Assembly (NCBI RefSeq): GCF_030323145.1
Contig: NZ_CP100470.1
Span: forward strand, 1 to 64,000
Length of the DNA stretch: 64,000 nucleotides
DNA from: Mesorhizobium sp. C432A
GTDB taxonomy: Bacteria > Pseudomonadota > Alphaproteobacteria > Rhizobiales > Rhizobiaceae
Direction: 5' to 3'
The position numbers and the translations under genes were made by a program. The notes beneath the pieces were generated by a model that was not told where the DNA came from, did no database searches, and saw only the letters and a program-made list of their open reading frames with translations. This document shows, piece by piece, positions 1-64,000 of this stretch. Within the stretch, counting starts at the first letter, position 1; the number at the start of each line of letters is the position of its first letter.

Positions 1-2105
1 TCGGCACCGACATTGCCGGCCTGCACGGCACTTTGCATCTCAACGCCGACGGCTCCTACACCTACCAGTCGACGGCCAACAACATCGCCGCCGCGACACC
101 ACGGACGTGTTCGTCTACACGCTCAAGGACGGTGACGGCGACCTGTCGACGACGACGTTGACCATCAACCTGGCCGATGCCGGGCTTGTTGCACCGGCCG
201 ACAACGACGTGACGGTCAACGAAGCCGCACTCGACACCACCACGAGCGGCGCCGACCTTGCGCACGGCTCGGTGACCGGCTCGCTGCCGGCCCTGGCCAC
301 CGAGACCGATGCCTCCAACCAGCTCAACGCCACTGGCGGCTTCGCACCGCTGACCTATCAGCTGCTGAGCGGCGGCAATGCCGCCACGCAGGCACCTACG
401 GCACCATCCAGGTCAATACCGACGGCACCTATGTCTACACGCTGACCTCACCGTGCATGGACCGGCGACCGCCGTACCGACACCGTCAACGCCGCAGAGA
501 GCTTCACCTACAAGGTCACCGACGCCAACGGCAACACCACCACCGGCACCATCAACGTCGCCATCGTCGACGACGTGCCGACGGCCACCGCCGACAGCGG
601 CAATGTCAATGAAGGCGCCCTGCTGACGGTCGCCGCGACCGGCGTGCTGGCAACGACGTGGCCGCGCCGACGGCGCCACCATCGATGGCGTGCGCGCCGC
701 CGGCGGCAACACCACGACGGCCGTATCGGGCGGTGTCGCACCGACATTGCCGGCCTGCACGCACTTTGCATCTCAACGCCGACGGCTCCTACACCTACCA
801 GTCGACGGCCAACAACATCGCCGCCGACACCACGGACGTTCGTCTACACGCTCAAGGACGTGACGGCGACCTGTCGACGACGACGTTGACCATCAACCTG
901 GCCGATGCCGGGCTTGTTGCACCGGCCGACAACGACGTGAACGGTCAACGAAGCCGCACTCGACACCACACGAGCGGCGCCGACCTTGCGCACGGCTCGG
1001 TGACCGGCTCGCTGCCGGCCCTGGCCACCGAGACCGATGCCTCCAACCAGCTCAACGCCACTGGCGCTTCGCACCGCTGACTATCAGCTGCTGAGCGGCG
1101 GCAATGCCGCCACCGCAGGCACCTACGGCACCATCCAGGTCAATACCGACGGCACCTATGTCTACACGCTGACCTCACCGGTGCATGGACCGGCGACGCC
1201 GGTACCGGACACCGTCAACGCCGCAGAGAGCTTCACCTACAAGGTCACGACGCCAACGGCAACACCACCACCGGCACCATCAACGTCGCCATCGTCGACG
1301 ACGTGCCGACGGCCACCGCCGACAGCGCAATGTCAATGAAGGCGCCCTGCTGACGGTCGCCGCGACCGGCGTGCTGGGCAACGACGTGGCCGGCGCCGAC
1401 CGGCGCCACCATCGATGGCGTGCGCGCCGCCGGCGCAACACCACGACGGCCGTATCGGGCGTGTCGGCACCGACATTGCCGGCCTGCACGGCACTTTGCA
1501 TCTCAACGCCGACGGCTCCTACACCTACCAGTCGACGGCCAACAACATCGCCGCCACACCACGGACGTGTTCGTCTACACGCTCAAGGACGGTGACGGCG
1601 ACCTGTCGACGACGACGCTGACCATCAACCTGGCCGATGCCGGGCTTGTTGCACCGGCCGACAACGACGTGACGGTCAACGAAGCCGCACTCGACACCAC
1701 CACGAGCGGCGCCGACCTTGCGCACGGCTCGGTGACCGGCTCGCTGCCGGCCCTGGCCACCGAGACCGATGCCTCCAACCAGCTCAACGCCACTGGCGGC
1801 TTCGCACCGCTGACCTATCAGCTGCTGAGCGGCGGCAATGCCGCCACCGCAGGCACCTACGGCACCATCCAGGTCAATACCGACGGCACCTATGTCTACA
1901 CGCTGACCTCACCGGTGCATGGACCGGCGACCGCCGGTACCGACACCGTCAACGCCGCAGAGAGCTTCACCTACAAGGTCACCGACGCCAACGGCAACAC
2001 CACCACCGGCACCATCAACGTCGCCATCGTCGACGACGTGCGACGGCCACCGCCGACAGCGGCAATGTCAATGAAGGCGCCCTGCTGACGGTCGCCGCGA
2101 CCGGC
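1..2105 (+). other. Frameshifted left portion of the adhesin gene
   Basis: This stretch encodes the same repeat protein as the downstream copies, but the frame breaks many times. Compared with the clean copy at 2200-2937, most differences are losses of one base from a 2-3 nt run. Examples are GGTGCATGG read as GTGCATGG near 452, GGGCAACG as GGCAACG near 650, and CCGACGG as CGACGG at 2040. There are occasional insertions, as in GTGAACGG near 938. No such errors occur after 2105. This looks like uncorrected long-read error near a contig end rather than gene decay, so the gene is probably intact in the organism. The true start lies outside the window. Confidence 0.7.
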
Positions 2106-4260
2106 GTGCTGGGCAACGACGTGGCCGGCGCCGACGGCGCCACCATCGATGGCGTGCGCGCCGCCGGCGGCAACACCACGACGGCCGTATCGGGCGGTGT
2201 CGGCACCGACATTGCCGGCCTGCACGGCACTTTGCATCTCAACGCCGACGGCTCCTACACCTACCAGTCGACGGCCAACAACATCGCCGCCGACACCACG
2301 GACGTGTTCGTCTACACGCTCAAGGACGGTGACGGCGACCTGTCGACGACGACGTTGACCATCAACCTGGCCGATGCCGGGCTTGTTGCACCGGCCGACA
2401 ACGACGTGACGGTCAACGAAGCCGCACTCGACACCACCACGAGCGGCGCCGACCTTGCGCACGGCTCGGTGACCGGCTCGCTGCCGGCCCTGGCCACCGA
2501 GACCGATGCCTCCAACCAGCTCAACGCCACTGGCGGCTTCGCACCGCTGACCTATCAGCTGCTGAGCGGCGGCAATGCCGCCACCGCAGGCACCTACGGC
2601 ACCATCCAGGTCAATACCGACGGCACCTATGTCTACACGCTGACCTCACCGGTGCATGGACCGGCGACCGCCGGTACCGACACCGTCAACGCCGCAGAGA
2701 GCTTCACCTACAAGGTCACCGACGCCAACGGCAACACCACCACCGGCACCATCAACGTCGCCATCGTCGACGACGTGCCGACGGCCACCGCCGACAGCGG
2801 CAATGTCAATGAAGGCGCCCTGCTGACGGTCGCCGCGACCGGCGTGCTGGGCAACGACGTGGCCGGCGCCGACGGCGCCACCATCGATGGCGTGCGCGCC
2901 GCCGGCGGCAACACCACGACGGCCGTATCGGGCGGTGTCGGCACCGACATTGCCGGCCTGCACGGCACTTTGCATCTCAACGCCGACGGCTCCTACACCT
3001 ACCAGTCGACGGCCAACAACATCGCCGCCGACACCACGGACGTGTTCGTCTACACGCTCAAGGACGGTGACGGCGACCTGTCGACGACGACGTTGACCAT
3101 CAACCTGGCCGATGCCGGGCTTGTTGCACCGGCCGACAACGACGTGACGGTCAACGAAGCCGCACTCGACACCACCACGAGCGGCGCCGACCTTGCGCAC
3201 GGCTCGGTGACCGGCTCGCTGCCGGCCCTGGCCACCGAGACCGATGCCTCCAACCAGCTCAACGCCACTGGCGGCTTCGCACCGCTGACCTATCAGCTGC
3301 TGAGCGGCGGCAATGCCGCCACCGCAGGCACCTACGGCACCATCCAGGTCAATACCGACGGCACCTATGTCTACACGCTGACCTCACCGGTGCATGGACC
3401 GGCGACCGCCGGTACCGACACCGTCAACGCCGCAGAGAGCTTCACCTACAAGGTCACCGACGCCAACGGCAACACCACCACCGGCACCATCAACGTCGCC
3501 ATCGTCGACGACGTGCCGACGGCCACCGCCGACAGCGGCAATGTCAATGAAGGCGCCCTGCTGACGGTCGCCGCGACCGGCGTGCTGGGCAACGACGTGG
3601 CCGGCGCCGACGGCGCCACCATCGATGGCGTGCGCGCCGCCGGCGGCAACACCACGACGGCCGTATCGGGCGGTGTCGGCACCGACATTGCCGGCCTGCA
3701 CGGCACTTTGCATCTCAACGCCGACGGCTCCTACACCTACCAGTCGACGGCCAACAACATCGCCGCCAACACCACGGACGTGTTCGTCTACACGCTCAAG
3801 GACGGTGACGGCGACCTGTCGACGACGACGCTGACCATCAACCTGGCCGATGCCGGGCTTGTTGCACCGGCCGACAACGACGTGACGGTCAACGAAGCCG
3901 CACTCGACACCACCACGAGCGGCGCCGACCTTGCGCACGGCTCGGTGACCGGCTCGCTGCCGGCCCTGGCCACCGAGACCGATGCCTCCAACCAGCTCAA
4001 CGCCACTGGCGGCTTCGCACCGCTGACCTATCAGCTGCTGAGCGGCGGCAATGCCGCCACCGCAGGCACCTACGGCACCATCCAGGTCAATACCGACGGC
4101 ACCTATGTCTACACGCTGACCTCACCGGTGCATGGACCGGCGACCGCCGGTACCGACACCGTCAACGCCGCAGAGAGCTTCACCTACAAGGTCACCGACG
4201 CCAACGGCAACACCACCACCGGCACCATCAACGTCGCCATCGTCGACGACGTGCCGACGG
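1..4260 (+). repeat. 738-bp tandem coding repeats of a VCBS-type adhesin
   Basis: The same block recurs with a period of 738 bp (246 codons): the segment beginning TCGGCACCGACATTG starts at 2200, 2938 and 3676. Shorter, indel-bearing copies start near 1, 734 and 1466. About 5.7 copies are visible and the array continues off the left edge. The three right-hand copies are nearly identical at DNA level, with rare substitutions such as GAC/AAC in the 'ADTTDV' stretch. Each unit encodes a VCBS/cadherin-like beta-sandwich pair. Near-perfect DNA identity implies recent homogenisation or expansion. Confidence 0.95.
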
Positions 4261-6701
4261 CCACGAACGACACCTGGGCTCCGACCATCACAGGTGCAAC
4301 GGTTCTCACTGGTCTCTTGGACAACGACAAATTCGGCGCCGATGGCGTCGACACCGACAACAATCCGGTCAGCGGCCAGGTGACCGCCACCAACGGTGCT
4401 CACGGCACCGTCACCTACAACAACGATGGAACGTTCACCTACACGCCGACGGGCATCTATATCGGCTCGGACTCTTTCACATACACGATCAAGGACGGTG
4501 ACGGCGACACTTCGACGGCCACGGTGACCCTGAATGTGCAGACCAACACCGTTCCATCGGGTGGCGGGACAGCGTCGTTGACATTGAACGAAGCCGCGCT
4601 CGACACTACGCTCGATGCCTCGGCGCCCGCGGATCTCCAAGCTGGGGCCGTGACCGGCACCAATCCGAGCAGTCGCGGCGAGACGGCGCAAGCAATCAGC
4701 GGCATCACCTTCACCACGACCGGCGAAGCCATTAATGTTGCATTCGCCAACCCGACCGGCGATCCAAACTGGGTGGCGCCGACTGTTTCTGGCCTAGCCT
4801 CTGGATACACAATCAGCTGGGCGCTCGTCGGCAACCAACTCGTCGGCAGTCTGATACAAACGGCCGGCAGCGTGAACCTCGGCGCATTCGTCTATCTGGC
4901 GCTGTCAAACACAAGCGCCGGCGCCAACAGTTCGTTGACACCCGTCGTTACCGCGACACTGACCGACCAGCTCCAGCATCTTGCCGGCTCGGGCAACGTC
5001 ACCATCAACGGGCTTCAGGTGGTGGCAACCGACACCAGCGGTGATCATGTTTCCGGATCGGTCAATCTGACGGTCCTGGACGACGTTCCGCTGCCATTCA
5101 AGCCGGATGGCATCTTCGTGGAAAACACCACGCATACGGTGCTGACGGAGAGCATCAATTTTGCCGCGAGCGCCGGTGCTGACGGCGTTGGCAATGTCGT
5201 GTTCAACGTGACCGAAGGCGCGGCCGTCACATCAGGCAGCACAAACATATTCCTGAATGGCGAGCAGGTCTTCTTCCACGTCGTCGATACGCATACTGTG
5301 GAGGGACGGACCTCGGCCGCGAACGGCAGCGACCTCGCTTTCACGGCGACCCTGAACCCGGCGACAGATACTTGGACATACACCCAGGCCGCGACGATGT
5401 TTGCCGGCAACCAGTTCAATACGGCGAACTTCTCGCCAAGCGGTGGCAACAACCAAGCGATTGTCCTGGACTCCATCGGCTCAACCAGCGACCTGCTCGC
5501 AACCGCCAACAGCCCCAATTCCGTGAACACCAGCACGGGCAGTTGGGGCGTCGATGGCGGAAACAGCATCAGCCCTGGTGAGAAGATCCGCTTCGATTTC
5601 GTCAGCAATGCAACCACCGACGGCACCATCGCCGGAACCCCCGCGGGCATCGGGGCGGGAACCCACTATACGGATCACTACGAGGTGGCTAGCTATACAC
5701 AGGGGATTGGCAATGTCTCGGGACCTGGCCTGGTTTCTATAACGATCCGCCCGGTCAACGCCGACTATGATAACACCTACATAGGTGATGTTACCGGCGA
5801 AAGCACGGCCCTCGGCGCCTTGGTCACTGTCGTCAACGGCTCCGGCGGAGCTACTCCGACCGCAACGAACAATGGGGACGGAACGTGGACGATCACCGGT
5901 CTTGCGCAAGGCGACACCTTTACCGTGGTTGCAAATTCAGACCCGTTCAGCGCAATCGAAATTTCGGCCAATGTTGGCTCGAATGACTTCAAACTGGGCC
6001 CGGTCACCTACACGACCGCCAACGCCGTCACACCGTTCGACATCTCGATCCCGGTCACGGCAACCGACGGTGACGGCGACCCAATTGCCGGGTCAGTGAC
6101 GGCACACCTTTCGCCCGACCTCAGCACCTGGCAAGGAACTTCGGGCGTGGACACTCACACCACGACCGCGACAGAAACCACGCTGCTCGGCGAGGACGGC
6201 AACGACACCCTCAATGGACTCAATCTCCAGGCTGATATCCTCTCCGGCGGACGCGGCGATGATACCTTGTCGGGCAACTCCGGTAACGACACGCTTTACG
6301 GCGGCTCGGGAGCGGACATACTGTTCGGCGGCGACGGCAACGACCTGCTGATCGGCGGTTCCGGTCAGGACACGCTCACCGGTGGTATAGGCGTCGATAC
6401 GTTCAAGCTCGAGCACCTCGACATCAAAGATCTTATCGCTGACTACAGCGGTGTCGGCGGCCATGGCGACATCATCGACCTTACCTCACTGTTCGATACA
6501 GCCGCCGGAGGGGCCAATGTCGGCGACTTCGTGAACTACAATGCGGGAACGAACACTGTCAGCGTCGACGCCGACGGTTTGGCCAACGGCGCCAATTTCG
6601 TGGACGTGGCCACCTTGACGAACGCACCCGTCGCCAACACGATCACCCTGCTCTACGATGACGGAGTGACGCAGCATACGACAACGGCAAACGTGGTCTA
6701 G
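2106..6701 (+). CDS. VCBS-repeat / RTX adhesin secreted by type I system (C-terminal portion)
   Basis: This is the C-terminal 1531 codons of a very large surface or extracellular repeat protein. The first ~715 residues are the 246-residue VCBS/cadherin-like tandem units. A diverged repeat follows (about 716-815), then unique beta-rich domains. RTX calcium-binding nonapeptides (GGxGxDxL type, e.g. GGSGADILFGGDGNDLLIGG) lie at roughly residues 1365-1425. The C-terminus has the aliphatic, Asp-rich ending typical of type I secretion substrates. The family mediates adhesion and biofilm formation, folding outside the cell on binding calcium. The listed start is an internal Met; the open frame reaches back to about 2042, where an indel breaks it. 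No T1SS transporter genes are in the window. Function is family-based. Confidence 0.9.
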   Translation: MLGNDVAGADGATIDGVRAAGGNTTTAVSGGVGTDIAGLHGTLHLNADGSYTYQSTANNIAADTTDVFVYTLKDGDGDLSTTTLTINLADAGLVAPADNDVTVNEAALDTTTSGADLAHGSVTGSLPALATETDASNQLNATGGFAPLTYQLLSGGNAATAGTYGTIQVNTDGTYVYTLTSPVHGPATAGTDTVNAAESFTYKVTDANGNTTTGTINVAIVDDVPTATADSGNVNEGALLTVAATGVLGNDVAGADGATIDGVRAAGGNTTTAVSGGVGTDIAGLHGTLHLNADGSYTYQSTANNIAADTTDVFVYTLKDGDGDLSTTTLTINLADAGLVAPADNDVTVNEAALDTTTSGADLAHGSVTGSLPALATETDASNQLNATGGFAPLTYQLLSGGNAATAGTYGTIQVNTDGTYVYTLTSPVHGPATAGTDTVNAAESFTYKVTDANGNTTTGTINVAIVDDVPTATADSGNVNEGALLTVAATGVLGNDVAGADGATIDGVRAAGGNTTTAVSGGVGTDIAGLHGTLHLNADGSYTYQSTANNIAANTTDVFVYTLKDGDGDLSTTTLTINLADAGLVAPADNDVTVNEAALDTTTSGADLAHGSVTGSLPALATETDASNQLNATGGFAPLTYQLLSGGNAATAGTYGTIQVNTDGTYVYTLTSPVHGPATAGTDTVNAAESFTYKVTDANGNTTTGTINVAIVDDVPTATNDTWAPTITGATVLTGLLDNDKFGADGVDTDNNPVSGQVTATNGAHGTVTYNNDGTFTYTPTGIYIGSDSFTYTIKDGDGDTSTATVTLNVQTNTVPSGGGTASLTLNEAALDTTLDASAPADLQAGAVTGTNPSSRGETAQAISGITFTTTGEAINVAFANPTGDPNWVAPTVSGLASGYTISWALVGNQLVGSLIQTAGSVNLGAFVYLALSNTSAGANSSLTPVVTATLTDQLQHLAGSGNVTINGLQVVATDTSGDHVSGSVNLTVLDDVPLPFKPDGIFVENTTHTVLTESINFAASAGADGVGNVVFNVTEGAAVTSGSTNIFLNGEQVFFHVVDTHTVEGRTSAANGSDLAFTATLNPATDTWTYTQAATMFAGNQFNTANFSPSGGNNQAIVLDSIGSTSDLLATANSPNSVNTSTGSWGVDGGNSISPGEKIRFDFVSNATTDGTIAGTPAGIGAGTHYTDHYEVASYTQGIGNVSGPGLVSITIRPVNADYDNTYIGDVTGESTALGALVTVVNGSGGATPTATNNGDGTWTITGLAQGDTFTVVANSDPFSAIEISANVGSNDFKLGPVTYTTANAVTPFDISIPVTATDGDGDPIAGSVTAHLSPDLSTWQGTSGVDTHTTTATETTLLGEDGNDTLNGLNLQADILSGGRGDDTLSGNSGNDTLYGGSGADILFGGDGNDLLIGGSGQDTLTGGIGVDTFKLEHLDIKDLIADYSGVGGHGDIIDLTSLFDTAAGGANVGDFVNYNAGTNTVSVDADGLANGANFVDVATLTNAPVANTITLLYDDGVTQHTTTANVV

Positions 6702-6769
6702 GAGCATGGTGCGGGGCCACGCGACTATGCTATGTATTAGAGATTAGGAATACAGAGGGGGATCTCATC

Positions 6770-7141
6770 ATGAAACGTTCCGTAAGACTGTTGGTTTCCG
6801 CTGCGACGCTGTTTCTGGCAGTCGGATCGACGGGCTATGCCGCCGACATCATCGACGGGCCGGTGGCCGACTATTGCCGGACCGTCGGCACATCGAACCT
6901 GGTGTTGAACGACAACATCGTCGATCTCAAGGTCCAGGTGGTCAAGCTGATGGACGAGTCGGTGGCCGTCGCCAACAGCTCGGAATGGATCAATTCGTCC
7001 CGCCCCGCCTTCGTCTGGGCGTCGGAAGCCAAGGTCGCCTGCGGCATGGCCTATGGCTACCTCAAGACGAACTACAAGGACGAGGACACGCTCAACAAGT
7101 GCGAGTGCTTCCACGACCGCATGGTCGAGTACATGAACTGA
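6770..7141 (+). CDS. Small exported protein of unknown function
   Basis: The product is 123 residues with a clear Sec signal peptide (MKRSVRLLVSAATLFLAVG..., cleavage probably after 'GYAA'). The mature part is about 100 residues and holds cysteines in 'DYCRTVG', 'KVACGM' and 'NKCECFH', so disulfides in the periplasm are plausible. A good Shine-Dalgarno (GAGGGGGATC) lies just before the ATG. It sits 68 bp after the adhesin and 24 bp before a lytic transglycosylase on the same strand, suggesting envelope-related work. I do not recognise a named family. Confidence 0.8.
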   Translation: MKRSVRLLVSAATLFLAVGSTGYAADIIDGPVADYCRTVGTSNLVLNDNIVDLKVQVVKLMDESVAVANSSEWINSSRPAFVWASEAKVACGMAYGYLKTNYKDEDTLNKCECFHDRMVEYMN

Positions 7142-7165
7142 CCGAAAGGGATCCGGCAGTGCCGG

Positions 7166-7933
7166 TTGGCTGACCCGATGGTCGGCGGACGATTGACGAG
7201 GGCGATCGCCGGAGCGATCGCATTGACCGGTTTTGGCCAGCTTGCCACTCAAGCCTGCGCCAACTGGCTGGAACGACCTAGCCTGGAGAGACCAGCACCG
7301 TTCGGCTTGAGGCGGCCGGTTCGCTGCGACACCGCCTCCGAATGGACGCGCGCGACATTCAAGGCGTTTGCGACATGCCAGGCATCGCTCTACGGCCTGG
7401 AGCCGGTGCTGGCGCACGCGGTGATGGAGATCGAAAGCGGATTCGATCCCGATGTGCACGGCGCCGATGGTGAGGTCGGGTTGATGCAGGTAATGCCCGC
7501 GACGGCCCGAATGCTGGGCTTTCGTGGCTCGCTCGACGAGCTTGGCGCGCCGGCGACCAACATCGCGCTCGGCGTCAGATATCTGGCGCAGGCAAACAGC
7601 CTTGCCGCAGGCGATCTCTGCACCACCGTCATGAAGTATCGTGCCGGGCACGGTGAAACCCGGTTCTCCGAACTTTCGGTCCGCTACTGCCGGCGTGCGC
7701 GTGCAATCCTGGCGAGAGAAGGTTTTGCGGTGGCCGGGCCATTGCCGGTGGCGACGTTCGGATTCTCCGCATTCCCGACAGCAGGAGACGATGGTGCCCC
7801 TGCCCCGGCGAGGCGGATTTGTGTGCGCCGCCTGTTCGTGCCGGGCCCACGATACATGAAATGCGCGGACTATCGAAGCGCCGGGCAAGCCAGAATGATC
7901 AAGGCGCTCCGGGCAAGACTTTTCGACGGCTGA
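7166..7933 (+). CDS. Lytic transglycosylase, SLT/lysozyme-like domain
   Basis: The 255-residue product has a hydrophobic N-terminus followed by a soluble lytic transglycosylase domain at about residues 70-190. The catalytic Glu is in 'HAVMEIESGFDP', followed by 'GEVGLMQVMPATARMLG' (the GLMQ motif) and 'NIALGVRYLAQ'. Such enzymes cleave the MurNAc-GlcNAc bond of peptidoglycan in the periplasm, forming 1,6-anhydro ends; small family members often make room for envelope-spanning machinery. The frame opens at TTG 7166. An in-frame ATG at 7178 is an equally reasonable start. Confidence 0.85.
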   Translation: MADPMVGGRLTRAIAGAIALTGFGQLATQACANWLERPSLERPAPFGLRRPVRCDTASEWTRATFKAFATCQASLYGLEPVLAHAVMEIESGFDPDVHGADGEVGLMQVMPATARMLGFRGSLDELGAPATNIALGVRYLAQANSLAAGDLCTTVMKYRAGHGETRFSELSVRYCRRARAILAREGFAVAGPLPVATFGFSAFPTAGDDGAPAPARRICVRRLFVPGPRYMKCADYRSAGQARMIKALRARLFDG

Positions 7934-8031
7934 GCCATAATCCAGCAATTGCAAAGACGGCGAGGCAAGTCTGCCGTAAGATGAACGGATGAGACCGGGA
8001 CAAATACCCGGCGGGATATGAGGGAGGCATC

Positions 8032-9231
8032 ATGGATTCTGGCCGGCAGCGACACGGTTCGTGGACGTGGGCGATCGTCTTTGCGTTAGCGGGCATAGTG
8101 TCGGGCTGCCAGTCGAAAGGCAGCGTCTCGGACGCGCTCGACCAGGCGGCGATCGCCGCACCCGGAGCGCCGGCCGCCGGCACCGCTGCCAGCCCGGCCC
8201 AAGCCACGCGATCGCTCGGCACCGGGTCGACGAAGGTCACGATGCTGCTGCCTTTGTCGGCCCCGGGAGTCGCCGGCGAAAACGGCCGGAAGATGCTCGA
8301 TGCGACCAAGCTGGCAATGGCCGACCTTGGCAGCGCACTGCTCACGGTTACGGTCGAGGACACCAAGGGCGACAGCGCGCACGCCAGCGAATTGGCTGTG
8401 AAGGCGATCACCACTGGAACCAAGATCGTCATCGGCCCGGTCGAACTCGCGGCCGCGCAGCACATAGCCAAGCTGTCGGGATCGAAGCGGCCGCCGGTGC
8501 TGGCGTTGGCCGACAATTTCGCCGGCGGCCCAGGCGTCTATGCGGTGCGCCTCAACGAGGCCGACAGCGCGGCCGCGGGCGCAGCCGGCCTGGCGGCCAA
8601 AGGCAGCAAGAAGTTCGTGTTGCTCGTTGCGGCGGGCCCGAATGCCAGCGTGGTGGAAAAGCGGGTCGCCAACAGTCTCAGCATCTATGGCGCGACGCTC
8701 GCCGTCACCATTCCGTATCCGGCCGGCGACGGCGGCACCAAAGTGGTCGATGATGTGGGCTCGCTGGTCGAGGCTCCCGACGCCATCATCATCGCCAGCG
8801 GCGACGACAATCCGGCGCAGATCCTTGCGGCGCTCAAAACGAAAGGCATTCCTGGAAAAGCAATTGCCGTCGTTGGAACCAACCGCTGGCTGGAACATCC
8901 GATGGAGCCGCTGTTTGAGAGCTCCTACATCGCCACGCTCGACCCAACCGAAACCGGCCCGATCGCCGACCGCTTCAAGACGACCTACAATTATCCAGCC
9001 GACGCCAATGTCGCCTACGCCTATGATATGGTCGCCCTGACAGCAGGAATTGCAAGTTCGGCCGGGCCTGACGGCTTCAGCAAGCAGGTGCTCGAAAATC
9101 GGAGCGGATTTCGCGGATCGACCGGCCTGTTCCGGTTTCGGGCGGATGGCTCCAGTGAGCGATCCATGCCCTTCTACCAGGTTCGAAAAGGCGCACTCAA
9201 GCTGGTCGCCAAATCGACATCGGGGTATTGA
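8032..9231 (+). CDS. Periplasmic-binding-like lipoprotein (penicillin-binding protein activator type)
   Basis: This 399-residue protein has a lipoprotein signal: a basic N-terminus, a hydrophobic stretch and a lipobox ending 'GIVSGC' near residue 31. A small linker rich in Ala/Pro follows, then a type I periplasmic-binding fold (Leu/Ile/Val-binding or LpoA-like). Recognisable strands include 'TKVTMLLPLSAPG', 'KIVIGPVELAAAQ' and 'DANVAYAYDMVAL'. Relatives in Rhizobiales are annotated as PBP activators or amino-acid-binding-like proteins. No transporter genes adjoin it, and a lytic transglycosylase is upstream, which favours a cell-wall role over uptake. The exact role is uncertain. Confidence 0.75.
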   Translation: MDSGRQRHGSWTWAIVFALAGIVSGCQSKGSVSDALDQAAIAAPGAPAAGTAASPAQATRSLGTGSTKVTMLLPLSAPGVAGENGRKMLDATKLAMADLGSALLTVTVEDTKGDSAHASELAVKAITTGTKIVIGPVELAAAQHIAKLSGSKRPPVLALADNFAGGPGVYAVRLNEADSAAAGAAGLAAKGSKKFVLLVAAGPNASVVEKRVANSLSIYGATLAVTIPYPAGDGGTKVVDDVGSLVEAPDAIIIASGDDNPAQILAALKTKGIPGKAIAVVGTNRWLEHPMEPLFESSYIATLDPTETGPIADRFKTTYNYPADANVAYAYDMVALTAGIASSAGPDGFSKQVLENRSGFRGSTGLFRFRADGSSERSMPFYQVRKGALKLVAKSTSGY

Positions 9232-9256
9232 GGGGCAAGGAACCTTGCTTGAGTTG

Positions 9257-9958
9257 ATGGGCTGGCTGAGGCACAATCGCTTGATAGCGCTCGGAAGCCT
9301 GCTCCTCCTGGCCGGGGTCTTGTTGATCATGCGGGCCGCCGATCTGCTTCCCATCGATCGGCCGATACCAGCGTCGCGTCAATCCATCGACGATAGCCAG
9401 CCACTGCGACCAATTGCGACCGTCGCCAATACGCCATGGCGAGGACGGGCACGCAAGATTGCTCAGGACCTTATCGCGCCGCCACAGCTTGATTCGGCGC
9501 AAATCGAACGGGTCGAGCCGCGCCTGCCGCTCAGCGACCTTGGTCTGGCTTCGCCTGCAGGGATGCGGATGCCAAAGGATTGGAAAGAGGTCCTGCTGTA
9601 CCAACCGGTTGCCACCTCGTCGGCAACCTTCGAATCGATGGGGCGCAAGGTAGCCATCAGCGGGATCCAAGGCATTGACCTGGATGAGACCTGTTCCTTT
9701 CGTGGCATCGCCTGGCCTTGCGGCCAGCGTGCGCGCGCGACGTTCAATTCCTGGCTGCGCGGCCGGGCGCTGAAATGCGTCGTGCCGCCGGAAGTCGATC
9801 GTTTTGCCATTGCGGCACCGTGCAGCTTGGGCAAGCAGGATGTCGGCGCGTGGCTTGTTTCCAATGGCTGGGCGACGGCCCTGGCGAGTGGCATCTATGG
9901 CAAGGCGGAGGCAGTGGCCAGAGACGCGCAGATGGGGATATTCGGCCCGCCGCAATAG
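9257..9958 (+). CDS. Membrane-anchored nuclease-like (SNase/thermonuclease fold) protein
   Basis: I chose ATG 9257 (234 codons); TTG 9245 is an alternative. An N-terminal transmembrane segment (about residues 6-25, 'LIALGSLLLLAGVLLIM') precedes a periplasmic domain. Its last ~120 residues resemble the staphylococcal-nuclease fold of rhizobial thermonuclease-like proteins ('VAISGIQGIDLDETC', 'WPCGQRARATFNSWLRGR', 'DVGAWLVSNGWA'). The full catalytic Arg/Glu set of active thermonucleases is not obvious, so it may be non-catalytic. It lies 25 bp after the lipoprotein gene and is probably co-transcribed with it. Confidence 0.7.
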   Translation: MGWLRHNRLIALGSLLLLAGVLLIMRAADLLPIDRPIPASRQSIDDSQPLRPIATVANTPWRGRARKIAQDLIAPPQLDSAQIERVEPRLPLSDLGLASPAGMRMPKDWKEVLLYQPVATSSATFESMGRKVAISGIQGIDLDETCSFRGIAWPCGQRARATFNSWLRGRALKCVVPPEVDRFAIAAPCSLGKQDVGAWLVSNGWATALASGIYGKAEAVARDAQMGIFGPPQ

Positions 9959-10122
9959 CCGATAATTCGGTGTCGTTGCTTTTGCCGCGTAGCCTTGCTT
10001 TTGAAGGGCTGATTTCGGGCCGATGGTAGGTGATTGCGCCATTACTAAAATTGTATGTTTCCTCGAAACTGAAAGTGCAGCACCTTGGCCTTATGACAGC
10101 CGATCAGGCGGGAGATTGGCTA

Positions 10123-10875
10123 ATGATGACACCAATGGCGAATAGCTCGCCCCGGCAATGGAAAGATATCGCATGGCTGACTGCCCTGGGATCGGCGGGA
10201 ATTCTGCTCCTCTCGGTTGGCCTAAATTATCTGCTTCTGTTCTCGGAAGCCTTGACGCCCTTCGGCCGCAGCATGGTCACAGCGATCCTGTTGCCGGTCA
10301 TCGTCGGTGGCCCGCTTTTCCTGTTCATTGGACTGCAGCGGACCGAGCTCGTCCGTTATCGAAGAGAACTCAACAAGTCGGCGACCTTTGACAGCCTGAC
10401 AGGCTGCCTCAACCGGACAGTCTTCACGTCGATGGTCGAAAGGAGAGCAACCAGGCCGGAATCGTCTGGTCCAAGATCTGGCGCCTTCCTGGTCATTCAT
10501 CCCGAACACATCAGGTCCATCAATCTGCGCTTCGGCCTTGGCTGGGGTGACGAAGCCTTGCGGCTCATAGCCTCGACCATCCAGTCATCGGTACGCAAGG
10601 AAGATCTGGTGGGCCGGATCGGAACCTCCATGTTCGGGGTCTTTCTGCCCGGTGCGACAGAAGACGACGCCAGGGAGATCGGCGAGCGTATCCGGGCGCG
10701 CGTGGCCCAAGCCTATTTCGCGCCAAAAGGAACCGCGGACACGCTGACCATCAGCGTCGGCGGCGTGGTGTTTGAAAACGAGTTGGAATTCGAGGACATG
10801 TTCCGATCGGCGGAATCGCTGTTATCCGGCGTCGAACGCCAGCCTGGATTTCAATTGTCGCACCTCCACAACTAG
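10123..10875 (+). CDS. Membrane protein with degenerate GGDEF domain
   Basis: Start chosen at ATG 10123 because GGGAG lies 10 nt upstream; the frame is open further back, to GTG 10030. The 250-residue product has two transmembrane helices (about residues 17-40 and 50-70). A diguanylate-cyclase fold follows: 'DSLTGCLNRTVF' is a good N-terminal motif and 'ADTLTISVGGVVF' the C-terminal strand. The active-site loop, normally R(I/L)GGDEF, reads 'GRIGTSMFGVFLP', so the metal- and GTP-binding residues are lost. It is probably catalytically dead and may act as a c-di-GMP or protein-interaction module. Confidence 0.85.
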   Translation: MMTPMANSSPRQWKDIAWLTALGSAGILLLSVGLNYLLLFSEALTPFGRSMVTAILLPVIVGGPLFLFIGLQRTELVRYRRELNKSATFDSLTGCLNRTVFTSMVERRATRPESSGPRSGAFLVIHPEHIRSINLRFGLGWGDEALRLIASTIQSSVRKEDLVGRIGTSMFGVFLPGATEDDAREIGERIRARVAQAYFAPKGTADTLTISVGGVVFENELEFEDMFRSAESLLSGVERQPGFQLSHLHN

Positions 10876-10972
10876 AGCGTTCACCGTTTCACGGAAGCGG
10901 CGAACCGCTATGTCTTTGTTTTTACGCAAATTCCGGACGGAAAACCGCACGCACTTTTCCTGGAGTTGCTCT
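10874..10972. repeat. Rhizobial intergenic palindromic (REP-like) element
   Basis: The ~99-bp sequence from AGAGCGTTCACCGTTTCACG to CCTGGAGTTGCTCT begins at the stop codon of the preceding gene. Its ends are roughly complementary (AGAGC...GCTCT). From memory this is a dispersed element found in many copies across Mesorhizobium and related genomes, usually between genes. Only one copy is visible here. Confidence 0.6.
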
Positions 10973-11825
10973 TGGCAGTCAGAACATTGATCAGCACCTG
11001 ACGGGTATTTGGAATGAGAAAATACAACGCTACGGCGGCCTTGCTCCCCGCAAGCGTAAGGCTGATCCGCAAAATCCGGGACTTTGCGGGCTTCAGCCGC
11101 GATCTAACCACCGCTGCAGCAGAGACAGTTGGTCCCGCGTTCACGGTAGCATTGTCTTGTAGAATCTAGTCGGCTCGGACGGCCGTATCAAGGCTTTCGC
11201 TGGAACATGCTAAAGTGCCGTTCACGCGCATACATCACTCGAAAAGCGAGTTCCGTATATATTCCAAAACGTTGCTCTTCAAAAAGTACCGCAGGCCGAG
11301 AAAGCTGTTGACGGTACTTTTCTCGAACGTTGCAGTCGAAGACTCCAGTTGCTGATCTGGGTCGATTTTGAATGAGATGAACCGCAAATCGTTGTTTTCC
11401 GCGCAACCTACGCTTGGGCACTCCAGACTGGCTAACCCCTACTCCCACTCGTCCAAACAGCATATTGAAATCGGAGGGACTCGATCGTGACGCGTGCGCC
11501 CGACCATCGCCAACGGTGGGCTCCAAACTGATCGAAACTTCTCGTCGACCTTTGCAAGGTGATTGATCATCGGGGAGACCAAAGCCGAAACACTGGGGTT
11601 GGTGTCTCCAGTGACGCTGAACGAAGCTTCAGGGAAAATCCCAAATCTGCCGATTTCCCTGGCGCTGTCATTGCAACGATCGAGACAATCAGGGAGACCG
11701 GACCGGAGGCACGAGACGCCGCGTCCTTCCGTGGGGTCGCTCCTCCAAACCGTTTGACGCAATTTAGAGATGTTGCCTTGACCCCGCACTAGCGTCTACT
11801 GCATCTCCCAGCGGGAGCGTCACCA
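10973..11825. other. Long intergenic region without a recognisable gene
   Basis: No frame here has a convincing start, ribosome site and protein pattern. It contains an inverted repeat, AAAAGTACCG at 11282-11291 and CGGTACTTTT at 11312-11321. The right arm belongs to a 13-mer (TGACGGTACTTTT, 11309-11321) that recurs in reverse complement at 32166-32178. A 51-codon frame from ATG 11013 has no supporting features. Confidence 0.5.
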
Positions 11826-12905
11826 ATGGCGAGAAAGTCTGTCCGACGCAAGTCAACGATTTATGATATCGCGGTGGCGGCAAAGTCGTCCCCGACAGCG
11901 GTTAGTCTCGTCCTCAATGGCTCGTGGCAACAGCACCGGATCAAGGCGGAAACCGCAGCGACCATCCTCGATTGGGCTGAGCGGCTTGGCTATGCTGTCA
12001 ACCTCAAGGCACGAGGATTGCGGCTTTCCCGATCCGGACTCGCTGGAATGATCTTGCCACATTACCGCAATCGCTTCTTCGCCGGATTGGCCGAAGCCTT
12101 TGAAGCGGAATCCCGCGTCCACCGCTTGTGCCCGATCGTCGTCAGCACCCATCGCAATCCTGATAACGAGTTGAGTGTGACGGAAACCCTGCTGGCTCAG
12201 CAGGTGGAATTTCTCTTCCTTGCGGGCGTTCGTGACCCCGATCCGCTGAATGATCTGTGCCGGGCAGCGGGCGTCCGGTGCATCAACATCGATCTGCCAG
12301 GCCGCCGGGCTCCCTCAGTTGTTTCTGACAACTACGGGGGCGCCAAGGCGCTCACAGAGATCATTGTTAAGAAATTGAAAGAACGAGGGGGCTCCACCGA
12401 AGATCTCTTCTTCTTTGGCGGGGTCAGCGATGATGACGCAACACGTAGCCGTTTGCTGGGTTTTCACGATGCGCTGGCAGCGCATGGGATTGTTACGGGC
12501 CCGGGCACGATTGACTGCTGCGGATACGCACCGACCAACGCTGCTCGGTCTCTCGCTGCACGATACGCTCAGCTTGGGCATCTGCCCTCAGGTATGTTCG
12601 TCAACGGCGTGACCGCTCTTGAAGGAACATTGCGGTTCACTTCGACACTAGCCTCAAGTGAGCTTGGACGGGTTGTTGTCGGAAGCTTCGACTGGGATCC
12701 ATTCGCGGCGCATTTGCCCTTCGATGTGACCATGGTCCGACAGAATGTCGAGGTGATGATTGCTGAAGGATTTTCGCTTCTCGAGAATTATTCGATAGAC
12801 CACTTTCCGCTGGTGACCGTACCGACCAGCTTTGGGCGAACCGGAGAGCATGACGGCGCCCAAGAAGATTGGGATTCGGCATCCAAATCGAGCATCGACC
12901 ACTAG
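11826..12905 (+). CDS. LacI-family transcriptional regulator
   Basis: The 359-residue protein has an N-terminal LacI helix-turn-helix ('TIYDIAVAAKSSPTAVSLVLNG', residues ~12-33) with the hinge 'RLGYAVNLKARGL'. A periplasmic-binding-like sugar-sensing domain follows ('GLAGMILPHYRNRFFAGLAEAF', 'VVSDNYGGAKALTEII', 'DDDATRSRLLGFHDAL'). Family members usually repress sugar genes and release DNA when a sugar binds. It stands directly upstream of and parallel to a sugar ABC/epimerase operon with a palindromic operator at 13097, so local control is likely. Confidence 0.92.
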   Translation: MARKSVRRKSTIYDIAVAAKSSPTAVSLVLNGSWQQHRIKAETAATILDWAERLGYAVNLKARGLRLSRSGLAGMILPHYRNRFFAGLAEAFEAESRVHRLCPIVVSTHRNPDNELSVTETLLAQQVEFLFLAGVRDPDPLNDLCRAAGVRCINIDLPGRRAPSVVSDNYGGAKALTEIIVKKLKERGGSTEDLFFFGGVSDDDATRSRLLGFHDALAAHGIVTGPGTIDCCGYAPTNAARSLAARYAQLGHLPSGMFVNGVTALEGTLRFTSTLASSELGRVVVGSFDWDPFAAHLPFDVTMVRQNVEVMIAEGFSLLENYSIDHFPLVTVPTSFGRTGEHDGAQEDWDSASKSSIDH

Positions 12906-13096
12906 CAATTCTTTGTCACGAGACATCGTTGCAGAAGTTCAACTCCGTTCATCAGCACCTCGGATCTGGGTAGCACCGCCTCCACCCAAGGCTCGCGGGC
13001 GATCGCATGTCGTTCTACGGGTGCAGCCTGAGTGCGAAGGGCGGATCGTTTACATCAATCGAGAAATGTTTTTAGACGCTGGTGGCGTGACCGCCT

Positions 13097-13145
13097 TGCT
13101 AAATCTATTTAGCACCTTGACCGGCCGGCATTCAAAGTCTTTTAT
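13097..13145 (+). promoter_or_regulatory. Operator palindrome and sigma70-type promoter of the sugar operon
   Basis: TGCTAAAT-CT-ATTTAGCA at 13097-13114 is a perfect 8+2+8 palindrome, the form expected of a LacI-family operator. Two bases later TTGACC (13117-13122) matches a -35 box, and after exactly 17 bp TTTTAT (13140-13145) fits a -10 box. The first gene starts at 13269 behind a strong GGGAGGAATTAA ribosome site. A repressor at this palindrome would abut the -35 and could block polymerase. Binding by the upstream LacI protein is inferred. Confidence 0.65.
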
Positions 13146-13268
13146 GGCGCGTTCTGGGAGGAATGCGGCGCCGAGTGCGTCAATGCCGTCGGGCACAAAG
13201 GGGTGGGCCAAACAAAGCCGACATGGGCAATAGGCAACTGAAAAACTCGTCAATCAGGGAGGAATTAA

Positions 13269-14261
13269 ATGTTAGCAAAAACTATACTCGCGGCAGCGTT
13301 CGGCGCAGCCCTTTCGGTCGCCACAATGAATGCTGCGCTGGCAAAGGACGTCAAGGTTGGAGTCGTCGTGAAGATCGGCGGCATTCCCTGGTTCAATGCC
13401 ATGGAAACGGGAATAAAGGAAAAGTCGAAAGAGCTTGGCGACGACGGCTTCATGGTCGGGCCGACCAGCGCCGACCCGGCACTTCAGGTCCGCGCGATCG
13501 AAGACCTGATAGCTCAGGGCGTCAGCGTAATTGGCGTCGTGCCGAATGATGCAAACGTTCTCGAGCCGGTTCTAAAAAAGGCGCGCGACACGGGCATCAA
13601 GGTCATAACCCATGAATCGCCAGACCAGGTGAACGCTGATTGGGACTTCGAAATGGTCTCGGCCGTTGGTTTCGGTGAGGCCCATGCCAAGCTATTTGCC
13701 GAGAAAATGGGCGGCAAAGGCAAGTACGTTGTGTACGTAGGTTCTCTTACTGTGCCCGCACACAATGCCTGGGCCGATGCTGCAATCGCCTACCTGAAGA
13801 AGAACTTTCCCGACATGCAGATGGTTGGCGACAGATATGGCGTCGCCGAGAGCGCCGATGACAGCCGAAAGACGGCTCTGGATGTGCTTGCCGCCAATCC
13901 TGACCTCGGCGGCTTCCTGACGTTCGGCAGTCAGGGACCGATCGGCGCCGGACGCGCGATCGAGGAGCAGAAGCTTGGTGACAAGGTGGTTCTTGTCGGT
14001 TCATTCTCGCCTAGCCAAGGCAGCGCAATGCTCAAATCCGGCATTATTGACGGCGGCTATATGTGGAATCCTCTGGAAGCGGGCAAAGTATTCGTAACGA
14101 TGGCTGATTTTCTGGCGGGCGGCGGTGAAATTACCGACGGCATGACGATCGAAGGTCTGGGTGTCGTTCACCCTGACTTCAAAACCAGCACCATCATCGT
14201 GGACGCTGTGCAGCCTATCACGGTCGAAACGGTCGATGGTCTTGCAGCCCTAGGGCTTTAG
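13269..14261 (+). CDS. Sugar ABC transporter substrate-binding protein (Peripla_BP_4)
   Basis: The 330-residue protein has a signal peptide (MLAKTILAAAFGAALSVATMNAALA) and a ribose/autoinducer-2-type binding fold: 'DVKVGVVVKIGGIPWFNAMETG', 'GPTSADPALQVRAIEDLIAQGVSVIGVVP', 'ITHESPD'. It captures a monosaccharide in the periplasm for the ATPase and permeases downstream. It is the first gene of the operon, with promoter and operator about 120-170 bp upstream. A hairpin after the gene (14278-14312) may raise its mRNA level over the membrane genes. The ligand is not shown by sequence; the epimerase suggests a ketohexose. Confidence 0.93.
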   Translation: MLAKTILAAAFGAALSVATMNAALAKDVKVGVVVKIGGIPWFNAMETGIKEKSKELGDDGFMVGPTSADPALQVRAIEDLIAQGVSVIGVVPNDANVLEPVLKKARDTGIKVITHESPDQVNADWDFEMVSAVGFGEAHAKLFAEKMGGKGKYVVYVGSLTVPAHNAWADAAIAYLKKNFPDMQMVGDRYGVAESADDSRKTALDVLAANPDLGGFLTFGSQGPIGAGRAIEEQKLGDKVVLVGSFSPSQGSAMLKSGIIDGGYMWNPLEAGKVFVTMADFLAGGGEITDGMTIEGLGVVHPDFKTSTIIVDAVQPITVETVDGLAALGL

Positions 14262-14277
14262 ATGGCGGACCATGGCT

Positions 14278-14312
14278 GGCGTGCCGGGGTGGCAAATCAA
14301 TCCCGGCACGCC
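14278..14312 (+). terminator. Intercistronic hairpin between binding protein and ATPase genes
   Basis: GGCGTGCCGGG (14278-14288) and CCCGGCACGCC (14302-14312) form a perfect 11-bp stem with a 13-nt loop. No U-run follows. It is better read as an mRNA-stabilising or partially terminating hairpin, as often found after binding-protein genes, than as a full terminator. Confidence 0.65.
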
Positions 14313-14341
14313 CCATCCTTGTCATTTCAGAAGGGCCCGCC

Positions 14342-15856
14342 GTGAACCTCGTCGCGTCTACGACGCAGGACCTCCCATCGGTTCTGTCGTTTAGCAACAT
14401 AAGCGTCACATTTGGTGGCGTTAGAGCCCTCCAGGATGTCGCCTTCGAGGTTCTCCCGGGTGAAGTGCAATGCATCGCCGGTGAGAACGGCAGCGGCAAG
14501 AGCACCCTGATCAAGGTAATCACCGGCGTTTGTCAGCCGCTAGCCGGCGCAAACATGTCGATCGCCGGAAAGTCTGTCGACATCATGTCGCCGGCTGCGG
14601 CGCGCAGCGCCGGGGTGGAAGTCATCTGGCAGGACCTCGCACTGTTTCCTGAAATGACAGTCGCGGAAAATATCGGGATCAGAACTGTCCTCGGCAACAT
14701 GCCTCGGCTCGTCGATCATTCGCGCATTCGCGAGGTGGCGCGAGGGCTGTTGGCGCGGCTTGGCGCCGACCTCGATGTCGACGCGCCTCTGCGTAGCTTT
14801 GCAATCGCCCAACGTCAGATCGTCGCCATCGCCCGGGCGCTCGCCGGCGATGCGAAGGTTATTTTCATGGACGAGCCCACATCGTCGCTTACTCAATCGG
14901 AAACAGACCGGTTGCTCGCGATCGTTCGAACACTCTCGAATGAAGGCATGGCCATCGTCTTCGTCAGCCATCGCCTTGCGGAAGTTCTGGAGATCTCAAG
15001 TCGCGTCACCGTTCTGCGCGACGGTAAGGTCGTTGGGGTGTTCCCGACCGCCGGAATGACCCAATCACGCCTCACCGAACTGATGACCGGCAAGACGTTC
15101 GACCAAACCGTGAGCACGAGAAACCTTAGTGGATCACCCGTCGTGTTGAAGATCGATCGATTGACCCGCGCAGGCGACTATGACGACGTTTCGCTGACAA
15201 TACGGCGCGGTGAAACGCTTGGCCTGACCGGGCTACTCGGCGCCGGTCGCACAGAACTCGCGCTTTCTATTTTCGGCATGCTGCGCCCAGACCGCGGCAG
15301 CATCGCACTCAACGGGACGGTTCTTCATCTGAACTCCAACCGCGACGCAATCCGCGCGGGTATTGGATATCTCTCCGAAGACCGCTTGTCCCTTGGTCTC
15401 ATACAAGCTCAGTCCATCGCCGACAACGCCGTTATCCCGGTGCTCGACAAGATCCTTGATCGAGGGCTGATCTCCTCGGAGAAGAAGGACGCGCTCGTCA
15501 ATCATTGGATCGAGGAATTGGCGATAAAAGTCGGGCGGCAGACTGATGCGATTTCCACGCTCTCGGGCGGCAACCAGCAAAGGGTGGCCATCGCCAAATG
15601 GCTGGCGGTCGGCCTGAAACTGATCATTCTTGATTCGCCAACCGTGGGGGTGGACGTTGGCGCGCGGGCCGGCATCTTCGAGATTGTCGCCAAGCTCGCT
15701 GCCGAAGGCCTGGCGATTCTGCTGATATCCGATGAAGTGCCGGAGGTCTATTTCAACGCCGATCGTATCCTTCATATGGCTGCGGGCAAGATAGTCGCCG
15801 AATACGATCCGCACGCCATCCCGCTCGGCGACCTGGAAGCTGCCGTCTATGCGTAA
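14342..15856 (+). CDS. Sugar ABC transporter ATP-binding protein (CUT2, two ABC domains)
   Basis: At 504 residues this has the RbsA/MglA length and its two nucleotide-binding domains. Domain 1 has Walker A 'GENGSGKST' and Walker B 'KVIFMDEPTSSLTQSE'. Domain 2 has a degenerate Walker A 'GLLGAGRTELALS' and signature 'LSGGNQQRVAIAKWL', the asymmetry usual in this family. It powers sugar import at the inner membrane. Translation starts at GTG 14342, and the 3' end overlaps the next permease by 8 bp (coupling). Confidence 0.95.
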   Translation: MNLVASTTQDLPSVLSFSNISVTFGGVRALQDVAFEVLPGEVQCIAGENGSGKSTLIKVITGVCQPLAGANMSIAGKSVDIMSPAAARSAGVEVIWQDLALFPEMTVAENIGIRTVLGNMPRLVDHSRIREVARGLLARLGADLDVDAPLRSFAIAQRQIVAIARALAGDAKVIFMDEPTSSLTQSETDRLLAIVRTLSNEGMAIVFVSHRLAEVLEISSRVTVLRDGKVVGVFPTAGMTQSRLTELMTGKTFDQTVSTRNLSGSPVVLKIDRLTRAGDYDDVSLTIRRGETLGLTGLLGAGRTELALSIFGMLRPDRGSIALNGTVLHLNSNRDAIRAGIGYLSEDRLSLGLIQAQSIADNAVIPVLDKILDRGLISSEKKDALVNHWIEELAIKVGRQTDAISTLSGGNQQRVAIAKWLAVGLKLIILDSPTVGVDVGARAGIFEIVAKLAAEGLAILLISDEVPEVYFNADRILHMAAGKIVAEYDPHAIPLGDLEAAVYA

Positions 15857-16856
15857 CCGCGGCAAGCTCTTCCGGGCTCATCCCACCGAGACATGGCTCG
15901 TTGTGGTTCTTCTCATCATGAGCGCAGGTCTCTCCGTTGCGAGCGACAAATTCTTCACCATTGCCAATCTCTTCAATCTGCTCAACACAAGCTCGACAAA
16001 TCTGATCTTCGCGGTTGGGCTGCTGGTGGTGTTGATCGCTGGGGGCATCGACATCTCCTTCGCTGTGGCCGCGTCAGTGGTTCAATACGTTGTGGCGCTG
16101 GCTCTAGCCCAAATGGGAGGTGGTGATTGGTTCATCGGCCTCACCTTGGCGGCAATTGTCGGGCTCGCCCTGGGTGCGGTGAACGCCGGCCTCATCTACT
16201 ATTTCCAGATCATTTCAATCGTTGTCACCATCGCCACCTTCAATATTTTTTTCGGCCTGCTGATGTTCTTCACGCACGGTGTATCGATCTACAATCTGCC
16301 TGCATGGTGGACGCATCGCACTGTGCTTTTCGAGGTCCAACAGGCGAATGGCAATTGGGCCGAGCTAACACTGCCGGTTGCGATCATGGCGGTCTGCGTC
16401 GCCGCCACCTGGGGGCTTATCCGGTATACCACCACGGGACGGCAGCTATACGCTTTTGGCGATAACCCGGAGGGCGCCCGTCGCCTCGGTATCAACATCG
16501 CGGCGATGCACTTCATTGCCTTCGGCTGGCTTGGTTTGATGGCCGGGATCGCGGGACTTGTGCAGGTGCACTATTCCCAGGAAGTCGTGCCCAACGCATT
16601 GGTGGGGCGCGAGCTGGACGTGCTGGCAGCTGTTGTCCTTGGCGGTGCCAGGCTGGGTGGCGGGCGCGGCACCGTGCTCGGTTGCATCCTTGGCGTGTTT
16701 CTTGTGTCGGTGACGCAAAACGGGCTGAACCTCCTCGGCATCTCTCCCTATGCTTTCAAGATGATCGTCGGGGCGATCATCTTGATTGCCATCACGCTGT
16801 CCAACGCGCCGCTCGGGCATATCCTCGCGGGCTTGCGGCAGAGGATGGGTACATGA
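15849..16856 (+). CDS. Sugar ABC transporter permease 1 (RbsC type)
   Basis: The 335-residue hydrophobic protein has the BPD_transp_2 pattern: 'VLIAGGIDISFAVAASVVQYVV' (the GGIDLS-like motif), 'YAFGDNPEGARRLGINI' (the cytoplasmic EAA-like loop) and 'VVLGGARLGGGRGTVLGC'. It forms one half of the membrane channel. Its stop overlaps the start of the second permease (ATGA at 16853-16856), so the two are translationally coupled and probably heterodimerise. Confidence 0.94.
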   Translation: MRNRGKLFRAHPTETWLVVVLLIMSAGLSVASDKFFTIANLFNLLNTSSTNLIFAVGLLVVLIAGGIDISFAVAASVVQYVVALALAQMGGGDWFIGLTLAAIVGLALGAVNAGLIYYFQIISIVVTIATFNIFFGLLMFFTHGVSIYNLPAWWTHRTVLFEVQQANGNWAELTLPVAIMAVCVAATWGLIRYTTTGRQLYAFGDNPEGARRLGINIAAMHFIAFGWLGLMAGIAGLVQVHYSQEVVPNALVGRELDVLAAVVLGGARLGGGRGTVLGCILGVFLVSVTQNGLNLLGISPYAFKMIVGAIILIAITLSNAPLGHILAGLRQRMGT

Positions 16857-17878
16857 CGCAGCGCGTGCTCGAAACTGGAGCGCTACGGCACGGATTCTTG
16901 CGCCGTCTTGCCGGCACGTTGGGCGCCGAGAATATCGGACTTTTGCTGGCATTGATTTTGGTGATTGCATTCTTCGGATCTCTCTCGCCGCGATTCCTGT
17001 CCAAAGCTACCTTTGAATCGGTGGCCTTCCAGTTGCCTGAACTTGGACTGCTTACGCTCGCGATGTTGATGCCGATCATCTCGGGCGGCATCAATCTCGC
17101 CGTAACGTTCACGGCCAATCTCTGTGGCCTCACGCTCGCCTGGGTTCTTCAGGCCAACGGAGGACCGGACGCAAGCATCTATGCCTTTCTACTCGGTTCC
17201 GTTCTTGCGGTCGGCGTTGGCACGGCAAGCGGCTTGGTCATGGGCCCGGTGATAGCCTATACCGGCGCGCACCCCATCCTCGTTTCGCTCTCGGTGATGA
17301 TTTTCCTGCGCGGCCTTGGCGAGTTTCTGACCCGCGGCGCCGATATTTCGGGCTTTCCCGAATTCATCCAGCCCCTGGGTCACGGCAGCATCGTCGGCAT
17401 TCCTGTCCCGCTGCTGATACTGCTCGGCGCAGTCATCGTCTGGCATGTCTTGATGACCCGAACCAGGCTTGGCTTTTCAAACTATATGGTCGGCTCCAAC
17501 ATCGAGGCGACGCGCTATTCCGGCATCTCGACGCGACGCGTGATCATTCTGATCTACGCGCTGTCTGGCGCCATGTGTGCGTTGGCCGGCATTATCATGA
17601 TGGCACGATTCAATTCCGTCCGTGTCGGCCATGGCGAGTCCTATGTGCTGATTACGGTGCTTGCCTGCTTCTTGGGCGGGGTGAATCCGTTTGGCGGCTT
17701 CGGCAAGGTCGTTTCGGTCTTCCTAGCCCTCATCGTTTTGCAGTTGCTTTCTTCGGGACTGAATCTCTTGGGCGCCAGCCAGCACCTGGCCACAGCCATT
17801 TGGGGCATCATGCTGATCGGCGTCATGATCTTGCGGTGGGCTGCCGGGCAGCTCAATTTCATGAGGATAACACGATGA
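16853..17878 (+). CDS. Sugar ABC transporter permease 2 (RbsC type)
   Basis: Start set at ATG 16853, which overlaps the previous stop as ATGA; the longer upstream frame lies inside the previous gene. The 341-residue protein is a second BPD_transp_2 permease, with 'LMPIISGGINLAVTFTANLCGL', 'VGSNIEATRYSGISTRRVII' and 'LACFLGGVNPFGGFGKVV'. It pairs with the preceding permease. Its stop overlaps the epimerase start (ATGA at 17875-17878). Confidence 0.94.
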   Translation: MTQRVLETGALRHGFLRRLAGTLGAENIGLLLALILVIAFFGSLSPRFLSKATFESVAFQLPELGLLTLAMLMPIISGGINLAVTFTANLCGLTLAWVLQANGGPDASIYAFLLGSVLAVGVGTASGLVMGPVIAYTGAHPILVSLSVMIFLRGLGEFLTRGADISGFPEFIQPLGHGSIVGIPVPLLILLGAVIVWHVLMTRTRLGFSNYMVGSNIEATRYSGISTRRVIILIYALSGAMCALAGIIMMARFNSVRVGHGESYVLITVLACFLGGVNPFGGFGKVVSVFLALIVLQLLSSGLNLLGASQHLATAIWGIMLIGVMILRWAAGQLNFMRITR

Positions 17879-18726
17879 AGGGTTTTGGCGTTCATACGAG
17901 CATGTGGACGAGTGGTTGGTCCGTAGAGGGCGCCGAGCACACTGTAGCGGCGGTAAAAAAATACGATCTCGATTTCATTGAAATTTCGCTGGCCGATCCA
18001 TTTTCTTGCGATGCCGATCACACCCGCAAGCTGCTGGCGGCAAATGGCATGCAGGCGGTGTGCTCGCTAGGGTTGCCCGAATATGCGTGGGCATCGCGCC
18101 ACCCACAGGAGGCGATTGACTTTCTCAAGGTGGCTATCGACAAGACGGCCGACATCGGAGCCCAGGCGCTATGCGGCGTAATCTATGGCGGCATCGGCGA
18201 GCGTACTGGCGTGCCACCTACGCAGGACGAACTTGATAACATTGCGAAAGTGATGACGTCCGCCGCCGCGCAAGCCAAGTCTCGCGGCATCGAACTCGGT
18301 GTTGAAGCCGTGAACCGCTACGAGAACCACATCATCAACACCGCGGCTCAGGCGGTGGCACTAATCGAGAGAGTCGGCGCCGACAATATGTTCGTGCACC
18401 TTGATACCTATCACATGAACATAGAGGAGAAAGGTATGGGCAACGGTATTATCGTCGCCCGCGATTACCTCAAATATATCCACCTCTCCGAGTCTGATCG
18501 CGGCACCCCAGGCGAGGGCAATTGCAATTGGGATGAGACGTTCGCAACGCTGGCCGCGATCGGCTTCAAGGGCGGGCTCGCGATGGAGAGCTTCATCAAC
18601 ATGGATCCGCGTCTGGCGTTTGGCCTCAGCGTGTGGCGTCCGGTGGCCGAGAGTGAAGCGGTTGTAATGGGCAACGGTCTGCCGTTCTTGCGCAACAAGG
18701 CACGGCAGTACGGGCTGATCGCATAA
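17875..18726 (+). CDS. D-tagatose/D-allulose 3-epimerase-like sugar isomerase
   Basis: This 283-residue TIM-barrel (AP endonuclease family 2) enzyme starts at ATG 17875, overlapping the permease stop. The four metal ligands of the D-tagatose/D-psicose 3-epimerase family are all identifiable: Glu in 'GVEAVNRYENHI', Asp in 'VHLDTYHMNIEE', His in 'IHLSESDRGTPGEG' and Glu in 'LAMESF'. 'NRYENH' and 'DTYHMNIEE' are close to the Agrobacterium D-psicose 3-epimerase motifs as I recall them. The reaction is C3 epimerisation of a ketohexose in the cytoplasm. As last gene of the operon it would process the sugar just imported. The exact substrate is inferred. Confidence 0.88.
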   Translation: MKGFGVHTSMWTSGWSVEGAEHTVAAVKKYDLDFIEISLADPFSCDADHTRKLLAANGMQAVCSLGLPEYAWASRHPQEAIDFLKVAIDKTADIGAQALCGVIYGGIGERTGVPPTQDELDNIAKVMTSAAAQAKSRGIELGVEAVNRYENHIINTAAQAVALIERVGADNMFVHLDTYHMNIEEKGMGNGIIVARDYLKYIHLSESDRGTPGEGNCNWDETFATLAAIGFKGGLAMESFINMDPRLAFGLSVWRPVAESEAVVMGNGLPFLRNKARQYGLIA

Positions 18727-18930
18727 GTTACATCGCCATGCGAGATCGAAACTCGGCACATCATGAGCCGACTGCATCGACATTGCGGCGACTGCCTTCG
18801 AAGCAGGAGCCGCTCGAGAGGCAATATTGCGGCGTTTTAGATCCCGGCCTTCGGCTGTCCCCCGGGCGCAAGCAGCCAACCGGTCGGCGATCGCAACTGC
18901 CGTGAACAATCTATTTCACCGGCTCGGGCA

Positions 18931-19485
18931 TCACAGCCTACCTTCGGCGGTTGCGAGCCGGCCCCGCATCAATTCGCGGCGCTTTCGAAACTCTGTGTAT
19001 TCCTGGTCGGCCAGTACCCCGATCAGGATCACCGATCCACTCACGGCAAAGTTGAGTGAGGAGGGAATGCCTAAATTTAGAAGATTGACAAGATTCTGAA
19101 GCACCTGCAGCAAGATCGTTCCGAGCACCACACCAATGATTGAGCCTTCCCCGCCCCGCAACGAGAACCCTCCAAGGACGGCGGCAGCGATCGCGTAGAG
19201 CTCGTAGAAATTGCCGTGCGAGCTTGGCAGGATCGAGCGTGTGTACATTGCGAGAAAGATGGATGACAGCGCCGTCAGCCCGGCGCAGATCACATAGGCG
19301 CAGATGATAACCCGGCCGGTGCGGATTCCGGAAAACCGCGCGGCCTCTTCATTTTTGCCGACGGCGTAGAGATATCGTCCGAAGGCAGTACGGTGCAGAA
19401 CGACCCACATCACCGCCGCCAGCATGAGCAGAAAGACAAAAGAATGAGGAATGGGAATGGAGGTGTAGGCATTGTTGGTAAGACC
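18931..19485 (-). pseudogene. C-terminal fragment of an RbsC-type sugar permease
   Basis: About 184 codons encode the second half of a BPD_transp_2 permease ('TAFGRYLYAVGKNEEAARFSGI', 'AAAVLGGFSLRGGEGSIIGVV', 'ILIGVLADQEY'). The homologous sequence begins abruptly near 19485. The frame runs upstream into sequence that is antisense to a GMC oxidoreductase fragment, so the long open frame is chimeric. The N-terminal half is missing. Confidence 0.85.
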
Positions 19486-19545
19486 GAAACCAGATCGGTG
19501 CGACCGGTGGTGAGATATTCCAGATCCTCGAAGCGGGTTTCGTAG

Positions 19546-19914
19546 GGAAAGCCTGCCGGCGATCTTGCCCTGCTGCTCGCCGGCATGAAGATCGCCCGCA
19601 CCATCCTGCGTCAGCCGGCCCTGCAGGCGGTGATCGCCGAGGAGCTGTCGCCGGGCGGGGCCGCCGACCTTTCCGATCAATCCATAACAGACCACATCCT
19701 CGAACATGCCAAGACGGTCTATCACCCCTGCGGCACCTGCCGGATGGGCACCGATGACCAGGCGGTGGTCGACCCGCAATTGCGCGTGCGCGGCGTGCCG
19801 CGCCTACGCATCTGCGACGCCTCGATCATGCCGCGTCTCATCAGCGGCAACACCAACGCGCCGGTGATCATGATCGCCGACCGCTGCGCCGATTTCATCC
19901 TCGGCAGCGCTTAG
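19546..19914 (+). pseudogene. C-terminal fragment of a GMC-family (choline dehydrogenase-like) oxidoreductase
   Basis: The frame carries the GMC_oxred_C signature: 'YHPCGTCRMG', 'VVDPQLRVRGVPRLRICDASIMPRLISGNTNAPVIMIADR'-like sequence (catalytic His in 'VYHPCG', Asn in 'GNTNAP'). Homology begins near 19546, just after a stop codon. The FAD-binding half and most of the substrate domain are absent. Confidence 0.88.
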
Positions 19915-19941
19915 CGAGAAACGGTCAGCCGAGAGAAATCC

Positions 19942-20058
19942 AGGCTGTTTTGAGAGGGTGTATCTGTCCAGCGCATGCAGCGACTTGTCGCGACCGAAGC
20001 CGGACAGCTTGACGCCGCCGGGCGGCACGGTGATGTCGGCGCCGCCATACATTGCATA
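19942..20058 (-). pseudogene. Short C-terminal fragment of an aldehyde dehydrogenase
   Basis: About 39 codons read 'MYGGADITVPPGGVKLSGFG' then 'RDKSLHALDRYT', the hallmark C-terminal end of ALDH-superfamily enzymes (PuuC/gamma-aminobutyraldehyde type). Nothing else of the gene is present. Confidence 0.75.
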
Positions 20059-20089
20059 GGTCCTATCAAATCGAGACTGGGATAGCGGT

Positions 20090-20188
20090 GCCAACGCGCT
20101 GCTGTTGGCCGCCAGAAAGCTGGTGCGGATACGCCTGGAGAAATTCAGGCGATGCAGGCAACTTCACCAGACGCAGCAGCTCCAGCAG
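20090..20188 (-). pseudogene. Internal fragment of an ABC transporter ATPase (oligopeptide type)
   Basis: About 33 codons encode 'LVKLPASPEFLQAYPHQLSGGQQQRV', spanning the ABC signature LSGGQ and flanks typical of Dpp/Opp or spermidine-type ATPases. Walker A and Walker B are both missing. Confidence 0.7.
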
Positions 20189-20191
20189 CAT

Positions 20192-20448
20192 CCATGACGG
20201 CGCCGAAGTCGCGCCCGGCTTCCAGATCATCGCTGCGCCGGCCACACGCCCGGCCACTCGGTCTACCTCGCAAACTCCGGCAAGGAACAGCGCATGATTT
20301 CGGCCGACACGATGTATGTGCCAGCGCTGCTGGCGCCGCATCCGGAGTGGCAAGGCAGCTACGACCAGGACGGGCCGATGGCGATCACCACGCGGCACAA
20401 GCTGATCGATCGCGTGATCGCCGACAACATCCGGATCTCGGGCGGGGG
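20192..20448 (+). pseudogene. Fragment of an MBL-fold metallohydrolase with a frameshift
   Basis: The frame 'DGAEVAPGFQIIAAP' changes near 20240 to 'GHTPGHSVYLANSGKEQ', then 'ADTMYVPALLAPHPEWQGSY' and 'TTRHKLIDRVIADN'. This is the second half of a metallo-beta-lactamase-fold hydrolase (GHTPGH motif). One missing G in the GCGCCGG context accounts for the shift. The start and the C-terminal end are lost. Confidence 0.75.
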
Positions 20449-20466
20449 CTCTCAGAGAGGTTCCTG

Positions 20467-21210
20467 CTATTGCTGCTGCAGGCCGGTGATCATGGCAATG
20501 ATCTCGTTCTTATCGGTCTTCGCGGTCTCGCGAATTCCAATCTGCTTGCCACGCCTGAGAACACAGATGCGGTCGGAGAGCTTGAAGACCTGGTCGAGGC
20601 TGTGGCTGATGATCAGGATGCCGACATTGCGCTGCTTCAGCGACTGGACGATAGCCTCCACCCGGGCGGTTTCGGCAACGCCCAGCGCCGCCGTCGGCTC
20701 ATCCAGCAGGATCAGCTTGCTTGCCCAATGCGTGGCGCGCGCGATCGCAACGCCCTGGCGCTGGCCGCCGGAGAGATCGCGGATAGTGGCGTGCGCGGAG
20801 GGGATGCGCACGTCCAGTTCCTTCACCAGTTTCTCGGTCTCGTCGATCATGCGGCGGCGGTCGAGCAAACCGAGGCGGTTCAGCGGCTCGCGGCCGATGA
20901 ACATGTTCATGTAGACCGTCTGCTGGTCGGCCAGCGCCAGGTCCTGGTAGACGACCTCGATGCCGTGCGCGCGCCCCATGGTGGCATTCGACATCGTCAC
21001 CGGTTTTCCTTCGATGACGATGGTGCCGGACGAGGGCGGGTGGACGCCCGAGACGATCTTGACCAGCGTCGACTTTCCGGCGCCGTTGTCGCCGACGAGT
21101 GCAACGATCTCGCCCGGGAAAACCTCGAGCGAAAAACTCTCGATCGCGGTGATGCCGCCGAAATTCTTGCGAATGTCGTGCAGCTGAAGGATGGGCGCGC
21201 TCACCGTCAT
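20467..21210 (-). CDS. Sugar ABC transporter ATP-binding protein (single domain)
   Basis: The 247-residue ATPase has Walker A 'GDNGAGKST', signature 'DLSGGQRQGVAIARA', Walker B 'LILLDEPTAALG' and switch His in 'IISHSLDQV'. It resembles the fructose/ribose-type FrcA subfamily with one ABC domain, which would work as a homodimer. It is the last gene of the minus-strand operon starting at 28123, following the YhfX-like gene by 9 bp. Confidence 0.93.
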   Translation of the reverse strand: MTVSAPILQLHDIRKNFGGITAIESFSLEVFPGEIVALVGDNGAGKSTLVKIVSGVHPPSSGTIVIEGKPVTMSNATMGRAHGIEVVYQDLALADQQTVYMNMFIGREPLNRLGLLDRRRMIDETEKLVKELDVRIPSAHATIRDLSGGQRQGVAIARATHWASKLILLDEPTAALGVAETARVEAIVQSLKQRNVGILIISHSLDQVFKLSDRICVLRRGKQIGIRETAKTDKNEIIAMITGLQQQ

Positions 21211-21219
21211 GTGTTTCTC

Positions 21220-22419
21220 CTAGACTGGCCAGGCATAGGGTTCACCGAAGCCGTTCTCGATGGTTTCCACTTTCGGATTGTCCGTCGAAATGCCCGACAC
21301 GCCGACAATATGGGCGCGGGTGACGAAGGCCTGGCCACGGAAGCCGAACACGGCGCTGTCGCCAGGCTTCGGCGCGTTCGCGCCGGCGGCATCGATCATG
21401 GCGTAATAGTCGATCGCAGAGGGCGGCGGCACCTCGACGCTGCGCAGTGCCGAGCCTGCCGTCGTCGGTTCAGCCGAGACGATCGCCTTGACGTCGTAGT
21501 CGGGGAAGATCGGATCGATGTAGAAGCCGCCGCCAAGGCAATAGGCCTTGCCGCCGGAGAGATGCGAGACCTCGGTGAGATAGAGCACCGCCGGCAGCTC
21601 CGGCAAATCTTCCATGACATGCAGCGCGGTGGTGCCATGCAGTCCATTGCCGGGCTCGCACTGCGTCGCGCCGGCCTCGGCGAGTGCCGCCAGCATAACG
21701 CTCGACGTGGTGCCCGGCGCGTTGATCTCAATGTCCTTGCGTCCTGCCTTAGCCAGCGCTTCCGCAGCTTTCGCGAGCGTCGCCAGATTGGGGGTCGGCA
21801 GCACTTTTCGCGAAGCATGGTCGAACAGCAGAGCAGGGAAAGTGGTGATGCCGGCGAAACGGCCGCCTTCGACGGCATCCAGCCGGTCGGCGACATCGAT
21901 AATGTCGGCGGCATTGAAACCGCCTTCATGGCCGCGATAGAAGATATCGCCTTCGGCGGCGATGCGGGCCAGCAGGTCCTGCACATAGCCGGCCGCCTTG
22001 GCGCCTGTTGCCGCTTCCCCAGCCTTGGTATCGTTGAACACGGTCCAGTAGTCCGGCTTGAAGGTTTTCGCCGCAGCCGCCGCTTCGAATTTTGCGACCT
22101 GCTGGAGATGGCCGAGATGGCCAAGCTTCATGCCTGCCTTGTGGGTGGCGCGGGCGCAAGCCATGTCGACGGCGACCGCGCGGTCAATGCCGCCGCGCAT
22201 CACGGCCCGGCAGAACGACGAGGAGCGGCCGACCTGCTTGGTCATGGCGAAGATCTTCAGGCCGTTGCGGCTGGCTTCGCTCTTGAGAACCCGCGCATTG
22301 GCCTCAACCGTGTCGAGATCGAGCACATAAGCATTGGCCGGCAACTTACCTTGCTGGTGCAACCGGATAGCTGATTCGATGAAGGCGGGGTTGCGGCGGC
22401 GCAGAATCTCGAGAAACAT
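21220..22419 (-). CDS. yhfX: YhfX-like PLP-dependent enzyme (alanine racemase fold)
   Basis: The 399-residue protein resembles E. coli YhfX along its length: 'MFLEILRRRNPAFIESAIRL', 'YVLDLDTVEANARVL', 'FAMTKQVGRS' (the PLP-lysine region of fold-type III enzymes), 'GITTFPALLFD', 'KVLPTPNLATL', 'NAPGTTSSVML', 'CLGGGFYIDP'. Fold-III PLP enzymes include alanine racemase and D-threonine aldolase, so amino-acid racemisation or a related reaction is likely; the YhfX reaction is unknown to me. It sits between permease and ATPase genes of an ABC operon with an M20 peptidase, suggesting catabolism of an amino-acid-bearing or amino-sugar substrate. A GAAGGAAG ribosome site precedes ATG 22419. Confidence 0.85.
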   Translation of the reverse strand: MFLEILRRRNPAFIESAIRLHQQGKLPANAYVLDLDTVEANARVLKSEASRNGLKIFAMTKQVGRSSSFCRAVMRGGIDRAVAVDMACARATHKAGMKLGHLGHLQQVAKFEAAAAAKTFKPDYWTVFNDTKAGEAATGAKAAGYVQDLLARIAAEGDIFYRGHEGGFNAADIIDVADRLDAVEGGRFAGITTFPALLFDHASRKVLPTPNLATLAKAAEALAKAGRKDIEINAPGTTSSVMLAALAEAGATQCEPGNGLHGTTALHVMEDLPELPAVLYLTEVSHLSGGKAYCLGGGFYIDPIFPDYDVKAIVSAEPTTAGSALRSVEVPPPSAIDYYAMIDAAGANAPKPGDSAVFGFRGQAFVTRAHIVGVSGISTDNPKVETIENGFGEPYAWPV

Positions 22420-22431
22420 GGATGGCTTCCT

Positions 22432-23400
22432 TCAGCGGTTCTTTTCGCGCAGCGACACGGCGACTGCGGTCAGGATGATGAGGCCACGCACGATCATCTG
22501 GTCGGAGACCGACAGGCCCATCAGGATCAGGCCGTTGTTGAGCATGCCCATCATCAACGAGCCGACCAGCGCGCCGACCACGGAGCCCTTGCCGCCATTG
22601 AGCAGCGTGCCGCCGACGATGACGGCGGCGATGACCGTCATCAAGTCGGTTTCGCCGAGAGTATATTTCGCCGCCTGCAGGCGACCGGCATAGAGCAAGC
22701 CGGCAAGACCGGCGAGCCCGCCGCTGATGGTCAGCACGGCGAGCCTGATCCTGGGCACGCTGATGCCCGATACGCTTGCGGCGCGGGCATTGTCGCCGGT
22801 CGCCAGCACATGCGCGCCGAAACGGGTTTCGCGGAACACCAGGTGGCCGATGGCCACGGCAATCACCGACCACCAGACGAGTGAGGGGACACCGAGCAGC
22901 GAGCCGGAACCGAAGAAGCCGGTGAACGCTTCGTTGGTCACCGAGATCGAGCGAAGGTCTGTCATCGAACGCGAAACGCCGGCGAACAGGCCGAGCGTCG
23001 CCAGCGTCACCAGGAAGGAGGGCAGCCTGACATACGCCACCAGCACGCCGTTGATGACGCCGATCAGCAGGCCGGCGCCGAGGCCGGCGACTATCCCTGC
23101 CGGCATGCCGTACGCGTTGATGGTGACGGCGGCTGCAAGGGCCGCCACCGCCACGATCGAGCCGATCGACAAATCTATTTCGCCGGCCGACATGACGAAG
23201 ACCAGGCCGATGGCCATGATCGTCACCGGCGTCGTCTGCAACACGATGTTCGATAAGTTCCGGACGGTGAGGAAGCCGCTGTCCCTCAGCACAATGGCGA
23301 AGAACAGAAAGATCGCCAGGAAACCGAGGTAGACGACATATTGCTGCAGATTGAAGCGGCTTGCGAAGCTGCTACCGGCGCTGGTGTTGGCACTGGACAT
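22432..23400 (-). CDS. Sugar ABC transporter permease (RbsC/FrcC type)
   Basis: Start placed at ATG 23400 behind the ribosome site CCGGAGGGATAAA; the frame continues upstream but lacks support. The ~322-residue membrane protein has the BPD_transp_2 hallmarks 'FVMSAGEIDLSIGSIVAVAAL', 'HVLATGDNARAASVSGISV' and 'AAVIVGGTLLNGGKGSVVGAL'. It is the only permease of this operon and presumably homodimerises. It lies between the binding-protein and yhfX genes. Confidence 0.93.
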   Translation of the reverse strand: MSSANTSAGSSFASRFNLQQYVVYLGFLAIFLFFAIVLRDSGFLTVRNLSNIVLQTTPVTIMAIGLVFVMSAGEIDLSIGSIVAVAALAAAVTINAYGMPAGIVAGLGAGLLIGVINGVLVAYVRLPSFLVTLATLGLFAGVSRSMTDLRSISVTNEAFTGFFGSGSLLGVPSLVWWSVIAVAIGHLVFRETRFGAHVLATGDNARAASVSGISVPRIRLAVLTISGGLAGLAGLLYAGRLQAAKYTLGETDLMTVIAAVIVGGTLLNGGKGSVVGALVGSLMMGMLNNGLILMGLSVSDQMIVRGLIILTAVAVSLREKNR

Positions 23401-23435
23401 TTTATCCCTCCGGTGGTGAGCGCTTCGCCTCGAGC

Positions 23436-24497
23436 CTATTTCACCGCGTCCGCGATGGCCGCCGGTACGTCCCTGTTGAGGGACTTCCTCCAACCGTCCT
23501 TCACCGTGTCCTTGGTGACGGCGATGGAATCTACGGCATAGAATGGTTCGGCCTTCTTGCCGACCAGCGAACCTGCCGAGGCGCGCGCCAGCGTCACGCC
23601 AATGCTGTAGGCCTCGTCGGCGACGAGGGCCGCGATGTTGCCGCCCTTGACCATGTCGAGCGCGGCAGGCTCGTTGAGGTCGAGCGTGACAATCTTGGTG
23701 TGTGTGTTGCCGGCACCGCGCAAGGCCGAAAGCACGCTCAGCGCCGGTTCGGCCCAGGTGACATAGATGCCGTCCAGGTCCGGATGCTGGGTGATCATCG
23801 CCTGGGCGATGTCTTCGCTGCGCGCCGGGTCGGCCATGCCGGCCTCGGCCTCGATCTTCATATCGGGATAGTCCTGCTCGATGGTCTTCTTGAAGGCCTG
23901 GTCGCGCTGGTTGGTGACGTAGAAGTCGGCATCGTGGAAGATGTAGCCGACCTTGCCTTTCTTGCCGAGCGCCTCGGCCATGGCGATGCCGGCCTTGTTG
24001 CCCATCTGAAAGAGATCGTCGGAGACGATGGTGACATAGTCCCTGCCCTGCTTGTAGCCGGCCGGGGAATTGTCGACGAAGCCGAGCTTGACGCCGGCCT
24101 GGCGTGCCGGATCGTAGACCGAAGCTGCGGTCGCCGGATCGACGGGAAGCGACAGGATGATCGACGGCTTTTTGGCCATCACCGTCTCGATATCGGCCTT
24201 CTGTCGCGCGGCGTCGAAACCGGCATCGGTCTGCGCCACCACCTCGATGCCGAGGCGCTTGAATTCGTCATGGGCGCCGGCGTTGACGGCGTTGGTGTAT
24301 TCGCTCATCTCGTGCCAGACGAGGGCGGCGGTGAACTTGCCGTCCTTGATCTGCTGCTCTTCGGCTGGCGTCAGCGTAAGACTGCTCGCCGGCACCGGCT
24401 TTTCACCATTCGGTCCTGTGGTGACGCCTTCAGCGGCGAAGGCGTGCATGGCTAGCAGGCTCGCCACTGTCGTTATGATTACAGATGCTTTGCGCAT
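23436..24497 (-). CDS. ABC transporter substrate-binding protein, paralogue A
   Basis: The 353-residue protein has a signal peptide (MRKASVIITTVASLLAMHAFAAEG) and a Peripla_BP_4 fold ('ADIETVMAKKPSIILSLPVDP', 'VSDDLFQMGNKAGIAMAEALG', 'YVTWAEPALSVLSALRGAGNT'). It closely parallels the next gene upstream (24566-25627) in length and in motifs such as 'GYIFHDA', 'YVTNQRDQAFK' and 'HPDLDGIYVTWAEPA', so the two arose by tandem duplication. Both feed the single downstream permease/ATPase pair, perhaps with different ligand preference. Confidence 0.92.
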   Translation of the reverse strand: MRKASVIITTVASLLAMHAFAAEGVTTGPNGEKPVPASSLTLTPAEEQQIKDGKFTAALVWHEMSEYTNAVNAGAHDEFKRLGIEVVAQTDAGFDAARQKADIETVMAKKPSIILSLPVDPATAASVYDPARQAGVKLGFVDNSPAGYKQGRDYVTIVSDDLFQMGNKAGIAMAEALGKKGKVGYIFHDADFYVTNQRDQAFKKTIEQDYPDMKIEAEAGMADPARSEDIAQAMITQHPDLDGIYVTWAEPALSVLSALRGAGNTHTKIVTLDLNEPAALDMVKGGNIAALVADEAYSIGVTLARASAGSLVGKKAEPFYAVDSIAVTKDTVKDGWRKSLNRDVPAAIADAVK

Positions 24498-24565
24498 ATC
24501 CCGGTTCCCTTTTTGTTGTGTCGAAGAAAAGCTCCGGTGCGGCGGGCCGCGCCCGAGCGAGAGCC

Positions 24566-25627
24566 TTACTTGGCCGCGTCGAGCACCGGCTGCGGCGCGT
24601 CGCGGTTGAGCGAGTCCTTCCAGCCCTGCGCGACATTCTCCTTGGTGACGGTCAGGGCCGGGGCGACGACGAAGGCCGGTGTCGGCTGGCCAAGCAGCGA
24701 CTTCATGCCGGAAGCAGCCATGGCGCGGCCGAGTTCATAGGCCTTGTCGGCGACGAGGGCTGCGACATTGCCGCCCTTGACCATGTCGAGCGCGACCGGC
24801 TCGGCGAGGTCGAGCGTGACGATCTTGGTCCTGGCGTTGCCGGCGCCGCGTAGCGCCGACAGCACGCCGTCGGCCGGCTCGGCCCAGGTCACGTAGATGC
24901 CGTCGAGATCGGGATGCTGCAAAAGCATCGCGTTGGCCAGTTCCTCGGCGCGGGCCGGGTCGGATATGCCCTGTTCGGCGACGATCTTGATGTCGGGATA
25001 CACCTTCTCGATGGTGGTCTTGAAGGCTTGGTCGCGCTGGTTGGTGACGTAGTAGGCAGCGTCGTGGAAAATGTAGCCGACCTTGCCCTTGCCGCCAATC
25101 GCCTTGGCCATCGCGTCCGCAGCCTGCTTGCCCATCTGGAATAGATCGTCAGTCACGATCGAAGCGTAATCGGTGCCCTGCTTGTAGCCCTTGGGCAAGT
25201 TGGACAGGAACACCAACTTGGTGCCGTCCTTGACCGCCTGGCGGAAGGCTTCTGCCGAGGTGACCGGGTCGAGCGGCAGCGCCAAGATGACGTTGGGCTT
25301 GGCGGCCAACGCCGTCTCGATGTCGCTGCGCTGGCGGGCGGAGTCGAACTGGGCATCCGTTTTGACCGCAATGGTGATGCCGGCGCGGGCGAATTCGTCG
25401 GTGGCGCCGGCGGTTACCGCATTGGTGAAATCGGACGAGGTGTGCCAGAGCAACGCAGCCTTGTAGCCCTTGTCCTTGAGCGCGGCGATGTCGGCATCGC
25501 TTAGGATCACGTCGGCGCTCGGCGTGGCGCTCTCGCCCTGCGGGCCGACCGTCTGTGCGAAAGCTGGGTTGGCGGCAAGCATCAATCCGCCGGCAAAGGC
25601 GGCGGCGATCAGTGTCTTCATCGGCAT
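24566..25627 (-). CDS. ABC transporter substrate-binding protein, paralogue B
   Basis: This second 353-residue Peripla_BP_4 protein has a signal peptide (MPMKTLIAAAFAGGLMLAANPAFA). It shares with paralogue A 'GYIFHDA', 'QRDQAFKTTIE', 'DLDGIYVTWAEPADGVLSAL' and 'KIVTLDLAEP'. Differences concentrate in the N-terminal lobe and around the presumed ligand cleft. It is upstream of paralogue A and downstream of the M20 peptidase gene in one operon. Confidence 0.92.
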   Translation of the reverse strand: MPMKTLIAAAFAGGLMLAANPAFAQTVGPQGESATPSADVILSDADIAALKDKGYKAALLWHTSSDFTNAVTAGATDEFARAGITIAVKTDAQFDSARQRSDIETALAAKPNVILALPLDPVTSAEAFRQAVKDGTKLVFLSNLPKGYKQGTDYASIVTDDLFQMGKQAADAMAKAIGGKGKVGYIFHDAAYYVTNQRDQAFKTTIEKVYPDIKIVAEQGISDPARAEELANAMLLQHPDLDGIYVTWAEPADGVLSALRGAGNARTKIVTLDLAEPVALDMVKGGNVAALVADKAYELGRAMAASGMKSLLGQPTPAFVVAPALTVTKENVAQGWKDSLNRDAPQPVLDAAK

Positions 25628-25658
25628 GTCAGTTCTCCCATTTTGCTTCGTTGGTGGT

Positions 25659-26912
25659 TCAGTCGGCCACGCCGCAATAGCGGGCCATGAAGGCGGCGAA
25701 GCCGACTATGCCGGCGAAATATTCCTCGACATCCACGTGCTCCTCGAATGTGTGGCAATTCCTGATGTCGCCGGGCGCGCAATAGACGGCAGGAATACCG
25801 AGCTGATTGATGATGAAGGGGGACTCCGACCAGAACGGTGCGCCCTCGATGACGCCGCGTCCGCTCATTGCGCCAGCCATCGCGTCGGACAGCATGGCGA
25901 CTTCTGCCCGCGTTTCGCCGATCTCGGCAGCGGTGCCGCCCAGCCTGTGGTCGCGGCCGGCGGGGTAGGCGAACTCTACCGAAATATCCGGATCGGTGAT
26001 CGCGCCGCGCACGGCAGCCTCGATCTCGGCGGCGGCGGTGTCGAGGTCTTCGCCAGGCAACAGCTTACGGATCAGCGAGAGCGTGCAGCGCTCGGGAACG
26101 GCAATGTAGCCGCCGCCGGCAAGCCCGGTGATAAGCAGGAAGCCGCGCCCGACCAGTTTGTGCTCGGCGCGCGCGGCGACCTCATCCGAATGCTTCCAAA
26201 GCGCCGTCATCGCGGCATGGCTTGCACGGAGCGCATCCTTGCCGAGTTCTGGCACACCGAAATAGGCGGATTTGCCGGTAATCGAGATATCGGTGATGAA
26301 GAAGCCGATCTGCGCCGCATAAACGGCCAGGCGGGTCGGCTCGACATAGACGCTGAAATCGGGTGCTGTGACCTCGCCGGTCTCGATGCGTCCGACGAAG
26401 TGCTTGATCCCGGCGGAAATGCCGGTGCCGGGCTGGCCGCTCTCCTCGTCGCCGATGAAAGCGAAGGCGACGTCGCCCTTGAGGCGAACGCCTGCCTTGT
26501 CGAGTAGCGCGAGTGCCGCCAGCGAAGCAGTGATGCCGGCCTTGAGGTCGCCTGAGCCGCGGCCCCAGACAGCACCATCAATGATCGGGGCGGCGAACGG
26601 ATCCTCACGCTCGGTGCCTGCCCAATGCTCGCGCCAGCCGTCGACATGGACGGTGTCGGTATGGCCCATGAACAGCAGGCGCTTTCCCTGGTCGGCCCCC
26701 TTGCGCTCGCCCCAGATGTTGGGCCGCCCGGGAAGAAATTCCGTCCTGGTCAGGCCGCTGAGGTCAAGGTCGCGCATCCTGGCTTCTAGGAAGTCGACGA
26801 AGTTGGCTTCGTTGCCGGTGATGCTCTCTCGGCCGATGGCGCGGCGAAACAGCGTTAGTGCGTCGTCGCGGTCGAGCGCTGCCTGCAGGCGGGCGGTAAT
26901 ATCGTGAGTCAT
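25659..26912 (-). CDS. M20-family metallopeptidase (ArgE/DapE/carboxypeptidase G2 type)
   Basis: The 417-residue enzyme has the di-zinc ligand pattern of M20 peptidases: His in 'LFMGHTDTVHVDG', bridging Asp in 'GRGSGDLKAG', catalytic Glu in 'FIGDEESGQPG', Glu in 'VYVEPTRL' and His in 'NCHTFEEHVDVEEY'. The lid domain lies between. Such enzymes hydrolyse N-acyl amino acids or short peptides in the cytoplasm. Its start overlaps the regulator's stop by 4 bp (ATGA, 26909-26912). With the YhfX-like enzyme downstream it suggests an N-acylated or peptide-like substrate taken up by the ABC system. Confidence 0.9.
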   Translation of the reverse strand: MTHDITARLQAALDRDDALTLFRRAIGRESITGNEANFVDFLEARMRDLDLSGLTRTEFLPGRPNIWGERKGADQGKRLLFMGHTDTVHVDGWREHWAGTEREDPFAAPIIDGAVWGRGSGDLKAGITASLAALALLDKAGVRLKGDVAFAFIGDEESGQPGTGISAGIKHFVGRIETGEVTAPDFSVYVEPTRLAVYAAQIGFFITDISITGKSAYFGVPELGKDALRASHAAMTALWKHSDEVAARAEHKLVGRGFLLITGLAGGGYIAVPERCTLSLIRKLLPGEDLDTAAAEIEAAVRGAITDPDISVEFAYPAGRDHRLGGTAAEIGETRAEVAMLSDAMAGAMSGRGVIEGAPFWSESPFIINQLGIPAVYCAPGDIRNCHTFEEHVDVEEYFAGIVGFAAFMARYCGVAD

Positions 26913-28123
26913 ATCGCGGCCTCCTTCAGGGCGGCGGCCTGGGCAGGCGGCAGCGAAATCCGGCCATCAGGCGCGTCGACGCCGAACAGCGTGTTGTGCA
27001 ACTGGCCAAGGCCGATTGCCGCCGCGCCAATGAGGGCTGCGCGTGCGCCGAGTTCGCTCGCCTCGACCCTGACCGGATAGGGGAAGCATAGCGGCAGAAG
27101 CGCCTGCACCCTGGACAGGATTTCGGGCCGCAACCCAATCGAGCCGCCGAGGATAAACTTTTCTGGATTGGCGATTGCCGCGATTGCCGCAACGCCTTGC
27201 GCCAGATGGCGGGCAGTTTCGTCGAGCACGGTGAGCGCGTCCTTGTCGCCAAGCGCGGCATTCTCGAATATTGCCGGCACCGAGACCTGCCTGCCGGTGA
27301 GAGCGTGGTAGCGATCGGTCATGGCGTGGGTGGCCACCGCGCGTTCGAATGCGCCGGTGCGCAGTGATTCCTCGGTGAAGGGATCGGCCCCGATCGGCAT
27401 GAAACCGATCTCGCCGGCGGCGTGCCCAGCACCCCGCACCAGATGGCCGCCCAGCATCAGCCCGCTGCCGATGCCGGTGCCGAGCGCGATGTAGGCGAGA
27501 TTGTCGATGCCCTGGCCTTGGCCGAGCCAGTTCTCGCCAAGCACCGCGAGATTGACGTCGTTCTCGATCATCACCGCGACGCCGAGCGCTTCTTCGAAGG
27601 CATCCAGCACATTCATTGTGTCGAAGCCGGCAATGTTCGGCGCCATTAAAATGCGGCCGGTGGCCGGGTCAGGAGCGCCAGGCGCGCCGATGACGGCCAG
27701 GCGTATCTTCTTGCGCGCGACGTGCTGTCTGGCCGCGGCATCGAAGGCCAGCGCTGCAATCTGATCGACGACGAACTGGCCGCCGCGCGGGTCGGTCGGT
27801 GTGGCGGCTTCGGCAAAGATCTGGCAGGCAAGGTCCGTCAGCGCGACCCGCACCTTGGTGCCGCCAAGGTCGACGGCGATGATATAGGCTGCGTCGTGGA
27901 CCAGTTCGTAGGTGACGGCGGTGCGCCCGACATGGCCGCTGGTGCGGCCGGTTTCCTGGACCCAGCCCTCCTGCTCGAGCCCGCGCATGATTTCGGAGAT
28001 GGTCTGCTTCGACAGGCCCGTCAGCTTGGCGATCGAGGCGCGGGAGATCGGCCCGCCCTGGACGATCGCTTCCATCACGGAGCGCTGTGAGAACTGACGG
28101 GATATGCGCGGCAGGTCAGTCAC
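26909..28123 (-). CDS. ROK-family transcriptional regulator
   Basis: The 404-residue protein begins at GTG 28123. An N-terminal winged helix ('GPISRASIAKLTGLSKQTIS', residues ~24-43) precedes a ROK domain ('AVDLGGTKVRVALTD', 'VMIENDVNLAVLGENWLG', 'ALGTGIGSGLMLGG'). The cysteine cluster of zinc-binding ROK proteins (CxCGxxGC) is absent after 'AAGEIGFMPIG'. It heads the operon for an ABC transporter, M20 peptidase and YhfX-like enzyme and is probably its ligand-responsive autoregulator. Inverted repeats with TTCGCG/CGCGAA half-sites lie just upstream. Confidence 0.92.
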   Translation of the reverse strand: MTDLPRISRQFSQRSVMEAIVQGGPISRASIAKLTGLSKQTISEIMRGLEQEGWVQETGRTSGHVGRTAVTYELVHDAAYIIAVDLGGTKVRVALTDLACQIFAEAATPTDPRGGQFVVDQIAALAFDAAARQHVARKKIRLAVIGAPGAPDPATGRILMAPNIAGFDTMNVLDAFEEALGVAVMIENDVNLAVLGENWLGQGQGIDNLAYIALGTGIGSGLMLGGHLVRGAGHAAGEIGFMPIGADPFTEESLRTGAFERAVATHAMTDRYHALTGRQVSVPAIFENAALGDKDALTVLDETARHLAQGVAAIAAIANPEKFILGGSIGLRPEILSRVQALLPLCFPYPVRVEASELGARAALIGAAAIGLGQLHNTLFGVDAPDGRISLPPAQAAALKEAAI

Positions 28124-28186
28124 ATTGAACTCCCGTTAATTCGTTCTATGAGCGAACTTATTATTCGGAACTGGACCTGTCAATGT

Positions 28187-28222
28187 ATGTTCGCGAGCGG
28201 CCGTTTTTGCGCACGCGAACAT
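28187..28222 (-). promoter_or_regulatory. Inverted repeat, candidate ROK operator
   Basis: ATGTTCGCG (28187-28195) and CGCGAACAT (28214-28222) are a perfect 9-bp inverted repeat with an 18-bp spacer, 64-99 bp upstream of the ROK gene. A further GTTC...GAAC pair lies at 28143-28157. The TTCGCG/CGCGAA half-sites resemble those of the NagC/Mlc class of ROK regulators. A role as autoregulatory operator is inferred. Confidence 0.5.
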
Positions 28223-29042
28223 TGATCCGGAGGCAGGATTCAGGCGCGGTGCTGCCGTTCGGCAGAAGATAAATGCGGTCAGGGAGTGGCTGGATCAGCT
28301 TCTTGAATCAATTGGGCGAACAGCTTCGCAGCGCATTGACAAATAACGATCATGCTAGTCTCTGAGGGGCACTGTTTTCTACAGGAGATCAATACAGCGG
28401 ATGGTTCGCCGGTCCATATCTCTCGTATTCTCTCGTATGGGTCTGTCGAACCATGGGACGATGAACGAGACCAACTATTGGCTTCGAGAATATCGGTGAT
28501 GTACCGCGGGTCTGCGTCCCAGTGAATGGCTCAAATGGGGCCGGCAGCGGAACGTCCGTTTGCAGTTTGCAAACGTGGATAACTACCATACCGCCTTAAC
28601 TCGCAAAGACCCGTTTGACGCCAACTGGGCTGGCCCGAAGCCGACCTCTCCGTCCAGCATAGTCCGATCATATTCGGCGCAAGCTGCTCGCTTGAACCGT
28701 GGGATAGAATTCCGCCAATCTCGACCCGCCTATGCCTGGGTGGCCCCTGCTCACAATCACGAGCGTAGCGCCATCTTTCCGAATGGCCGGGTGAGGCTGG
28801 AGAAATCGCCGCTGAACCTTCTCGACCAGCCATTCTCCGGCTTTGGCAAAAAGCCGGTTCGAAGGCTTTTCCGCCATGTGCCGTTGCCTTTCGCAACGAA
28901 CGGTCAACCGACTGTGAATAGCACTTGCAGGCACGTGGTTGTCAGGCGCCCACCGAACTTGACAAGCAGTCTTGCAGGAACTGCGTCGAGCACTGAACGT
29001 TTGACCAAGCGCGGGCATCTCCGCCTTGGCTAAGGACCATCA
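28223..29042. other. Intergenic region without a recognisable gene
   Basis: I found no convincing gene. The short + strand frame from ATG 28400 (32 codons) and longer frames between 28531 and 29033 have no recognisable motif. The region holds the leader of the GH1-like gene that starts at 29043, and base composition hints at decayed sequence. Confidence 0.45.
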
Positions 29043-30389
29043 ATGTTCACGTTCATGTTTGCCACCGGCATCGAGAACAGCACCCCCACCATTCGACAAG
29101 GCCGGGAGCGCGTCGACGAAATGGAAAAATGCCGCTTCTACGAACGATGGCGCACCGACTTCGAACTGGTCCAGGATCTCGGGGTGCATTTCCTCCGCTA
29201 CGGACCTCCCATCCACAAAACATGGCTGGGTGACGGACGTTATGATTGGGCATTCGCCGATGAGACCTTCGCGGACCTGAAGGCGAAAGACATTCTTCCG
29301 ATCGTCGACCTTTGCCATTTTGGCGTGCCGGACTGGATTGGCAACTTCCAGAACCCGGACTTTCCGACACTATTCGAGCACTACGCCAGGGATTTCGCGA
29401 TGCGCTATCCGTGGATCCAGCTCTTCACCCCAATAAATGAGATGTTCATCTGCGCCACCTTTTCGGCCCGCTGGGGATGGTGGAACGAACAACTGAGCAG
29501 CGACACTGCTTTCGTCACCGCCCTCAAGCACATCGTGAAGGCGAACGTGCTTGCCATGCGGGCGATTCTCGAGGTGCGGCCGGACGCCATCTTCATTCAG
29601 AGCGAATCCTCGGAATACTTCCACGCCGATTCTCCCGAGGCGGTCGGCAGAGCGGAACGGTTCAACAGCGAGCGTTTCCTGTCGCTTGACCTCAACTACG
29701 GTCATGACGTCGACGCGCACACCTATCGCTATCTTCTCGAAAACGGGATGACGGCCGAAGAATACAGTTTCTTCCTGGAAAGCCATCTGCGCAGGCATTG
29801 CGTGATGGGCACCGACTATTACCAGACCAACGAACATCGGGTTTGGGCAGACGGAACGACGTCCGGGTCCGGCGAGGTGTTTGGCTATGACGAGATCACG
29901 CGGCAGTACTTCAACCGCTACCGGCTTCCCGTAATGCATACGGAGACCAACATCAGCGAAGGCCCCAATGGAGACGAGGCCGTCTATTGGCTGTGGAAAG
30001 AGTGGGCCAACGTGCTGCGGATCCGCAACGATGGCATCCCCATCGTAGGCTTCACCTGGTACTCGCTGACGGATCAGGTGGACTGGGACAGTGCGCTTCG
30101 GGAGAACAACGGACGGATCAATCCGCTCGGCCTCTATGACCTCGACCGAAATCCGAGGGCGGTGGGGCGCGCTTTCAAGGCGCTGATCGCGAACTGGAAC
30201 AAGCTGTTGGCCACACAAAGTGTCTGCCTTGCTTTGCCGGTCTTTCTTCCCTCACAGCAAGACGATGCCATTGTTCGCGCGCAACAGGATTATGCGCGCA
30301 GCCTGCTGAGCGTGGATCGGGTCGCTGAAGGCTGGACTGAACCACTTGCTGCTCCCCAGAAAGAGGTCGAACCCGATGCGCCTGGATAA
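29043..30389 (+). CDS. GH1-like beta-glucosidase / family 1 glycosylhydrolase
   Basis: The 448-residue TIM-barrel enzyme is about the size of a GH1 beta-glucosidase. Candidate catalytic residues are the acid/base Glu in 'FTPINEMFICA' (canonical T-x-NEP) and the nucleophile Glu in 'VMHTETNISEG' (canonical x-ENG). 'VGFTWYSLTDQVDWDSAL' matches the late GH1 'WSLLDNFEW' region. It would hydrolyse beta-glycosides in the cytoplasm (no signal peptide). The motifs deviate from canonical ones, so substrate is uncertain. Its 3' end overlaps the start of a decayed SDR gene, suggesting a former two-gene operon. Confidence 0.82.
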   Translation: MFTFMFATGIENSTPTIRQGRERVDEMEKCRFYERWRTDFELVQDLGVHFLRYGPPIHKTWLGDGRYDWAFADETFADLKAKDILPIVDLCHFGVPDWIGNFQNPDFPTLFEHYARDFAMRYPWIQLFTPINEMFICATFSARWGWWNEQLSSDTAFVTALKHIVKANVLAMRAILEVRPDAIFIQSESSEYFHADSPEAVGRAERFNSERFLSLDLNYGHDVDAHTYRYLLENGMTAEEYSFFLESHLRRHCVMGTDYYQTNEHRVWADGTTSGSGEVFGYDEITRQYFNRYRLPVMHTETNISEGPNGDEAVYWLWKEWANVLRIRNDGIPIVGFTWYSLTDQVDWDSALRENNGRINPLGLYDLDRNPRAVGRAFKALIANWNKLLATQSVCLALPVFLPSQQDDAIVRAQQDYARSLLSVDRVAEGWTEPLAAPQKEVEPDAPG

Positions 30390-30830
30390 CAAGACTGCAT
30401 TGTAACCGGTGCTGCAAGCGGCATTGGACTGGCCATCGCCATGCGGTTGGGCACCGAAGGTGCACGGGTGAGCCGACGTGGGTGGAGGCAAGGTCGAGAA
30501 GGCGCGCATCGGTTCGACAAGGGGCGCGCCGGGGAGGCCGCTATCACGGTGCTGTCGACTTGCGCTCACGCGTTCGGCAGGTTGGTAATAATCGTCAACA
30601 ACGCGCCGGCCTGATAATCTTTAACCATTGAGGCATTCACTAGAGCGGGCTGGCTGAAGGTGCTGAGCGTCGACCTGCTGGGAGCAATTTATTTCGCCGG
30701 AAAGGCATTCGCTCATATGACATCTGGGGGGCGTCATCGTAAAACATATTGAGTGTGCGCGGTCGAGACGAGCTCCGCATGTCGAGCTATACGCCGCGGC
30801 AAAGGCCACCCTCCTGTCTCTAACCGAGAC
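30377..30830 (+). pseudogene. Decayed short-chain dehydrogenase/reductase
   Basis: Starting at ATG 30377 (overlapping the GH1-like stop) the sequence encodes 'MRLDNKTAL', then after a shift 'TGAASGIGLAIAMRLGTEGARV', the SDR Rossmann motif TGxxxGIG. Further pieces in changing frames are 'FGRLVIIVNNAG' (NNAG motif), 'WLKVLSVDLLGAIYFAGKAFA' and 'PHVELYAAAKATLLSLTE' (catalytic YxxxK). At least four indels and an internal deletion have destroyed the gene. Confidence 0.85.
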
Positions 30831-30834
30831 CCGA

Positions 30835-30969
30835 CGCAGTTCGCACCTTGGCCGACTGGGCATGAATCCGGACGATTACCGAACCAAATGGAACCTGCCT
30901 CGCAATTACCCGATGGTGGCACCCAACTATTCGGGAAGCGTTCCGCATATCGCCTCTAACACCCAGTAG
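30835..30969 (+). pseudogene. C-terminal fragment of a MucR/Ros-type zinc-finger regulator
   Basis: 'LGMNPDDYRTKWNLPRNYPM' followed by 'VAPNYSGSV' (from about 30855) matches the conserved tail of MucR/Ros regulators (L-x-TPxxYRxKWxLPxDYPMVAPNY). The zinc-finger part is absent, and the segment directly abuts the SDR remnant. It ends in TAG at 30969. Confidence 0.8.
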
Positions 30970-31105
30970 CGGACAGCTCTCGCCTGAGGCGTCAGTCGTC
31001 GTTGAAGCGCTCCGGCATCGCATTCGAGGCCAAGGCTGGTGCACAAGGATCATGACATCGAATTCCACTCTTTACAGGAACAAGTGCCTTTCCTCGGGAT
31101 TAGGA

Positions 31106-31128
31106 TTCGACGCCGCAACGGCGTCGAA
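31106..31128 (+). promoter_or_regulatory. 5'-leader hairpin of the Ser/Thr/Gly-rich protein gene
   Basis: TTCGACGCCG (31106-31115), loop CAA, CGGCGTCGAA (31119-31128): a perfect 10-bp stem with a triloop. It lies just before the ribosome site AAAGGAGA and 17 bp before ATG 31146. It has no U-run. It could stabilise the mRNA, or be the tail of an upstream transcription unit. Confidence 0.6.
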
Positions 31129-31145
31129 CCCCAAAGGAGACTCAC

Positions 31146-31763
31146 ATGAAACGTAAGATTTTGACAGCTACAGCGATCTCTCTCTGTCTCGCCACCGCGG
31201 CCTTGGCGCAGTCGTCGGGAACATCCAGCGGCACGAACGGAACGTCCGGCTCATCGGCCGGGTCCAGTATGAGCTCTACGTCCGGCTCCGGCCAAAGCGG
31301 TATCCCGAGCGGCTGGGACAGCAAGCTCTCCGGCTCATTCTTCAGCGACGCCAATTCGGGAAGACTTCTGTCGCAGGATGAGATCCGCAAGAACTGGTCG
31401 TCCCTGAGCTCTGAACAGCAGGCACAGGTTCGCTCCGACTGCTCGAGGATGACGGCCAGTAACGGCACTGGCTCTGGCACAATGACCGGCACGTCAGGTA
31501 GCTCGGCTTCGACCGGCAGTGATACAACGGCGAGTATCGGCACCGGCTCTGGCACAGCCACCGGCACTTCAGGCAGCTCTGGTTCGACCGGCAGTAACAC
31601 CACGGCCAGCAACAGCACTGGTTCGGGTACAACCACCGGCACGTCGGGATCCTCGAATACAGCTGGCGATACGACCGCCAGCACCAGCACGGGTTCGGGC
31701 GCGAACTCGGCTGCTCAAATGGCTTCGATGCGGCAACTCTGCACTCAGGTTCAAGGGATGTGA
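31146..31763 (+). CDS. Exported Ser/Thr/Gly-repeat low-complexity protein
   Basis: The 205-residue protein has a signal peptide (MKRKILTATAISLCLATAALAQ). A short ordered core ('IPSGWDSKLSGSFFSDANSG', 'EIRKNWSSLSSEQQAQVRSDCSRM') carries one Cys, with a second near the C-terminus ('QLCTQV'). The rest is about 3.5 imperfect repeats of a ~30-residue unit of the type 'TGSGTxTGTSGSSxSTGSxTTAS'. It is likely periplasmic or extracellular. Ser/Gly-rich rhizobial proteins of this kind exist but I know of no defined function. A strong ribosome site AAAGGAGA precedes the ATG. Confidence 0.85.
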   Translation: MKRKILTATAISLCLATAALAQSSGTSSGTNGTSGSSAGSSMSSTSGSGQSGIPSGWDSKLSGSFFSDANSGRLLSQDEIRKNWSSLSSEQQAQVRSDCSRMTASNGTGSGTMTGTSGSSASTGSDTTASIGTGSGTATGTSGSSGSTGSNTTASNSTGSGTTTGTSGSSNTAGDTTASTSTGSGANSAAQMASMRQLCTQVQGM

Positions 31764-32165
31764 GTGAATGCGGCGCTCCGGGCCGGCTTGGCCGGAATAA
31801 GAAGAGGCCTTGGAGGCCCGGGCATCGCTTTGGTTTGGTAGCCATTTCGGCGCTGAAGTCGGCCGGAGACCGGGGTGACAACTCGGCGCTTGTCGCGCTG
31901 CTTTTCTATCGCCGGCGACCGTCACTCGCCAATAGCGCGCTTCGCGTCGAGACACTTCTCCCGGCTGAGGCAAGCGAGATTCCGTCCCGTCCATACCTGC
32001 CAAGATAGACCGTCTCGCGGCCTCCGTTGAGCCTGTAATCCAGCCGAAAGGAGATCGCGCCACTGGGCATGACGCGAACATACATGCCGTCGCAATCTTG
32101 TAGATGTTCTCTTTTGGTTCAGGGCTTTAAGGGCGACGTCCGTCAGCATTCCCCGCTACCTCCTG

Positions 32166-32667
32166 AAAAGTACCGTCAGTACAATTTCGAGGCTCTTCGG
32201 CAGAAATTTTGTTTTATCTTCAATTCCTTAAGGCATAAAAAAATACCGTCAGAGCCTCATTGGATCTGACGGTACTTCGAAAAATCTGAGCTACCAATAT
32301 GCGGAAGGTCCCTCAGCCGGTCCGTCAATCCAATCTCTGCGCACCGATTGTCGCCGAATGGGTTTATATGTGTTGTCAAATAGTTATGGCGTACAATGGC
32401 GTGTTTTCGGCGGCGTTTGAGTGGGCCTGAATCACTCCCACTCGATTGTTTCAACCCAGGATAACCGGTTGATTTTGAAAGGCAATTTATTTTCGTTCGA
32501 TACAGATACCGTCGAACATACCGTCAAGAATTGGGGCTTTTGATTTCATTGACGAATTTCCGCTGATGTGGAATTCCTTGCTTTCGGGGACTATTGATAG
32601 GACCAGTCGATTTTTTTCTTTCGTAGACTGGCGTGATCCCCTTGGCGCTCTGCAAAAATACCGTCAT
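32166..32667. repeat. Array of TACCGTCA motifs including an inverted pair
   Basis: TACCGTCA or a one-base variant occurs at 32171, 32244, 32507 (TACCGTCGA), 32519 and 32659, and inverted at 32265-32274. The pair TACCGTCAGA (32244-32253) / TCTGACGGTA (32265-32274) forms a 10-bp stem with an 11-nt loop. Several copies are preceded by an A-run (AAAAGTACCGTCA, AAAAATACCGTCA). The same 13-mer occurs inverted at 11309-11321. Possibly recombinase or transposase-related sites; unidentified. Confidence 0.6.
32430..32449 (-). other. guaA-3'-end-like sequence, candidate attachment-site remnant
   Basis: On the minus strand ACAATCGAGTGGGAGTGATT encodes TIEWE-stop, the invariant C-terminus of GMP synthase, with no other part of guaA nearby. 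The 3' end of guaA is a known target of Mesorhizobium ICE integrases (IntG). No integrase gene is in this window. The match is short and may be coincidental. Confidence 0.35.
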
Positions 32668-32833
32668 TTGATTGAATAGGCAGTAATGCCCGGATAGCGC
32701 GAATGCACCCGGTTATCGGGGTGACGCACCAAGCCGCGGAGGTGCCGCACGCCATGGTCGCCGTTTGTGTAGGTCCACATCACGGAACGGCGACCAACGC
32801 TTGCGACATCCGCCCGAACCATGCCACTCGTGA

Positions 32834-35800
32834 TCAGGGAGAGACCTGTAATGCCTCTATGAGAGGACGAGGATGCTTGGCCCAGACCGAGCACAAGGTC
32901 TCGTAAAGACGTAGCACGCCCCCCGCCTTGGACTGGGGCGCCAGCCGCGCCGCCGCCTCCAAGAGTTTGCCAAAGCGGCCGCAACGGTCTGCGATGTCCA
33001 CCAGGCTAGCCACCACGCGGGGAGCGCTTTGTTTCGATGTCAGGAGGTAGTTGCCGGGGCTGACTTCCTCCGGCCAAAACGAAATTTCTTCCCACATCAG
33101 CTTGAAGAGACTGGTCATAGTATCCGTATCCGATATCGACAACAGTGCGTTGCGTGCCGCTGCGTAAAGCTCCGGGACCCGCCCTGCCGCGACAAGCGGC
33201 CATTCGTCCATCTGGTTGCTTACAAGGGGAATCACCACCGATGCCTGCAGCGCCAGGTCATCGATGCGGTTCAAGGCTGCGATATCCAGCCGGCGTCCGC
33301 TCGACGCGCTTTCGGCCAATTCGCCCAGCGCCTCGAGCAATGGCCCGTGATCCGAACTGAGGCCGAGGCGCAGCGACGTCTCGTCCAGCCTCTCGCCTGC
33401 CGACGTGACTAGGCGAGCGGCAAGCGGCGGATGCAGGATGGGCAGCATCGACGCCTTCACCTCGATGGGTGAGCGGCGCAAATGGCGCAGCGCCATCTCG
33501 ACGCGAAAGGCAACGGGTGTGTTCGCCGGGCGTGGAAACGGCAAATCCTCAGGTGATTTGGCGCCGAGTAGAGGCCAGGGGTCGAAACCAGCCGTGCGGA
33601 CAGCCAGGATCACCGGAACCAGTGGGCCTTCGGCATCGACCGCTGCCTGCAGTTCGCGCAACGCCGCCGAACGCAGCCGCGTCATTATCGGGTTACTCGT
33701 GGTGGGGCCCGCAAGCAGAGTGTTCGCGAAGGTCCCAAACAGGGCGCTGGGGGAAACGTCCTCGTTGAGCAGGGCGGCGACCGCGGTCAGATAGGCAGGA
33801 TGGTTGAGCTTTAATTCCTCGCGCCGGCCACTTTGCATCAGCGCATTGGCAGCGGCATCGAATGCGACCCCGGCCATGCTTGCGACATGCGCGAAATCGC
33901 CGGTATTGAAACGTGCCTCGATAATTTCCGGCGAAGCGAGCTCAATTTGCTGCTGATCCAGCTCTGATTGGACGGTCTCCCGCGTCGGACCATCCCCAGC
34001 TGCGTGCAAGTGGATGGCGGCTGACTTGCCGCTGCGACGATCCGACTCCATCTCGTAGCTGACCTTCTGGCCTTCGACCAAGGACGACAACCCAGCCCGC
34101 TCGACCGCGCTTATGTGAACGAAGATGTCCTCGGCGCCCTCATCAGGTGTAATGAACCCGAAGCCCTTGGCGGCATTGAAAAACTTGACGGTGCCTTTTG
34201 ACGTCGACGATGTCGCGGGTGTCGCTCCTGTGCCGGCTTGAATTGGCAAGCCTTCAAGCACAGCAGACTCCAGTCCCTCCGAGACAAGAGCCCGTCGCCG
34301 CCGTCTCCGGAACTTCTCTCTTTCGGCAGCTGGCAGGGCGTCCACTTCCGCCTCGCTCAATCGCTGATTGCCGGCTGCGTTCTTGACGCGCGCCCGCACC
34401 GCCAGTGGCAGATCCTGCACGTCGGCTCCAAGATGGAGGGACAGCCCACGCAGGAGGAGAGATCCAACATCGTCGATGGGCTCGCCGGCCAGCGCCCGAT
34501 AGTAGAGGCTTTCGAACCGCCCAGCCTCGTCTGTTGTATGCGTCGCGTACCAGCCGCCCGCCGCCGCCGCGATTTCCTTCGATCCAGGCTGGCGCAGAAT
34601 CTGCGGCAGCATCAGACGTCGCAGATCGCGCCGGTGCACGGCCTCATCGGCACCGACCGCATCAACAAGCCAGATCTGGCGGACCAGCTTGTCGAGGATG
34701 GCACGAGCCTCGACCTCTGAAAGGTTATCGCCCAGCGAGCATGGCCCGGCCAGAACGTCGCGGATCAGGGCCACCGTTACCCGCCGCAGGATCAAGCCGG
34801 GACTTGCCAATGCCTTCACTTGTTTGTCTGCGATGCGGTCGAGGATCCGGCTATATAGGAAACGCTGGCCAAACTCGGCCTGCAGTCCTGTGGATGCCTC
34901 CTTCTCCCCCGATTCGATGAGCTTTATCACCTGGCGCCGCCGTTTGCCGGCGCAGTACCGTGCCAGTATCTCCAGCACCAGTGGATTGGACCCGAATGCA
35001 CCGACCGCGCGCGGCACCAGGTCCATGTAGCGCAGACCATGGCGACGGAAAACGTCGCGTAGCTTGGCCTCGCCAGCCCTACGCCCAAGGTCACCGAGAT
35101 CGGTCCTCGCCACGATACTAACCTGGCCATATGGGCTGGCCTTGACCGAATCGATCGCACGGCCCGACAGAATGATCCGGATCTCAGGGAATGGGACCTG
35201 TTGGCGAAGCTGCCCCAGCCAGTCCGAAAGTAGATCAAACCTACCCGCACCAGCCGCCAGAAGTTCCTCGAACGTGTCCAGCACAAATACCAGGGGGTGA
35301 GCGAGCCGCGGTTTGTTTGCCAGAAGCTTGCCCACCGTTGCGAAGAACTCGATCAGCTCGGTCGATGACTTCTCCACCTGGCCGCTAGGCCCGGCGTTCG
35401 CAATACGCGAGCGGAAGATATCCCGGCTTTCGGCAAGCTCCTCATCGATGCCGGGCTCGATCAGCCCAAGCTGACGCGAGAAGTCGAGTGAAAGAGCGGC
35501 GATGTCGCCAAACCGCAGTTGCGGCTGGTCGAAGTCGAAGACGATCAGGGTTAGATCGCGTCTCGTCGCCAATGCCTTGCGCACGACGCCGAGCAGCGCC
35601 GACTTGCCGGCGCCGCCGACACCACCCAACGCGATCGCGGAAAAAGACCGGAGCGGTTCAACCGTGTCAACCAGCCATAGCGAATCGAACGGCTTTGCAC
35701 GCGCCGCCTCGATCGCCGACATGCCTTTGATAGCGTAGCCCATGAGGAGCCGCCGTTCGCGTACCCTGCCTCTAAACGCCTCCGGCAGCAGCGCCTTGCC

Positions 35801-36307
35801 CGCCTCCTCGCGGCTCGTCAGCGTGATCGCTCGGCGCAACTGCGACATGGTCGCTTCGTTCACCCAGCTAGGCCTTGCGATGCCTGTCTCGATCACGAGC
35901 TGGACGGCCTGGAGCAAGGCCACCTGTTCCTCTGCCTCGGCCAGCCGCGCCTCGATCGAACCTGCCCCTGCTGAACGGCTCCTAGTGGGCCGCCGCGACT
36001 GGGCCAATGCGACCTGAAGCATGCGGCCGAACAGATCGTCGGGGTCGGGGTTATTTGCGTCGAGGAATTGCCGCAACGCACCGCGGCTCGCCGGAAGACC
36101 TTGCAGACCGTCCCTCCGCGCTGCCGGCGTCAACATCCACAGCCAGCGCCCGTTGACGTTTTTTTCGCTGGCGCGCCGGGCAAGGAAGGCGAGGCCGTTC
36201 TGGTCGGCTCCGCCGCCGAGCAGCACCAACGGATCGAAGGTCCCGCGAACTGACGCACGGGTAAGCAGGGCTGCCCTGTCTGGCTCGGCTAGCGGTTTTG
36301 TGTCCAT
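32834..36307 (-). CDS. STAND-like P-loop NTPase with internal cold-shock domain
   Basis: I start at ATG 36307 (1157 codons), which overlaps the upstream gene by 19 bp; the open frame extends 54 codons further without support. The N-terminal ~225 residues are unassigned. The NTPase has Walker A '[12 protein letters not shown]' (~228-239), Walker B '[12 protein letters not shown]' (~339-350) and a sensor-like '[11 protein letters not shown]', with a helical region to ~700. A complete cold-shock domain follows (~703-768; 34001-34201) with the RNP1-like 'KGFGFITP' and RNP2-like 'DIFVHISAV' motifs. A ~390-residue helical C-terminus ends the protein. STAND NTPases act as switches in immunity and cell death; the cold-shock domain implies nucleic-acid sensing. 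It is third in a coupled set of protease/NTPase genes. I know no named family with this architecture. Confidence 0.82.
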
Positions 36308-38184
36308 CGTTCCCACACTGGAGTGACAATCTGGCCAAGCACGGCAGCCACCTTCAGCAGCAGCGGCCGTTCGTCGCCACGCAGATCCTTCGCTGTCGCC
36401 AACGTCAACTCGGCCAGGCGGTCGATCTCGTCGGTTTGGGTGGCAATGCGCAGATCGGCGAACATGCACTGGAGGTAAGTGAGGATTTCCTGCTTCGACG
36501 GCTCCCGCGGATCGGGCAGGTTCTCCGCTTCGACCTTGGCCGGATCGACGGCCGGGACATTGCCCTTCAGCCCGATCAGCACGAAGCGAATTTCTGGCAG
36601 GGCGGCCTGGAACAATGCGTGGAGAAAGTTCATGGCGTCGCTCGGTGTGGCGGTCTCTTCGGTAAGCCGATCGATGACTAGCCAGACCAGCGAAGACCGG
36701 CCTTGTTCGTCCTTTGGAAGAGCTTCGCGAAGGCGGTTACTGAAGACGCTCATGAACTCGCCGGCATACCAGGCAATCGTGGTGGTGCCGGAGCCGACTG
36801 GGGCCGGCAGGTCACCCGCCAGCGCGCTGCCCGCCTGATTGAGGATCGTCTGCGCCAGTTCCCGACCGGTCACCGGGAGCTTGTCGCCATCGAAGTTGAC
36901 CAGGATCCTGCTGCGATACTCCAGCCGGTGTTCAAGCAAGTCCCGCGTGAAGGTCTTGCCCGATTGGGGCGCCCCCCGGATGAGCAGAAACGGCTTGGGT
37001 GTACCGGCCGCATTCATCGCCGATACTGTGTCCAGCGTGCGGGAACGGCCTATGACCGCCGAAGTGTTCGCGAGCCTCCAGACCACGTCATATGCTGGCA
37101 ATACATCGGCCGCATTCGGGGCTCGGCTGGAAATCGCCACAGCGGAAATCGCGATATTGGTAATGAACTTCTTCGTCTTCGCGTTAACGACTTCGCCCTG
37201 GTGCAGACCCACGAGATTGAAGGCCGCATCAAGACAAAGCCCTCCCGATGAGCCCGGCAGGGTTGGAGCCTTATGCTGGATCTGATAGTTGCCCCCAGGT
37301 TTCACGACGGCCCCGGCGGCAACGGCGATGTGCTGGGTGAGCCTTTGTGGATGCTGTATGACGAAGAACGGTCGCGCATTCGCCTGTTGGTTGCCAGGCG
37401 CCACGATCGGGATGGCAGCTGCCTGCTTGAGATCGTACCAAGATCGCAGGCGCCCGGGCGCGCCAGCAACCCGGATGACACAGAAGTCCAGCGGCGTGCC
37501 CGGTTTGAGTTTCGTCATGTCGGGATAGCGCGACTGCTCGGCCGTCACCGCCATCGGGCTCCATTCGACCAACCAAGGCTCGACCGCGGCGTGCCGGGTC
37601 TCGCGATGGGCACCAACAAGGTCAAAGCTGCAAGCCAGTCTAGACGCACTGTTGGGCAGCGCCTGCCCGGTGGCCGGGTCGATCAGCGTGTGCACAACAT
37701 GCCAGTTGGTCAGTACGGTCTGCGGTCCAACCAGAAAACCGGTTCCGTTGCCGACGCCGTCTATCTCGACCATGCAAACGCGTCGGGTCGCTTCGAGCAG
37801 ACCGCGCACCATCGTCGCGATGTCGATCAACTTGAGCATTTCTGGCGTGATGCCCTGTGGCTTGAAAAGATACGCGCTACCGTCTTGCGGCCTCAGAACG
37901 AGGGCTCCTGCGCCGGCGGGCATGCCGGCAGCGTCGACGAGCCCTGAGAGATTGAGATACCGCAACGCTGTCAGATGGGCGACCAAACCGCCGAGAAAAC
38001 CGGCCTCTTCCGCCTGCGTGAAGGCGGCGGCAAAGGCCGCCCGATTGTCTGCGGTACCGAGCGCCGCCATCTTGAAGTCGAGATAGTTTGCCGTCGAATT
38101 GGCGGCCACGGCATCGAAGGCCTGCGCGAATGCTTCGCGGCTGACTGTCACTTCATTTGCGTAAGCGGCGGCGGTCGCCTTCAT
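36289..38184 (-). CDS. Trypsin-like protease fused to P-loop NTPase
   Basis: The 631-residue protein has three parts. An N-terminal helical domain (~1-80; '[17 protein letters not shown]') resembles the effector-associated domains of bacterial conflict systems. A trypsin-like protease (~130-350) shows a plausible triad: His162 in 'VLTNWHVV', Asp233 in 'PLDFCVIRV', Ser313 in 'PGSSGG'. A P-loop NTPase has Walker A '[10 protein letters not shown]' (~403-412) and Walker B-like '[13 protein letters not shown]'. Such proteins couple NTP-dependent sensing to proteolysis in the cytoplasm. Its start overlaps the upstream double protease by 4 bp (ATGA, 38181-38184) and its end overlaps the STAND/cold-shock gene, so the three are translationally coupled. 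Confidence 0.85.
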
Positions 38185-41005
38185 GCCTTCCTCTTCATTG
38201 CGATGAGCTTCGCAAGTTGGGGTTGTTCGGCCAACACCTCGCTCAGAATATGCGCATGGTTGGCGCGCAGCCAGTCACCGGCAAAATGCAGGCCAATCGC
38301 CTCCAGCCGCCTGCCAAGCTCGCCGGTCAACGAGCCGGAATTGCCGCCAAGCGTCGTGGCGTCATGGTCGAGCACCCATCTGTGACTGCGTTGCTGCACC
38401 ACGCCAGGACTGAAATACTTGCGATGGTAATCGAGGCCGAACAATTCGCGCAGCCGCTCGACCACGTCGCGACGGATCCTGCCCTGATCATCCCGGGGCA
38501 AGGTGGTGGGTGGCGCGGGATAGCCGACCACGAACAGGTTCGTCGCCGCAACCGGCAGAGCGCCGCCCGCTACCGGAATGGCCGCTGGCAAGGCGGTTTT
38601 TGCGGTATTGGTGGTGGCGACCCTGAGCAGGGCAAGGTCGAGCTTTGCATAGTCGATCGGATAACGCAGGATCGGCTGCGGGCCGCAGAACATTACCTCT
38701 TCAATTGCAAACCGGCTCACCGGGTCCTCCCCTGACGGCGAGAAATCGATCGTGGCCGGTGCATTCAGAAGCCAGCGTTCGGGATCGACGGCCCGAGGCA
38801 GCGGTGAGGCCAGGCTCTCCAGCACGTGTCGATTGGTGACGACCAGCCCGTCGCCGATGACGAACCCGGTGCCGATGTGTATGCCATCGCTGTCGATGCG
38901 ACCGACACTACCGAACCGACTGGCTTCGAGTGTATCGAGCGCGAGACTGACGAGGCCGGAAAAATTACCCAGGCCAGGGTCGGAAGCATCGACCGTCTGG
39001 ATCGTACGGTCACCCTCCTCACGCGTCGTGACAGGCAATGCCGGCCGATCTGTGAGCGAAACCAGCGCCTCGAGGCGAACCGCCGCAGCCTCCGGCAAAC
39101 GCGCGGATGGGCCTTCGCGATGAAGCTTGTCCAGGCTTGCCTCGATATCAGCGACGTCGTGGGCCAAACCAGACCGCCCCGACTTTTCAAGCCTCTTCAC
39201 CAGCGGTTGGACGATCTTGCGCCGGCCTTTCTTGTCGAGGCTGGCTTGCGCGTCCGCAAGGTCCATGGCACCGGCCCCCTCCGGGCTGATCGTGCCGCCG
39301 CTGCTGGAGGCGGCCAGTCCCTTGATGATGCCTGCAAGGCGAGCCTGATCGACGGTTTCGCTCGTCACCAGCGCCGGCGCGGCAAGTCCGGTTCTCAGCA
39401 CCAATTGAGCAAGGCGAGCATCTCTCGCTAGCCCGGCCGCATTGGACAGCCCGCGCGACACGCGCTGGAAGGCGCGGGCCTCGACCGCCTCTCCAGACGG
39501 CGCACGTCCAACCTTCGCGTCGGCGAGCAGAAGCGCCGACGTTTCGGCCGCATGCGCCGACCAGTCGAACCGGGAATCGAACTGTCCAGGCCCGAGCACG
39601 GTCTCCAGCGCGCTTTCCAGGCCCCCGGCGTCTCCCAGCGTACGCGCAGCTCCACTCAGGTCGATGTCGCGTAGCGACAATGCAACCAGCGCACCGGCGT
39701 CGACGACACCGGTTCCCATCCCATGGCCCCATTGAGCCGGGCGGCGTGCCGTCTGTCGGGCAGCGGCCCGGAAAAGCTCCTGCACGTTAGTGCTGCGCCG
39801 GCGCGCCTCGCGCAGGATGGCGTCACGCCCGAATTGGGCGAGCCAGAGTGCCGCGATGCCGGCGGTGAGGGCCACGGCAAAAGATGTGCCTTGCCCGGCG
39901 CTGACCTTGTCCTTCGGGTCGCCGGCTTGTTGGCGGTCAGCGCGCCAGACGAATTCGGCGGGCGCGCAGAAGTCGATCTTCGCACCGGAGGATGACCCCT
40001 GCCAGAGCTTGTCTTGGATGTTAGTGCCGCCGACCGCGATGACGTCATCGAAGGCGGCGGGCCAGACAACCAGGCCCACACAGTTGCCGGCAGCGGCCAA
40101 GACGATCATGTCGCGGTCGACCGCTTTGCGGATCGCCTGCCGCAACGACCGGCTCCAGATGCCACCAAGGCTCATGGTGATGACGTGGGCACCGATCTTG
40201 ACGGCGTGGTCCACCGCCTTGGCGACCGGACTTCCGTCGAAGATCTTCACATCCTCGGTGCAGCGGATGGGAACAAGCGTCGCCCGCGGCGCCGAACCCG
40301 CTATCTGTCCTGTCTCAGCCGAGGCGGCGACACTGCCGGTGGCGGTGCCATGCCCCGGATTGGCCGTTCCCGGCCTGAGCGGATCTTTCGGGTTCTTGCC
40401 ACCCTCGAGAAGGTTGAGAGATCGGCTGAGGTCGAGCGCTGCATCCGCGATCTCGGGGTGATCGGTGACCCCGGTGTCGGGCTGCGCGATGACGACACCG
40501 GCGCCCTTGGCGGGCGAGGCCTGCCATGCTCGCAGCACGCCGGTCTTATCCAGGGCCCAGCGCTTGTCCGGGGGCGGCGCTCCCGGCGCCCAGCAATAGG
40601 AATCAACCACAGCCGATTCAACGCCGGCCGGCAAGGCTTCCTCGGGATCGACGAAGACGTCAGCGCCGATGTCGGGCTCGCATGAGATCAGGCCGAGCGC
40701 ACGTCGAAGGTCGGCGGCGATGGCATAGAGCTGTTCCGGGGCAGCGTGCGGTCGATGCCGCGCAACGCCATCACGAAAAACTGCACCCCGTTCGCCTCAG
40801 CGTCGTCGAACAACGGCTGCAGATCAAAAGTGCTGGCCCCTATCAGCCCCGACACATCCGTTGAGAGCGCGGCCGCGGCCTTCGCCGGCGTGGCGCCTGG
40901 CCGGAGCGCCTCCAGCACAAAGCGGAGGCGATTGGGCGCAAAGATCGGCCTTTTGTCTTCGCGAGCCGATTTGGCAAGATCCCGCAAGAAAGCGATTCCA
41001 GACAT
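38181..41005 (-). CDS. Subtilisin-trypsin double protease (single frameshift)
   Basis: Start at ATG 41005, behind the GAGGAGA ribosome site. The first ~90 codons ('MSGIAFLRDLAK'...'GIDRTLP') and the main 817-codon frame (38181-40634) are joined if one C is added to the run at 40738-40741, giving '...TLPPEQLYAIAADLRRALG...'. From the TTG-started main frame, the S8 subtilisin domain has Asp53 ('QPDTGVTDHPE'), His95 ('NPGHGTATGS') and Ser251 ('GQGTSFAVAL'). A helical linker (~300-560) leads to a trypsin-like domain with His603 ('VVTNRHVLE'), Asp666 ('LDLALLRV') and Ser766 ('GGNSGS'). Two different serine protease folds in one chain is unusual. No signal peptide is seen, so it is probably cytoplasmic. 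First of three coupled genes. Confidence 0.82.
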
Positions 41006-41290
41006 TGCCTTGTCTCCTCGAATTGCGAACGCGCACCGGCGCTCCGATCACGTTGCGTACTGTGAGATCTTTCCGTTCAAACTTGATAATGACAGCATTT
41101 CAAGTAGATGTCTTCTTGTACGTAGTAAGGTAAGCAGAATGGTCCACCTTTGCTCCACGAACTTTTGAAGCATATGGTCAAGGAATATAATTATGAGTTC
41201 CAGAGAGTTGAGGCGCTATTCTTGGACGCATCGGCTTGCCAGTTTTCAATTAGATCGAAGGCTAAGTGGTCGAGGTGCGTGCGCCGCCAC
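41006..41290. other. Intergenic region upstream of the double-protease gene
   Basis: The 285-bp region is AT-richer than the flanks and holds no gene. As it separates the CHAT/2-TM genes from the three coupled protease genes, it may hold the promoter of the latter. I see no clear -35/-10 pair. Confidence 0.4.
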
Positions 41291-41877
41291 TCACTTTGGA
41301 GGGCCCGCATCTTTCTCAACTCTTTGCAACGCGTCAAACAGGTCTTTGGCTATCGAACGCAATTCATCGATTGTCGATGCCGCAATAACACGAACACGGA
41401 ATGCCATGGGAATGAGCTGGAGCGTGGCCCTGTCATTTGCAATGGCCATGATCCGTTGCACTGGTGAATACAGGAGATACAACAAACCTCCCACAGAAAG
41501 CCCAGAAAATAATGTTGTCAGCCAATTCTTCGCCTCACTGTTCGTAAATTGAAGGACAATCGAGGCGACAATTAACAGAACCAAAAAATGCCTATGAATA
41601 ATATCCAGCGCTTGGCCTCTGTTTCATCCGACTTGCGCTCCGCAAGAACCGCGTCCACCCGCTTTTCGAGATTGTCCAAGGCTGTATAGACCTCTGCTTT
41701 CATGCCGGCGATATCGGCAGCCGGCGCCGACGCTGCCTCGGTCATTGCTCCTTCGCGACTGAAGCCGCTGATCCGCGCGACGAGGCTGGGGCCGAAAATC
41801 GGTTTGCTTCGATTGAGCAAAGCGAGGCTCCCTTTTGTGGCAGGGCTAAGTCCATCGAAAAGCTGGCCGTCTGTCAT
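41291..41877 (-). CDS. Two-transmembrane protein (TRADD-N-associated-like), single frameshift
   Basis: Start at ATG 41877 behind GGAGGATC. The first frame ends prematurely after 'KRWILFIGIFWFC'. One extra T in the six-T run (41583-41588 on the + strand) restores 'RWILFIGIFLVLLIVASIVLQF', a perfect transmembrane helix continuing into the frame that ends at 41291 (~195 residues). Layout: a cytoplasmic N-terminal region with a possible coiled coil ('MKAEVYTALDNLEKRVDAVLAERK'), TM1, a short loop, TM2 ('LFSGLSVGGLLYLLYSPVQR') and a C-terminal helix. This resembles two-TM modules found with CHAT or TRADD-N-like conflict proteins, which supports but does not prove that role. It follows the CHAT gene by 14 bp. 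Confidence 0.7.
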
Positions 41878-41891
41878 TTGATCCTCCGAGA

Positions 41892-44800
41892 CTATTCGAG
41901 CGCAAGACGTGCAGTTACATCGCCAAACAAGACATACGCTGACCAGGTCGGATCGGTGCTTGGACTGTCAGCAAAAAGTTTCATGCGAGCGTTCATGACG
42001 GCTTCGGCAACTGAAAGCCCCGCCAGAGGCTGACGGCGCAGCCATTTCCATAACAGACTATTGGGCGGCGGGAGTGCGCCAGCATAGAAATACTGTGCAA
42101 AACTGGTCGCGAATTGCGACTGAACCGGCCACTGAGTGCCGAGGACCACGGCGCCTTGAACAATAAAGGGCGTGGCGAGCCCGGCAAGCGCAGCGCCTCC
42201 CTGATCCGATCGTTCTTCCAACGTGCCGCAGGCGTTCAGGATGATGACACTGGGCTTGCGTGGGGAGCGCTGAAGTGTTTCTGCAATCTCATCACTCGAA
42301 ACACGATCTCGATCGTTCAGGACAAGTCTCGCGGTCCCTTGTTGGTCAAGCTCGCCATGCCCTACGAAGTGAACCAGATCAGCAGCCGCGAGTTGTTCCA
42401 GGAATTCCTGTTTCGACATGCCGACGTGCCCGACTATGACGGTGCTGATACCAACACGTCTCATTGTGAGCGCAATTTCATCGCGCTCGGTCTCCCATCC
42501 TGGCGGAATCGTCTGACCTGCGGGCGCGGCGTAAACAAAGGCGCGGAGGGCTCCATCGATGCGAGGAGCTTGCGGAATGACGTCGGCCACGATAACCCGC
42601 GACACTGAACATTGGACATTGACCGGCAACTCATTTGGACCTGTGAGAAGGTCCCAAGGCAAATCACCGAGGGTCCGATCGACTACAAGCTGAAGACTTG
42701 AAGGCTCCTGCGTCCGCAGACTGAAGCCAATACGCTCAGTGGACAAAGCGTCGATGGACCCACGCATTTGAATAAGCTGCTTGGAGAACGAGCGCAGTTG
42801 CTCGGGCGAATTGGTTGTTGTGACGTGATCGCTCATTTCTCGTATACGGCCACGAAGACCTTGCAACTCCGGTGAAAGGTTGCCAAGCCAGCGAGCCGCG
42901 AGTTTCAAGCTCGCGCCTCGCTTCCCAAGCTCCGACATCAGCCCGTTGTCAGTCACAGAAATTTCTAGCGTCCGGTCAGGAAACGCGGTGGCCAGTCGCC
43001 ACTTTCGGCCAGAAAGGCGCCGTAAGATGAACTCCGTTGGACCTCGCCGGCTTATGACCAGGACGACTAGGAGAATAGCTGCAATGCCAATAGCCGCGGC
43101 GACCCAGGGATTTTCGTAGAGCGGCATGGCATATCGAAAATGCGATGACAATGGCTCGCTGGCATTGCCGGCGACATCGAAAAGTCGCGCCGTCGCAGTG
43201 TAATTCTGCCTGTCTTGAAGGTCGGCCAACGTTACCGGCGACGGCGGGATTTGGTCGAAGACGGAGTGCTCCTGCTGGCCGTCAACTGATGGTGTAATCT
43301 CGATTTGCAGATGGCTCGCTAGGCGCGGCCCTACTGGCACTTGTGCGTCGAAATCGAGACGGATAGAGGCGTGAGGCAAAGGATCGGTGATTGTGGTTCT
43401 TAGTGCCAAGGTGGGAGGTATGTTCGGAATGACCACCCGAAACAATGTTGAGCCCACGGCAATGTATTGAATGGGAACCGGCGATGTGCCGGCAGAAGCA
43501 ATGTAGGCTTTGGCAGACAGCTGCAAGTGCTCGTCAAGGAGTCCGAAGCGTTTAAGGCCTCGATTATCGGCCAGAAGCAGCCCCAGGTCGGACAGGACTA
43601 TCTGCCGGCCGTCGGGGAGGCGTTGGGCCTTGTAAAAAATATAGGGATCGGCACCCGAAACTTTGATCGGCTCCGACGACACAAGGTGCCCGGCTTCAAG
43701 GCGAAGCTCAACGGGAGCGCCCCAAGATCCCCAAGCTGTGACCGTGTCATTGGTCTCATCGATGGCCAAGGCACCAAACAGGTTGATCTTCCCGCCGTTG
43801 CGAATGGGGATTTCATCTGAGTCAATCCAGGTACCATCGCTGAGCCGAAGGGAGACTGATGTGACGCCGATAGCCCAAAGACGGTTGTTACGATCACATT
43901 TGAGGTCGGCGACCGCATTGCCTCCGACATAGACAGGCAAGCCGTGGATGGATCGCCAACGCCCCTCGACGAGCATGAGAACATCGGAAGTCCAGGATTG
44001 GCCGGCAAATATCGCGCCATTGGGGCAAATGGCGAACGAACTCGGTGCCCTCGAAGAATCGCTGGGGAGGGGTGGGCCTGCCTGCGCAACAGCAGTTCCA
44101 AGATCTCGAAACAGACCAGCGTTGGTGAGGGTCCAGACAGCTCCTTTGGAATCCTCTGCAAACAGCGGTCCCGCATCGTATGCACTGCCAGGCTCGCCCT
44201 GCCTGCCGGCAAGCAACGGGACAGTGGCCCCGTCCTTGAAGCTTAGCACACTGCCATTCTGCAAGCCGACATAGACACCGCCGTCCGGCCCTGCTGCGAG
44301 TGAATCTATGGTCTCGGTGACGGCAACGTCATCGACGACCAAGGGCACATCTTCTACAAAATCATAGTGTCGCCAGAGACCGAGGTTCGTTGACACCCAG
44401 AGGTTTCTGGCGTCGTCAAACGCGAACTTTGACGCTTGCCCAATTCCACTCGCGTCGTTGCGATAAACCGACTGCCAAGCCAGCCCGTTGAAACGATAGA
44501 TGCCCGTATCGATCGATGCCCATATCTGCTTTCCATAAGGCTGCAACAGAGCGAAGCAATTTCCTGCATAGAAGCGCTCCGGCTTCGACGGCGATACGGG
44601 GTTGAGTCTAAAACAGCCACCGTTCTCACCTTCGCCGACGCCAGCCACGAGGAGTTGGCCATCCGGGGTCGGCTGTACGTCCTTCAGAAACTGAATAGGG
44701 ACGTTCGCGAGCGGCTTGGTTGCCCCGGTATCAGGGTCAACGGTCAGCACGGCGCCGCCCTCGGTCGCTGCAAAAAGATGCCCTCCACTGACGACGAGAC

Positions 44801-45638
44801 GGTCGACCCCTCTGACGACTGTTGGTTTTGCCGCGACAAGCTTTTCCAACTCGGTCAGCAGCGTCAGCTCGCCTTCAGGATCGCCCCGATACTCGGTGGT
44901 GCCCAACACGAGCCGTCCGTCAGGCAGTTTCGCGAAGCTATAGGTACCTCTGCTGCGTTCGCATGCGGGCGTGAGCTTTGTCAGATTGGACCCTGCTGCC
45001 AGAAAAACTTCTTGCCATTCGCTCGACACGAGGATGCGCCCTTCATCCAATGCGATCGCATCGTGGGACATAATGGCCGAGGAAATTTGCAACCCCGCTT
45101 GCTCCGCGCACGTGGTCGAGGGGTCTGGAAGCGCAAGCGGTCGCACCCGTTGTTGATCAACCAGACTCATTATACGGCCATTGGTCGCAAGCCATACCAG
45201 TCCGGGCCGAACGGCGACGATGGCGGCCGCTTCGCGATCGGGACTTTCGACAGGAAGGTAATCCCATTGCCCGAGGTAAGGTCCGGAAAGAGGCGTGCCT
45301 ATAGCAGGTAGACCCTGCGATTGGACACCTGCAGATGTGAAGCACACCAGGGCAAGAACTGACCCCAAGCGTTTCACAACATCAGCGCTCATGGCGAAGA
45401 AGCGCTGCCAGCCATGCGTCATACGTGACGTGAAGCGCGAAGTTCGGCCATTGGCTTCAATGCCAGCCCGCTGGTGCGCGCCATCACCGGTCAAGTCACC
45501 AGCGACTTCCAAGCGCTCGATCTGTCCTGCAGAGAGCATTCGCTCTGCGCTTGGCGAATGGCGGAGTCGTTGCGGCTTTTCACGCCTGAAGGCTCGGTCC
45601 TTCGCACGCTTGCTCGGTTTGTTGTCATGCGTCGCCAT
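41892..45638 (-). CDS. Transmembrane beta-propeller sensor with C-terminal CHAT protease domain
   Basis: The frame encodes 1248 residues. A signal-like segment ('MSADVVKRLGSVLALVCFTSAGVQSQ') begins at residue 83, so ATG 45392 is a likely true start; the preceding 82 residues are Arg-rich and unsupported. A periplasmic domain of propeller-type repeats ('DARNLWVSTNLGLWRHYD', 'PDGGVYVGLQNGSVLSF') resembles hybrid two-component sensors and ends in an Ig-like Y_Y_Y-type domain. One TM helix (~845-864) precedes a cytoplasmic CHAT domain with the caspase-like dyad His1094 ('VHFVGHGELD') and Cys1137 ('VIILNACGT'). Inferred role: an external signal activates an internal cysteine protease. Replacement of a histidine kinase by CHAT is unusual. 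Confidence 0.82.
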   Translation of the reverse strand: MATHDNKPSKRAKDRAFRREKPQRLRHSPSAERMLSAGQIERLEVAGDLTGDGAHQRAGIEANGRTSRFTSRMTHGWQRFFAMSADVVKRLGSVLALVCFTSAGVQSQGLPAIGTPLSGPYLGQWDYLPVESPDREAAAIVAVRPGLVWLATNGRIMSLVDQQRVRPLALPDPSTTCAEQAGLQISSAIMSHDAIALDEGRILVSSEWQEVFLAAGSNLTKLTPACERSRGTYSFAKLPDGRLVLGTTEYRGDPEGELTLLTELEKLVAAKPTVVRGVDRLVVSGGHLFAATEGGAVLTVDPDTGATKPLANVPIQFLKDVQPTPDGQLLVAGVGEGENGGCFRLNPVSPSKPERFYAGNCFALLQPYGKQIWASIDTGIYRFNGLAWQSVYRNDASGIGQASKFAFDDARNLWVSTNLGLWRHYDFVEDVPLVVDDVAVTETIDSLAAGPDGGVYVGLQNGSVLSFKDGATVPLLAGRQGEPGSAYDAGPLFAEDSKGAVWTLTNAGLFRDLGTAVAQAGPPLPSDSSRAPSSFAICPNGAIFAGQSWTSDVLMLVEGRWRSIHGLPVYVGGNAVADLKCDRNNRLWAIGVTSVSLRLSDGTWIDSDEIPIRNGGKINLFGALAIDETNDTVTAWGSWGAPVELRLEAGHLVSSEPIKVSGADPYIFYKAQRLPDGRQIVLSDLGLLLADNRGLKRFGLLDEHLQLSAKAYIASAGTSPVPIQYIAVGSTLFRVVIPNIPPTLALRTTITDPLPHASIRLDFDAQVPVGPRLASHLQIEITPSVDGQQEHSVFDQIPPSPVTLADLQDRQNYTATARLFDVAGNASEPLSSHFRYAMPLYENPWVAAAIGIAAILLVVLVISRRGPTEFILRRLSGRKWRLATAFPDRTLEISVTDNGLMSELGKRGASLKLAARWLGNLSPELQGLRGRIREMSDHVTTTNSPEQLRSFSKQLIQMRGSIDALSTERIGFSLRTQEPSSLQLVVDRTLGDLPWDLLTGPNELPVNVQCSVSRVIVADVIPQAPRIDGALRAFVYAAPAGQTIPPGWETERDEIALTMRRVGISTVIVGHVGMSKQEFLEQLAAADLVHFVGHGELDQQGTARLVLNDRDRVSSDEIAETLQRSPRKPSVIILNACGTLEERSDQGGAALAGLATPFIVQGAVVLGTQWPVQSQFATSFAQYFYAGALPPPNSLLWKWLRRQPLAGLSVAEAVMNARMKLFADSPSTDPTWSAYVLFGDVTARLALE

Positions 45639-45660
45639 GCGTGCGCCATGTCTTCGTCGA

Positions 45661-45876
45661 TCACTTGGCGAGAATTGGGGCGATATTGTCTAGCCGTACA
45701 GATGGGGCCGAGTCGGGCTCCTCGTAGATCTTGACGAGCGCGTCGGGATCGACAGGCCTAAGATCCGCTATCTTCCTTTTACCTTCGACATCCGGATCCA
45801 TCCATTTGAGCACCTCGCAAGCAGCGGTAACGTCTATGCGATCGACAGTCGGATAGACGGGGATGCCAACCATCAT
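45661..45876 (-). CDS. Small protein of unknown function
   Basis: The 71-residue acidic protein ('MMVGIPVYPTVDRIDVTAAC'...) overlaps the DUF2182 stop by 4 bp and ends 22 bp before the propeller-CHAT frame, so it is part of the run of genes. It has no signal peptide, TM helix or motif I recognise. Translational overlap supports that it is real. Confidence 0.6.
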   Translation of the reverse strand: MMVGIPVYPTVDRIDVTAACEVLKWMDPDVEGKRKIADLRPVDPDALVKIYEEPDSAPSVRLDNIAPILAK

Positions 45877-46691
45877 GCTGAGATCCTATTCAGGGCTGAT
45901 GTAGCAGGCTGAGCGAAACCAGGCCACGCCGCGCCCCAGCGCGGAGCTCTCGGCACACCAGCTCGCTCGACGATTGTCATCAGCGTCACGGCAACCATAA
46001 TGAACCAGTGCAATGGGTGGTCCGCCGCGAGCGGCAGCAACATCAGGGCCCAGCATTCGATGACGCACCAAACGCTGTAGCTCGCGCCATATCGAGCCGC
46101 GTCTGTTTCGGCACGAAAACCGTACGCAGCGAGCGGCGGCTGGCGGTGGCAGCGGTTAAGACTTAGCTGCTTGAGAGGCACGACCTGCCAAAGCAGTGCC
46201 AGGAGAGAGGCGGCTGCGATGGGCGGTACGCCGACGACCGAAGCGACATTTTCCAGCACAAGCGATCCGCTGACCAGAAAAATGCCCGCTGCGAGCCAGA
46301 CAATAGCGTAGCCGAGAACGAATAGGGCAACTGCGCGGACGCGCCGTCGACTAAAGCTCCGCTGCCACACATGCAGCAGGGGGGTGGCAAGCAGCGGCGG
46401 CATCATTGCCAGGATCATTGCCAACCATGTCAGGACTTGCGCCGACGGCGCGCTGACTGCCAGGACCGCCGCGAGGCGATGCATCGTCACTTCAGCCATC
46501 CCAGTTGCGCTCAGACAAAGCGCAGGCAACGATGGAAAAGCGTCTTGGACAGCGAGCAGCGTCCACCCCGAAAAGCTCGCTACGAGTAGCGGCAAAGGTA
46601 GCCGCGCCAATACACACCACACTACTATCGCGGGTCGCACATTACTGCCCCTGACGATAGACGCTGATCCGGCCGATGGATAAGTCATCAC
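45873..46691 (-). CDS. DUF2182 integral membrane protein
   Basis: The 272-residue polytopic protein has DUF2182 hallmarks: 'WLAMILAMMPPLLATPL' (W-x-MxxAMMxP), 'QVVPLKQLSLNRCHRQPP' (Q-x-xPLKxxCLxxCRxP) and 'YGASYSVWCVIECWALM' (the GxxYGxxCxGCCWALM region). Some canonical Cys are replaced here. The family is predicted to bind metal and often lies beside oxidoreductase genes. Its start overlaps the end of the tyrosinase gene by 50 bp, hinting at a role in copper handling or export for that enzyme (inference). Confidence 0.8.
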   Translation of the reverse strand: MMTYPSAGSASIVRGSNVRPAIVVWCVLARLPLPLLVASFSGWTLLAVQDAFPSLPALCLSATGMAEVTMHRLAAVLAVSAPSAQVLTWLAMILAMMPPLLATPLLHVWQRSFSRRRVRAVALFVLGYAIVWLAAGIFLVSGSLVLENVASVVGVPPIAAASLLALLWQVVPLKQLSLNRCHRQPPLAAYGFRAETDAARYGASYSVWCVIECWALMLLPLAADHPLHWFIMVAVTLMTIVERAGVPRAPRWGAAWPGFAQPATSALNRISA

Positions 46692-48237
46692 TGGTCGCGC
46701 CTGGCACAGCCGATATTAGCTTTACCGACAACTCGCCGCTTAGCGAGTTTTCGGTGTGCATCCTGTCGACGATAGATGTTATGTCGAGCGAAGTGGTGAC
46801 ACCGTCCCCGCCAGTGGGGCCTAGCGGCGTGCTAGCTTTGCTAACGCCGAACATCGAAAGCGTCCCAGCGAAGTGATCGGGGTATTTCTCCGGATCGGCG
46901 CCTTGCGGAAGATTGACATAGACATAAAAAAGCGCCGCGTCGCTCGGGCTCTTGATGTTTTCGAGATTGAGGTAGATGCGATCGGGTTCCCGGGCAGCAG
47001 CGGCACTGAATGTCTTCGCGTTCAGCGCTCTGGTCAATTTCTGCAGCTCTTTGCCATCAAGGCGTACGCGGCTCTCTACAACATCGCCGTTGAGACGAAC
47101 AAGGCTGGTGTTGGACCCGATAAGTTCTGCGGCCTTGGGCGGTGTCATGGTCACAGCTCCTGCTAACTCAATGGCGAGTGACGGAGATGCGCCGAGCTTT
47201 TCGAAGCGCACCGCGAGTTGGTCTCCTGGCGCGACCGGTGCGGCGTCATCATCATAGATATAGTCGAGCATCGGCACCTTAGTGTCGAGCACATCGCGCG
47301 CCGTGAACTTATAGGTCGTGCCGTCAAGGCGCGGCATAGCGAAGTCTCGATCGCGTGGACCATCAAGCCAGTCGGCGTCTGCGGGATTCTTAAAGACATC
47401 GGCCTCGTCGCCCAACCGCTGCTTCTGCCTTAGCCAGACGTTCCATAGGCGGTCGATATTGGCGTGATGGAGCCAAAAGATCGGATCGAGCGCAGCGGTG
47501 TCTGGATTCGTCATAAGTCCCCATTCGAGGGGATCGGAGCTGAGGCCGCGACCTTTGAATCCGCCGCCGACCCAGACGTGGACGCCACCATGGGGCTGGC
47601 TTTCCAGTGCGCCGAATTTGCCCTTTTCGCCATGATTGAATGGCGTCTTGATTCCACCAAAACCGCTTAGACCGCCATCTCCCGTGCCTTCGAAAAACCT
47701 CTCCAGGAGAGTTTTGTCGACCGTGACCACACGGCTGTCGAGAACGATCGGCGATTGCACGTTTGGTATCTGCGCAGCGCCGTAGCGCTGGGCCACGTGC
47801 AAGAAGTTCCGGCCGCCGCCAGGCAATTTCGCCTTCGCGAAGGCACGCGGCAATTCACGAGCCTTGGGGTCGTCCGAATAATTCCAGTATGGCAACGCCC
47901 AATCAGCGGGACCACCGAGCTTTGTTACAGCATCCCGGACGACTGTTTCAAAAGCAGCAAGATAGCCGCGGTGCCACGGCAGAAAGTACCAGGATAAATG
48001 CTGGCACTGACCCCAAAGCTTCTTCTGCACGCCGGGCGGCGGAAATTTGGTGTCGTCAGCGATAAAGCTGAAGCCCTTCCAGATTCCCTTATCGATGCCG
48101 TGCATCGCACCAAATGACCACCAACTCGTGATGTCCGTGATCGGGCGCTTCTGAAGTGCCTCGACTGCCTTGCCATACCATTCCAGCGTCGTATCGCCGA
48201 CTGGAAGCTTCCAGACATCTCGACGGACATGCGCCAT
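46642..48237 (-). CDS. Tyrosinase-like type 3 copper oxidase
   Basis: The 531-residue protein has both copper sites of the tyrosinase/polyphenol oxidase family. CuA: His46 ('AMHGIDKG'), His80 and His89 ('CQHLSWYFLPWHRGYL'). CuB: His216 and His220 ('PHGGVHVWVGG') and His257/258 ('DPIFWLHHANIDRLW'). The C-terminal ~200 residues form a beta-rich domain like that of plant or bacterial polyphenol oxidases, which can cover the active site. It oxidises phenols to quinones with O2. No signal peptide is visible, so it may be cytoplasmic or use another route. Ribosome site GGAGTTGG lies before ATG 48237. It clusters with cytochrome-like proteins and DUF2182. Confidence 0.93.
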   Translation of the reverse strand: MAHVRRDVWKLPVGDTTLEWYGKAVEALQKRPITDITSWWSFGAMHGIDKGIWKGFSFIADDTKFPPPGVQKKLWGQCQHLSWYFLPWHRGYLAAFETVVRDAVTKLGGPADWALPYWNYSDDPKARELPRAFAKAKLPGGGRNFLHVAQRYGAAQIPNVQSPIVLDSRVVTVDKTLLERFFEGTGDGGLSGFGGIKTPFNHGEKGKFGALESQPHGGVHVWVGGGFKGRGLSSDPLEWGLMTNPDTAALDPIFWLHHANIDRLWNVWLRQKQRLGDEADVFKNPADADWLDGPRDRDFAMPRLDGTTYKFTARDVLDTKVPMLDYIYDDDAAPVAPGDQLAVRFEKLGASPSLAIELAGAVTMTPPKAAELIGSNTSLVRLNGDVVESRVRLDGKELQKLTRALNAKTFSAAAAREPDRIYLNLENIKSPSDAALFYVYVNLPQGADPEKYPDHFAGTLSMFGVSKASTPLGPTGGDGVTTSLDITSIVDRMHTENSLSGELSVKLISAVPGATSDDLSIGRISVYRQGQ

Positions 48238-48356
48238 GATCCAACTCCAAGTCTTTCAGTGCATATTTCCGATGCCGGCGGCACCTTACCCTCGATTGCG
48301 TAATCACCGAGGTTGCAGATCGCGCCCATCTCGACAGATAGACGAAGGCCCCGTAG

Positions 48357-48725
48357 TCAGACTATCGCAGCGCCCTCGGGACAACCTCGCAAAATCCAAT
48401 CTTTGATCGCGTCGATTTCGCCCTGGTTGAAGTAATCCGAGTCGTCGCCAGAAGTGCTCAAGGGCATTCTTCCGTACATCCCACCCTTTGAGAAAGCTGG
48501 CGTATCGCCTTGTAAGGCGTGAATAAGTATGGAGTTGTTCGGATCCCCGACAGCAACGATCCGTTCGCCTTTGACGGTGCCGTCCGTGACAAACTTCTGA
48601 TACGTCATGGTTCGCCACCACCGTCCGTGACCAGAAAAATCCGGATCTGCACCAACTCTGGCGCAGCAATCGTCCAGGAATTTCTGGAATTCGACCCAAC
48701 TGTTGATCACATTGGCCATCATCAT
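48357..48725 (-). CDS. Small cytochrome-c-like protein lacking a heme motif
   Basis: The 122-residue protein ends like many cytochrome c domains: 'NNSILIHALQGD', 'GRMPLSTSGDD', then 'QGEIDAIKDWILRGCPEGA'. This resembles the Met-ligand loop and final helix of such folds. No CxxCH heme-attachment site is seen; the only early cysteines are in 'LDDCCARVG'. It may be a degenerate cytochrome partner of the adjacent tyrosinase and CxxCH protein. Start MMMANV at 48725 follows GAGGAAGGG. Confidence 0.65.
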   Translation of the reverse strand: MMMANVINSWVEFQKFLDDCCARVGADPDFSGHGRWWRTMTYQKFVTDGTVKGERIVAVGDPNNSILIHALQGDTPAFSKGGMYGRMPLSTSGDDSDYFNQGEIDAIKDWILRGCPEGAAIV

Positions 48726-48761
48726 GCCCTTCCTCTTGAAAGTCCCAGCTGGGTGCTCTTG

Positions 48762-50177
48762 CTAATTCTGCGTCATAAAATCGACGAGAGCGCGCACCGT
48801 TGGATCGTCATCTAGGGCTGTCCTTGGCGCCTTACTTGTTGTGTTAAAGGTCGTGATGGCCGACACCGCCACCCTTGCGACAGCCTGCTGGGGGGGATCT
48901 GAGGCGTCCAACGCCATGAACGCCACAAAATCGAGGCCTTTTGAATTAGAAATGGCGTTGTGGCATTCCATACAACTGTGCTTGTTCCGCTGGTTGTAAG
49001 TTTCCATCGTCGTATTTGCCAAGGTCGATCCAATGCCGGTGGGGAATGGCGCTCCTGCGTTTGCCGGAGACTCAGGGCTTGGCATGGTCGGCCATTGGGT
49101 CATCACAAGCATATAGTTTGCCCAGACGGTTCCCTTGATCCCCGGCAATGCCCAATAGGCACGGTTTAGCGCCATGGTTTCGGGCTGAATACCTTGCTTT
49201 CGGACCACCTGCATCGGATCCGGATCGGGGGAAGGCAAATTGTTGACGCTGATAGCCTCAGGAGGCGTCGACGGCTTCAGATCTGAAGGTGGCTGGCCAG
49301 AATTATATGAGTACGGCACGTGAGACGTCACGGCATCGGGCTCGCTGTCGTGGGGAGGCACATTGTCGATATGCTCGAACGAGCTCCAAATCCATTGCGG
49401 GCGCAGCTTGGTCTTGATGACTATATGAAAGCCTACCAAGGCAACGGCTTGCTCCTTGCAAATAACGCTTCCGGCCTGAGCTGTGGCTTCTGGGTCGAAC
49501 ACAAATGCTGTCGATATGTAGAACCGATCCCGGATGCCATCATCAGCTGCGGTTAGGACGCGCCAGGCAGCCTTGATTTCGATGGAACCATCTTTGAATG
49601 AGCCAGGCGCGTCAAGCGTGGGCTGTTTGCCTTTTATGTACCATTCGTTTTGGAAGATCGTATCGAATTCATCGCGATTGAAACGAACTTCGTAACGCGT
49701 GTAGGTCTTGTTTTGCGCTATCAGCGGATTGGCAAAATCGGAAAGGCTCTGGGCGGCTTGATTGAAATCGGCGAAATGTGAAAACGCACTAAGCGTCTTT
49801 TTGTCGTTGCTGACAGCCCCGCCGCAAGGGTTGCTGCCGTCGAAACTATTCCATTCAGCGGGCTTCGCCGCACCGGGAGCAAAGACCTCATAGCGCGCCT
49901 TGAATGTTTCCCAGACCCGTGGGCCAGGATCAGCAAGCGTCTTGGCGGTATCAGGCTCGCCGCGATGCGATACGTCGGTCAATGCCGGCCAGTTCAACGC
50001 GATAAAGGCGCGCCAACTGAAATTATCGAACCGCGGAAACGGGCTTCCTGAACCGTCCGCTACATCGTCAATGCGTATGGGCGAGACCTTAGGGTCCACG
50101 TCATCGGCAGCAAGGCACCGGAACGAAGTCAGTGCAATCGCTATGACTATACTTAATCCAACGGTGCTGCGGCGCAA
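48762..50177 (-). CDS. Exported cytochrome-c-like protein with one CxxCH motif
   Basis: The 471-residue protein starts at TTG 50177 behind GGGGGAG. It has a signal peptide ('TVGLSIVIAIALTSFRCLAA'), a long N-terminal domain ('NFSWRAFIALNWPAL') and a heme-attachment motif 'CMECHNA' near residue 400. It is presumably periplasmic and may carry electrons. It resembles uncharacterised cytochrome family proteins; I know no assigned function. Position upstream of a small cytochrome-like protein and tyrosinase suggests a shared redox process. Confidence 0.78.
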   Translation of the reverse strand: MRRSTVGLSIVIAIALTSFRCLAADDVDPKVSPIRIDDVADGSGSPFPRFDNFSWRAFIALNWPALTDVSHRGEPDTAKTLADPGPRVWETFKARYEVFAPGAAKPAEWNSFDGSNPCGGAVSNDKKTLSAFSHFADFNQAAQSLSDFANPLIAQNKTYTRYEVRFNRDEFDTIFQNEWYIKGKQPTLDAPGSFKDGSIEIKAAWRVLTAADDGIRDRFYISTAFVFDPEATAQAGSVICKEQAVALVGFHIVIKTKLRPQWIWSSFEHIDNVPPHDSEPDAVTSHVPYSYNSGQPPSDLKPSTPPEAISVNNLPSPDPDPMQVVRKQGIQPETMALNRAYWALPGIKGTVWANYMLVMTQWPTMPSPESPANAGAPFPTGIGSTLANTTMETYNQRNKHSCMECHNAISNSKGLDFVAFMALDASDPPQQAVARVAVSAITTFNTTSKAPRTALDDDPTVRALVDFMTQN

Positions 50178-50284
50178 ATCTATCTCCCCCGTTACCGAAG
50201 TTTTAAAAGATGGCGCTGGAGGTACACGTGATCCAGCGACCTTTCTAACATGTCACTAAGTTTGCCACTCCTCGTTCAAGTGAG

Positions 50285-50701
50285 CTACCGTCGGACGCTC
50301 TTCGGTACCCACCAAGGGAATGGCCAGGGAACCGGCAAGCCTTCTCCACTCATCGAGGCTTTGGTCGGCACACTGGCGCCTTCGATCTTGGCCTCTATCT
50401 CGTTCGTCGAACTATGAACCCGGACACCAACTACCCACGCGGGAACGGGGAACGCCTTGGCGACACCAATGGTGGTAATGACTTCGAGCACCAAGCCCAT
50501 CGGCTGGCTCGCCACAAGATCGAGATCAAGAATACCGTCCATTGGGGGAGTTATGTATATCCATGGCGCGAGATCGGGATGCGTCCATCCAGTCATAGGA
50601 ACCGATCCTCTGGCCGATACTGCAATGGCTGGCGGATTATCGGGAATTGCGATTAAGCTTTCAATGTGTACGTCCTCGACAGAGTAGACACGCGACTGCA
50701 T
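50285..50701 (-). CDS. Hypothetical protein downstream of luxI copy 1
   Basis: Start at ATG 50701 behind the strong site GGGGAGGAA; the frame extends 12 codons further upstream. The ~138-residue product ('MQSRVYSVEDVHIESLIAIP') is mostly beta-strand-like, with Pro/Trp-rich ends ('WPFPWWVPKS'). There is no signal peptide or TM. It begins 45 bp after luxI copy 1 and could be expressed with it. Family unknown to me. Confidence 0.65.
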   Translation of the reverse strand: MQSRVYSVEDVHIESLIAIPDNPPAIAVSARGSVPMTGWTHPDLAPWIYITPPMDGILDLDLVASQPMGLVLEVITTIGVAKAFPVPAWVVGVRVHSSTNEIEAKIEGASVPTKASMSGEGLPVPWPFPWWVPKSVRR

Positions 50702-50745
50702 AGATTCCTCCCCATCAAAAGCACGATCTGTTCCCACTCATTGAC

Positions 50746-51402
50746 CTAGCGTAGAACAAACTCCGTCTTTCCATTGTCTATAAAGGGCAATTGCCTGCCG
50801 CGACGAACCAGCAGCGAATGGTCGATGCCGAGGATCTTGCGGACACTCGCCAGCGCCGCCTCATTCACGTCGATGTAGGCGACGATGTACCATTCGCCGT
50901 TTTCTTCGCGCGCCATGCCCATCGGCTCGGCCCGCCATTTGAGCGCGCCGTGGTGGGGCATGAAGTAGGTTTCCTGGATGCCGCCGACAGCGCCGAGACC
51001 CTCGTCGAGCGCGTATTCCATCACCGCGCAGCAGAGCTGCGTCAGCGTGCCCCGCAGCCCGGTCGAGCGTTTGTCGGGCACGACAAAAGTGCGTGTCCAT
51101 TCGGCCCAATCGGGACGCCTGGGCACGCCTGATTTTTCGCACATGTGAGAAAAGATCTCCGAGACCATGTGCGGCTCGCTCGTTGGGATCAACCGAGCCG
51201 AGGTCACCACGCGACCGTCTTCGATACCCAGCAGATAGGTTGCCGCTTCCGTATCGAACTGGTCCAGCTCGCGACCATCCGGGCTCGCAGGGCGCCAATG
51301 TTTCTGGTGCACGAAAAAGTCGTGCCGCCGGCGCAAAAACTCATCGAATTCGTTTTCGTAGAGATGCTTGTTATGCGCGTTGACGACATGGGCAGCTATC
51401 AT
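50746..51402 (-). CDS. luxI: Acyl-homoserine-lactone synthase, copy 1
   Basis: The 218-residue LuxI-family synthase has the conserved '[13 protein letters not shown]' (Arg, Phe, Trp), '[15 protein letters not shown]' (acidic catalytic residues), 'RLIPT' and 'EWTRTFVVP'. The '[11 protein letters not shown]' segment resembles BjaI/RpaI, synthases that use branched or aryl acyl-CoA. It is encoded within an apparently exact 795-bp repeat shared with 58480-59274. Only the last 12 residues ('[11 protein letters not shown]') differ from copy 2. Upstream lie the lux-box palindrome and only the last ~80 bp of a luxR gene. Confidence 0.92.
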
Positions 51403-51410
51403 TGCGCGAT

Positions 51411-51431
51411 CCCCCGATCGTTCTTCGGGGG
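51411..51431 (-). promoter_or_regulatory. luxI leader hairpin, copy 1
   Basis: CCCCCGA (51411-51417) and TCGGGGG (51425-51431) pair with a 7-nt loop, 8 bp upstream of the luxI start. It may mask or expose the ribosome site. The same hairpin lies at 59105-59125. Confidence 0.5.
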
Positions 51432-51461
51432 AATAGTTGCAGTCTCGCTAAAGTACGTCAC

Positions 51462-51477
51462 CTGTCCGATCGGACAG
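51462..51477 (-). promoter_or_regulatory. lux-box-like palindrome, copy 1
   Basis: CTGTCCGATCGGACAG is a perfect 16-bp palindrome 60 bp upstream of luxI, in the position and style of a LuxR binding site. Confidence 0.75.
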
Positions 51478-51580
51478 TTGACACGTTCAGGGATGGATCA
51501 GACGCCTGCGCACTGCTTCGACAACGGCTTGCGTGGTCGAAGCGACGCCAAAAGCCTCACGAGCCCGCGTAGCGTGCCAT

Positions 51581-51918
51581 CCGTCGCATCAATCCGGCTG
51601 AGCGCGCCAATGCCGTTTGTCGATCCCGCTGGCATCTTGATCATTGGCGCCCGCGAGAAGCCCGATCGGGGCAATCCCGGCGCTTCGGTGGATTCGGACG
51701 GTTCGCGCTACGAGCTGAACCTGCAGAAAGAAGCAACAAAGCCGTTCCATGGCGACATCGAGCAACCCTTCTGGACAAGAGATTTCCTCGGGTCCGCAAG
51801 AATGCAGGCAGTATTCATACAACGCCCGACTTATGGGCAGCGAACTCCTGCTCCATGGCTTGATTGCTACGCGTTGATTTGCCTCGCGAGCAATGAATTC
51901 TGCACAATCCTAACGTCC
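51581..51918. other. Unassigned segment beyond repeat copy 1
   Basis: This stretch lies where the rest of luxR would be if the repeat continued, but it is unrelated to luxR. No convincing gene is seen. It is 338 bp between the repeat end and the subtilase stop and could be part of an inserted element. Confidence 0.45.
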
Positions 51919-53412
51919 CTAGAATTTTGAGAGCGCGTACTGCAAGGCAGCGTCAACATTGACCAGACCCGCTCCCGTTGCCAAATCGGTACCTGGTCCG
52001 GCCGTGCTGTTGAAGCGCTGGGGAAAACTGCGCCCGACGACGACATCGACTGCGGTCTCCGTCAGCGCTTCAATCACTTGAGCGGGGACCATCGCGGGCT
52101 TGGCGCCGAGCAGCACCGCTGCGGCGCCCGCCAACTGAGGGGCGGCCGCCGACGTACCAGAGAACAATGCCCATCCGTCATCGGCCAAAGTTCCGTCAGT
52201 AGAAGGGTCGTCATCGTTGGGCGCGGCTTCGTCAAGATCGATTGCACAGCCCGGCGGGATGGGCAACATTAGATATTGGGCCCGCGGCTGCATGCCTACC
52301 AAACCACACACTGTCGGCACGATGTGTTGGTCAAACCAGCTGCTCTGGTAGCCACTTGCATAGTCAGAAGCACGCAAATTGCCGTTCTTGTCCATGTTGA
52401 CGCCTCCCGCAGCCAGCACACCTTGCACCTGAGGCTCCACCGAAAACTGGCCGTTGCCTGCCGAGAAAACCACCAGAGTATTATGCTCAATCGCGTCCTG
52501 AATTTCGGCTGCCAACGCCATGTCAGCCTCGTCGGGAAGTCCAGAGGGCGGATATGTGCCGTCTCCTCCCCAAGAGCACGTTATAATCCTTGCGCCTATT
52601 TCTTTCGCCTTCAAGAATCCTGCTACAGCGCCTACCAGATCACCGCTGTCATTACTTGCTCGTATCGGCTGAAGATCGCATTCTGGTGCCAATGCAAAGA
52701 TGTTTGCAGACTCGCCAGTACCGTGACCCTGGGGGTCCTTGCTGCGGTTTGCGCCTTCCACTACGGCTACGGGCGTTCTGATTTTGTAGCCGTTGGCCGT
52801 AAAGAAGGGGTGCCGATACCATCCTGAGTCCGGCATCGCGACCAGAACATCCTTGCCCTTAAATCCCTTGTTGTGAGCGGCGATCGCGTTCAGCGTGAGA
52901 GCGACGTCACTCGGAACGCGCAGGTGGTACTTGGGCGAGTTCGGAGGGATCGGAGAGGGAAAAACGGCATGATAGATCCGCGGTTTTTCAAGGACGATGC
53001 CATCGATCTTCAGGCTCTTCGACTTCACCATCCCAACGCCTAGGGCCATTGGTTGCTTGTCACCGACAATATCAAGATGCGTGACGTACTGACTGTAGCC
53101 GCCGGCAGAATAAACGAACCGCTCCTTTGCATGCAGCTTGGCACCCGTGATGCTTTCGTAAGCGCCGCCAGGTGCGGCAACCGAAAACCCGAGCAGACTT
53201 TCAGAAATGATTGAAAACCCACCCTTCTCAAGTTCGCGGCGCACGGTATCGCGATCGTCCTTGGTAGCGCGATAGGCTTGGGAAGTGCTTTTGAGTTTTT
53301 TGTGATCCTCCTTGAATACCGATTCTTTTCCTCGCACGGACACATAGCCCATCACCATTCCTGGGATCGGGTTGTCAGATACGGTTTCGATCGGGAGGCC
53401 AAAGCGAGTCAT
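51919..53412 (-). CDS. Subtilisin-like serine protease (S8 family)
   Basis: Start at ATG 53412 behind GGAGAG. The ~497-residue protein has an N-terminal ~180-residue propeptide-like region and an S8 domain with Asp ('[12 protein letters not shown]'), His ('[13 protein letters not shown]'), oxyanion Asn ('VVFSAGNGQ') and Ser ('[13 protein letters not shown]'). There is no typical Sec signal, so export, if any, is by another route. The gene 17 bp upstream encodes a free-standing prodomain-like protein, which may chaperone or inhibit it. Part of the minus-strand run with LodA/LodB-like genes. Confidence 0.9.
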
Positions 53413-53429
53413 CGTGCTCTCCAAATGTC

Positions 53430-53696
53430 TCAGCTATGATAAGAACGCGGCTTAAAGAATGTAACGCTTTCGACGTGGCTGCGCAGCTCCAAGGGTAGAG
53501 CCAAGGTGCCAGTAGGCGCGATTTCATTCAGTGAAATGGAAAACGCTTGCTCGATTTTCGATTGGGTTCCTGCGAGCAACGCGCCAACCTTCATTGGAGT
53601 CACCGAAAGTCCGTGCTGCTCAAACCACCGATGAGCAACCTGAGTGTCCGCGAGTGGAGTAAACTTCACGAAAAGTTCGATGTTTTGGTCCGTCAT
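53430..53696 (-). CDS. Free-standing peptidase prodomain-like protein (putative split chaperone/inhibitor)
   Basis: Start placed at ATG 53696 (88 residues); the frame extends 13 codons further upstream. The pattern 'ADTQVAHRWFEQHGLSVTPM', then 'VGALLAGTQSKIEQAFSISL' and 'LPLELRSHVESVTFFKPR' resembles the activation domain of S53/kumamolisin-type proteases (V..WL...G..V ... G....V...F ... vP..L...V..V.gl). Here it is a separate gene 17 bp ahead of a subtilase. Likely function, by inference: folding aid or inhibitor of that protease. Confidence 0.65.
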   Translation of the reverse strand: MTDQNIELFVKFTPLADTQVAHRWFEQHGLSVTPMKVGALLAGTQSKIEQAFSISLNEIAPTGTLALPLELRSHVESVTFFKPRSYHS

Positions 53697-53882
53697 TATT
53701 TTGGATGATCTACGTTGTATTTCGATGAGAAGCATATCGTAATAAGATCACTGTGGGAAGCCGACTTACAAAAAAGTGCCGATCCATCCGAGTAGACACT
53801 ACAGAACGGTCTTGTTGTTCCTGACCGTCAAAAGCCATGGCCGCAATCTTGGAGTGATGGCAAACGTTTGGCATGACGCAGA

Positions 53883-54974
53883 TCAGGTTCCGTTACATGA
53901 TAGGCCTGAGCGACTCATCCAGAATGGATGACCCCTCCAGCGCCGTTCCATCCGGTAGATCGCACGCCTCTTTAGCAACGCTTTCTGGAACGCCGCCGCG
54001 CGCTGCCTGGCATACACCCGCAGGGCCGTGTCTGCGCCATCGTCTGCACATGTGGCGATGGCTTGTGCGACTGCCACCCCATCCGCAACAGCGCGTTCGA
54101 TTCCCGTACCAGAAACGGGGTCAAGGGATAGAGCGGCGTCTCCTACGGGAATCCACCGCCCTCGCCACAGCAAGGTGCGCGCAGATGTTCTTGCGCTCGA
54201 AACCTTTATGACAGTGTCACAATCCCATGGGGCTCGTGCCCTGATGAATTTTGTCATCGAAAGTTGCTCACGCACGAATTGGTCACGGCGAACGCCAGAC
54301 ACCAGACTGGCGTCCGTGAACAGGCAGACAATTTGGCAATCGAGGCTAGTCTGGCAGGCATACCACCACCCAACGGAACAGGATTCCACGAGTGCTCCTT
54401 CGTTTTGGAGATTGGCACAATTTGCCTCGAAGGAAAGACAAACCTGATCGTCGAAAAAGAGCCGTGCAACGTCTGTGTAGACAATCGACTTGGTTCTTGG
54501 TCCGACCGCCTCGACAACGAAATCGGCATCAAGCTCGAATTCCTCGTCCCCGCATACTCCGCTTAGACGCCACCGATGCCCGTCCCATCCACAAGCAGAT
54601 GCTCTGTAGCCCTCCAGCACGTCCACGCCGATCGATTTCGCTGCATCAAGCAGGACGCGCTCAAACGCGGACCGGATCAGAACAATAGCTGGTCCAGCCG
54701 ACCAGAACTTGTACGAATGTCCTGCCAGCTCCGGCGTCCCCCAGCACGAATGGAAATGGGACAGCGGGTATGCAGCCTCTGAAGGCAGGGCGATGCCGAA
54801 CGTGCTGGAGATATATTGAACAAGCTTCGGCCCGCACACTTCCCCTGCCCGCCACACTGCTGGACGCTCGCTGTTCAGCAGTGTCACGGCAAATCCAAGG
54901 CGACCCAGGGCAAGTGCACAAGAGCATCCTGCCGGTCCGGCCCCGACGATCACGATACGGCCGCCTCTGTTCAT
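53883..54974 (-). CDS. FAD-dependent oxidoreductase, LodB-like
   Basis: The 363-residue flavoprotein has an N-terminal dinucleotide fold 'IVIVGAGPAGCSCALALGRLG' and a second FAD motif 'GRWIPVGDAALSLDPVSGTGIERAV'. It resembles the geranylgeranyl-reductase/tryptophan-halogenase-like group that includes LodB. LodB-type proteins are needed to make the cysteine tryptophylquinone cofactor of LodA oxidases. Its ATG overlaps the LodA-like stop (54971-54974), the coupling expected for oxidase and maturation partner. The substrate assignment rests on context. Confidence 0.85.
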   Translation of the reverse strand: MNRGGRIVIVGAGPAGCSCALALGRLGFAVTLLNSERPAVWRAGEVCGPKLVQYISSTFGIALPSEAAYPLSHFHSCWGTPELAGHSYKFWSAGPAIVLIRSAFERVLLDAAKSIGVDVLEGYRASACGWDGHRWRLSGVCGDEEFELDADFVVEAVGPRTKSIVYTDVARLFFDDQVCLSFEANCANLQNEGALVESCSVGWWYACQTSLDCQIVCLFTDASLVSGVRRDQFVREQLSMTKFIRARAPWDCDTVIKVSSARTSARTLLWRGRWIPVGDAALSLDPVSGTGIERAVADGVAVAQAIATCADDGADTALRVYARQRAAAFQKALLKRRAIYRMERRWRGHPFWMSRSGLSCNGT

Positions 54975-56449
54975 GGCGTATTTGGCATCGCGGGATCTCT
55001 CTCGGCTTCCAGAAACACCTCGTTTGCACCGTCCTGCACTATGAAGCCTAGCCGGGGAAATCGCTCTACCAGCAAACTGTGCTTACTGGCCCCGCGGACC
55101 CAGTTTTTGTAATTATCGTGATCCTGGAAAGCGGTATCTGGCCTCTGGCTTGGCCACCAGTTGGTATTGCATTTGAGAAAATCCGCCTGCCAGGGCTGGG
55201 CCATCAGGGCCGTCAGATCACCGGCTGCCACCGTCGATTGGTCGATGCGGAAGTCAAAGGGGGAAGTGTACAGCGTGGTATCGAGGACTATGATTCCGGC
55301 TTCGATGCCTGGGCAGAAACCCTGTCCGACCGCCCCCTCGAGTGCGGCTCTTGTCAATCCGTTCGCGGTTGGCGTTGGACCATGTGAGGTTGGCGTATCG
55401 TCAAAATTCCCTGCTACCCACGCCGCGAGATTCGATTCCTGCGCTTGCCTGATTTCAAACTTTGGCCCTGCCGGATCGGTATGACCTTCAAGCAGTTTCT
55501 CTGCTTTCAGGATCAGCGCTTGCACCGTGGCACGTAGTGGCTGATCCGAGATGGACCTGCTTCGCAGCTTCGGATCTTCAAACGACGGGTCCTGCCACGT
55601 CGCTTCATCCTGCACCCAGCGATAACGGCGTGCTCGCTGGATCAACGGCAGGATGTCGAGATCAAATGATGGGACCGCAGCCGGAGGCGCCAGTCCCAGC
55701 TGGTCGATCCCGACTTGCCGGATGACATCATAGAGCGTGACGATCCCGCCAATGCCCGGAGCGTAGTCCGGAGGCGCCACGACGACCCAAGCGCCGCCCT
55801 CGGCATATACGGGAGCGTCGCCGGCACCGATGCTGATTTTCGCCGTAACCGGTCCGTCAGAAACATCGTCATACCATTTGGGATTTCGATAGTAGCTGCC
55901 TCCGATCGGGGTGCCAGGCGGTGCGCCCGATATTCCATTCCCCCCAAGCACAATGAGCATGCCGTTGGCGTCAGTGCGAAGACTGCCAAGCTCGACCGGG
56001 ACTTCAAATGCGGAACCGTTGGCGGTTGTCTTGAACATCCCATCCAGTGTCGGGCCGATCGCACTGGCGCCCGCGACGGACTTCGTGCCTCCCTTGATGT
56101 GCATTCCCGCTGCTGCTGCGTCGAGAGCGGGCCGCGTGGACTTGATCGGCGGGTTGGGCGGTCGAACAATTGCAGACTTTTTATTCTCAAGGGTCACGGA
56201 CCATTCCACCGTCGCTGACGGAGGCAGATTTGCCGGCGTCCAGGTAACCCCGTCCTCCGATTCGAACAGGTGAAACCGCGCACCTTGTTTGCGCAGTCTC
56301 GTCTTTCCGGCATTCTTGAATCTTGTCACAGGGGCGCCGGTTGCAGCCTCTGTCGGCCCGCCGCCGGGGATCTCTGGCCCCAGGAAAAAATCCTGGTCCT
56401 CGCCCAGCCGGGCAATACCGATCGCAGGAAAGATCTTGTACCGGGGCAT
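54971..56449 (-). CDS. LodA/GoxA-family cysteine-tryptophylquinone amino-acid oxidase
   Basis: Start at ATG 56449 ('MPRYKIFPAIGIARLG', the family's usual opening) behind GGAGAGGA. The 492-residue protein resembles L-lysine 6-oxidase LodA and glycine oxidase GoxA. The likely cofactor residues are Cys379 ('GQGFCPGIEAG') and Trp431/432 in 'PWQADFLKCNTNWWPSQRPD'. Members oxidatively deaminate amino acids with O2, releasing NH3 and H2O2, and LodA is antibacterial for that reason. It is shorter than LodA (about 700 residues). The substrate is unknown. Next to it are the LodB-like partner and a ferritin-fold protein. Confidence 0.88.
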   Translation of the reverse strand: MPRYKIFPAIGIARLGEDQDFFLGPEIPGGGPTEAATGAPVTRFKNAGKTRLRKQGARFHLFESEDGVTWTPANLPPSATVEWSVTLENKKSAIVRPPNPPIKSTRPALDAAAAGMHIKGGTKSVAGASAIGPTLDGMFKTTANGSAFEVPVELGSLRTDANGMLIVLGGNGISGAPPGTPIGGSYYRNPKWYDDVSDGPVTAKISIGAGDAPVYAEGGAWVVVAPPDYAPGIGGIVTLYDVIRQVGIDQLGLAPPAAVPSFDLDILPLIQRARRYRWVQDEATWQDPSFEDPKLRSRSISDQPLRATVQALILKAEKLLEGHTDPAGPKFEIRQAQESNLAAWVAGNFDDTPTSHGPTPTANGLTRAALEGAVGQGFCPGIEAGIIVLDTTLYTSPFDFRIDQSTVAAGDLTALMAQPWQADFLKCNTNWWPSQRPDTAFQDHDNYKNWVRGASKHSLLVERFPRLGFIVQDGANEVFLEAERDPAMPNTP

Positions 56450-56475
56450 CCGTTGGTCCTCTCCCAATTTAGGAT

Positions 56476-57930
56476 TCAAGCAGTCGGAATGGGTTGATTT
56501 TCGAACAGCTGCCGACGCAGCTTGTCCATGTTTCGGAGATTGGCGACCTCGATGCGGTAGTCGGGATCTTTTCCGAACTCCGCACTGTTCTGAATCTCGA
56601 TATAGAGCGGTTCGAGTTTGTCGAGCAGATCGATTTGGCGTGCGGGCAGACCGGCCGGATCCACCACAATCAGGTCTGCGGGGTCCAGGTCAAACGGCGG
56701 GCCGGCAACCTGTGCGCCCCCGTCCTCAAGTGGAAGGTTGGCCAGTATAGCCGATACAGCCTCGACAATCTTGCGCATGCCGCGCATTGCGAGGTCAGCG
56801 ATTTCCTTTCGCAAGCCAGGGTCCTGCGACGTTCCGCGCGGAGTTCTGATGGCGTGCTGAATGGTCAGCACGATCAGTGTGTACTGCAGGCTAAAAACCT
56901 GACCCCAAAGCTTGGTGAATGATGACGTGATCAAGGTAGGTCGCTCTGCGCCATGACCCGTGCCCAGGTCGGGCGAGGTTGCTATGCTCTTCGTTCTCAC
57001 CTTTCCGGCCTCAAACGCATCGAACATTTCGATGAACTCGTGAAAATGCGAGTCCTCGTTTCCTTCAAACCCTTCCCCCTGTTCCGCAATCAGTCTGATG
57101 GCTGCGACCGCCTCCTGCCTGCTGCGCGCCGGCTCGATAAGCAGGGACGGCCAATCCGCGGCACCATCCCATTCCTCCTTGTCGGCCTGGTAAGCAGCAA
57201 TATCGGCGGGCGTTGAAAGGTCGGCATCCGTCAGGTGTGGGTATTTGCCCAGTTCGGGCGCAAGGGCTACAAGATTGAGAAAGCGGACGGCGTCTTTTTC
57301 ATCCATGAACAACCATTCGAGCACCGTATAGATCGCGCCAACGCGATGTGGCTCGATACCCGAGTCCTGCTTGGCGAGCGCAACGAGCTTTTTCACTTGA
57401 TCTGCAAGCTGAGCAGGCGGCTCCGCTGGCATTTCTGCAGCAACATATTTGGCGAGGACCGTGCGGGTGAGTGGTTCCAGTATGAACGGGATCGGATTTT
57501 TGTCGCTGTTCGCGCGATAGACATCGCGCTGAACGTAGACGGCGTCGGGCCCGCCTAGCAGTACCAGAAGGTTCTGCACCGTTGCAAAATGGCCCATTTC
57601 CTGGATGGCGATGTTCAAGATTTTCCGCTGGTAGTTCTCCTCTCCGCTGCTACCAACGACGATCGAATTGGCCGTATAAAGATATTGCACCATAAGGGCG
57701 TGCTCCACCTCAGCGGCCACCCTCAAGAGATCGATTGCGTACTCCTTGGCAGTCTCGGCTCCCTCTGCAATTGGGACGCCGATCTCCGCTAAAATGGCGA
57801 GCTGCCTTTGGTGCGAAGCAAAGGCCTTGGATGTACCGGCGTCACGCAGGTCCAGGCTGGGAATTTCAAGCTCAGCACCTATCGGCTTGTGCCATCTGAT
57901 CACGCGAGGCCGGATGTCGGTGATATTCAA
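56476..57930 (-). CDS. Ferritin-like (VioB/RebD-type) di-iron domain protein
   Basis: Start is TTG 57930, supported by GGAGGA 8 nt upstream. The 484-residue protein has an N-terminal four-helix ferritin-like domain ('AAEVEHALMVQYLYTA', 'NIAIQEMGHFATVQNLLVLLGG'), the fold of the iminophenyl-pyruvate dimer synthases VioB and RebD. ExxH-type iron ligands are visible. A helical C-terminal half follows. VioB-type enzymes dimerise imine products made by amino-acid oxidases, so it might act on the product of the LodA-like oxidase encoded next. That link is inference. Confidence 0.82.
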   Translation of the reverse strand: MNITDIRPRVIRWHKPIGAELEIPSLDLRDAGTSKAFASHQRQLAILAEIGVPIAEGAETAKEYAIDLLRVAAEVEHALMVQYLYTANSIVVGSSGEENYQRKILNIAIQEMGHFATVQNLLVLLGGPDAVYVQRDVYRANSDKNPIPFILEPLTRTVLAKYVAAEMPAEPPAQLADQVKKLVALAKQDSGIEPHRVGAIYTVLEWLFMDEKDAVRFLNLVALAPELGKYPHLTDADLSTPADIAAYQADKEEWDGAADWPSLLIEPARSRQEAVAAIRLIAEQGEGFEGNEDSHFHEFIEMFDAFEAGKVRTKSIATSPDLGTGHGAERPTLITSSFTKLWGQVFSLQYTLIVLTIQHAIRTPRGTSQDPGLRKEIADLAMRGMRKIVEAVSAILANLPLEDGGAQVAGPPFDLDPADLIVVDPAGLPARQIDLLDKLEPLYIEIQNSAEFGKDPDYRIEVANLRNMDKLRRQLFENQPIPTA

Positions 57931-57957
57931 ACGATTCCTCCGACGATAAAGATCTTC

Positions 57958-57977
57958 GGCGAGAAAAACATCTCGCC
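57958..57977 (-). terminator. Hairpin upstream of the ferritin-like gene
   Basis: On the minus strand GGCGAGA-TGTTTT-TCTCGCC is a perfect 7-bp stem with a 6-nt loop, 28-47 bp ahead of the TTG start. No strong U-run follows. It could be a weak terminator for the luxI/small-protein unit or a leader structure. Confidence 0.5.
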
Positions 57978-58109
57978 CATGACATCCAAACTTCCGATTA
58001 CGAAATGGTATTCTAGATGTGAACTTATTTGACTCTGCGCCAATATCGCGATTAAAAGCCCGGACTGTCCCGCCCAGATGCCATCCGACCTTGCGTAAGT
58101 TCCGCTCGA

Positions 58110-58412
58110 CTATTGCTTGTTGGCGCAGGCTTTGTCTGGATTAGGCTTCCATTCCGCGGCCTTGAGCAGATCTCCCTGCTGGCACGGATCGGCATCGCTG
58201 GAAACCGTTCCGGTTACCGTCCCATATGTCCCCACCACTGGTTTCGGGGCGGCGTGGGTTATATTATAGAGCTTGTCGGCGTCTTTCAGCACAATGCAGC
58301 CGGCTTCGACACCAGCTTCAGCACATCCTGACGCTGTGACTTGCTGGGCATATGCGCCAGTCATTTGGCCGAATAGTACAACTGCAGAGGTGATCATTAG
58401 CGCGTATCTCAT
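58110..58412 (-). CDS. Small exported protein downstream of luxI copy 2
   Basis: The 100-residue product has a signal peptide ('MRYALMITSAVVLFGQMTGAYAQ') and four cysteines in the mature part ('GCAEAGVEAGCIVL', 'DPCQQGD', 'KACANKQ'), probably two disulfides. A strong GGGAGGAAATA site precedes ATG 58412, which is 24 bp after luxI copy 2, so the two are probably co-transcribed. It resembles uncharacterised rhizobial periplasmic proteins. Function unknown. Confidence 0.8.
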   Translation of the reverse strand: MRYALMITSAVVLFGQMTGAYAQQVTASGCAEAGVEAGCIVLKDADKLYNITHAAPKPVVGTYGTVTGTVSSDADPCQQGDLLKAAEWKPNPDKACANKQ

Positions 58413-58436
58413 TATTTCCTCCCAATTTAATCGTTG

Positions 58437-59096
58437 TTATGCAGAGGCGTATCGCTTGTTGTTTCGGCTTTCGAAGAACGGCAATTGCCTGCCGCGACGA
58501 ACCAGCAGCGAATGGTCGATGCCGAGGATCTTGCGGACACTCGCCAGCGCCGCCTCATTCACGTCGATGTAGGCGACGATGTACCATTCGCCGTTTTCTT
58601 CGCGCGCCATGCCCATCGGCTCGGCCCGCCATTTGAGCGCGCCGTGGTGGGGCATGAAGTAGGTTTCCTGGATGCCGCCGACAGCGCCGAGACCCTCGTC
58701 GAGCGCGTATTCCATCACCGCGCAGCAGAGCTGCGTCAGCGTGCCCCGCAGCCCGGTCGAGCGTTTGTCGGGCACGACAAAAGTGCGTGTCCATTCGGCC
58801 CAATCGGGACGCCTGGGCACGCCTGATTTTTCGCACATGTGAGAAAAGATCTCCGAGACCATGTGCGGCTCGCTCGTTGGGATCAACCGAGCCGAGGTCA
58901 CCACGCGACCGTCTTCGATACCCAGCAGATAGGTTGCCGCTTCCGTATCGAACTGGTCCAGCTCGCGACCATCCGGGCTCGCAGGGCGCCAATGTTTCTG
59001 GTGCACGAAAAAGTCGTGCCGCCGGCGCAAAAACTCATCGAATTCGTTTTCGTAGAGATGCTTGTTATGCGCGTTGACGACATGGGCAGCTATCAT
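58437..59096 (-). CDS. luxI: Acyl-homoserine-lactone synthase, copy 2
   Basis: The 219-residue LuxI protein is identical to copy 1 through 'RRGRQLPF'; it then ends differently ('FESRNNKRYASA'). It lies 84 bp downstream of a full-length luxR, with the lux-box palindrome between them, so this is the copy in normal quorum-sensing context. Catalytic residues are as in copy 1. A BjaI/RpaI-like branched- or aryl-HSL product is possible; sequence alone does not settle the acyl group. Confidence 0.93.
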   Translation of the reverse strand: MIAAHVVNAHNKHLYENEFDEFLRRRHDFFVHQKHWRPASPDGRELDQFDTEAATYLLGIEDGRVVTSARLIPTSEPHMVSEIFSHMCEKSGVPRRPDWAEWTRTFVVPDKRSTGLRGTLTQLCCAVMEYALDEGLGAVGGIQETYFMPHHGALKWRAEPMGMAREENGEWYIVAYIDVNEAALASVRKILGIDHSLLVRRGRQLPFFESRNNKRYASA

Positions 59097-59104
59097 TGCG
59101 CGAT

Positions 59105-59125
59105 CCCCCGATCGTTCTTCGGGGG
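59105..59125 (-). promoter_or_regulatory. luxI leader hairpin, copy 2
   Basis: CCCCCGA (59105-59111) pairs with TCGGGGG (59119-59125) across a 7-nt loop, 8 bp before the luxI start. Same structure as copy 1. Confidence 0.5.
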
Positions 59126-59155
59126 AATAGTTGCAGTCTCGCTAAAGTACGTCAC

Positions 59156-59171
59156 CTGTCCGATCGGACAG
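59156..59171 (-). promoter_or_regulatory. lux-box-like palindrome, copy 2
   Basis: A perfect 16-bp palindrome CTGTCCGATCGGACAG lies between luxR and luxI. It is the expected site for the LuxR protein to control luxI (positive feedback). Confidence 0.78.
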
Positions 59172-59180
59172 TTGACACGT

Positions 59181-59918
59181 TCAGGGATGGATCAGACGCC
59201 TGCGCACTGCTTCGACAACGGCTTGCGTGGTCGAAGCGACGCCAAAAGCCTCACGAGCCCGCGTAGCGTGCCATTTGACAGTGCGCTCCGTCACGCCGAG
59301 AATCTGGGATGTTTCCGACGAAGTCTTGCCCGCCGCAGCCCACAAAAGCACTTCCTTTTCGCGATCCGTCAGCGGACCTTCATCACCGTCGTCATTTGAC
59401 AGAGCCTGGATCGACATGCCGGCATATACCGCCATCGTCACCAGTTGCACCTGCTGTCGCGGAGAGAGCGTGCAGGACTTGGCAGAGGAGGCGAATGACA
59501 AGACAGACTGCCAATGGTGGACGCTGAGCATTGGCACGGCAAAACCGCTCAGGATGCCGAACTCTGTCGCTTCGCCCGCAACGCGTCGCGAACCTTCCGT
59601 ATCGGACCATTTTGCCGGGACGTCGGCCCAAAGGAACGGCTTCAGGGTTTTCGCCGAGTATATGCAGACGCCGTCGACGGCGGCATGCTCGGCCTCGACA
59701 TAACGTTCGAACCAGCCTGCAGGCCAGCCATTCAGTTCAACCATCGGCGCCAGCTTTTGTCCTCCAAGTGGCACACCGCTCAGGATAAGATGTTCGAAGC
59801 CGAGATTTCTGACCGTTTCAAGAAGATCACTTAGCACCGGCCCCGTTGCCGTGTGCTTCCTGCAGCGTTCGACAAAATCAAACACGTCTGAATCAATCAT
59901 GTCAGTGACCCCGCCCAC
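59181..59918 (-). CDS. luxR: LuxR-family quorum-sensing regulator
   Basis: The 245-residue protein starts at GTG 59918 or ATG 59900. It has an autoinducer-binding domain ('LNGWPAGWFERYVEAEHAAVD', with the Trp/Tyr/Asp pocket pattern, and 'PFLWADVPAKW') and a C-terminal GerE-type HTH ('LTDREKEVLLWAAAGKTSSE', '[17 protein letters not shown]'). It binds the HSL made by the LuxI next to it and acts at palindromes such as 59156-59171. The pocket region resembles RpaR/BjaR-type receptors. Its 3' end is duplicated in repeat copy 1. Confidence 0.94.
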   Translation of the reverse strand: MGGVTDMIDSDVFDFVERCRKHTATGPVLSDLLETVRNLGFEHLILSGVPLGGQKLAPMVELNGWPAGWFERYVEAEHAAVDGVCIYSAKTLKPFLWADVPAKWSDTEGSRRVAGEATEFGILSGFAVPMLSVHHWQSVLSFASSAKSCTLSPRQQVQLVTMAVYAGMSIQALSNDDGDEGPLTDREKEVLLWAAAGKTSSETSQILGVTERTVKWHATRAREAFGVASTTQAVVEAVRRRLIHP

Positions 59919-60610
59919 ACACGCTGAAACAAGTATATCGGAAAATTAGGGACTTGGAATGTATCCTGATAAGCCAGCGCTGGCTCGACAGCGGGCCGGG
60001 GCAAGCCTTGCTTCGATGTGGTGAGTTCCTGCCAGCCCTGAAAAATCTAGATGAGACGGCGGCCACAATTTCCCCGGTTGAGCGTTTAGGACGCTTGCTG
60101 AAACTGCAGAGCAGTTCTTGGTGCACCCCGCGATCCATCATTGGCTCGTGACGGACACGAGGCCACAACCGTTTCAATGTCACCATTCTTGTGCGCTGCG
60201 ACCTCGAAAAACAGGTGCGAAATCGCGATCCCAATCCAAGCGTCAGTGACCCTTCCCCGCGTCCTCGATGCTCGCGTTGTAGAAGCCCTCCTTAGATCCC
60301 ACCGCCAACAAGGTGGAAAACCGGTGCCTGGTCAATCTCGCAGCAATGATACCAGACCTGCTTGAGCCGGATAAGCACATAGAAATGCTCGGCGTCGCAG
60401 CAGACGCGCGGTAGTTACCAAAAAGGCTGCAGTGAGGCCGCAACCAGCTAGCTCCGAAATGATGGTCCCTGTCCGCCTCTGTCCTAAATGTCTCGCCAGC
60501 CTGCTCCCTGTCCCAAGGCTAAATCTACCTTTGAAAGCCCCAGTTGGCAGTCAATATCGAATCGTCCTAGGCACGCTCTGTGAGCGACAATCACCTTATT
60601 TGAGTTGGAC
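59919..60610. other. Intergenic region upstream of luxR
   Basis: About 690 bp separates the divergent luxR and the hypothetical gene at 60611. No recognised gene, RNA or repeat was seen. It must hold both promoters. Confidence 0.45.
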
Positions 60611-61836
60611 ATGTCGGATTCATTCATTCGTGAGGAACTGTATGACTTGGTCTGGTCAGAGCCAGTACGGAGCCTTGCGGAGAAGCGCGGAATTTCGGAC
60701 GTGGCGTTTGCAAGGTCTGTCGCAAGCACGACATCCCGCTACCGCCGCGCGGACATTGGGCGAAACTTCAGGCCGGGAAGAAGACTTTCAGGCAACCACT
60801 GCCCCGCCGCGGCATTGGAATGCCACAAATCATCCGACTCGGTGCCGACCGCTGGTCGCAATATCCCACGCCGCGAAACCTGGCTGCTTTGGACCTTCCC
60901 CTGCCGCCAACCTTCGAAGAGCCGGTCGCCGATGTTTCCCAACGCGTTCGCTCCCTAGTTGGAAGAGTCGGAATCCCCAAGACCTTTGCAAAGGCCCATC
61001 GGATCATCGGACGGCTTCTGCAAGAGGACGATGTCCGACGGCAAAAATACCACGCGTCGAGTTACCGCTCGATTTTTGACGCGCCGCTCTTTGACTCTCC
61101 GTTTGAACGAAGGCGATTGCGCATTCTCAATGCGCTTCTCGTCGCCTTGGAGCGTTGTGGCGCACGACCATCCGGCCCAGGCAAAGATCCGAGCGGTTTC
61201 AGTGTTCGCATCGGAGACCAGGACCTCTCGCTCATGGTCGATCGGCCTGGGCAGGATCGTCACGGCTGGAGAAATTCCGCTGATCTCACCCGTCCTGCAT
61301 CGGACAAGATGCGGGCGGTAATCTCGACCGGCTACAAGCTCGAAGGGATGAAACTCTCATGGGAGGATGCAGACGGCGATCCAATTGAAAACCACCTCGA
61401 CGACATTGTCACGACTACTATCGTCGGAGCCGAACTTCACTATCGCAGGCGCGAAACTGCACACCACGAATGGCTGGTGAGTCGCAAAGCACAATTGATC
61501 GAAGAAGCCCGCAAACGTATCGAGGAAGATGAGCGCAAGGAACGCGAGCGGCGAATAAGGGCAGAGCAAGCACGGTTAGATCGCCTTCTTGGCGAGGCAG
61601 CCGCCTTCAGGCAAGCCAATGATATCCGGGGCTATGTTCAATCCGCACGCGAGGCCAATACCACTTCCTGCAAGCCCGCGTCCGACACCGATCTGGAGAC
61701 CTGGGCCTTGTGGGCTCTGGCCCAGGCCGACAGAATTGACCCAGTGTTGTCGAAACGTTTTTTGGAAGACGATCCAGAAACGCCAGGTACTGGTCGGGAG
61801 CAACGCTCAGCTGCTGGACATCAGCGATCAACATAG
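60611..61836 (+). CDS. Conserved hypothetical protein, single frameshift
   Basis: The N-terminal frame 'MSDSFIREELYDLVWSEPVR' then 'SLAEKRGISDVAFA' shifts at the AA pair 60713-60714. One more A there gives 'FAKVCRKHDIPLPPRGHWAK' and 'LQAGKKTF', continuing into the frame open to 61836 (~409 residues). The 'EELYxLVWSxPxxxLAxxxGISDVxLAKxCRxxxIPxPPRGYWA' pattern belongs to a widespread, uncharacterised family with an HTH-like N-terminus. A charged coiled coil ('ARKRIEEDERKERERRIRAE') follows near residue 300. Function unknown; DNA binding is possible. A TTGAGTTGGAC context precedes ATG 60611. Confidence 0.78.
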
Positions 61837-62000
61837 GTTCAATTTGCGCGCTAAGTTCGCTGTCGGGCGGAGCAATTCAAAAGAGGCATCAATGTCCCGT
61901 TCTATCGCACGCTGGACAATGACAATATTCGGGAGAATGATGCGTTTCGAAAATCATGCACATTGGATATCGTTGAAGCTTGGTCGAACGCGAGGAAATC

Positions 62001-63245
62001 ATGCGTGTTTGTGCAGTAGCTGTAATTCTTTTGTCTCTCCTGCTTGTACCGGCAGCAGCACGTGACATAACCGTTGCGACGTGGAATCTGGGGTGGCACG
62101 TGGACAAGGCCACTGCGGCGACCTGGATCTCGAAATGCGATGGTCTGTTTGAAAAGGACACCACCAGCGGCGTCTGGAAGCCCTCGGCTAGCGGAACGGG
62201 CATTCCTGGCTGGCAGGTCAATTTTCGTGAGAAGGTCGAATGGGATTGGACTAAATTCCCGGTGTGCGATGTCTACAAGGATCGCTCCTTCGATACTGTG
62301 CCAGTGACTGTTGGCGCGTATGACAAGCGGCTACAGCAGCTCAATGACTTTATACAGAACACCATCCCCGCCGATGTCTACGCTTTTGAAGAAGTGAGTG
62401 GGGAGCAAGCCGTTCGAGAGGCCCTGCCGGAGGGGGGGAACGGTTACAACGTCTGCACTTTCTCTGACTTCAAGGTTCAGCGCCTTGCGGTCGCGTGGAA
62501 GGCGGAGCTTGGTGAGTCGGTTGCCTGCACGGTCGAACCGCAACTGAGCCTCCCTGACAATCCGGAAGAAGACCAGCCGCGTCCCGGCTTATCGATTGAC
62601 CTGAGGATCGACGGAGAGCTGGTTCGCGTTCTGGTCGTGCACCTAAAATCGTCCTGCGTATCGCCGCTAGAGGCCAGCGGAGACCTGACAGACGGTAATG
62701 ACCGCGACTGCAGGATTCTGCAGCAACAGATCGTTCCAATTGAAAGTTGGGTTGAGGACCGGTTCAGCGGAGCGGATAAAGTCATTCTGCTTGGGGACTT
62801 CAACCGGAACTTCTGGCACGAAGTGCACGAAACAGGTCCAGTCCGTACGGATGGCAGCTCACCGCACACTCCTCTGCCAGCCGGCGTACTGGTAAAGGAC
62901 CTGTTCGGAGAAGTATTCGATGATGACCCGGCTGCGACAACCGTGACGCTGCTTCCCGAAGAATGTCCGATAAACGCGATGACAATGGCGCTCTGCCACA
63001 AGGGCGAAACAGAGATTTTGAGCGCAGACGAGAGAAAGCAACTCGGCCATTCCGAGAACCTTGGATGTCGGAACCCCTTGGGGCTAGATCATATTCTTAT
63101 CAGCCGTGGCATCTCGAGCGCGCATCCAGCCACACATATCGCGATAGGCGTGTTTGGGGGGACAAAAGCCGCCAGCGAAACGCACCCAGATCCCGTGCTC
63201 GCGATTTCCGACCATTGTCCCATGGTGGCGAAACTCACGCTCTAA
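62001..63245 (+). CDS. Secreted endonuclease/exonuclease/phosphatase-family protein
   Basis: Start at ATG 62001 behind GAGGAA, giving a signal peptide 'MRVCAVAVILLSLLLVPAAA'. The ~414-residue protein has the EEP fold (DNase I-like): 'ITVATWNLGWH' (first strand, Asn), 'ADVYAFEEVSG' (metal-binding Glu), 'VLVVHLKSSC' (catalytic-His strand), 'VILLGDFNRNF' (Asp-Asn) and 'LDHILISRG' plus 'AISDHCPMVAKL' (the terminal SDHxP motif). It could cleave nucleic acid or phosphoesters outside the cytoplasm. The substrate is not determinable from sequence. Confidence 0.88.
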   Translation: MRVCAVAVILLSLLLVPAAARDITVATWNLGWHVDKATAATWISKCDGLFEKDTTSGVWKPSASGTGIPGWQVNFREKVEWDWTKFPVCDVYKDRSFDTVPVTVGAYDKRLQQLNDFIQNTIPADVYAFEEVSGEQAVREALPEGGNGYNVCTFSDFKVQRLAVAWKAELGESVACTVEPQLSLPDNPEEDQPRPGLSIDLRIDGELVRVLVVHLKSSCVSPLEASGDLTDGNDRDCRILQQQIVPIESWVEDRFSGADKVILLGDFNRNFWHEVHETGPVRTDGSSPHTPLPAGVLVKDLFGEVFDDDPAATTVTLLPEECPINAMTMALCHKGETEILSADERKQLGHSENLGCRNPLGLDHILISRGISSAHPATHIAIGVFGGTKAASETHPDPVLAISDHCPMVAKLTL

Positions 63246-63681
63246 GGAGTCCAACTCGATTGGTGCAGCTTGACGGCATTTGAAGTAGGCCGCACCGAGA
63301 CTGGCCGCAGATATCTGACTCGCTACCCGAACGGCTACCCGAGGTTTGGGGTGAACACTCAAGCCGCAGACATGGCAGCGCCTGATCGATGACAGTCCAA
63401 GCAGGTTAGTCGCCTGAGGCTTCACAAACAACTCCAAAGATGTACAAAGCAGCGCCATTCTGCGATCGCGACATTGTTACAAATAATACCATCATCCCCG
63501 CTTCGCATCACGCTGCCCGTCGTATGGTCCAGCGATTCAGACGGAAGCCCACCACTTCAGTTCCGGCGCCGAAACCGATCTGAAGCGGCTTTTTACCCTT
63601 ACAGTGGATAATTTCACTTCTTCCAGTTGACTCCGCAGTAGCACAATCAGAGTATTAACATGGGAGCGGGGTGATCTTCTA
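63246..63681. other. Intergenic region without a recognisable gene
   Basis: I see no gene in this 436-bp stretch. The minus-strand frame between 63084 and 63458 mostly overlaps the preceding gene and has no motif. Confidence 0.45.
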
Positions 63682-64000
63682 ATGCGCAACTGGTTGTCAG
63701 CAGCACGGTTTTGCCTGCCAGCACTTTTCCTTGCGTCTTGCGCATATCCGCCCGACGTTCACGATTACTCGCGGGTTGACACCTATGATATCGTGAAGCG
63801 AATTCGATGCGAAATGCGAGACGCGTTGAGAGCCGAAATCAAGACGATTATTGAGGACAACGATAAGCCGCTGAACATCTCTCTTGAAAGCGATAGAGAC
63901 TATCTCTTGTTACCTACAAGACGGATTGTTGGACAGGCAAAAACCTACATCGATCGTTACGGAAAAGCGATAGTTGGCTACGATTTCGCTTTTGATATCA
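63682..64000 (+). CDS. Putative lipoprotein (partial, runs off window)
   Basis: ATG 63682 opens 'MRNWLSAARFCLPALFLASC' followed by 'AYPPDVHDYSRVDTYDIVKR', a lipoprotein signal with lipobox LASC. About 106 residues are in view with no stop. The rest includes 'IRCEMRDALRAEIKTIIEDN', seen in uncharacterised rhizobial lipoproteins. Function unknown. Confidence 0.75.
   Translation, partial: MRNWLSAARFCLPALFLASCAYPPDVHDYSRVDTYDIVKRIRCEMRDALRAEIKTIIEDNDKPLNISLESDRDYLLLPTRRIVGQAKTYIDRYGKAIVGYDFAFDI

Follow-up and report, generated by a model that had tools for sequence, protein, structure and literature searches.

A 64,000-nucleotide stretch of DNA from Mesorhizobium sp. C432A (hereafter, the window) carries on its minus strand three overlapping genes, denoted A, B and C, which were delineated from the ORF list and a domain search. 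We conclude that the trio is probably a CARD-NLR-like operon of the LypABC type, acting in programmed death or anti-phage defence, with a subtilase–trypsin double protease as its third component. The domains, intact active-site residues, predicted CARD-like fold, gene overlap and co-inheritance that underlie this conclusion come from the analysis itself. A first-pass annotation of the sequence had read the genes as a conflict or programmed-death system, with NTPases as sensors and proteases as executioners, and that reading is now well supported by the co-conservation of the genes, the CARD-like fold and the nuclease or phospholipase genes found at related loci. The same annotation proposed an undescribed system. 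This part did not stand: the architecture is that of CARD-NLR/LypABC systems, as set out in the available passages of PMC13236601, and an in silico study of 2020 had already reported closely related alphaproteobacterial operons (PMC7159879, in the passages available). The trio belongs to the already known CARD-NLR kind of system, among which it has two distinguishing features, the subtilase–trypsin protein in third position and a cold-shock insert in C.

Three overlapping genes and their domains

The genes and their parts are as follows.

38181..40634, minus strand: gene A, main open frame (Pfam; A-family HMM positions 83-932; catalytic residues invariant)
About 39747-40505, minus strand: A subtilase (S8) domain (Pfam)
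About 38331-38873, minus strand: A trypsin-like domain (Pfam)
40688..41005, minus strand: 105-aa ORF, split-off N-terminus of A (A-family HMM positions 1-86; unbroken homolog P0069)
36289..38184, minus strand: gene B (Pfam; predicted model; fold match of residues 1-88; conserved residues)
37921-38184, minus strand: B CARD-like domain, residues 1-88 (fold match on predicted model)
37204-37746, minus strand: B trypsin-like domain (Pfam)
About 36385-37056, minus strand: B C-terminal P-loop ATPase (Pfam, below curated cut-off)
32834..36307, minus strand: gene C (Pfam AAA_16; NACHT, NPHP3_N or nSTAND matches in homologs; alignment A4)
About 35246-35659, minus strand: C STAND/NLR-like ATPase, followed by a C-terminal region (Pfam AAA_16)
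34016..34198, minus strand: cold-shock domain within the C linker (PF00313)

The stop of A and the start of B overlap in a common ATGA (4 nt); with C starting at ATG 36307, its overlap with B is 19 nt. In the mechanical ORF call, C begins at GTG 36469; we preferred the ATG because homologs begin at its position (alignment A4). The description of three coupled genes with a subtilisin–trypsin fusion, a trypsin–NTPase and a STAND-like NTPase with a cold-shock domain was thus borne out, and the domain search found the domains in all three (for the ATPases of B and C, at scores below cut-off). The originally annotated span, 32834..41005, does contain the trio, but position 41005 is the start of the separate 105-aa ORF and not of the main A frame.

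Gene A matches Peptidase_S8 (E 7.2e-29) and Trypsin_2 (E 4.4e-11) in Pfam, and the subtilase D/H/N/S and trypsin H/D/S residues are kept in 16/16 rows of the family alignment. By eye, the region ahead of the subtilase looks prodomain-like. The 105-aa ORF corresponds to A-family positions 1-86, in a frame different from that of the main ORF, and a strong ribosome-binding-like GAGGAG lies 5' of its ATG. Since the N-terminal part sits in another frame, A is frame-broken in the present assembly.

The operon could therefore be a decayed copy, non-working in this strain and working in relatives. A small neighbouring membrane gene (about 41300-41877) also appears broken on reading the sequence, and breaks are found in relatives too, in C of Sinorhizobium meliloti (L016) and in B of Ruegeria (L017). 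Against real decay, all active-site residues of A, B and C are intact, and a protein from another record, P0069 (912 aa), covers the whole of the main A ORF at 100% identity and reads through unbroken, so that misassembly, or a change that is not fixed, may explain the break. The broken look of the membrane gene also makes assembly indels a fair suspicion. On balance, we regard decay as rather unlikely.

Gene B matches Trypsin_2 (E 1.6e-15), with AAA_16 and AAA_22 matches under the Pfam curated cut-off. Its trypsin triad (H162/D233/S313) is present in 21/21 rows of the family alignment, the Walker A residues G404, G409 and K410 each in 20/21, and the Walker B aspartate D505 in 17/21. In the predicted structure (model pLDDT 85), the fold of the helical N-terminus (residues 1-88) is closest to the solved CARDs of Lysobacter enzymogenes and Azospirillum in a fold search against the PDB, and on this model the N-terminus of B is CARD/Death-fold-like. 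The likeness emerged from fold comparison only: the N-terminal stretch had no Pfam, NCBIfam or PADLOC match (collections that do not model every EAD), and searching the PDB by sequence, with B or with its profile, returned trypsins and no CARD chain. A Foldseek search with the whole of B gave trypsin-like proteases among the 50 matches listed. The trypsin and P-loop NTPase first assigned to B hold, and the N-terminus, first read as effector-associated-like, is CARD/Death-fold-like and matches no catalogued family model. The EAD idea was near in spirit, as Death-like domains share an adaptor purpose with EADs (PMC8195603, in the passages available).

Gene C gives an AAA_16 match (E 1e-6) at 29.8 bits, below the cut-off of 32.6. 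The GKS of its Walker A motif and D344 of Walker B are kept in 12/12 rows of the family alignment, and several homologs have NACHT, NPHP3_N or nSTAND matches. The cold-shock domain (PF00313, E 3.9e-20) sits within the linker that joins the ATPase core to the C-terminal region. Each of the 11 other sequences in A4 has just 0-3 of 60 residues in the columns of this domain, and Pfam detected no cold-shock domain in any of the 13 other C proteins scanned. A homolog search with C returned only one other protein bearing such a domain, P0068, which we rejected as a relative along its length because it matches over 6% of C and has a TIR domain. On these alignments, the insert appears to be a private, probably recent, addition to C.

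A CHAT gene lies upstream of the trio, and PADLOC reported a weak BovA match for this CHAT neighbour. At E<=1e-60, the window's own genome was the only one of 144 in the genus to match the CHAT gene, with no match in the trio-bearing G001, and the gene was set aside as a fourth part.

Co-inheritance and relatives of the trio

Co-occurrence in other genomes was among the checks suggested at the outset. Locus maps built from a profile HMM for each gene showed A, B and C adjacent to one another and in unchanged order at ten separate loci.

Window (genome G000): A-B-C
Rhizobium phaseoli plasmid (L014): A-B-C
Polaromonas plasmid (L015): A-B-C, with a NucA gene directly after C
Ruegeria megaplasmid (L017): A-B-C, with B broken
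G643 (L034): A-B-C, with a NucA gene directly after C
G639 (L036): A-B-C
G508 (L042): A position taken by a trypsin-NucA-S8 ORF plus a trypsin ORF
G001 (L044): A-B-C, with an adjoining trypsin-phospholipase D gene
G891 (L053): A-B-C, with a NucA gene directly after C
G025 (L055): A position taken by a trypsin-NucA-S8 ORF plus a trypsin ORF

The loci are divergent, the other nine sharing 34-48% (A), 23-33% (B) and 26-31% (C) identity with the window in best local alignments. Pairwise distances of A, B and C over the ten loci were nevertheless tightly correlated (r 0.946-0.948; 0/5000 permutations as high), in a comparison of the three genes alone, with no housekeeping control. The four loci from the window's own genus (G000, G001, G891 and G025) are scattered, with G891 nearest R. 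phaseoli and G025 nearest G508. As these same-genus loci do not cluster, species descent is insufficient as an account of the co-inheritance.

Plasmids host the trio at three of the ten loci. In all 14 plasmid records whose match covers 80% or more of A, B adjoins A; four of these (L014-L017) were inspected directly and the other ten judged from coordinates. The S. meliloti record has A, B and the broken C. A scan of genome contigs with B added one distant relative, from Caballeronia (L001), in which B and C are accompanied by a trypsin-only protein and the subtilase is absent. As supporting evidence only, identical lengths of the longest contig, counted by hand, linked 14/50 B homologs to one of the best 120 of 1026 A homologs. 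Two pattern-limited scans of viral contigs found no encoded relative.

The unit is sporadic. B was found at E<=1e-30 in 6/146 genomes of the genus, two of which (G008 and G862) match B in the trypsin part only, with C not found in the stretch fetched. A class-level search with A (E<=1e-60) matched 4/385 genomes, and only the window's own match spans the trypsin half, the other three ending at position 538 or less. The family-level search (E<=1e-100) matched 10/394 genomes, four of them with the full arrangement (G000, G643, G639 and, with its two ORFs in the A position, G508). Three others (G523, G602 and G511) have A, with B and C not found in the stretch fetched, and a further three (G666, G719 and G528) have subtilase-only relatives, one with an internal stop.

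The existence of A relatives without B and C implies that the double protease is a module not confined to a single use. In G523, the A relative adjoins a YcaO gene (Pfam), suggesting that this protease is used there in peptide maturation; the ORF beside A in G602 looks similar to that YcaO gene. By extension, the trio itself might be a stand-alone proteolytic maturation or stress system, processing a peptide product for instance, with no immune role. We find this quite improbable, as neither a YcaO gene nor a precursor gene was recognised next to the trio, B and C are immune-type parts (a CARD-like domain and an NLR-like ATPase), and relatives bear NucA or PLD.

Relation to CARD-NLR and other protease-based systems

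LypABC of Caulobacter crescentus has been placed alongside the Lysobacter gasdermin system within the CARD-NLR family (PMC13236601, on whose available passages we rely throughout). LypA consists of a CARD, a trypsin and an ATPase; LypB of an N-terminal domain, an Orc1-like ATPase and TPR-like repeats; and LypC of a trypsin and an endonuclease (PMC13236601). The CARD of LypA binds the N-terminal domain of LypB in a two-hybrid assay, and mutants indicate that lysis requires both peptidases and the NLR ATPase (PMC13236601). LypABC is reported to be without a working death effector, the effector being variable in CARD-NLR systems, and the Discussion of the same paper states that the activation of these systems is unknown (PMC13236601).

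The window's trio has several hallmarks of this family: B carries a CARD-like domain at the N-terminus of a protease protein, followed in the same protein by a trypsin with an intact triad and then an ATPase, and the adjacent gene C encodes an NLR-like STAND ATPase. Both are three-gene operons in which, by description and not by sequence alignment, B corresponds to LypA and C to LypB in layout, and A, the further trypsin-bearing protein, stands in the place of LypC. They differ in that A carries a subtilase where LypC carries an endonuclease, in that B retains its Walker A residues whereas LypA is reported to lack them (PMC13236601), and in the cold-shock insert of C. Co-option as a lysis switch for gene transfer agent (GTA) release, and not for phage defence, is very improbable: the protein architecture is the same as that of LypABC, on which GTA-mediated lysis depends (PMC13236601), but the one GTA marker family searched, GTA_TIM, had no match in the Mesorhizobium genome and was positive in the Caulobacter vibrioides control, and the unit is sporadic and in part plasmid-borne.

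The CARD-NLR gasdermin defence of L. enzymogenes and Azospirillum resembles the trio in pairing protease and NLR partners, in addition to having the CARDs to which the predicted fold of B is nearest. It differs in that no gasdermin was recognised beside the trio, which has a subtilase–trypsin protein. A second relative is System 3 of Kaur et al. 2020, an in silico description of peptidases coupled to NucA and Death-like-domain STAND proteins, mostly in alphaproteobacteria, whose operons there comprise NucA, trypsin, S8 and a STAND protein with a Death-like domain and a trypsin (PMC7159879, in the passages available). The trio shares the trypsin, S8 and STAND parts, and L042 and L055 carry exactly its trypsin-NucA-S8 fusion and fit the system. 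The window's trio has no linked NucA, the genome holding one unlinked trypsin-NucA gene, and because System 3 has a NucA-type endonuclease in the operon we did not file the trio under it. More distantly, Hachiman and AVAST include protease-activated pairs in which a trypsin-like protease activates a nuclease (PMC12799240, in the passages available). The use of such a protease as effector activator within an immune system is common ground, whereas the metallo-beta-lactamase-type pro-nuclease and the other sensors of those pairs were not seen in the trio.

PADLOC matched the trio with generic models only (subtilase, trypsin-like, retron CSD_V and a weak RT-protease) and gave no named system. The literature searched, which excluded most subscription papers, yielded no account of a CARD-NLR type with a subtilase. 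CARD_NLR has a subtilase subtype in DefenseFinder, which is one of the main reasons why we do not claim the trio as a new variant.

A candidate protease cascade and its effectors

From LypABC and knowledge of the family, we infer how sensing, CARD contact, the order of the cascade, killing and defence might proceed. C, the NLR-like STAND ATPase, would use its C-terminal region to detect an invader or a damage signal, perhaps aided by nucleic-acid binding of its cold-shock domain, and would bind ATP and oligomerise. The N-terminal region of C would then gather B through the CARD of B, and clustering would activate the B trypsin. B in turn may activate A by cleaving its N-terminal or linker regions, after which A would kill the cell through broad proteolysis or activate a further effector. 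That effector may be the NucA or phospholipase D fused to or neighbouring the trio in many relatives.

A bolder version, in which the CARD-NLR variant is purely proteolytic (NLR to CARD-trypsin to subtilase–trypsin executioner, dispensing with pore, nuclease and lipase) and the cold-shock domain senses single-stranded nucleic acid of the invader directly, strikes us as unlikely. On the preferred LypABC-type reading, nucleic-acid sensing by the cold-shock domain is a hypothesis, and a concrete one, on what such an NLR senses. One mobile, translation-coupled unit here combines a bacterial CARD-like domain, two protease families and an NLR-like ATPase, which makes an activation order like that of animal caspase cascades testable. 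The variation in the third position (subtilase–trypsin, trypsin-NucA-S8, or neighbouring NucA/PLD) suggests one activation module with different killers.

NucA or PLD is fused to or beside the trio at 6/10 loci; no such neighbour was recognised at the window, L014, L017 or L036 (the flanks of L036 lying outside the domain search). At the window, A itself could serve as the death effector. The same genome also encodes a 754-aa trypsin-NucA protein (4,271,251-4,273,512), unlinked to the trio and the source of the only Endonuclease_NS match in that genome, at 4.27 Mb. This protein was found in 4/41 genomes searched, its own included, and its link to the trio is weak because only G001 of the other three has the full trio; it is a possible trans partner of the trio and may take the part of the further effector here.

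Genes upstream of the trio

The trio, three overlapping minus-strand protease and ATPase genes (A–C), is preceded on the same strand by a gene for a CHAT-domain protein.

41892–45638, minus strand: CHAT-domain protein (PF12770, E = 1.2e-21)

This protein, which also contains propeller repeats, was found at E ≤ 1e-60 in one of 144 genomes of the genus, the window's own. Between its gene and gene A, a small gene with a hydrophobic stretch (41300–41877) appears to be divided between two frames.

Genes at other loci

Protease and caspase genes were also found elsewhere.

Own genome, 4,271,251–4,273,512 (L056, 25–2289): trypsin–NucA protein, 754 aa, not linked to the trio
L035, 4412–9404: subtilase–trypsin protein related to gene A, beside a YcaO cyclodehydratase gene
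L053, 1794–4820: caspase–NACHT–FGE-sulfatase protein
L018 (Mesorhizobium onobrychidis plasmid), 5603–12094: consecutive alpha/beta hydrolase, caspase, trypsin–PLD-type and trypsin genes

The trypsin–NucA protein, found in four of the 41 genomes searched (its own included), is alike in layout to LypC, the trypsin–endonuclease protein of Caulobacter LypABC (PMC13236601). Outside the trio, as next to YcaO at L035, the double protease may serve peptide maturation. The L053 gene, from another genome of the window's genus, is divergent from an A-B-C-NucA cluster.

Other genes in the window

50746–51402: acyl-homoserine-lactone-synthase-like protein, copy 1
58437–59096: acyl-homoserine-lactone-synthase-like protein, copy 2
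45873–46691: PpoB2-type copper chaperone (Pfam)
46642–48237: tyrosinase-domain protein (Pfam)
31146–31763: small Ser/Thr/Gly-rich protein

The two synthase-like proteins share 99% identity across 210 residues, and the pair is a recent duplication flanking the LodA-like oxidase cluster. FAD oxidoreductase, ferritin-like and S8 genes accompany the LodA-like oxidase gene in this cluster. The chaperone gene adjoins the tyrosinase-domain gene. The Ser/Thr/Gly-rich protein has a start resembling a signal peptide, and its gene contains 75-bp tandem repeats.
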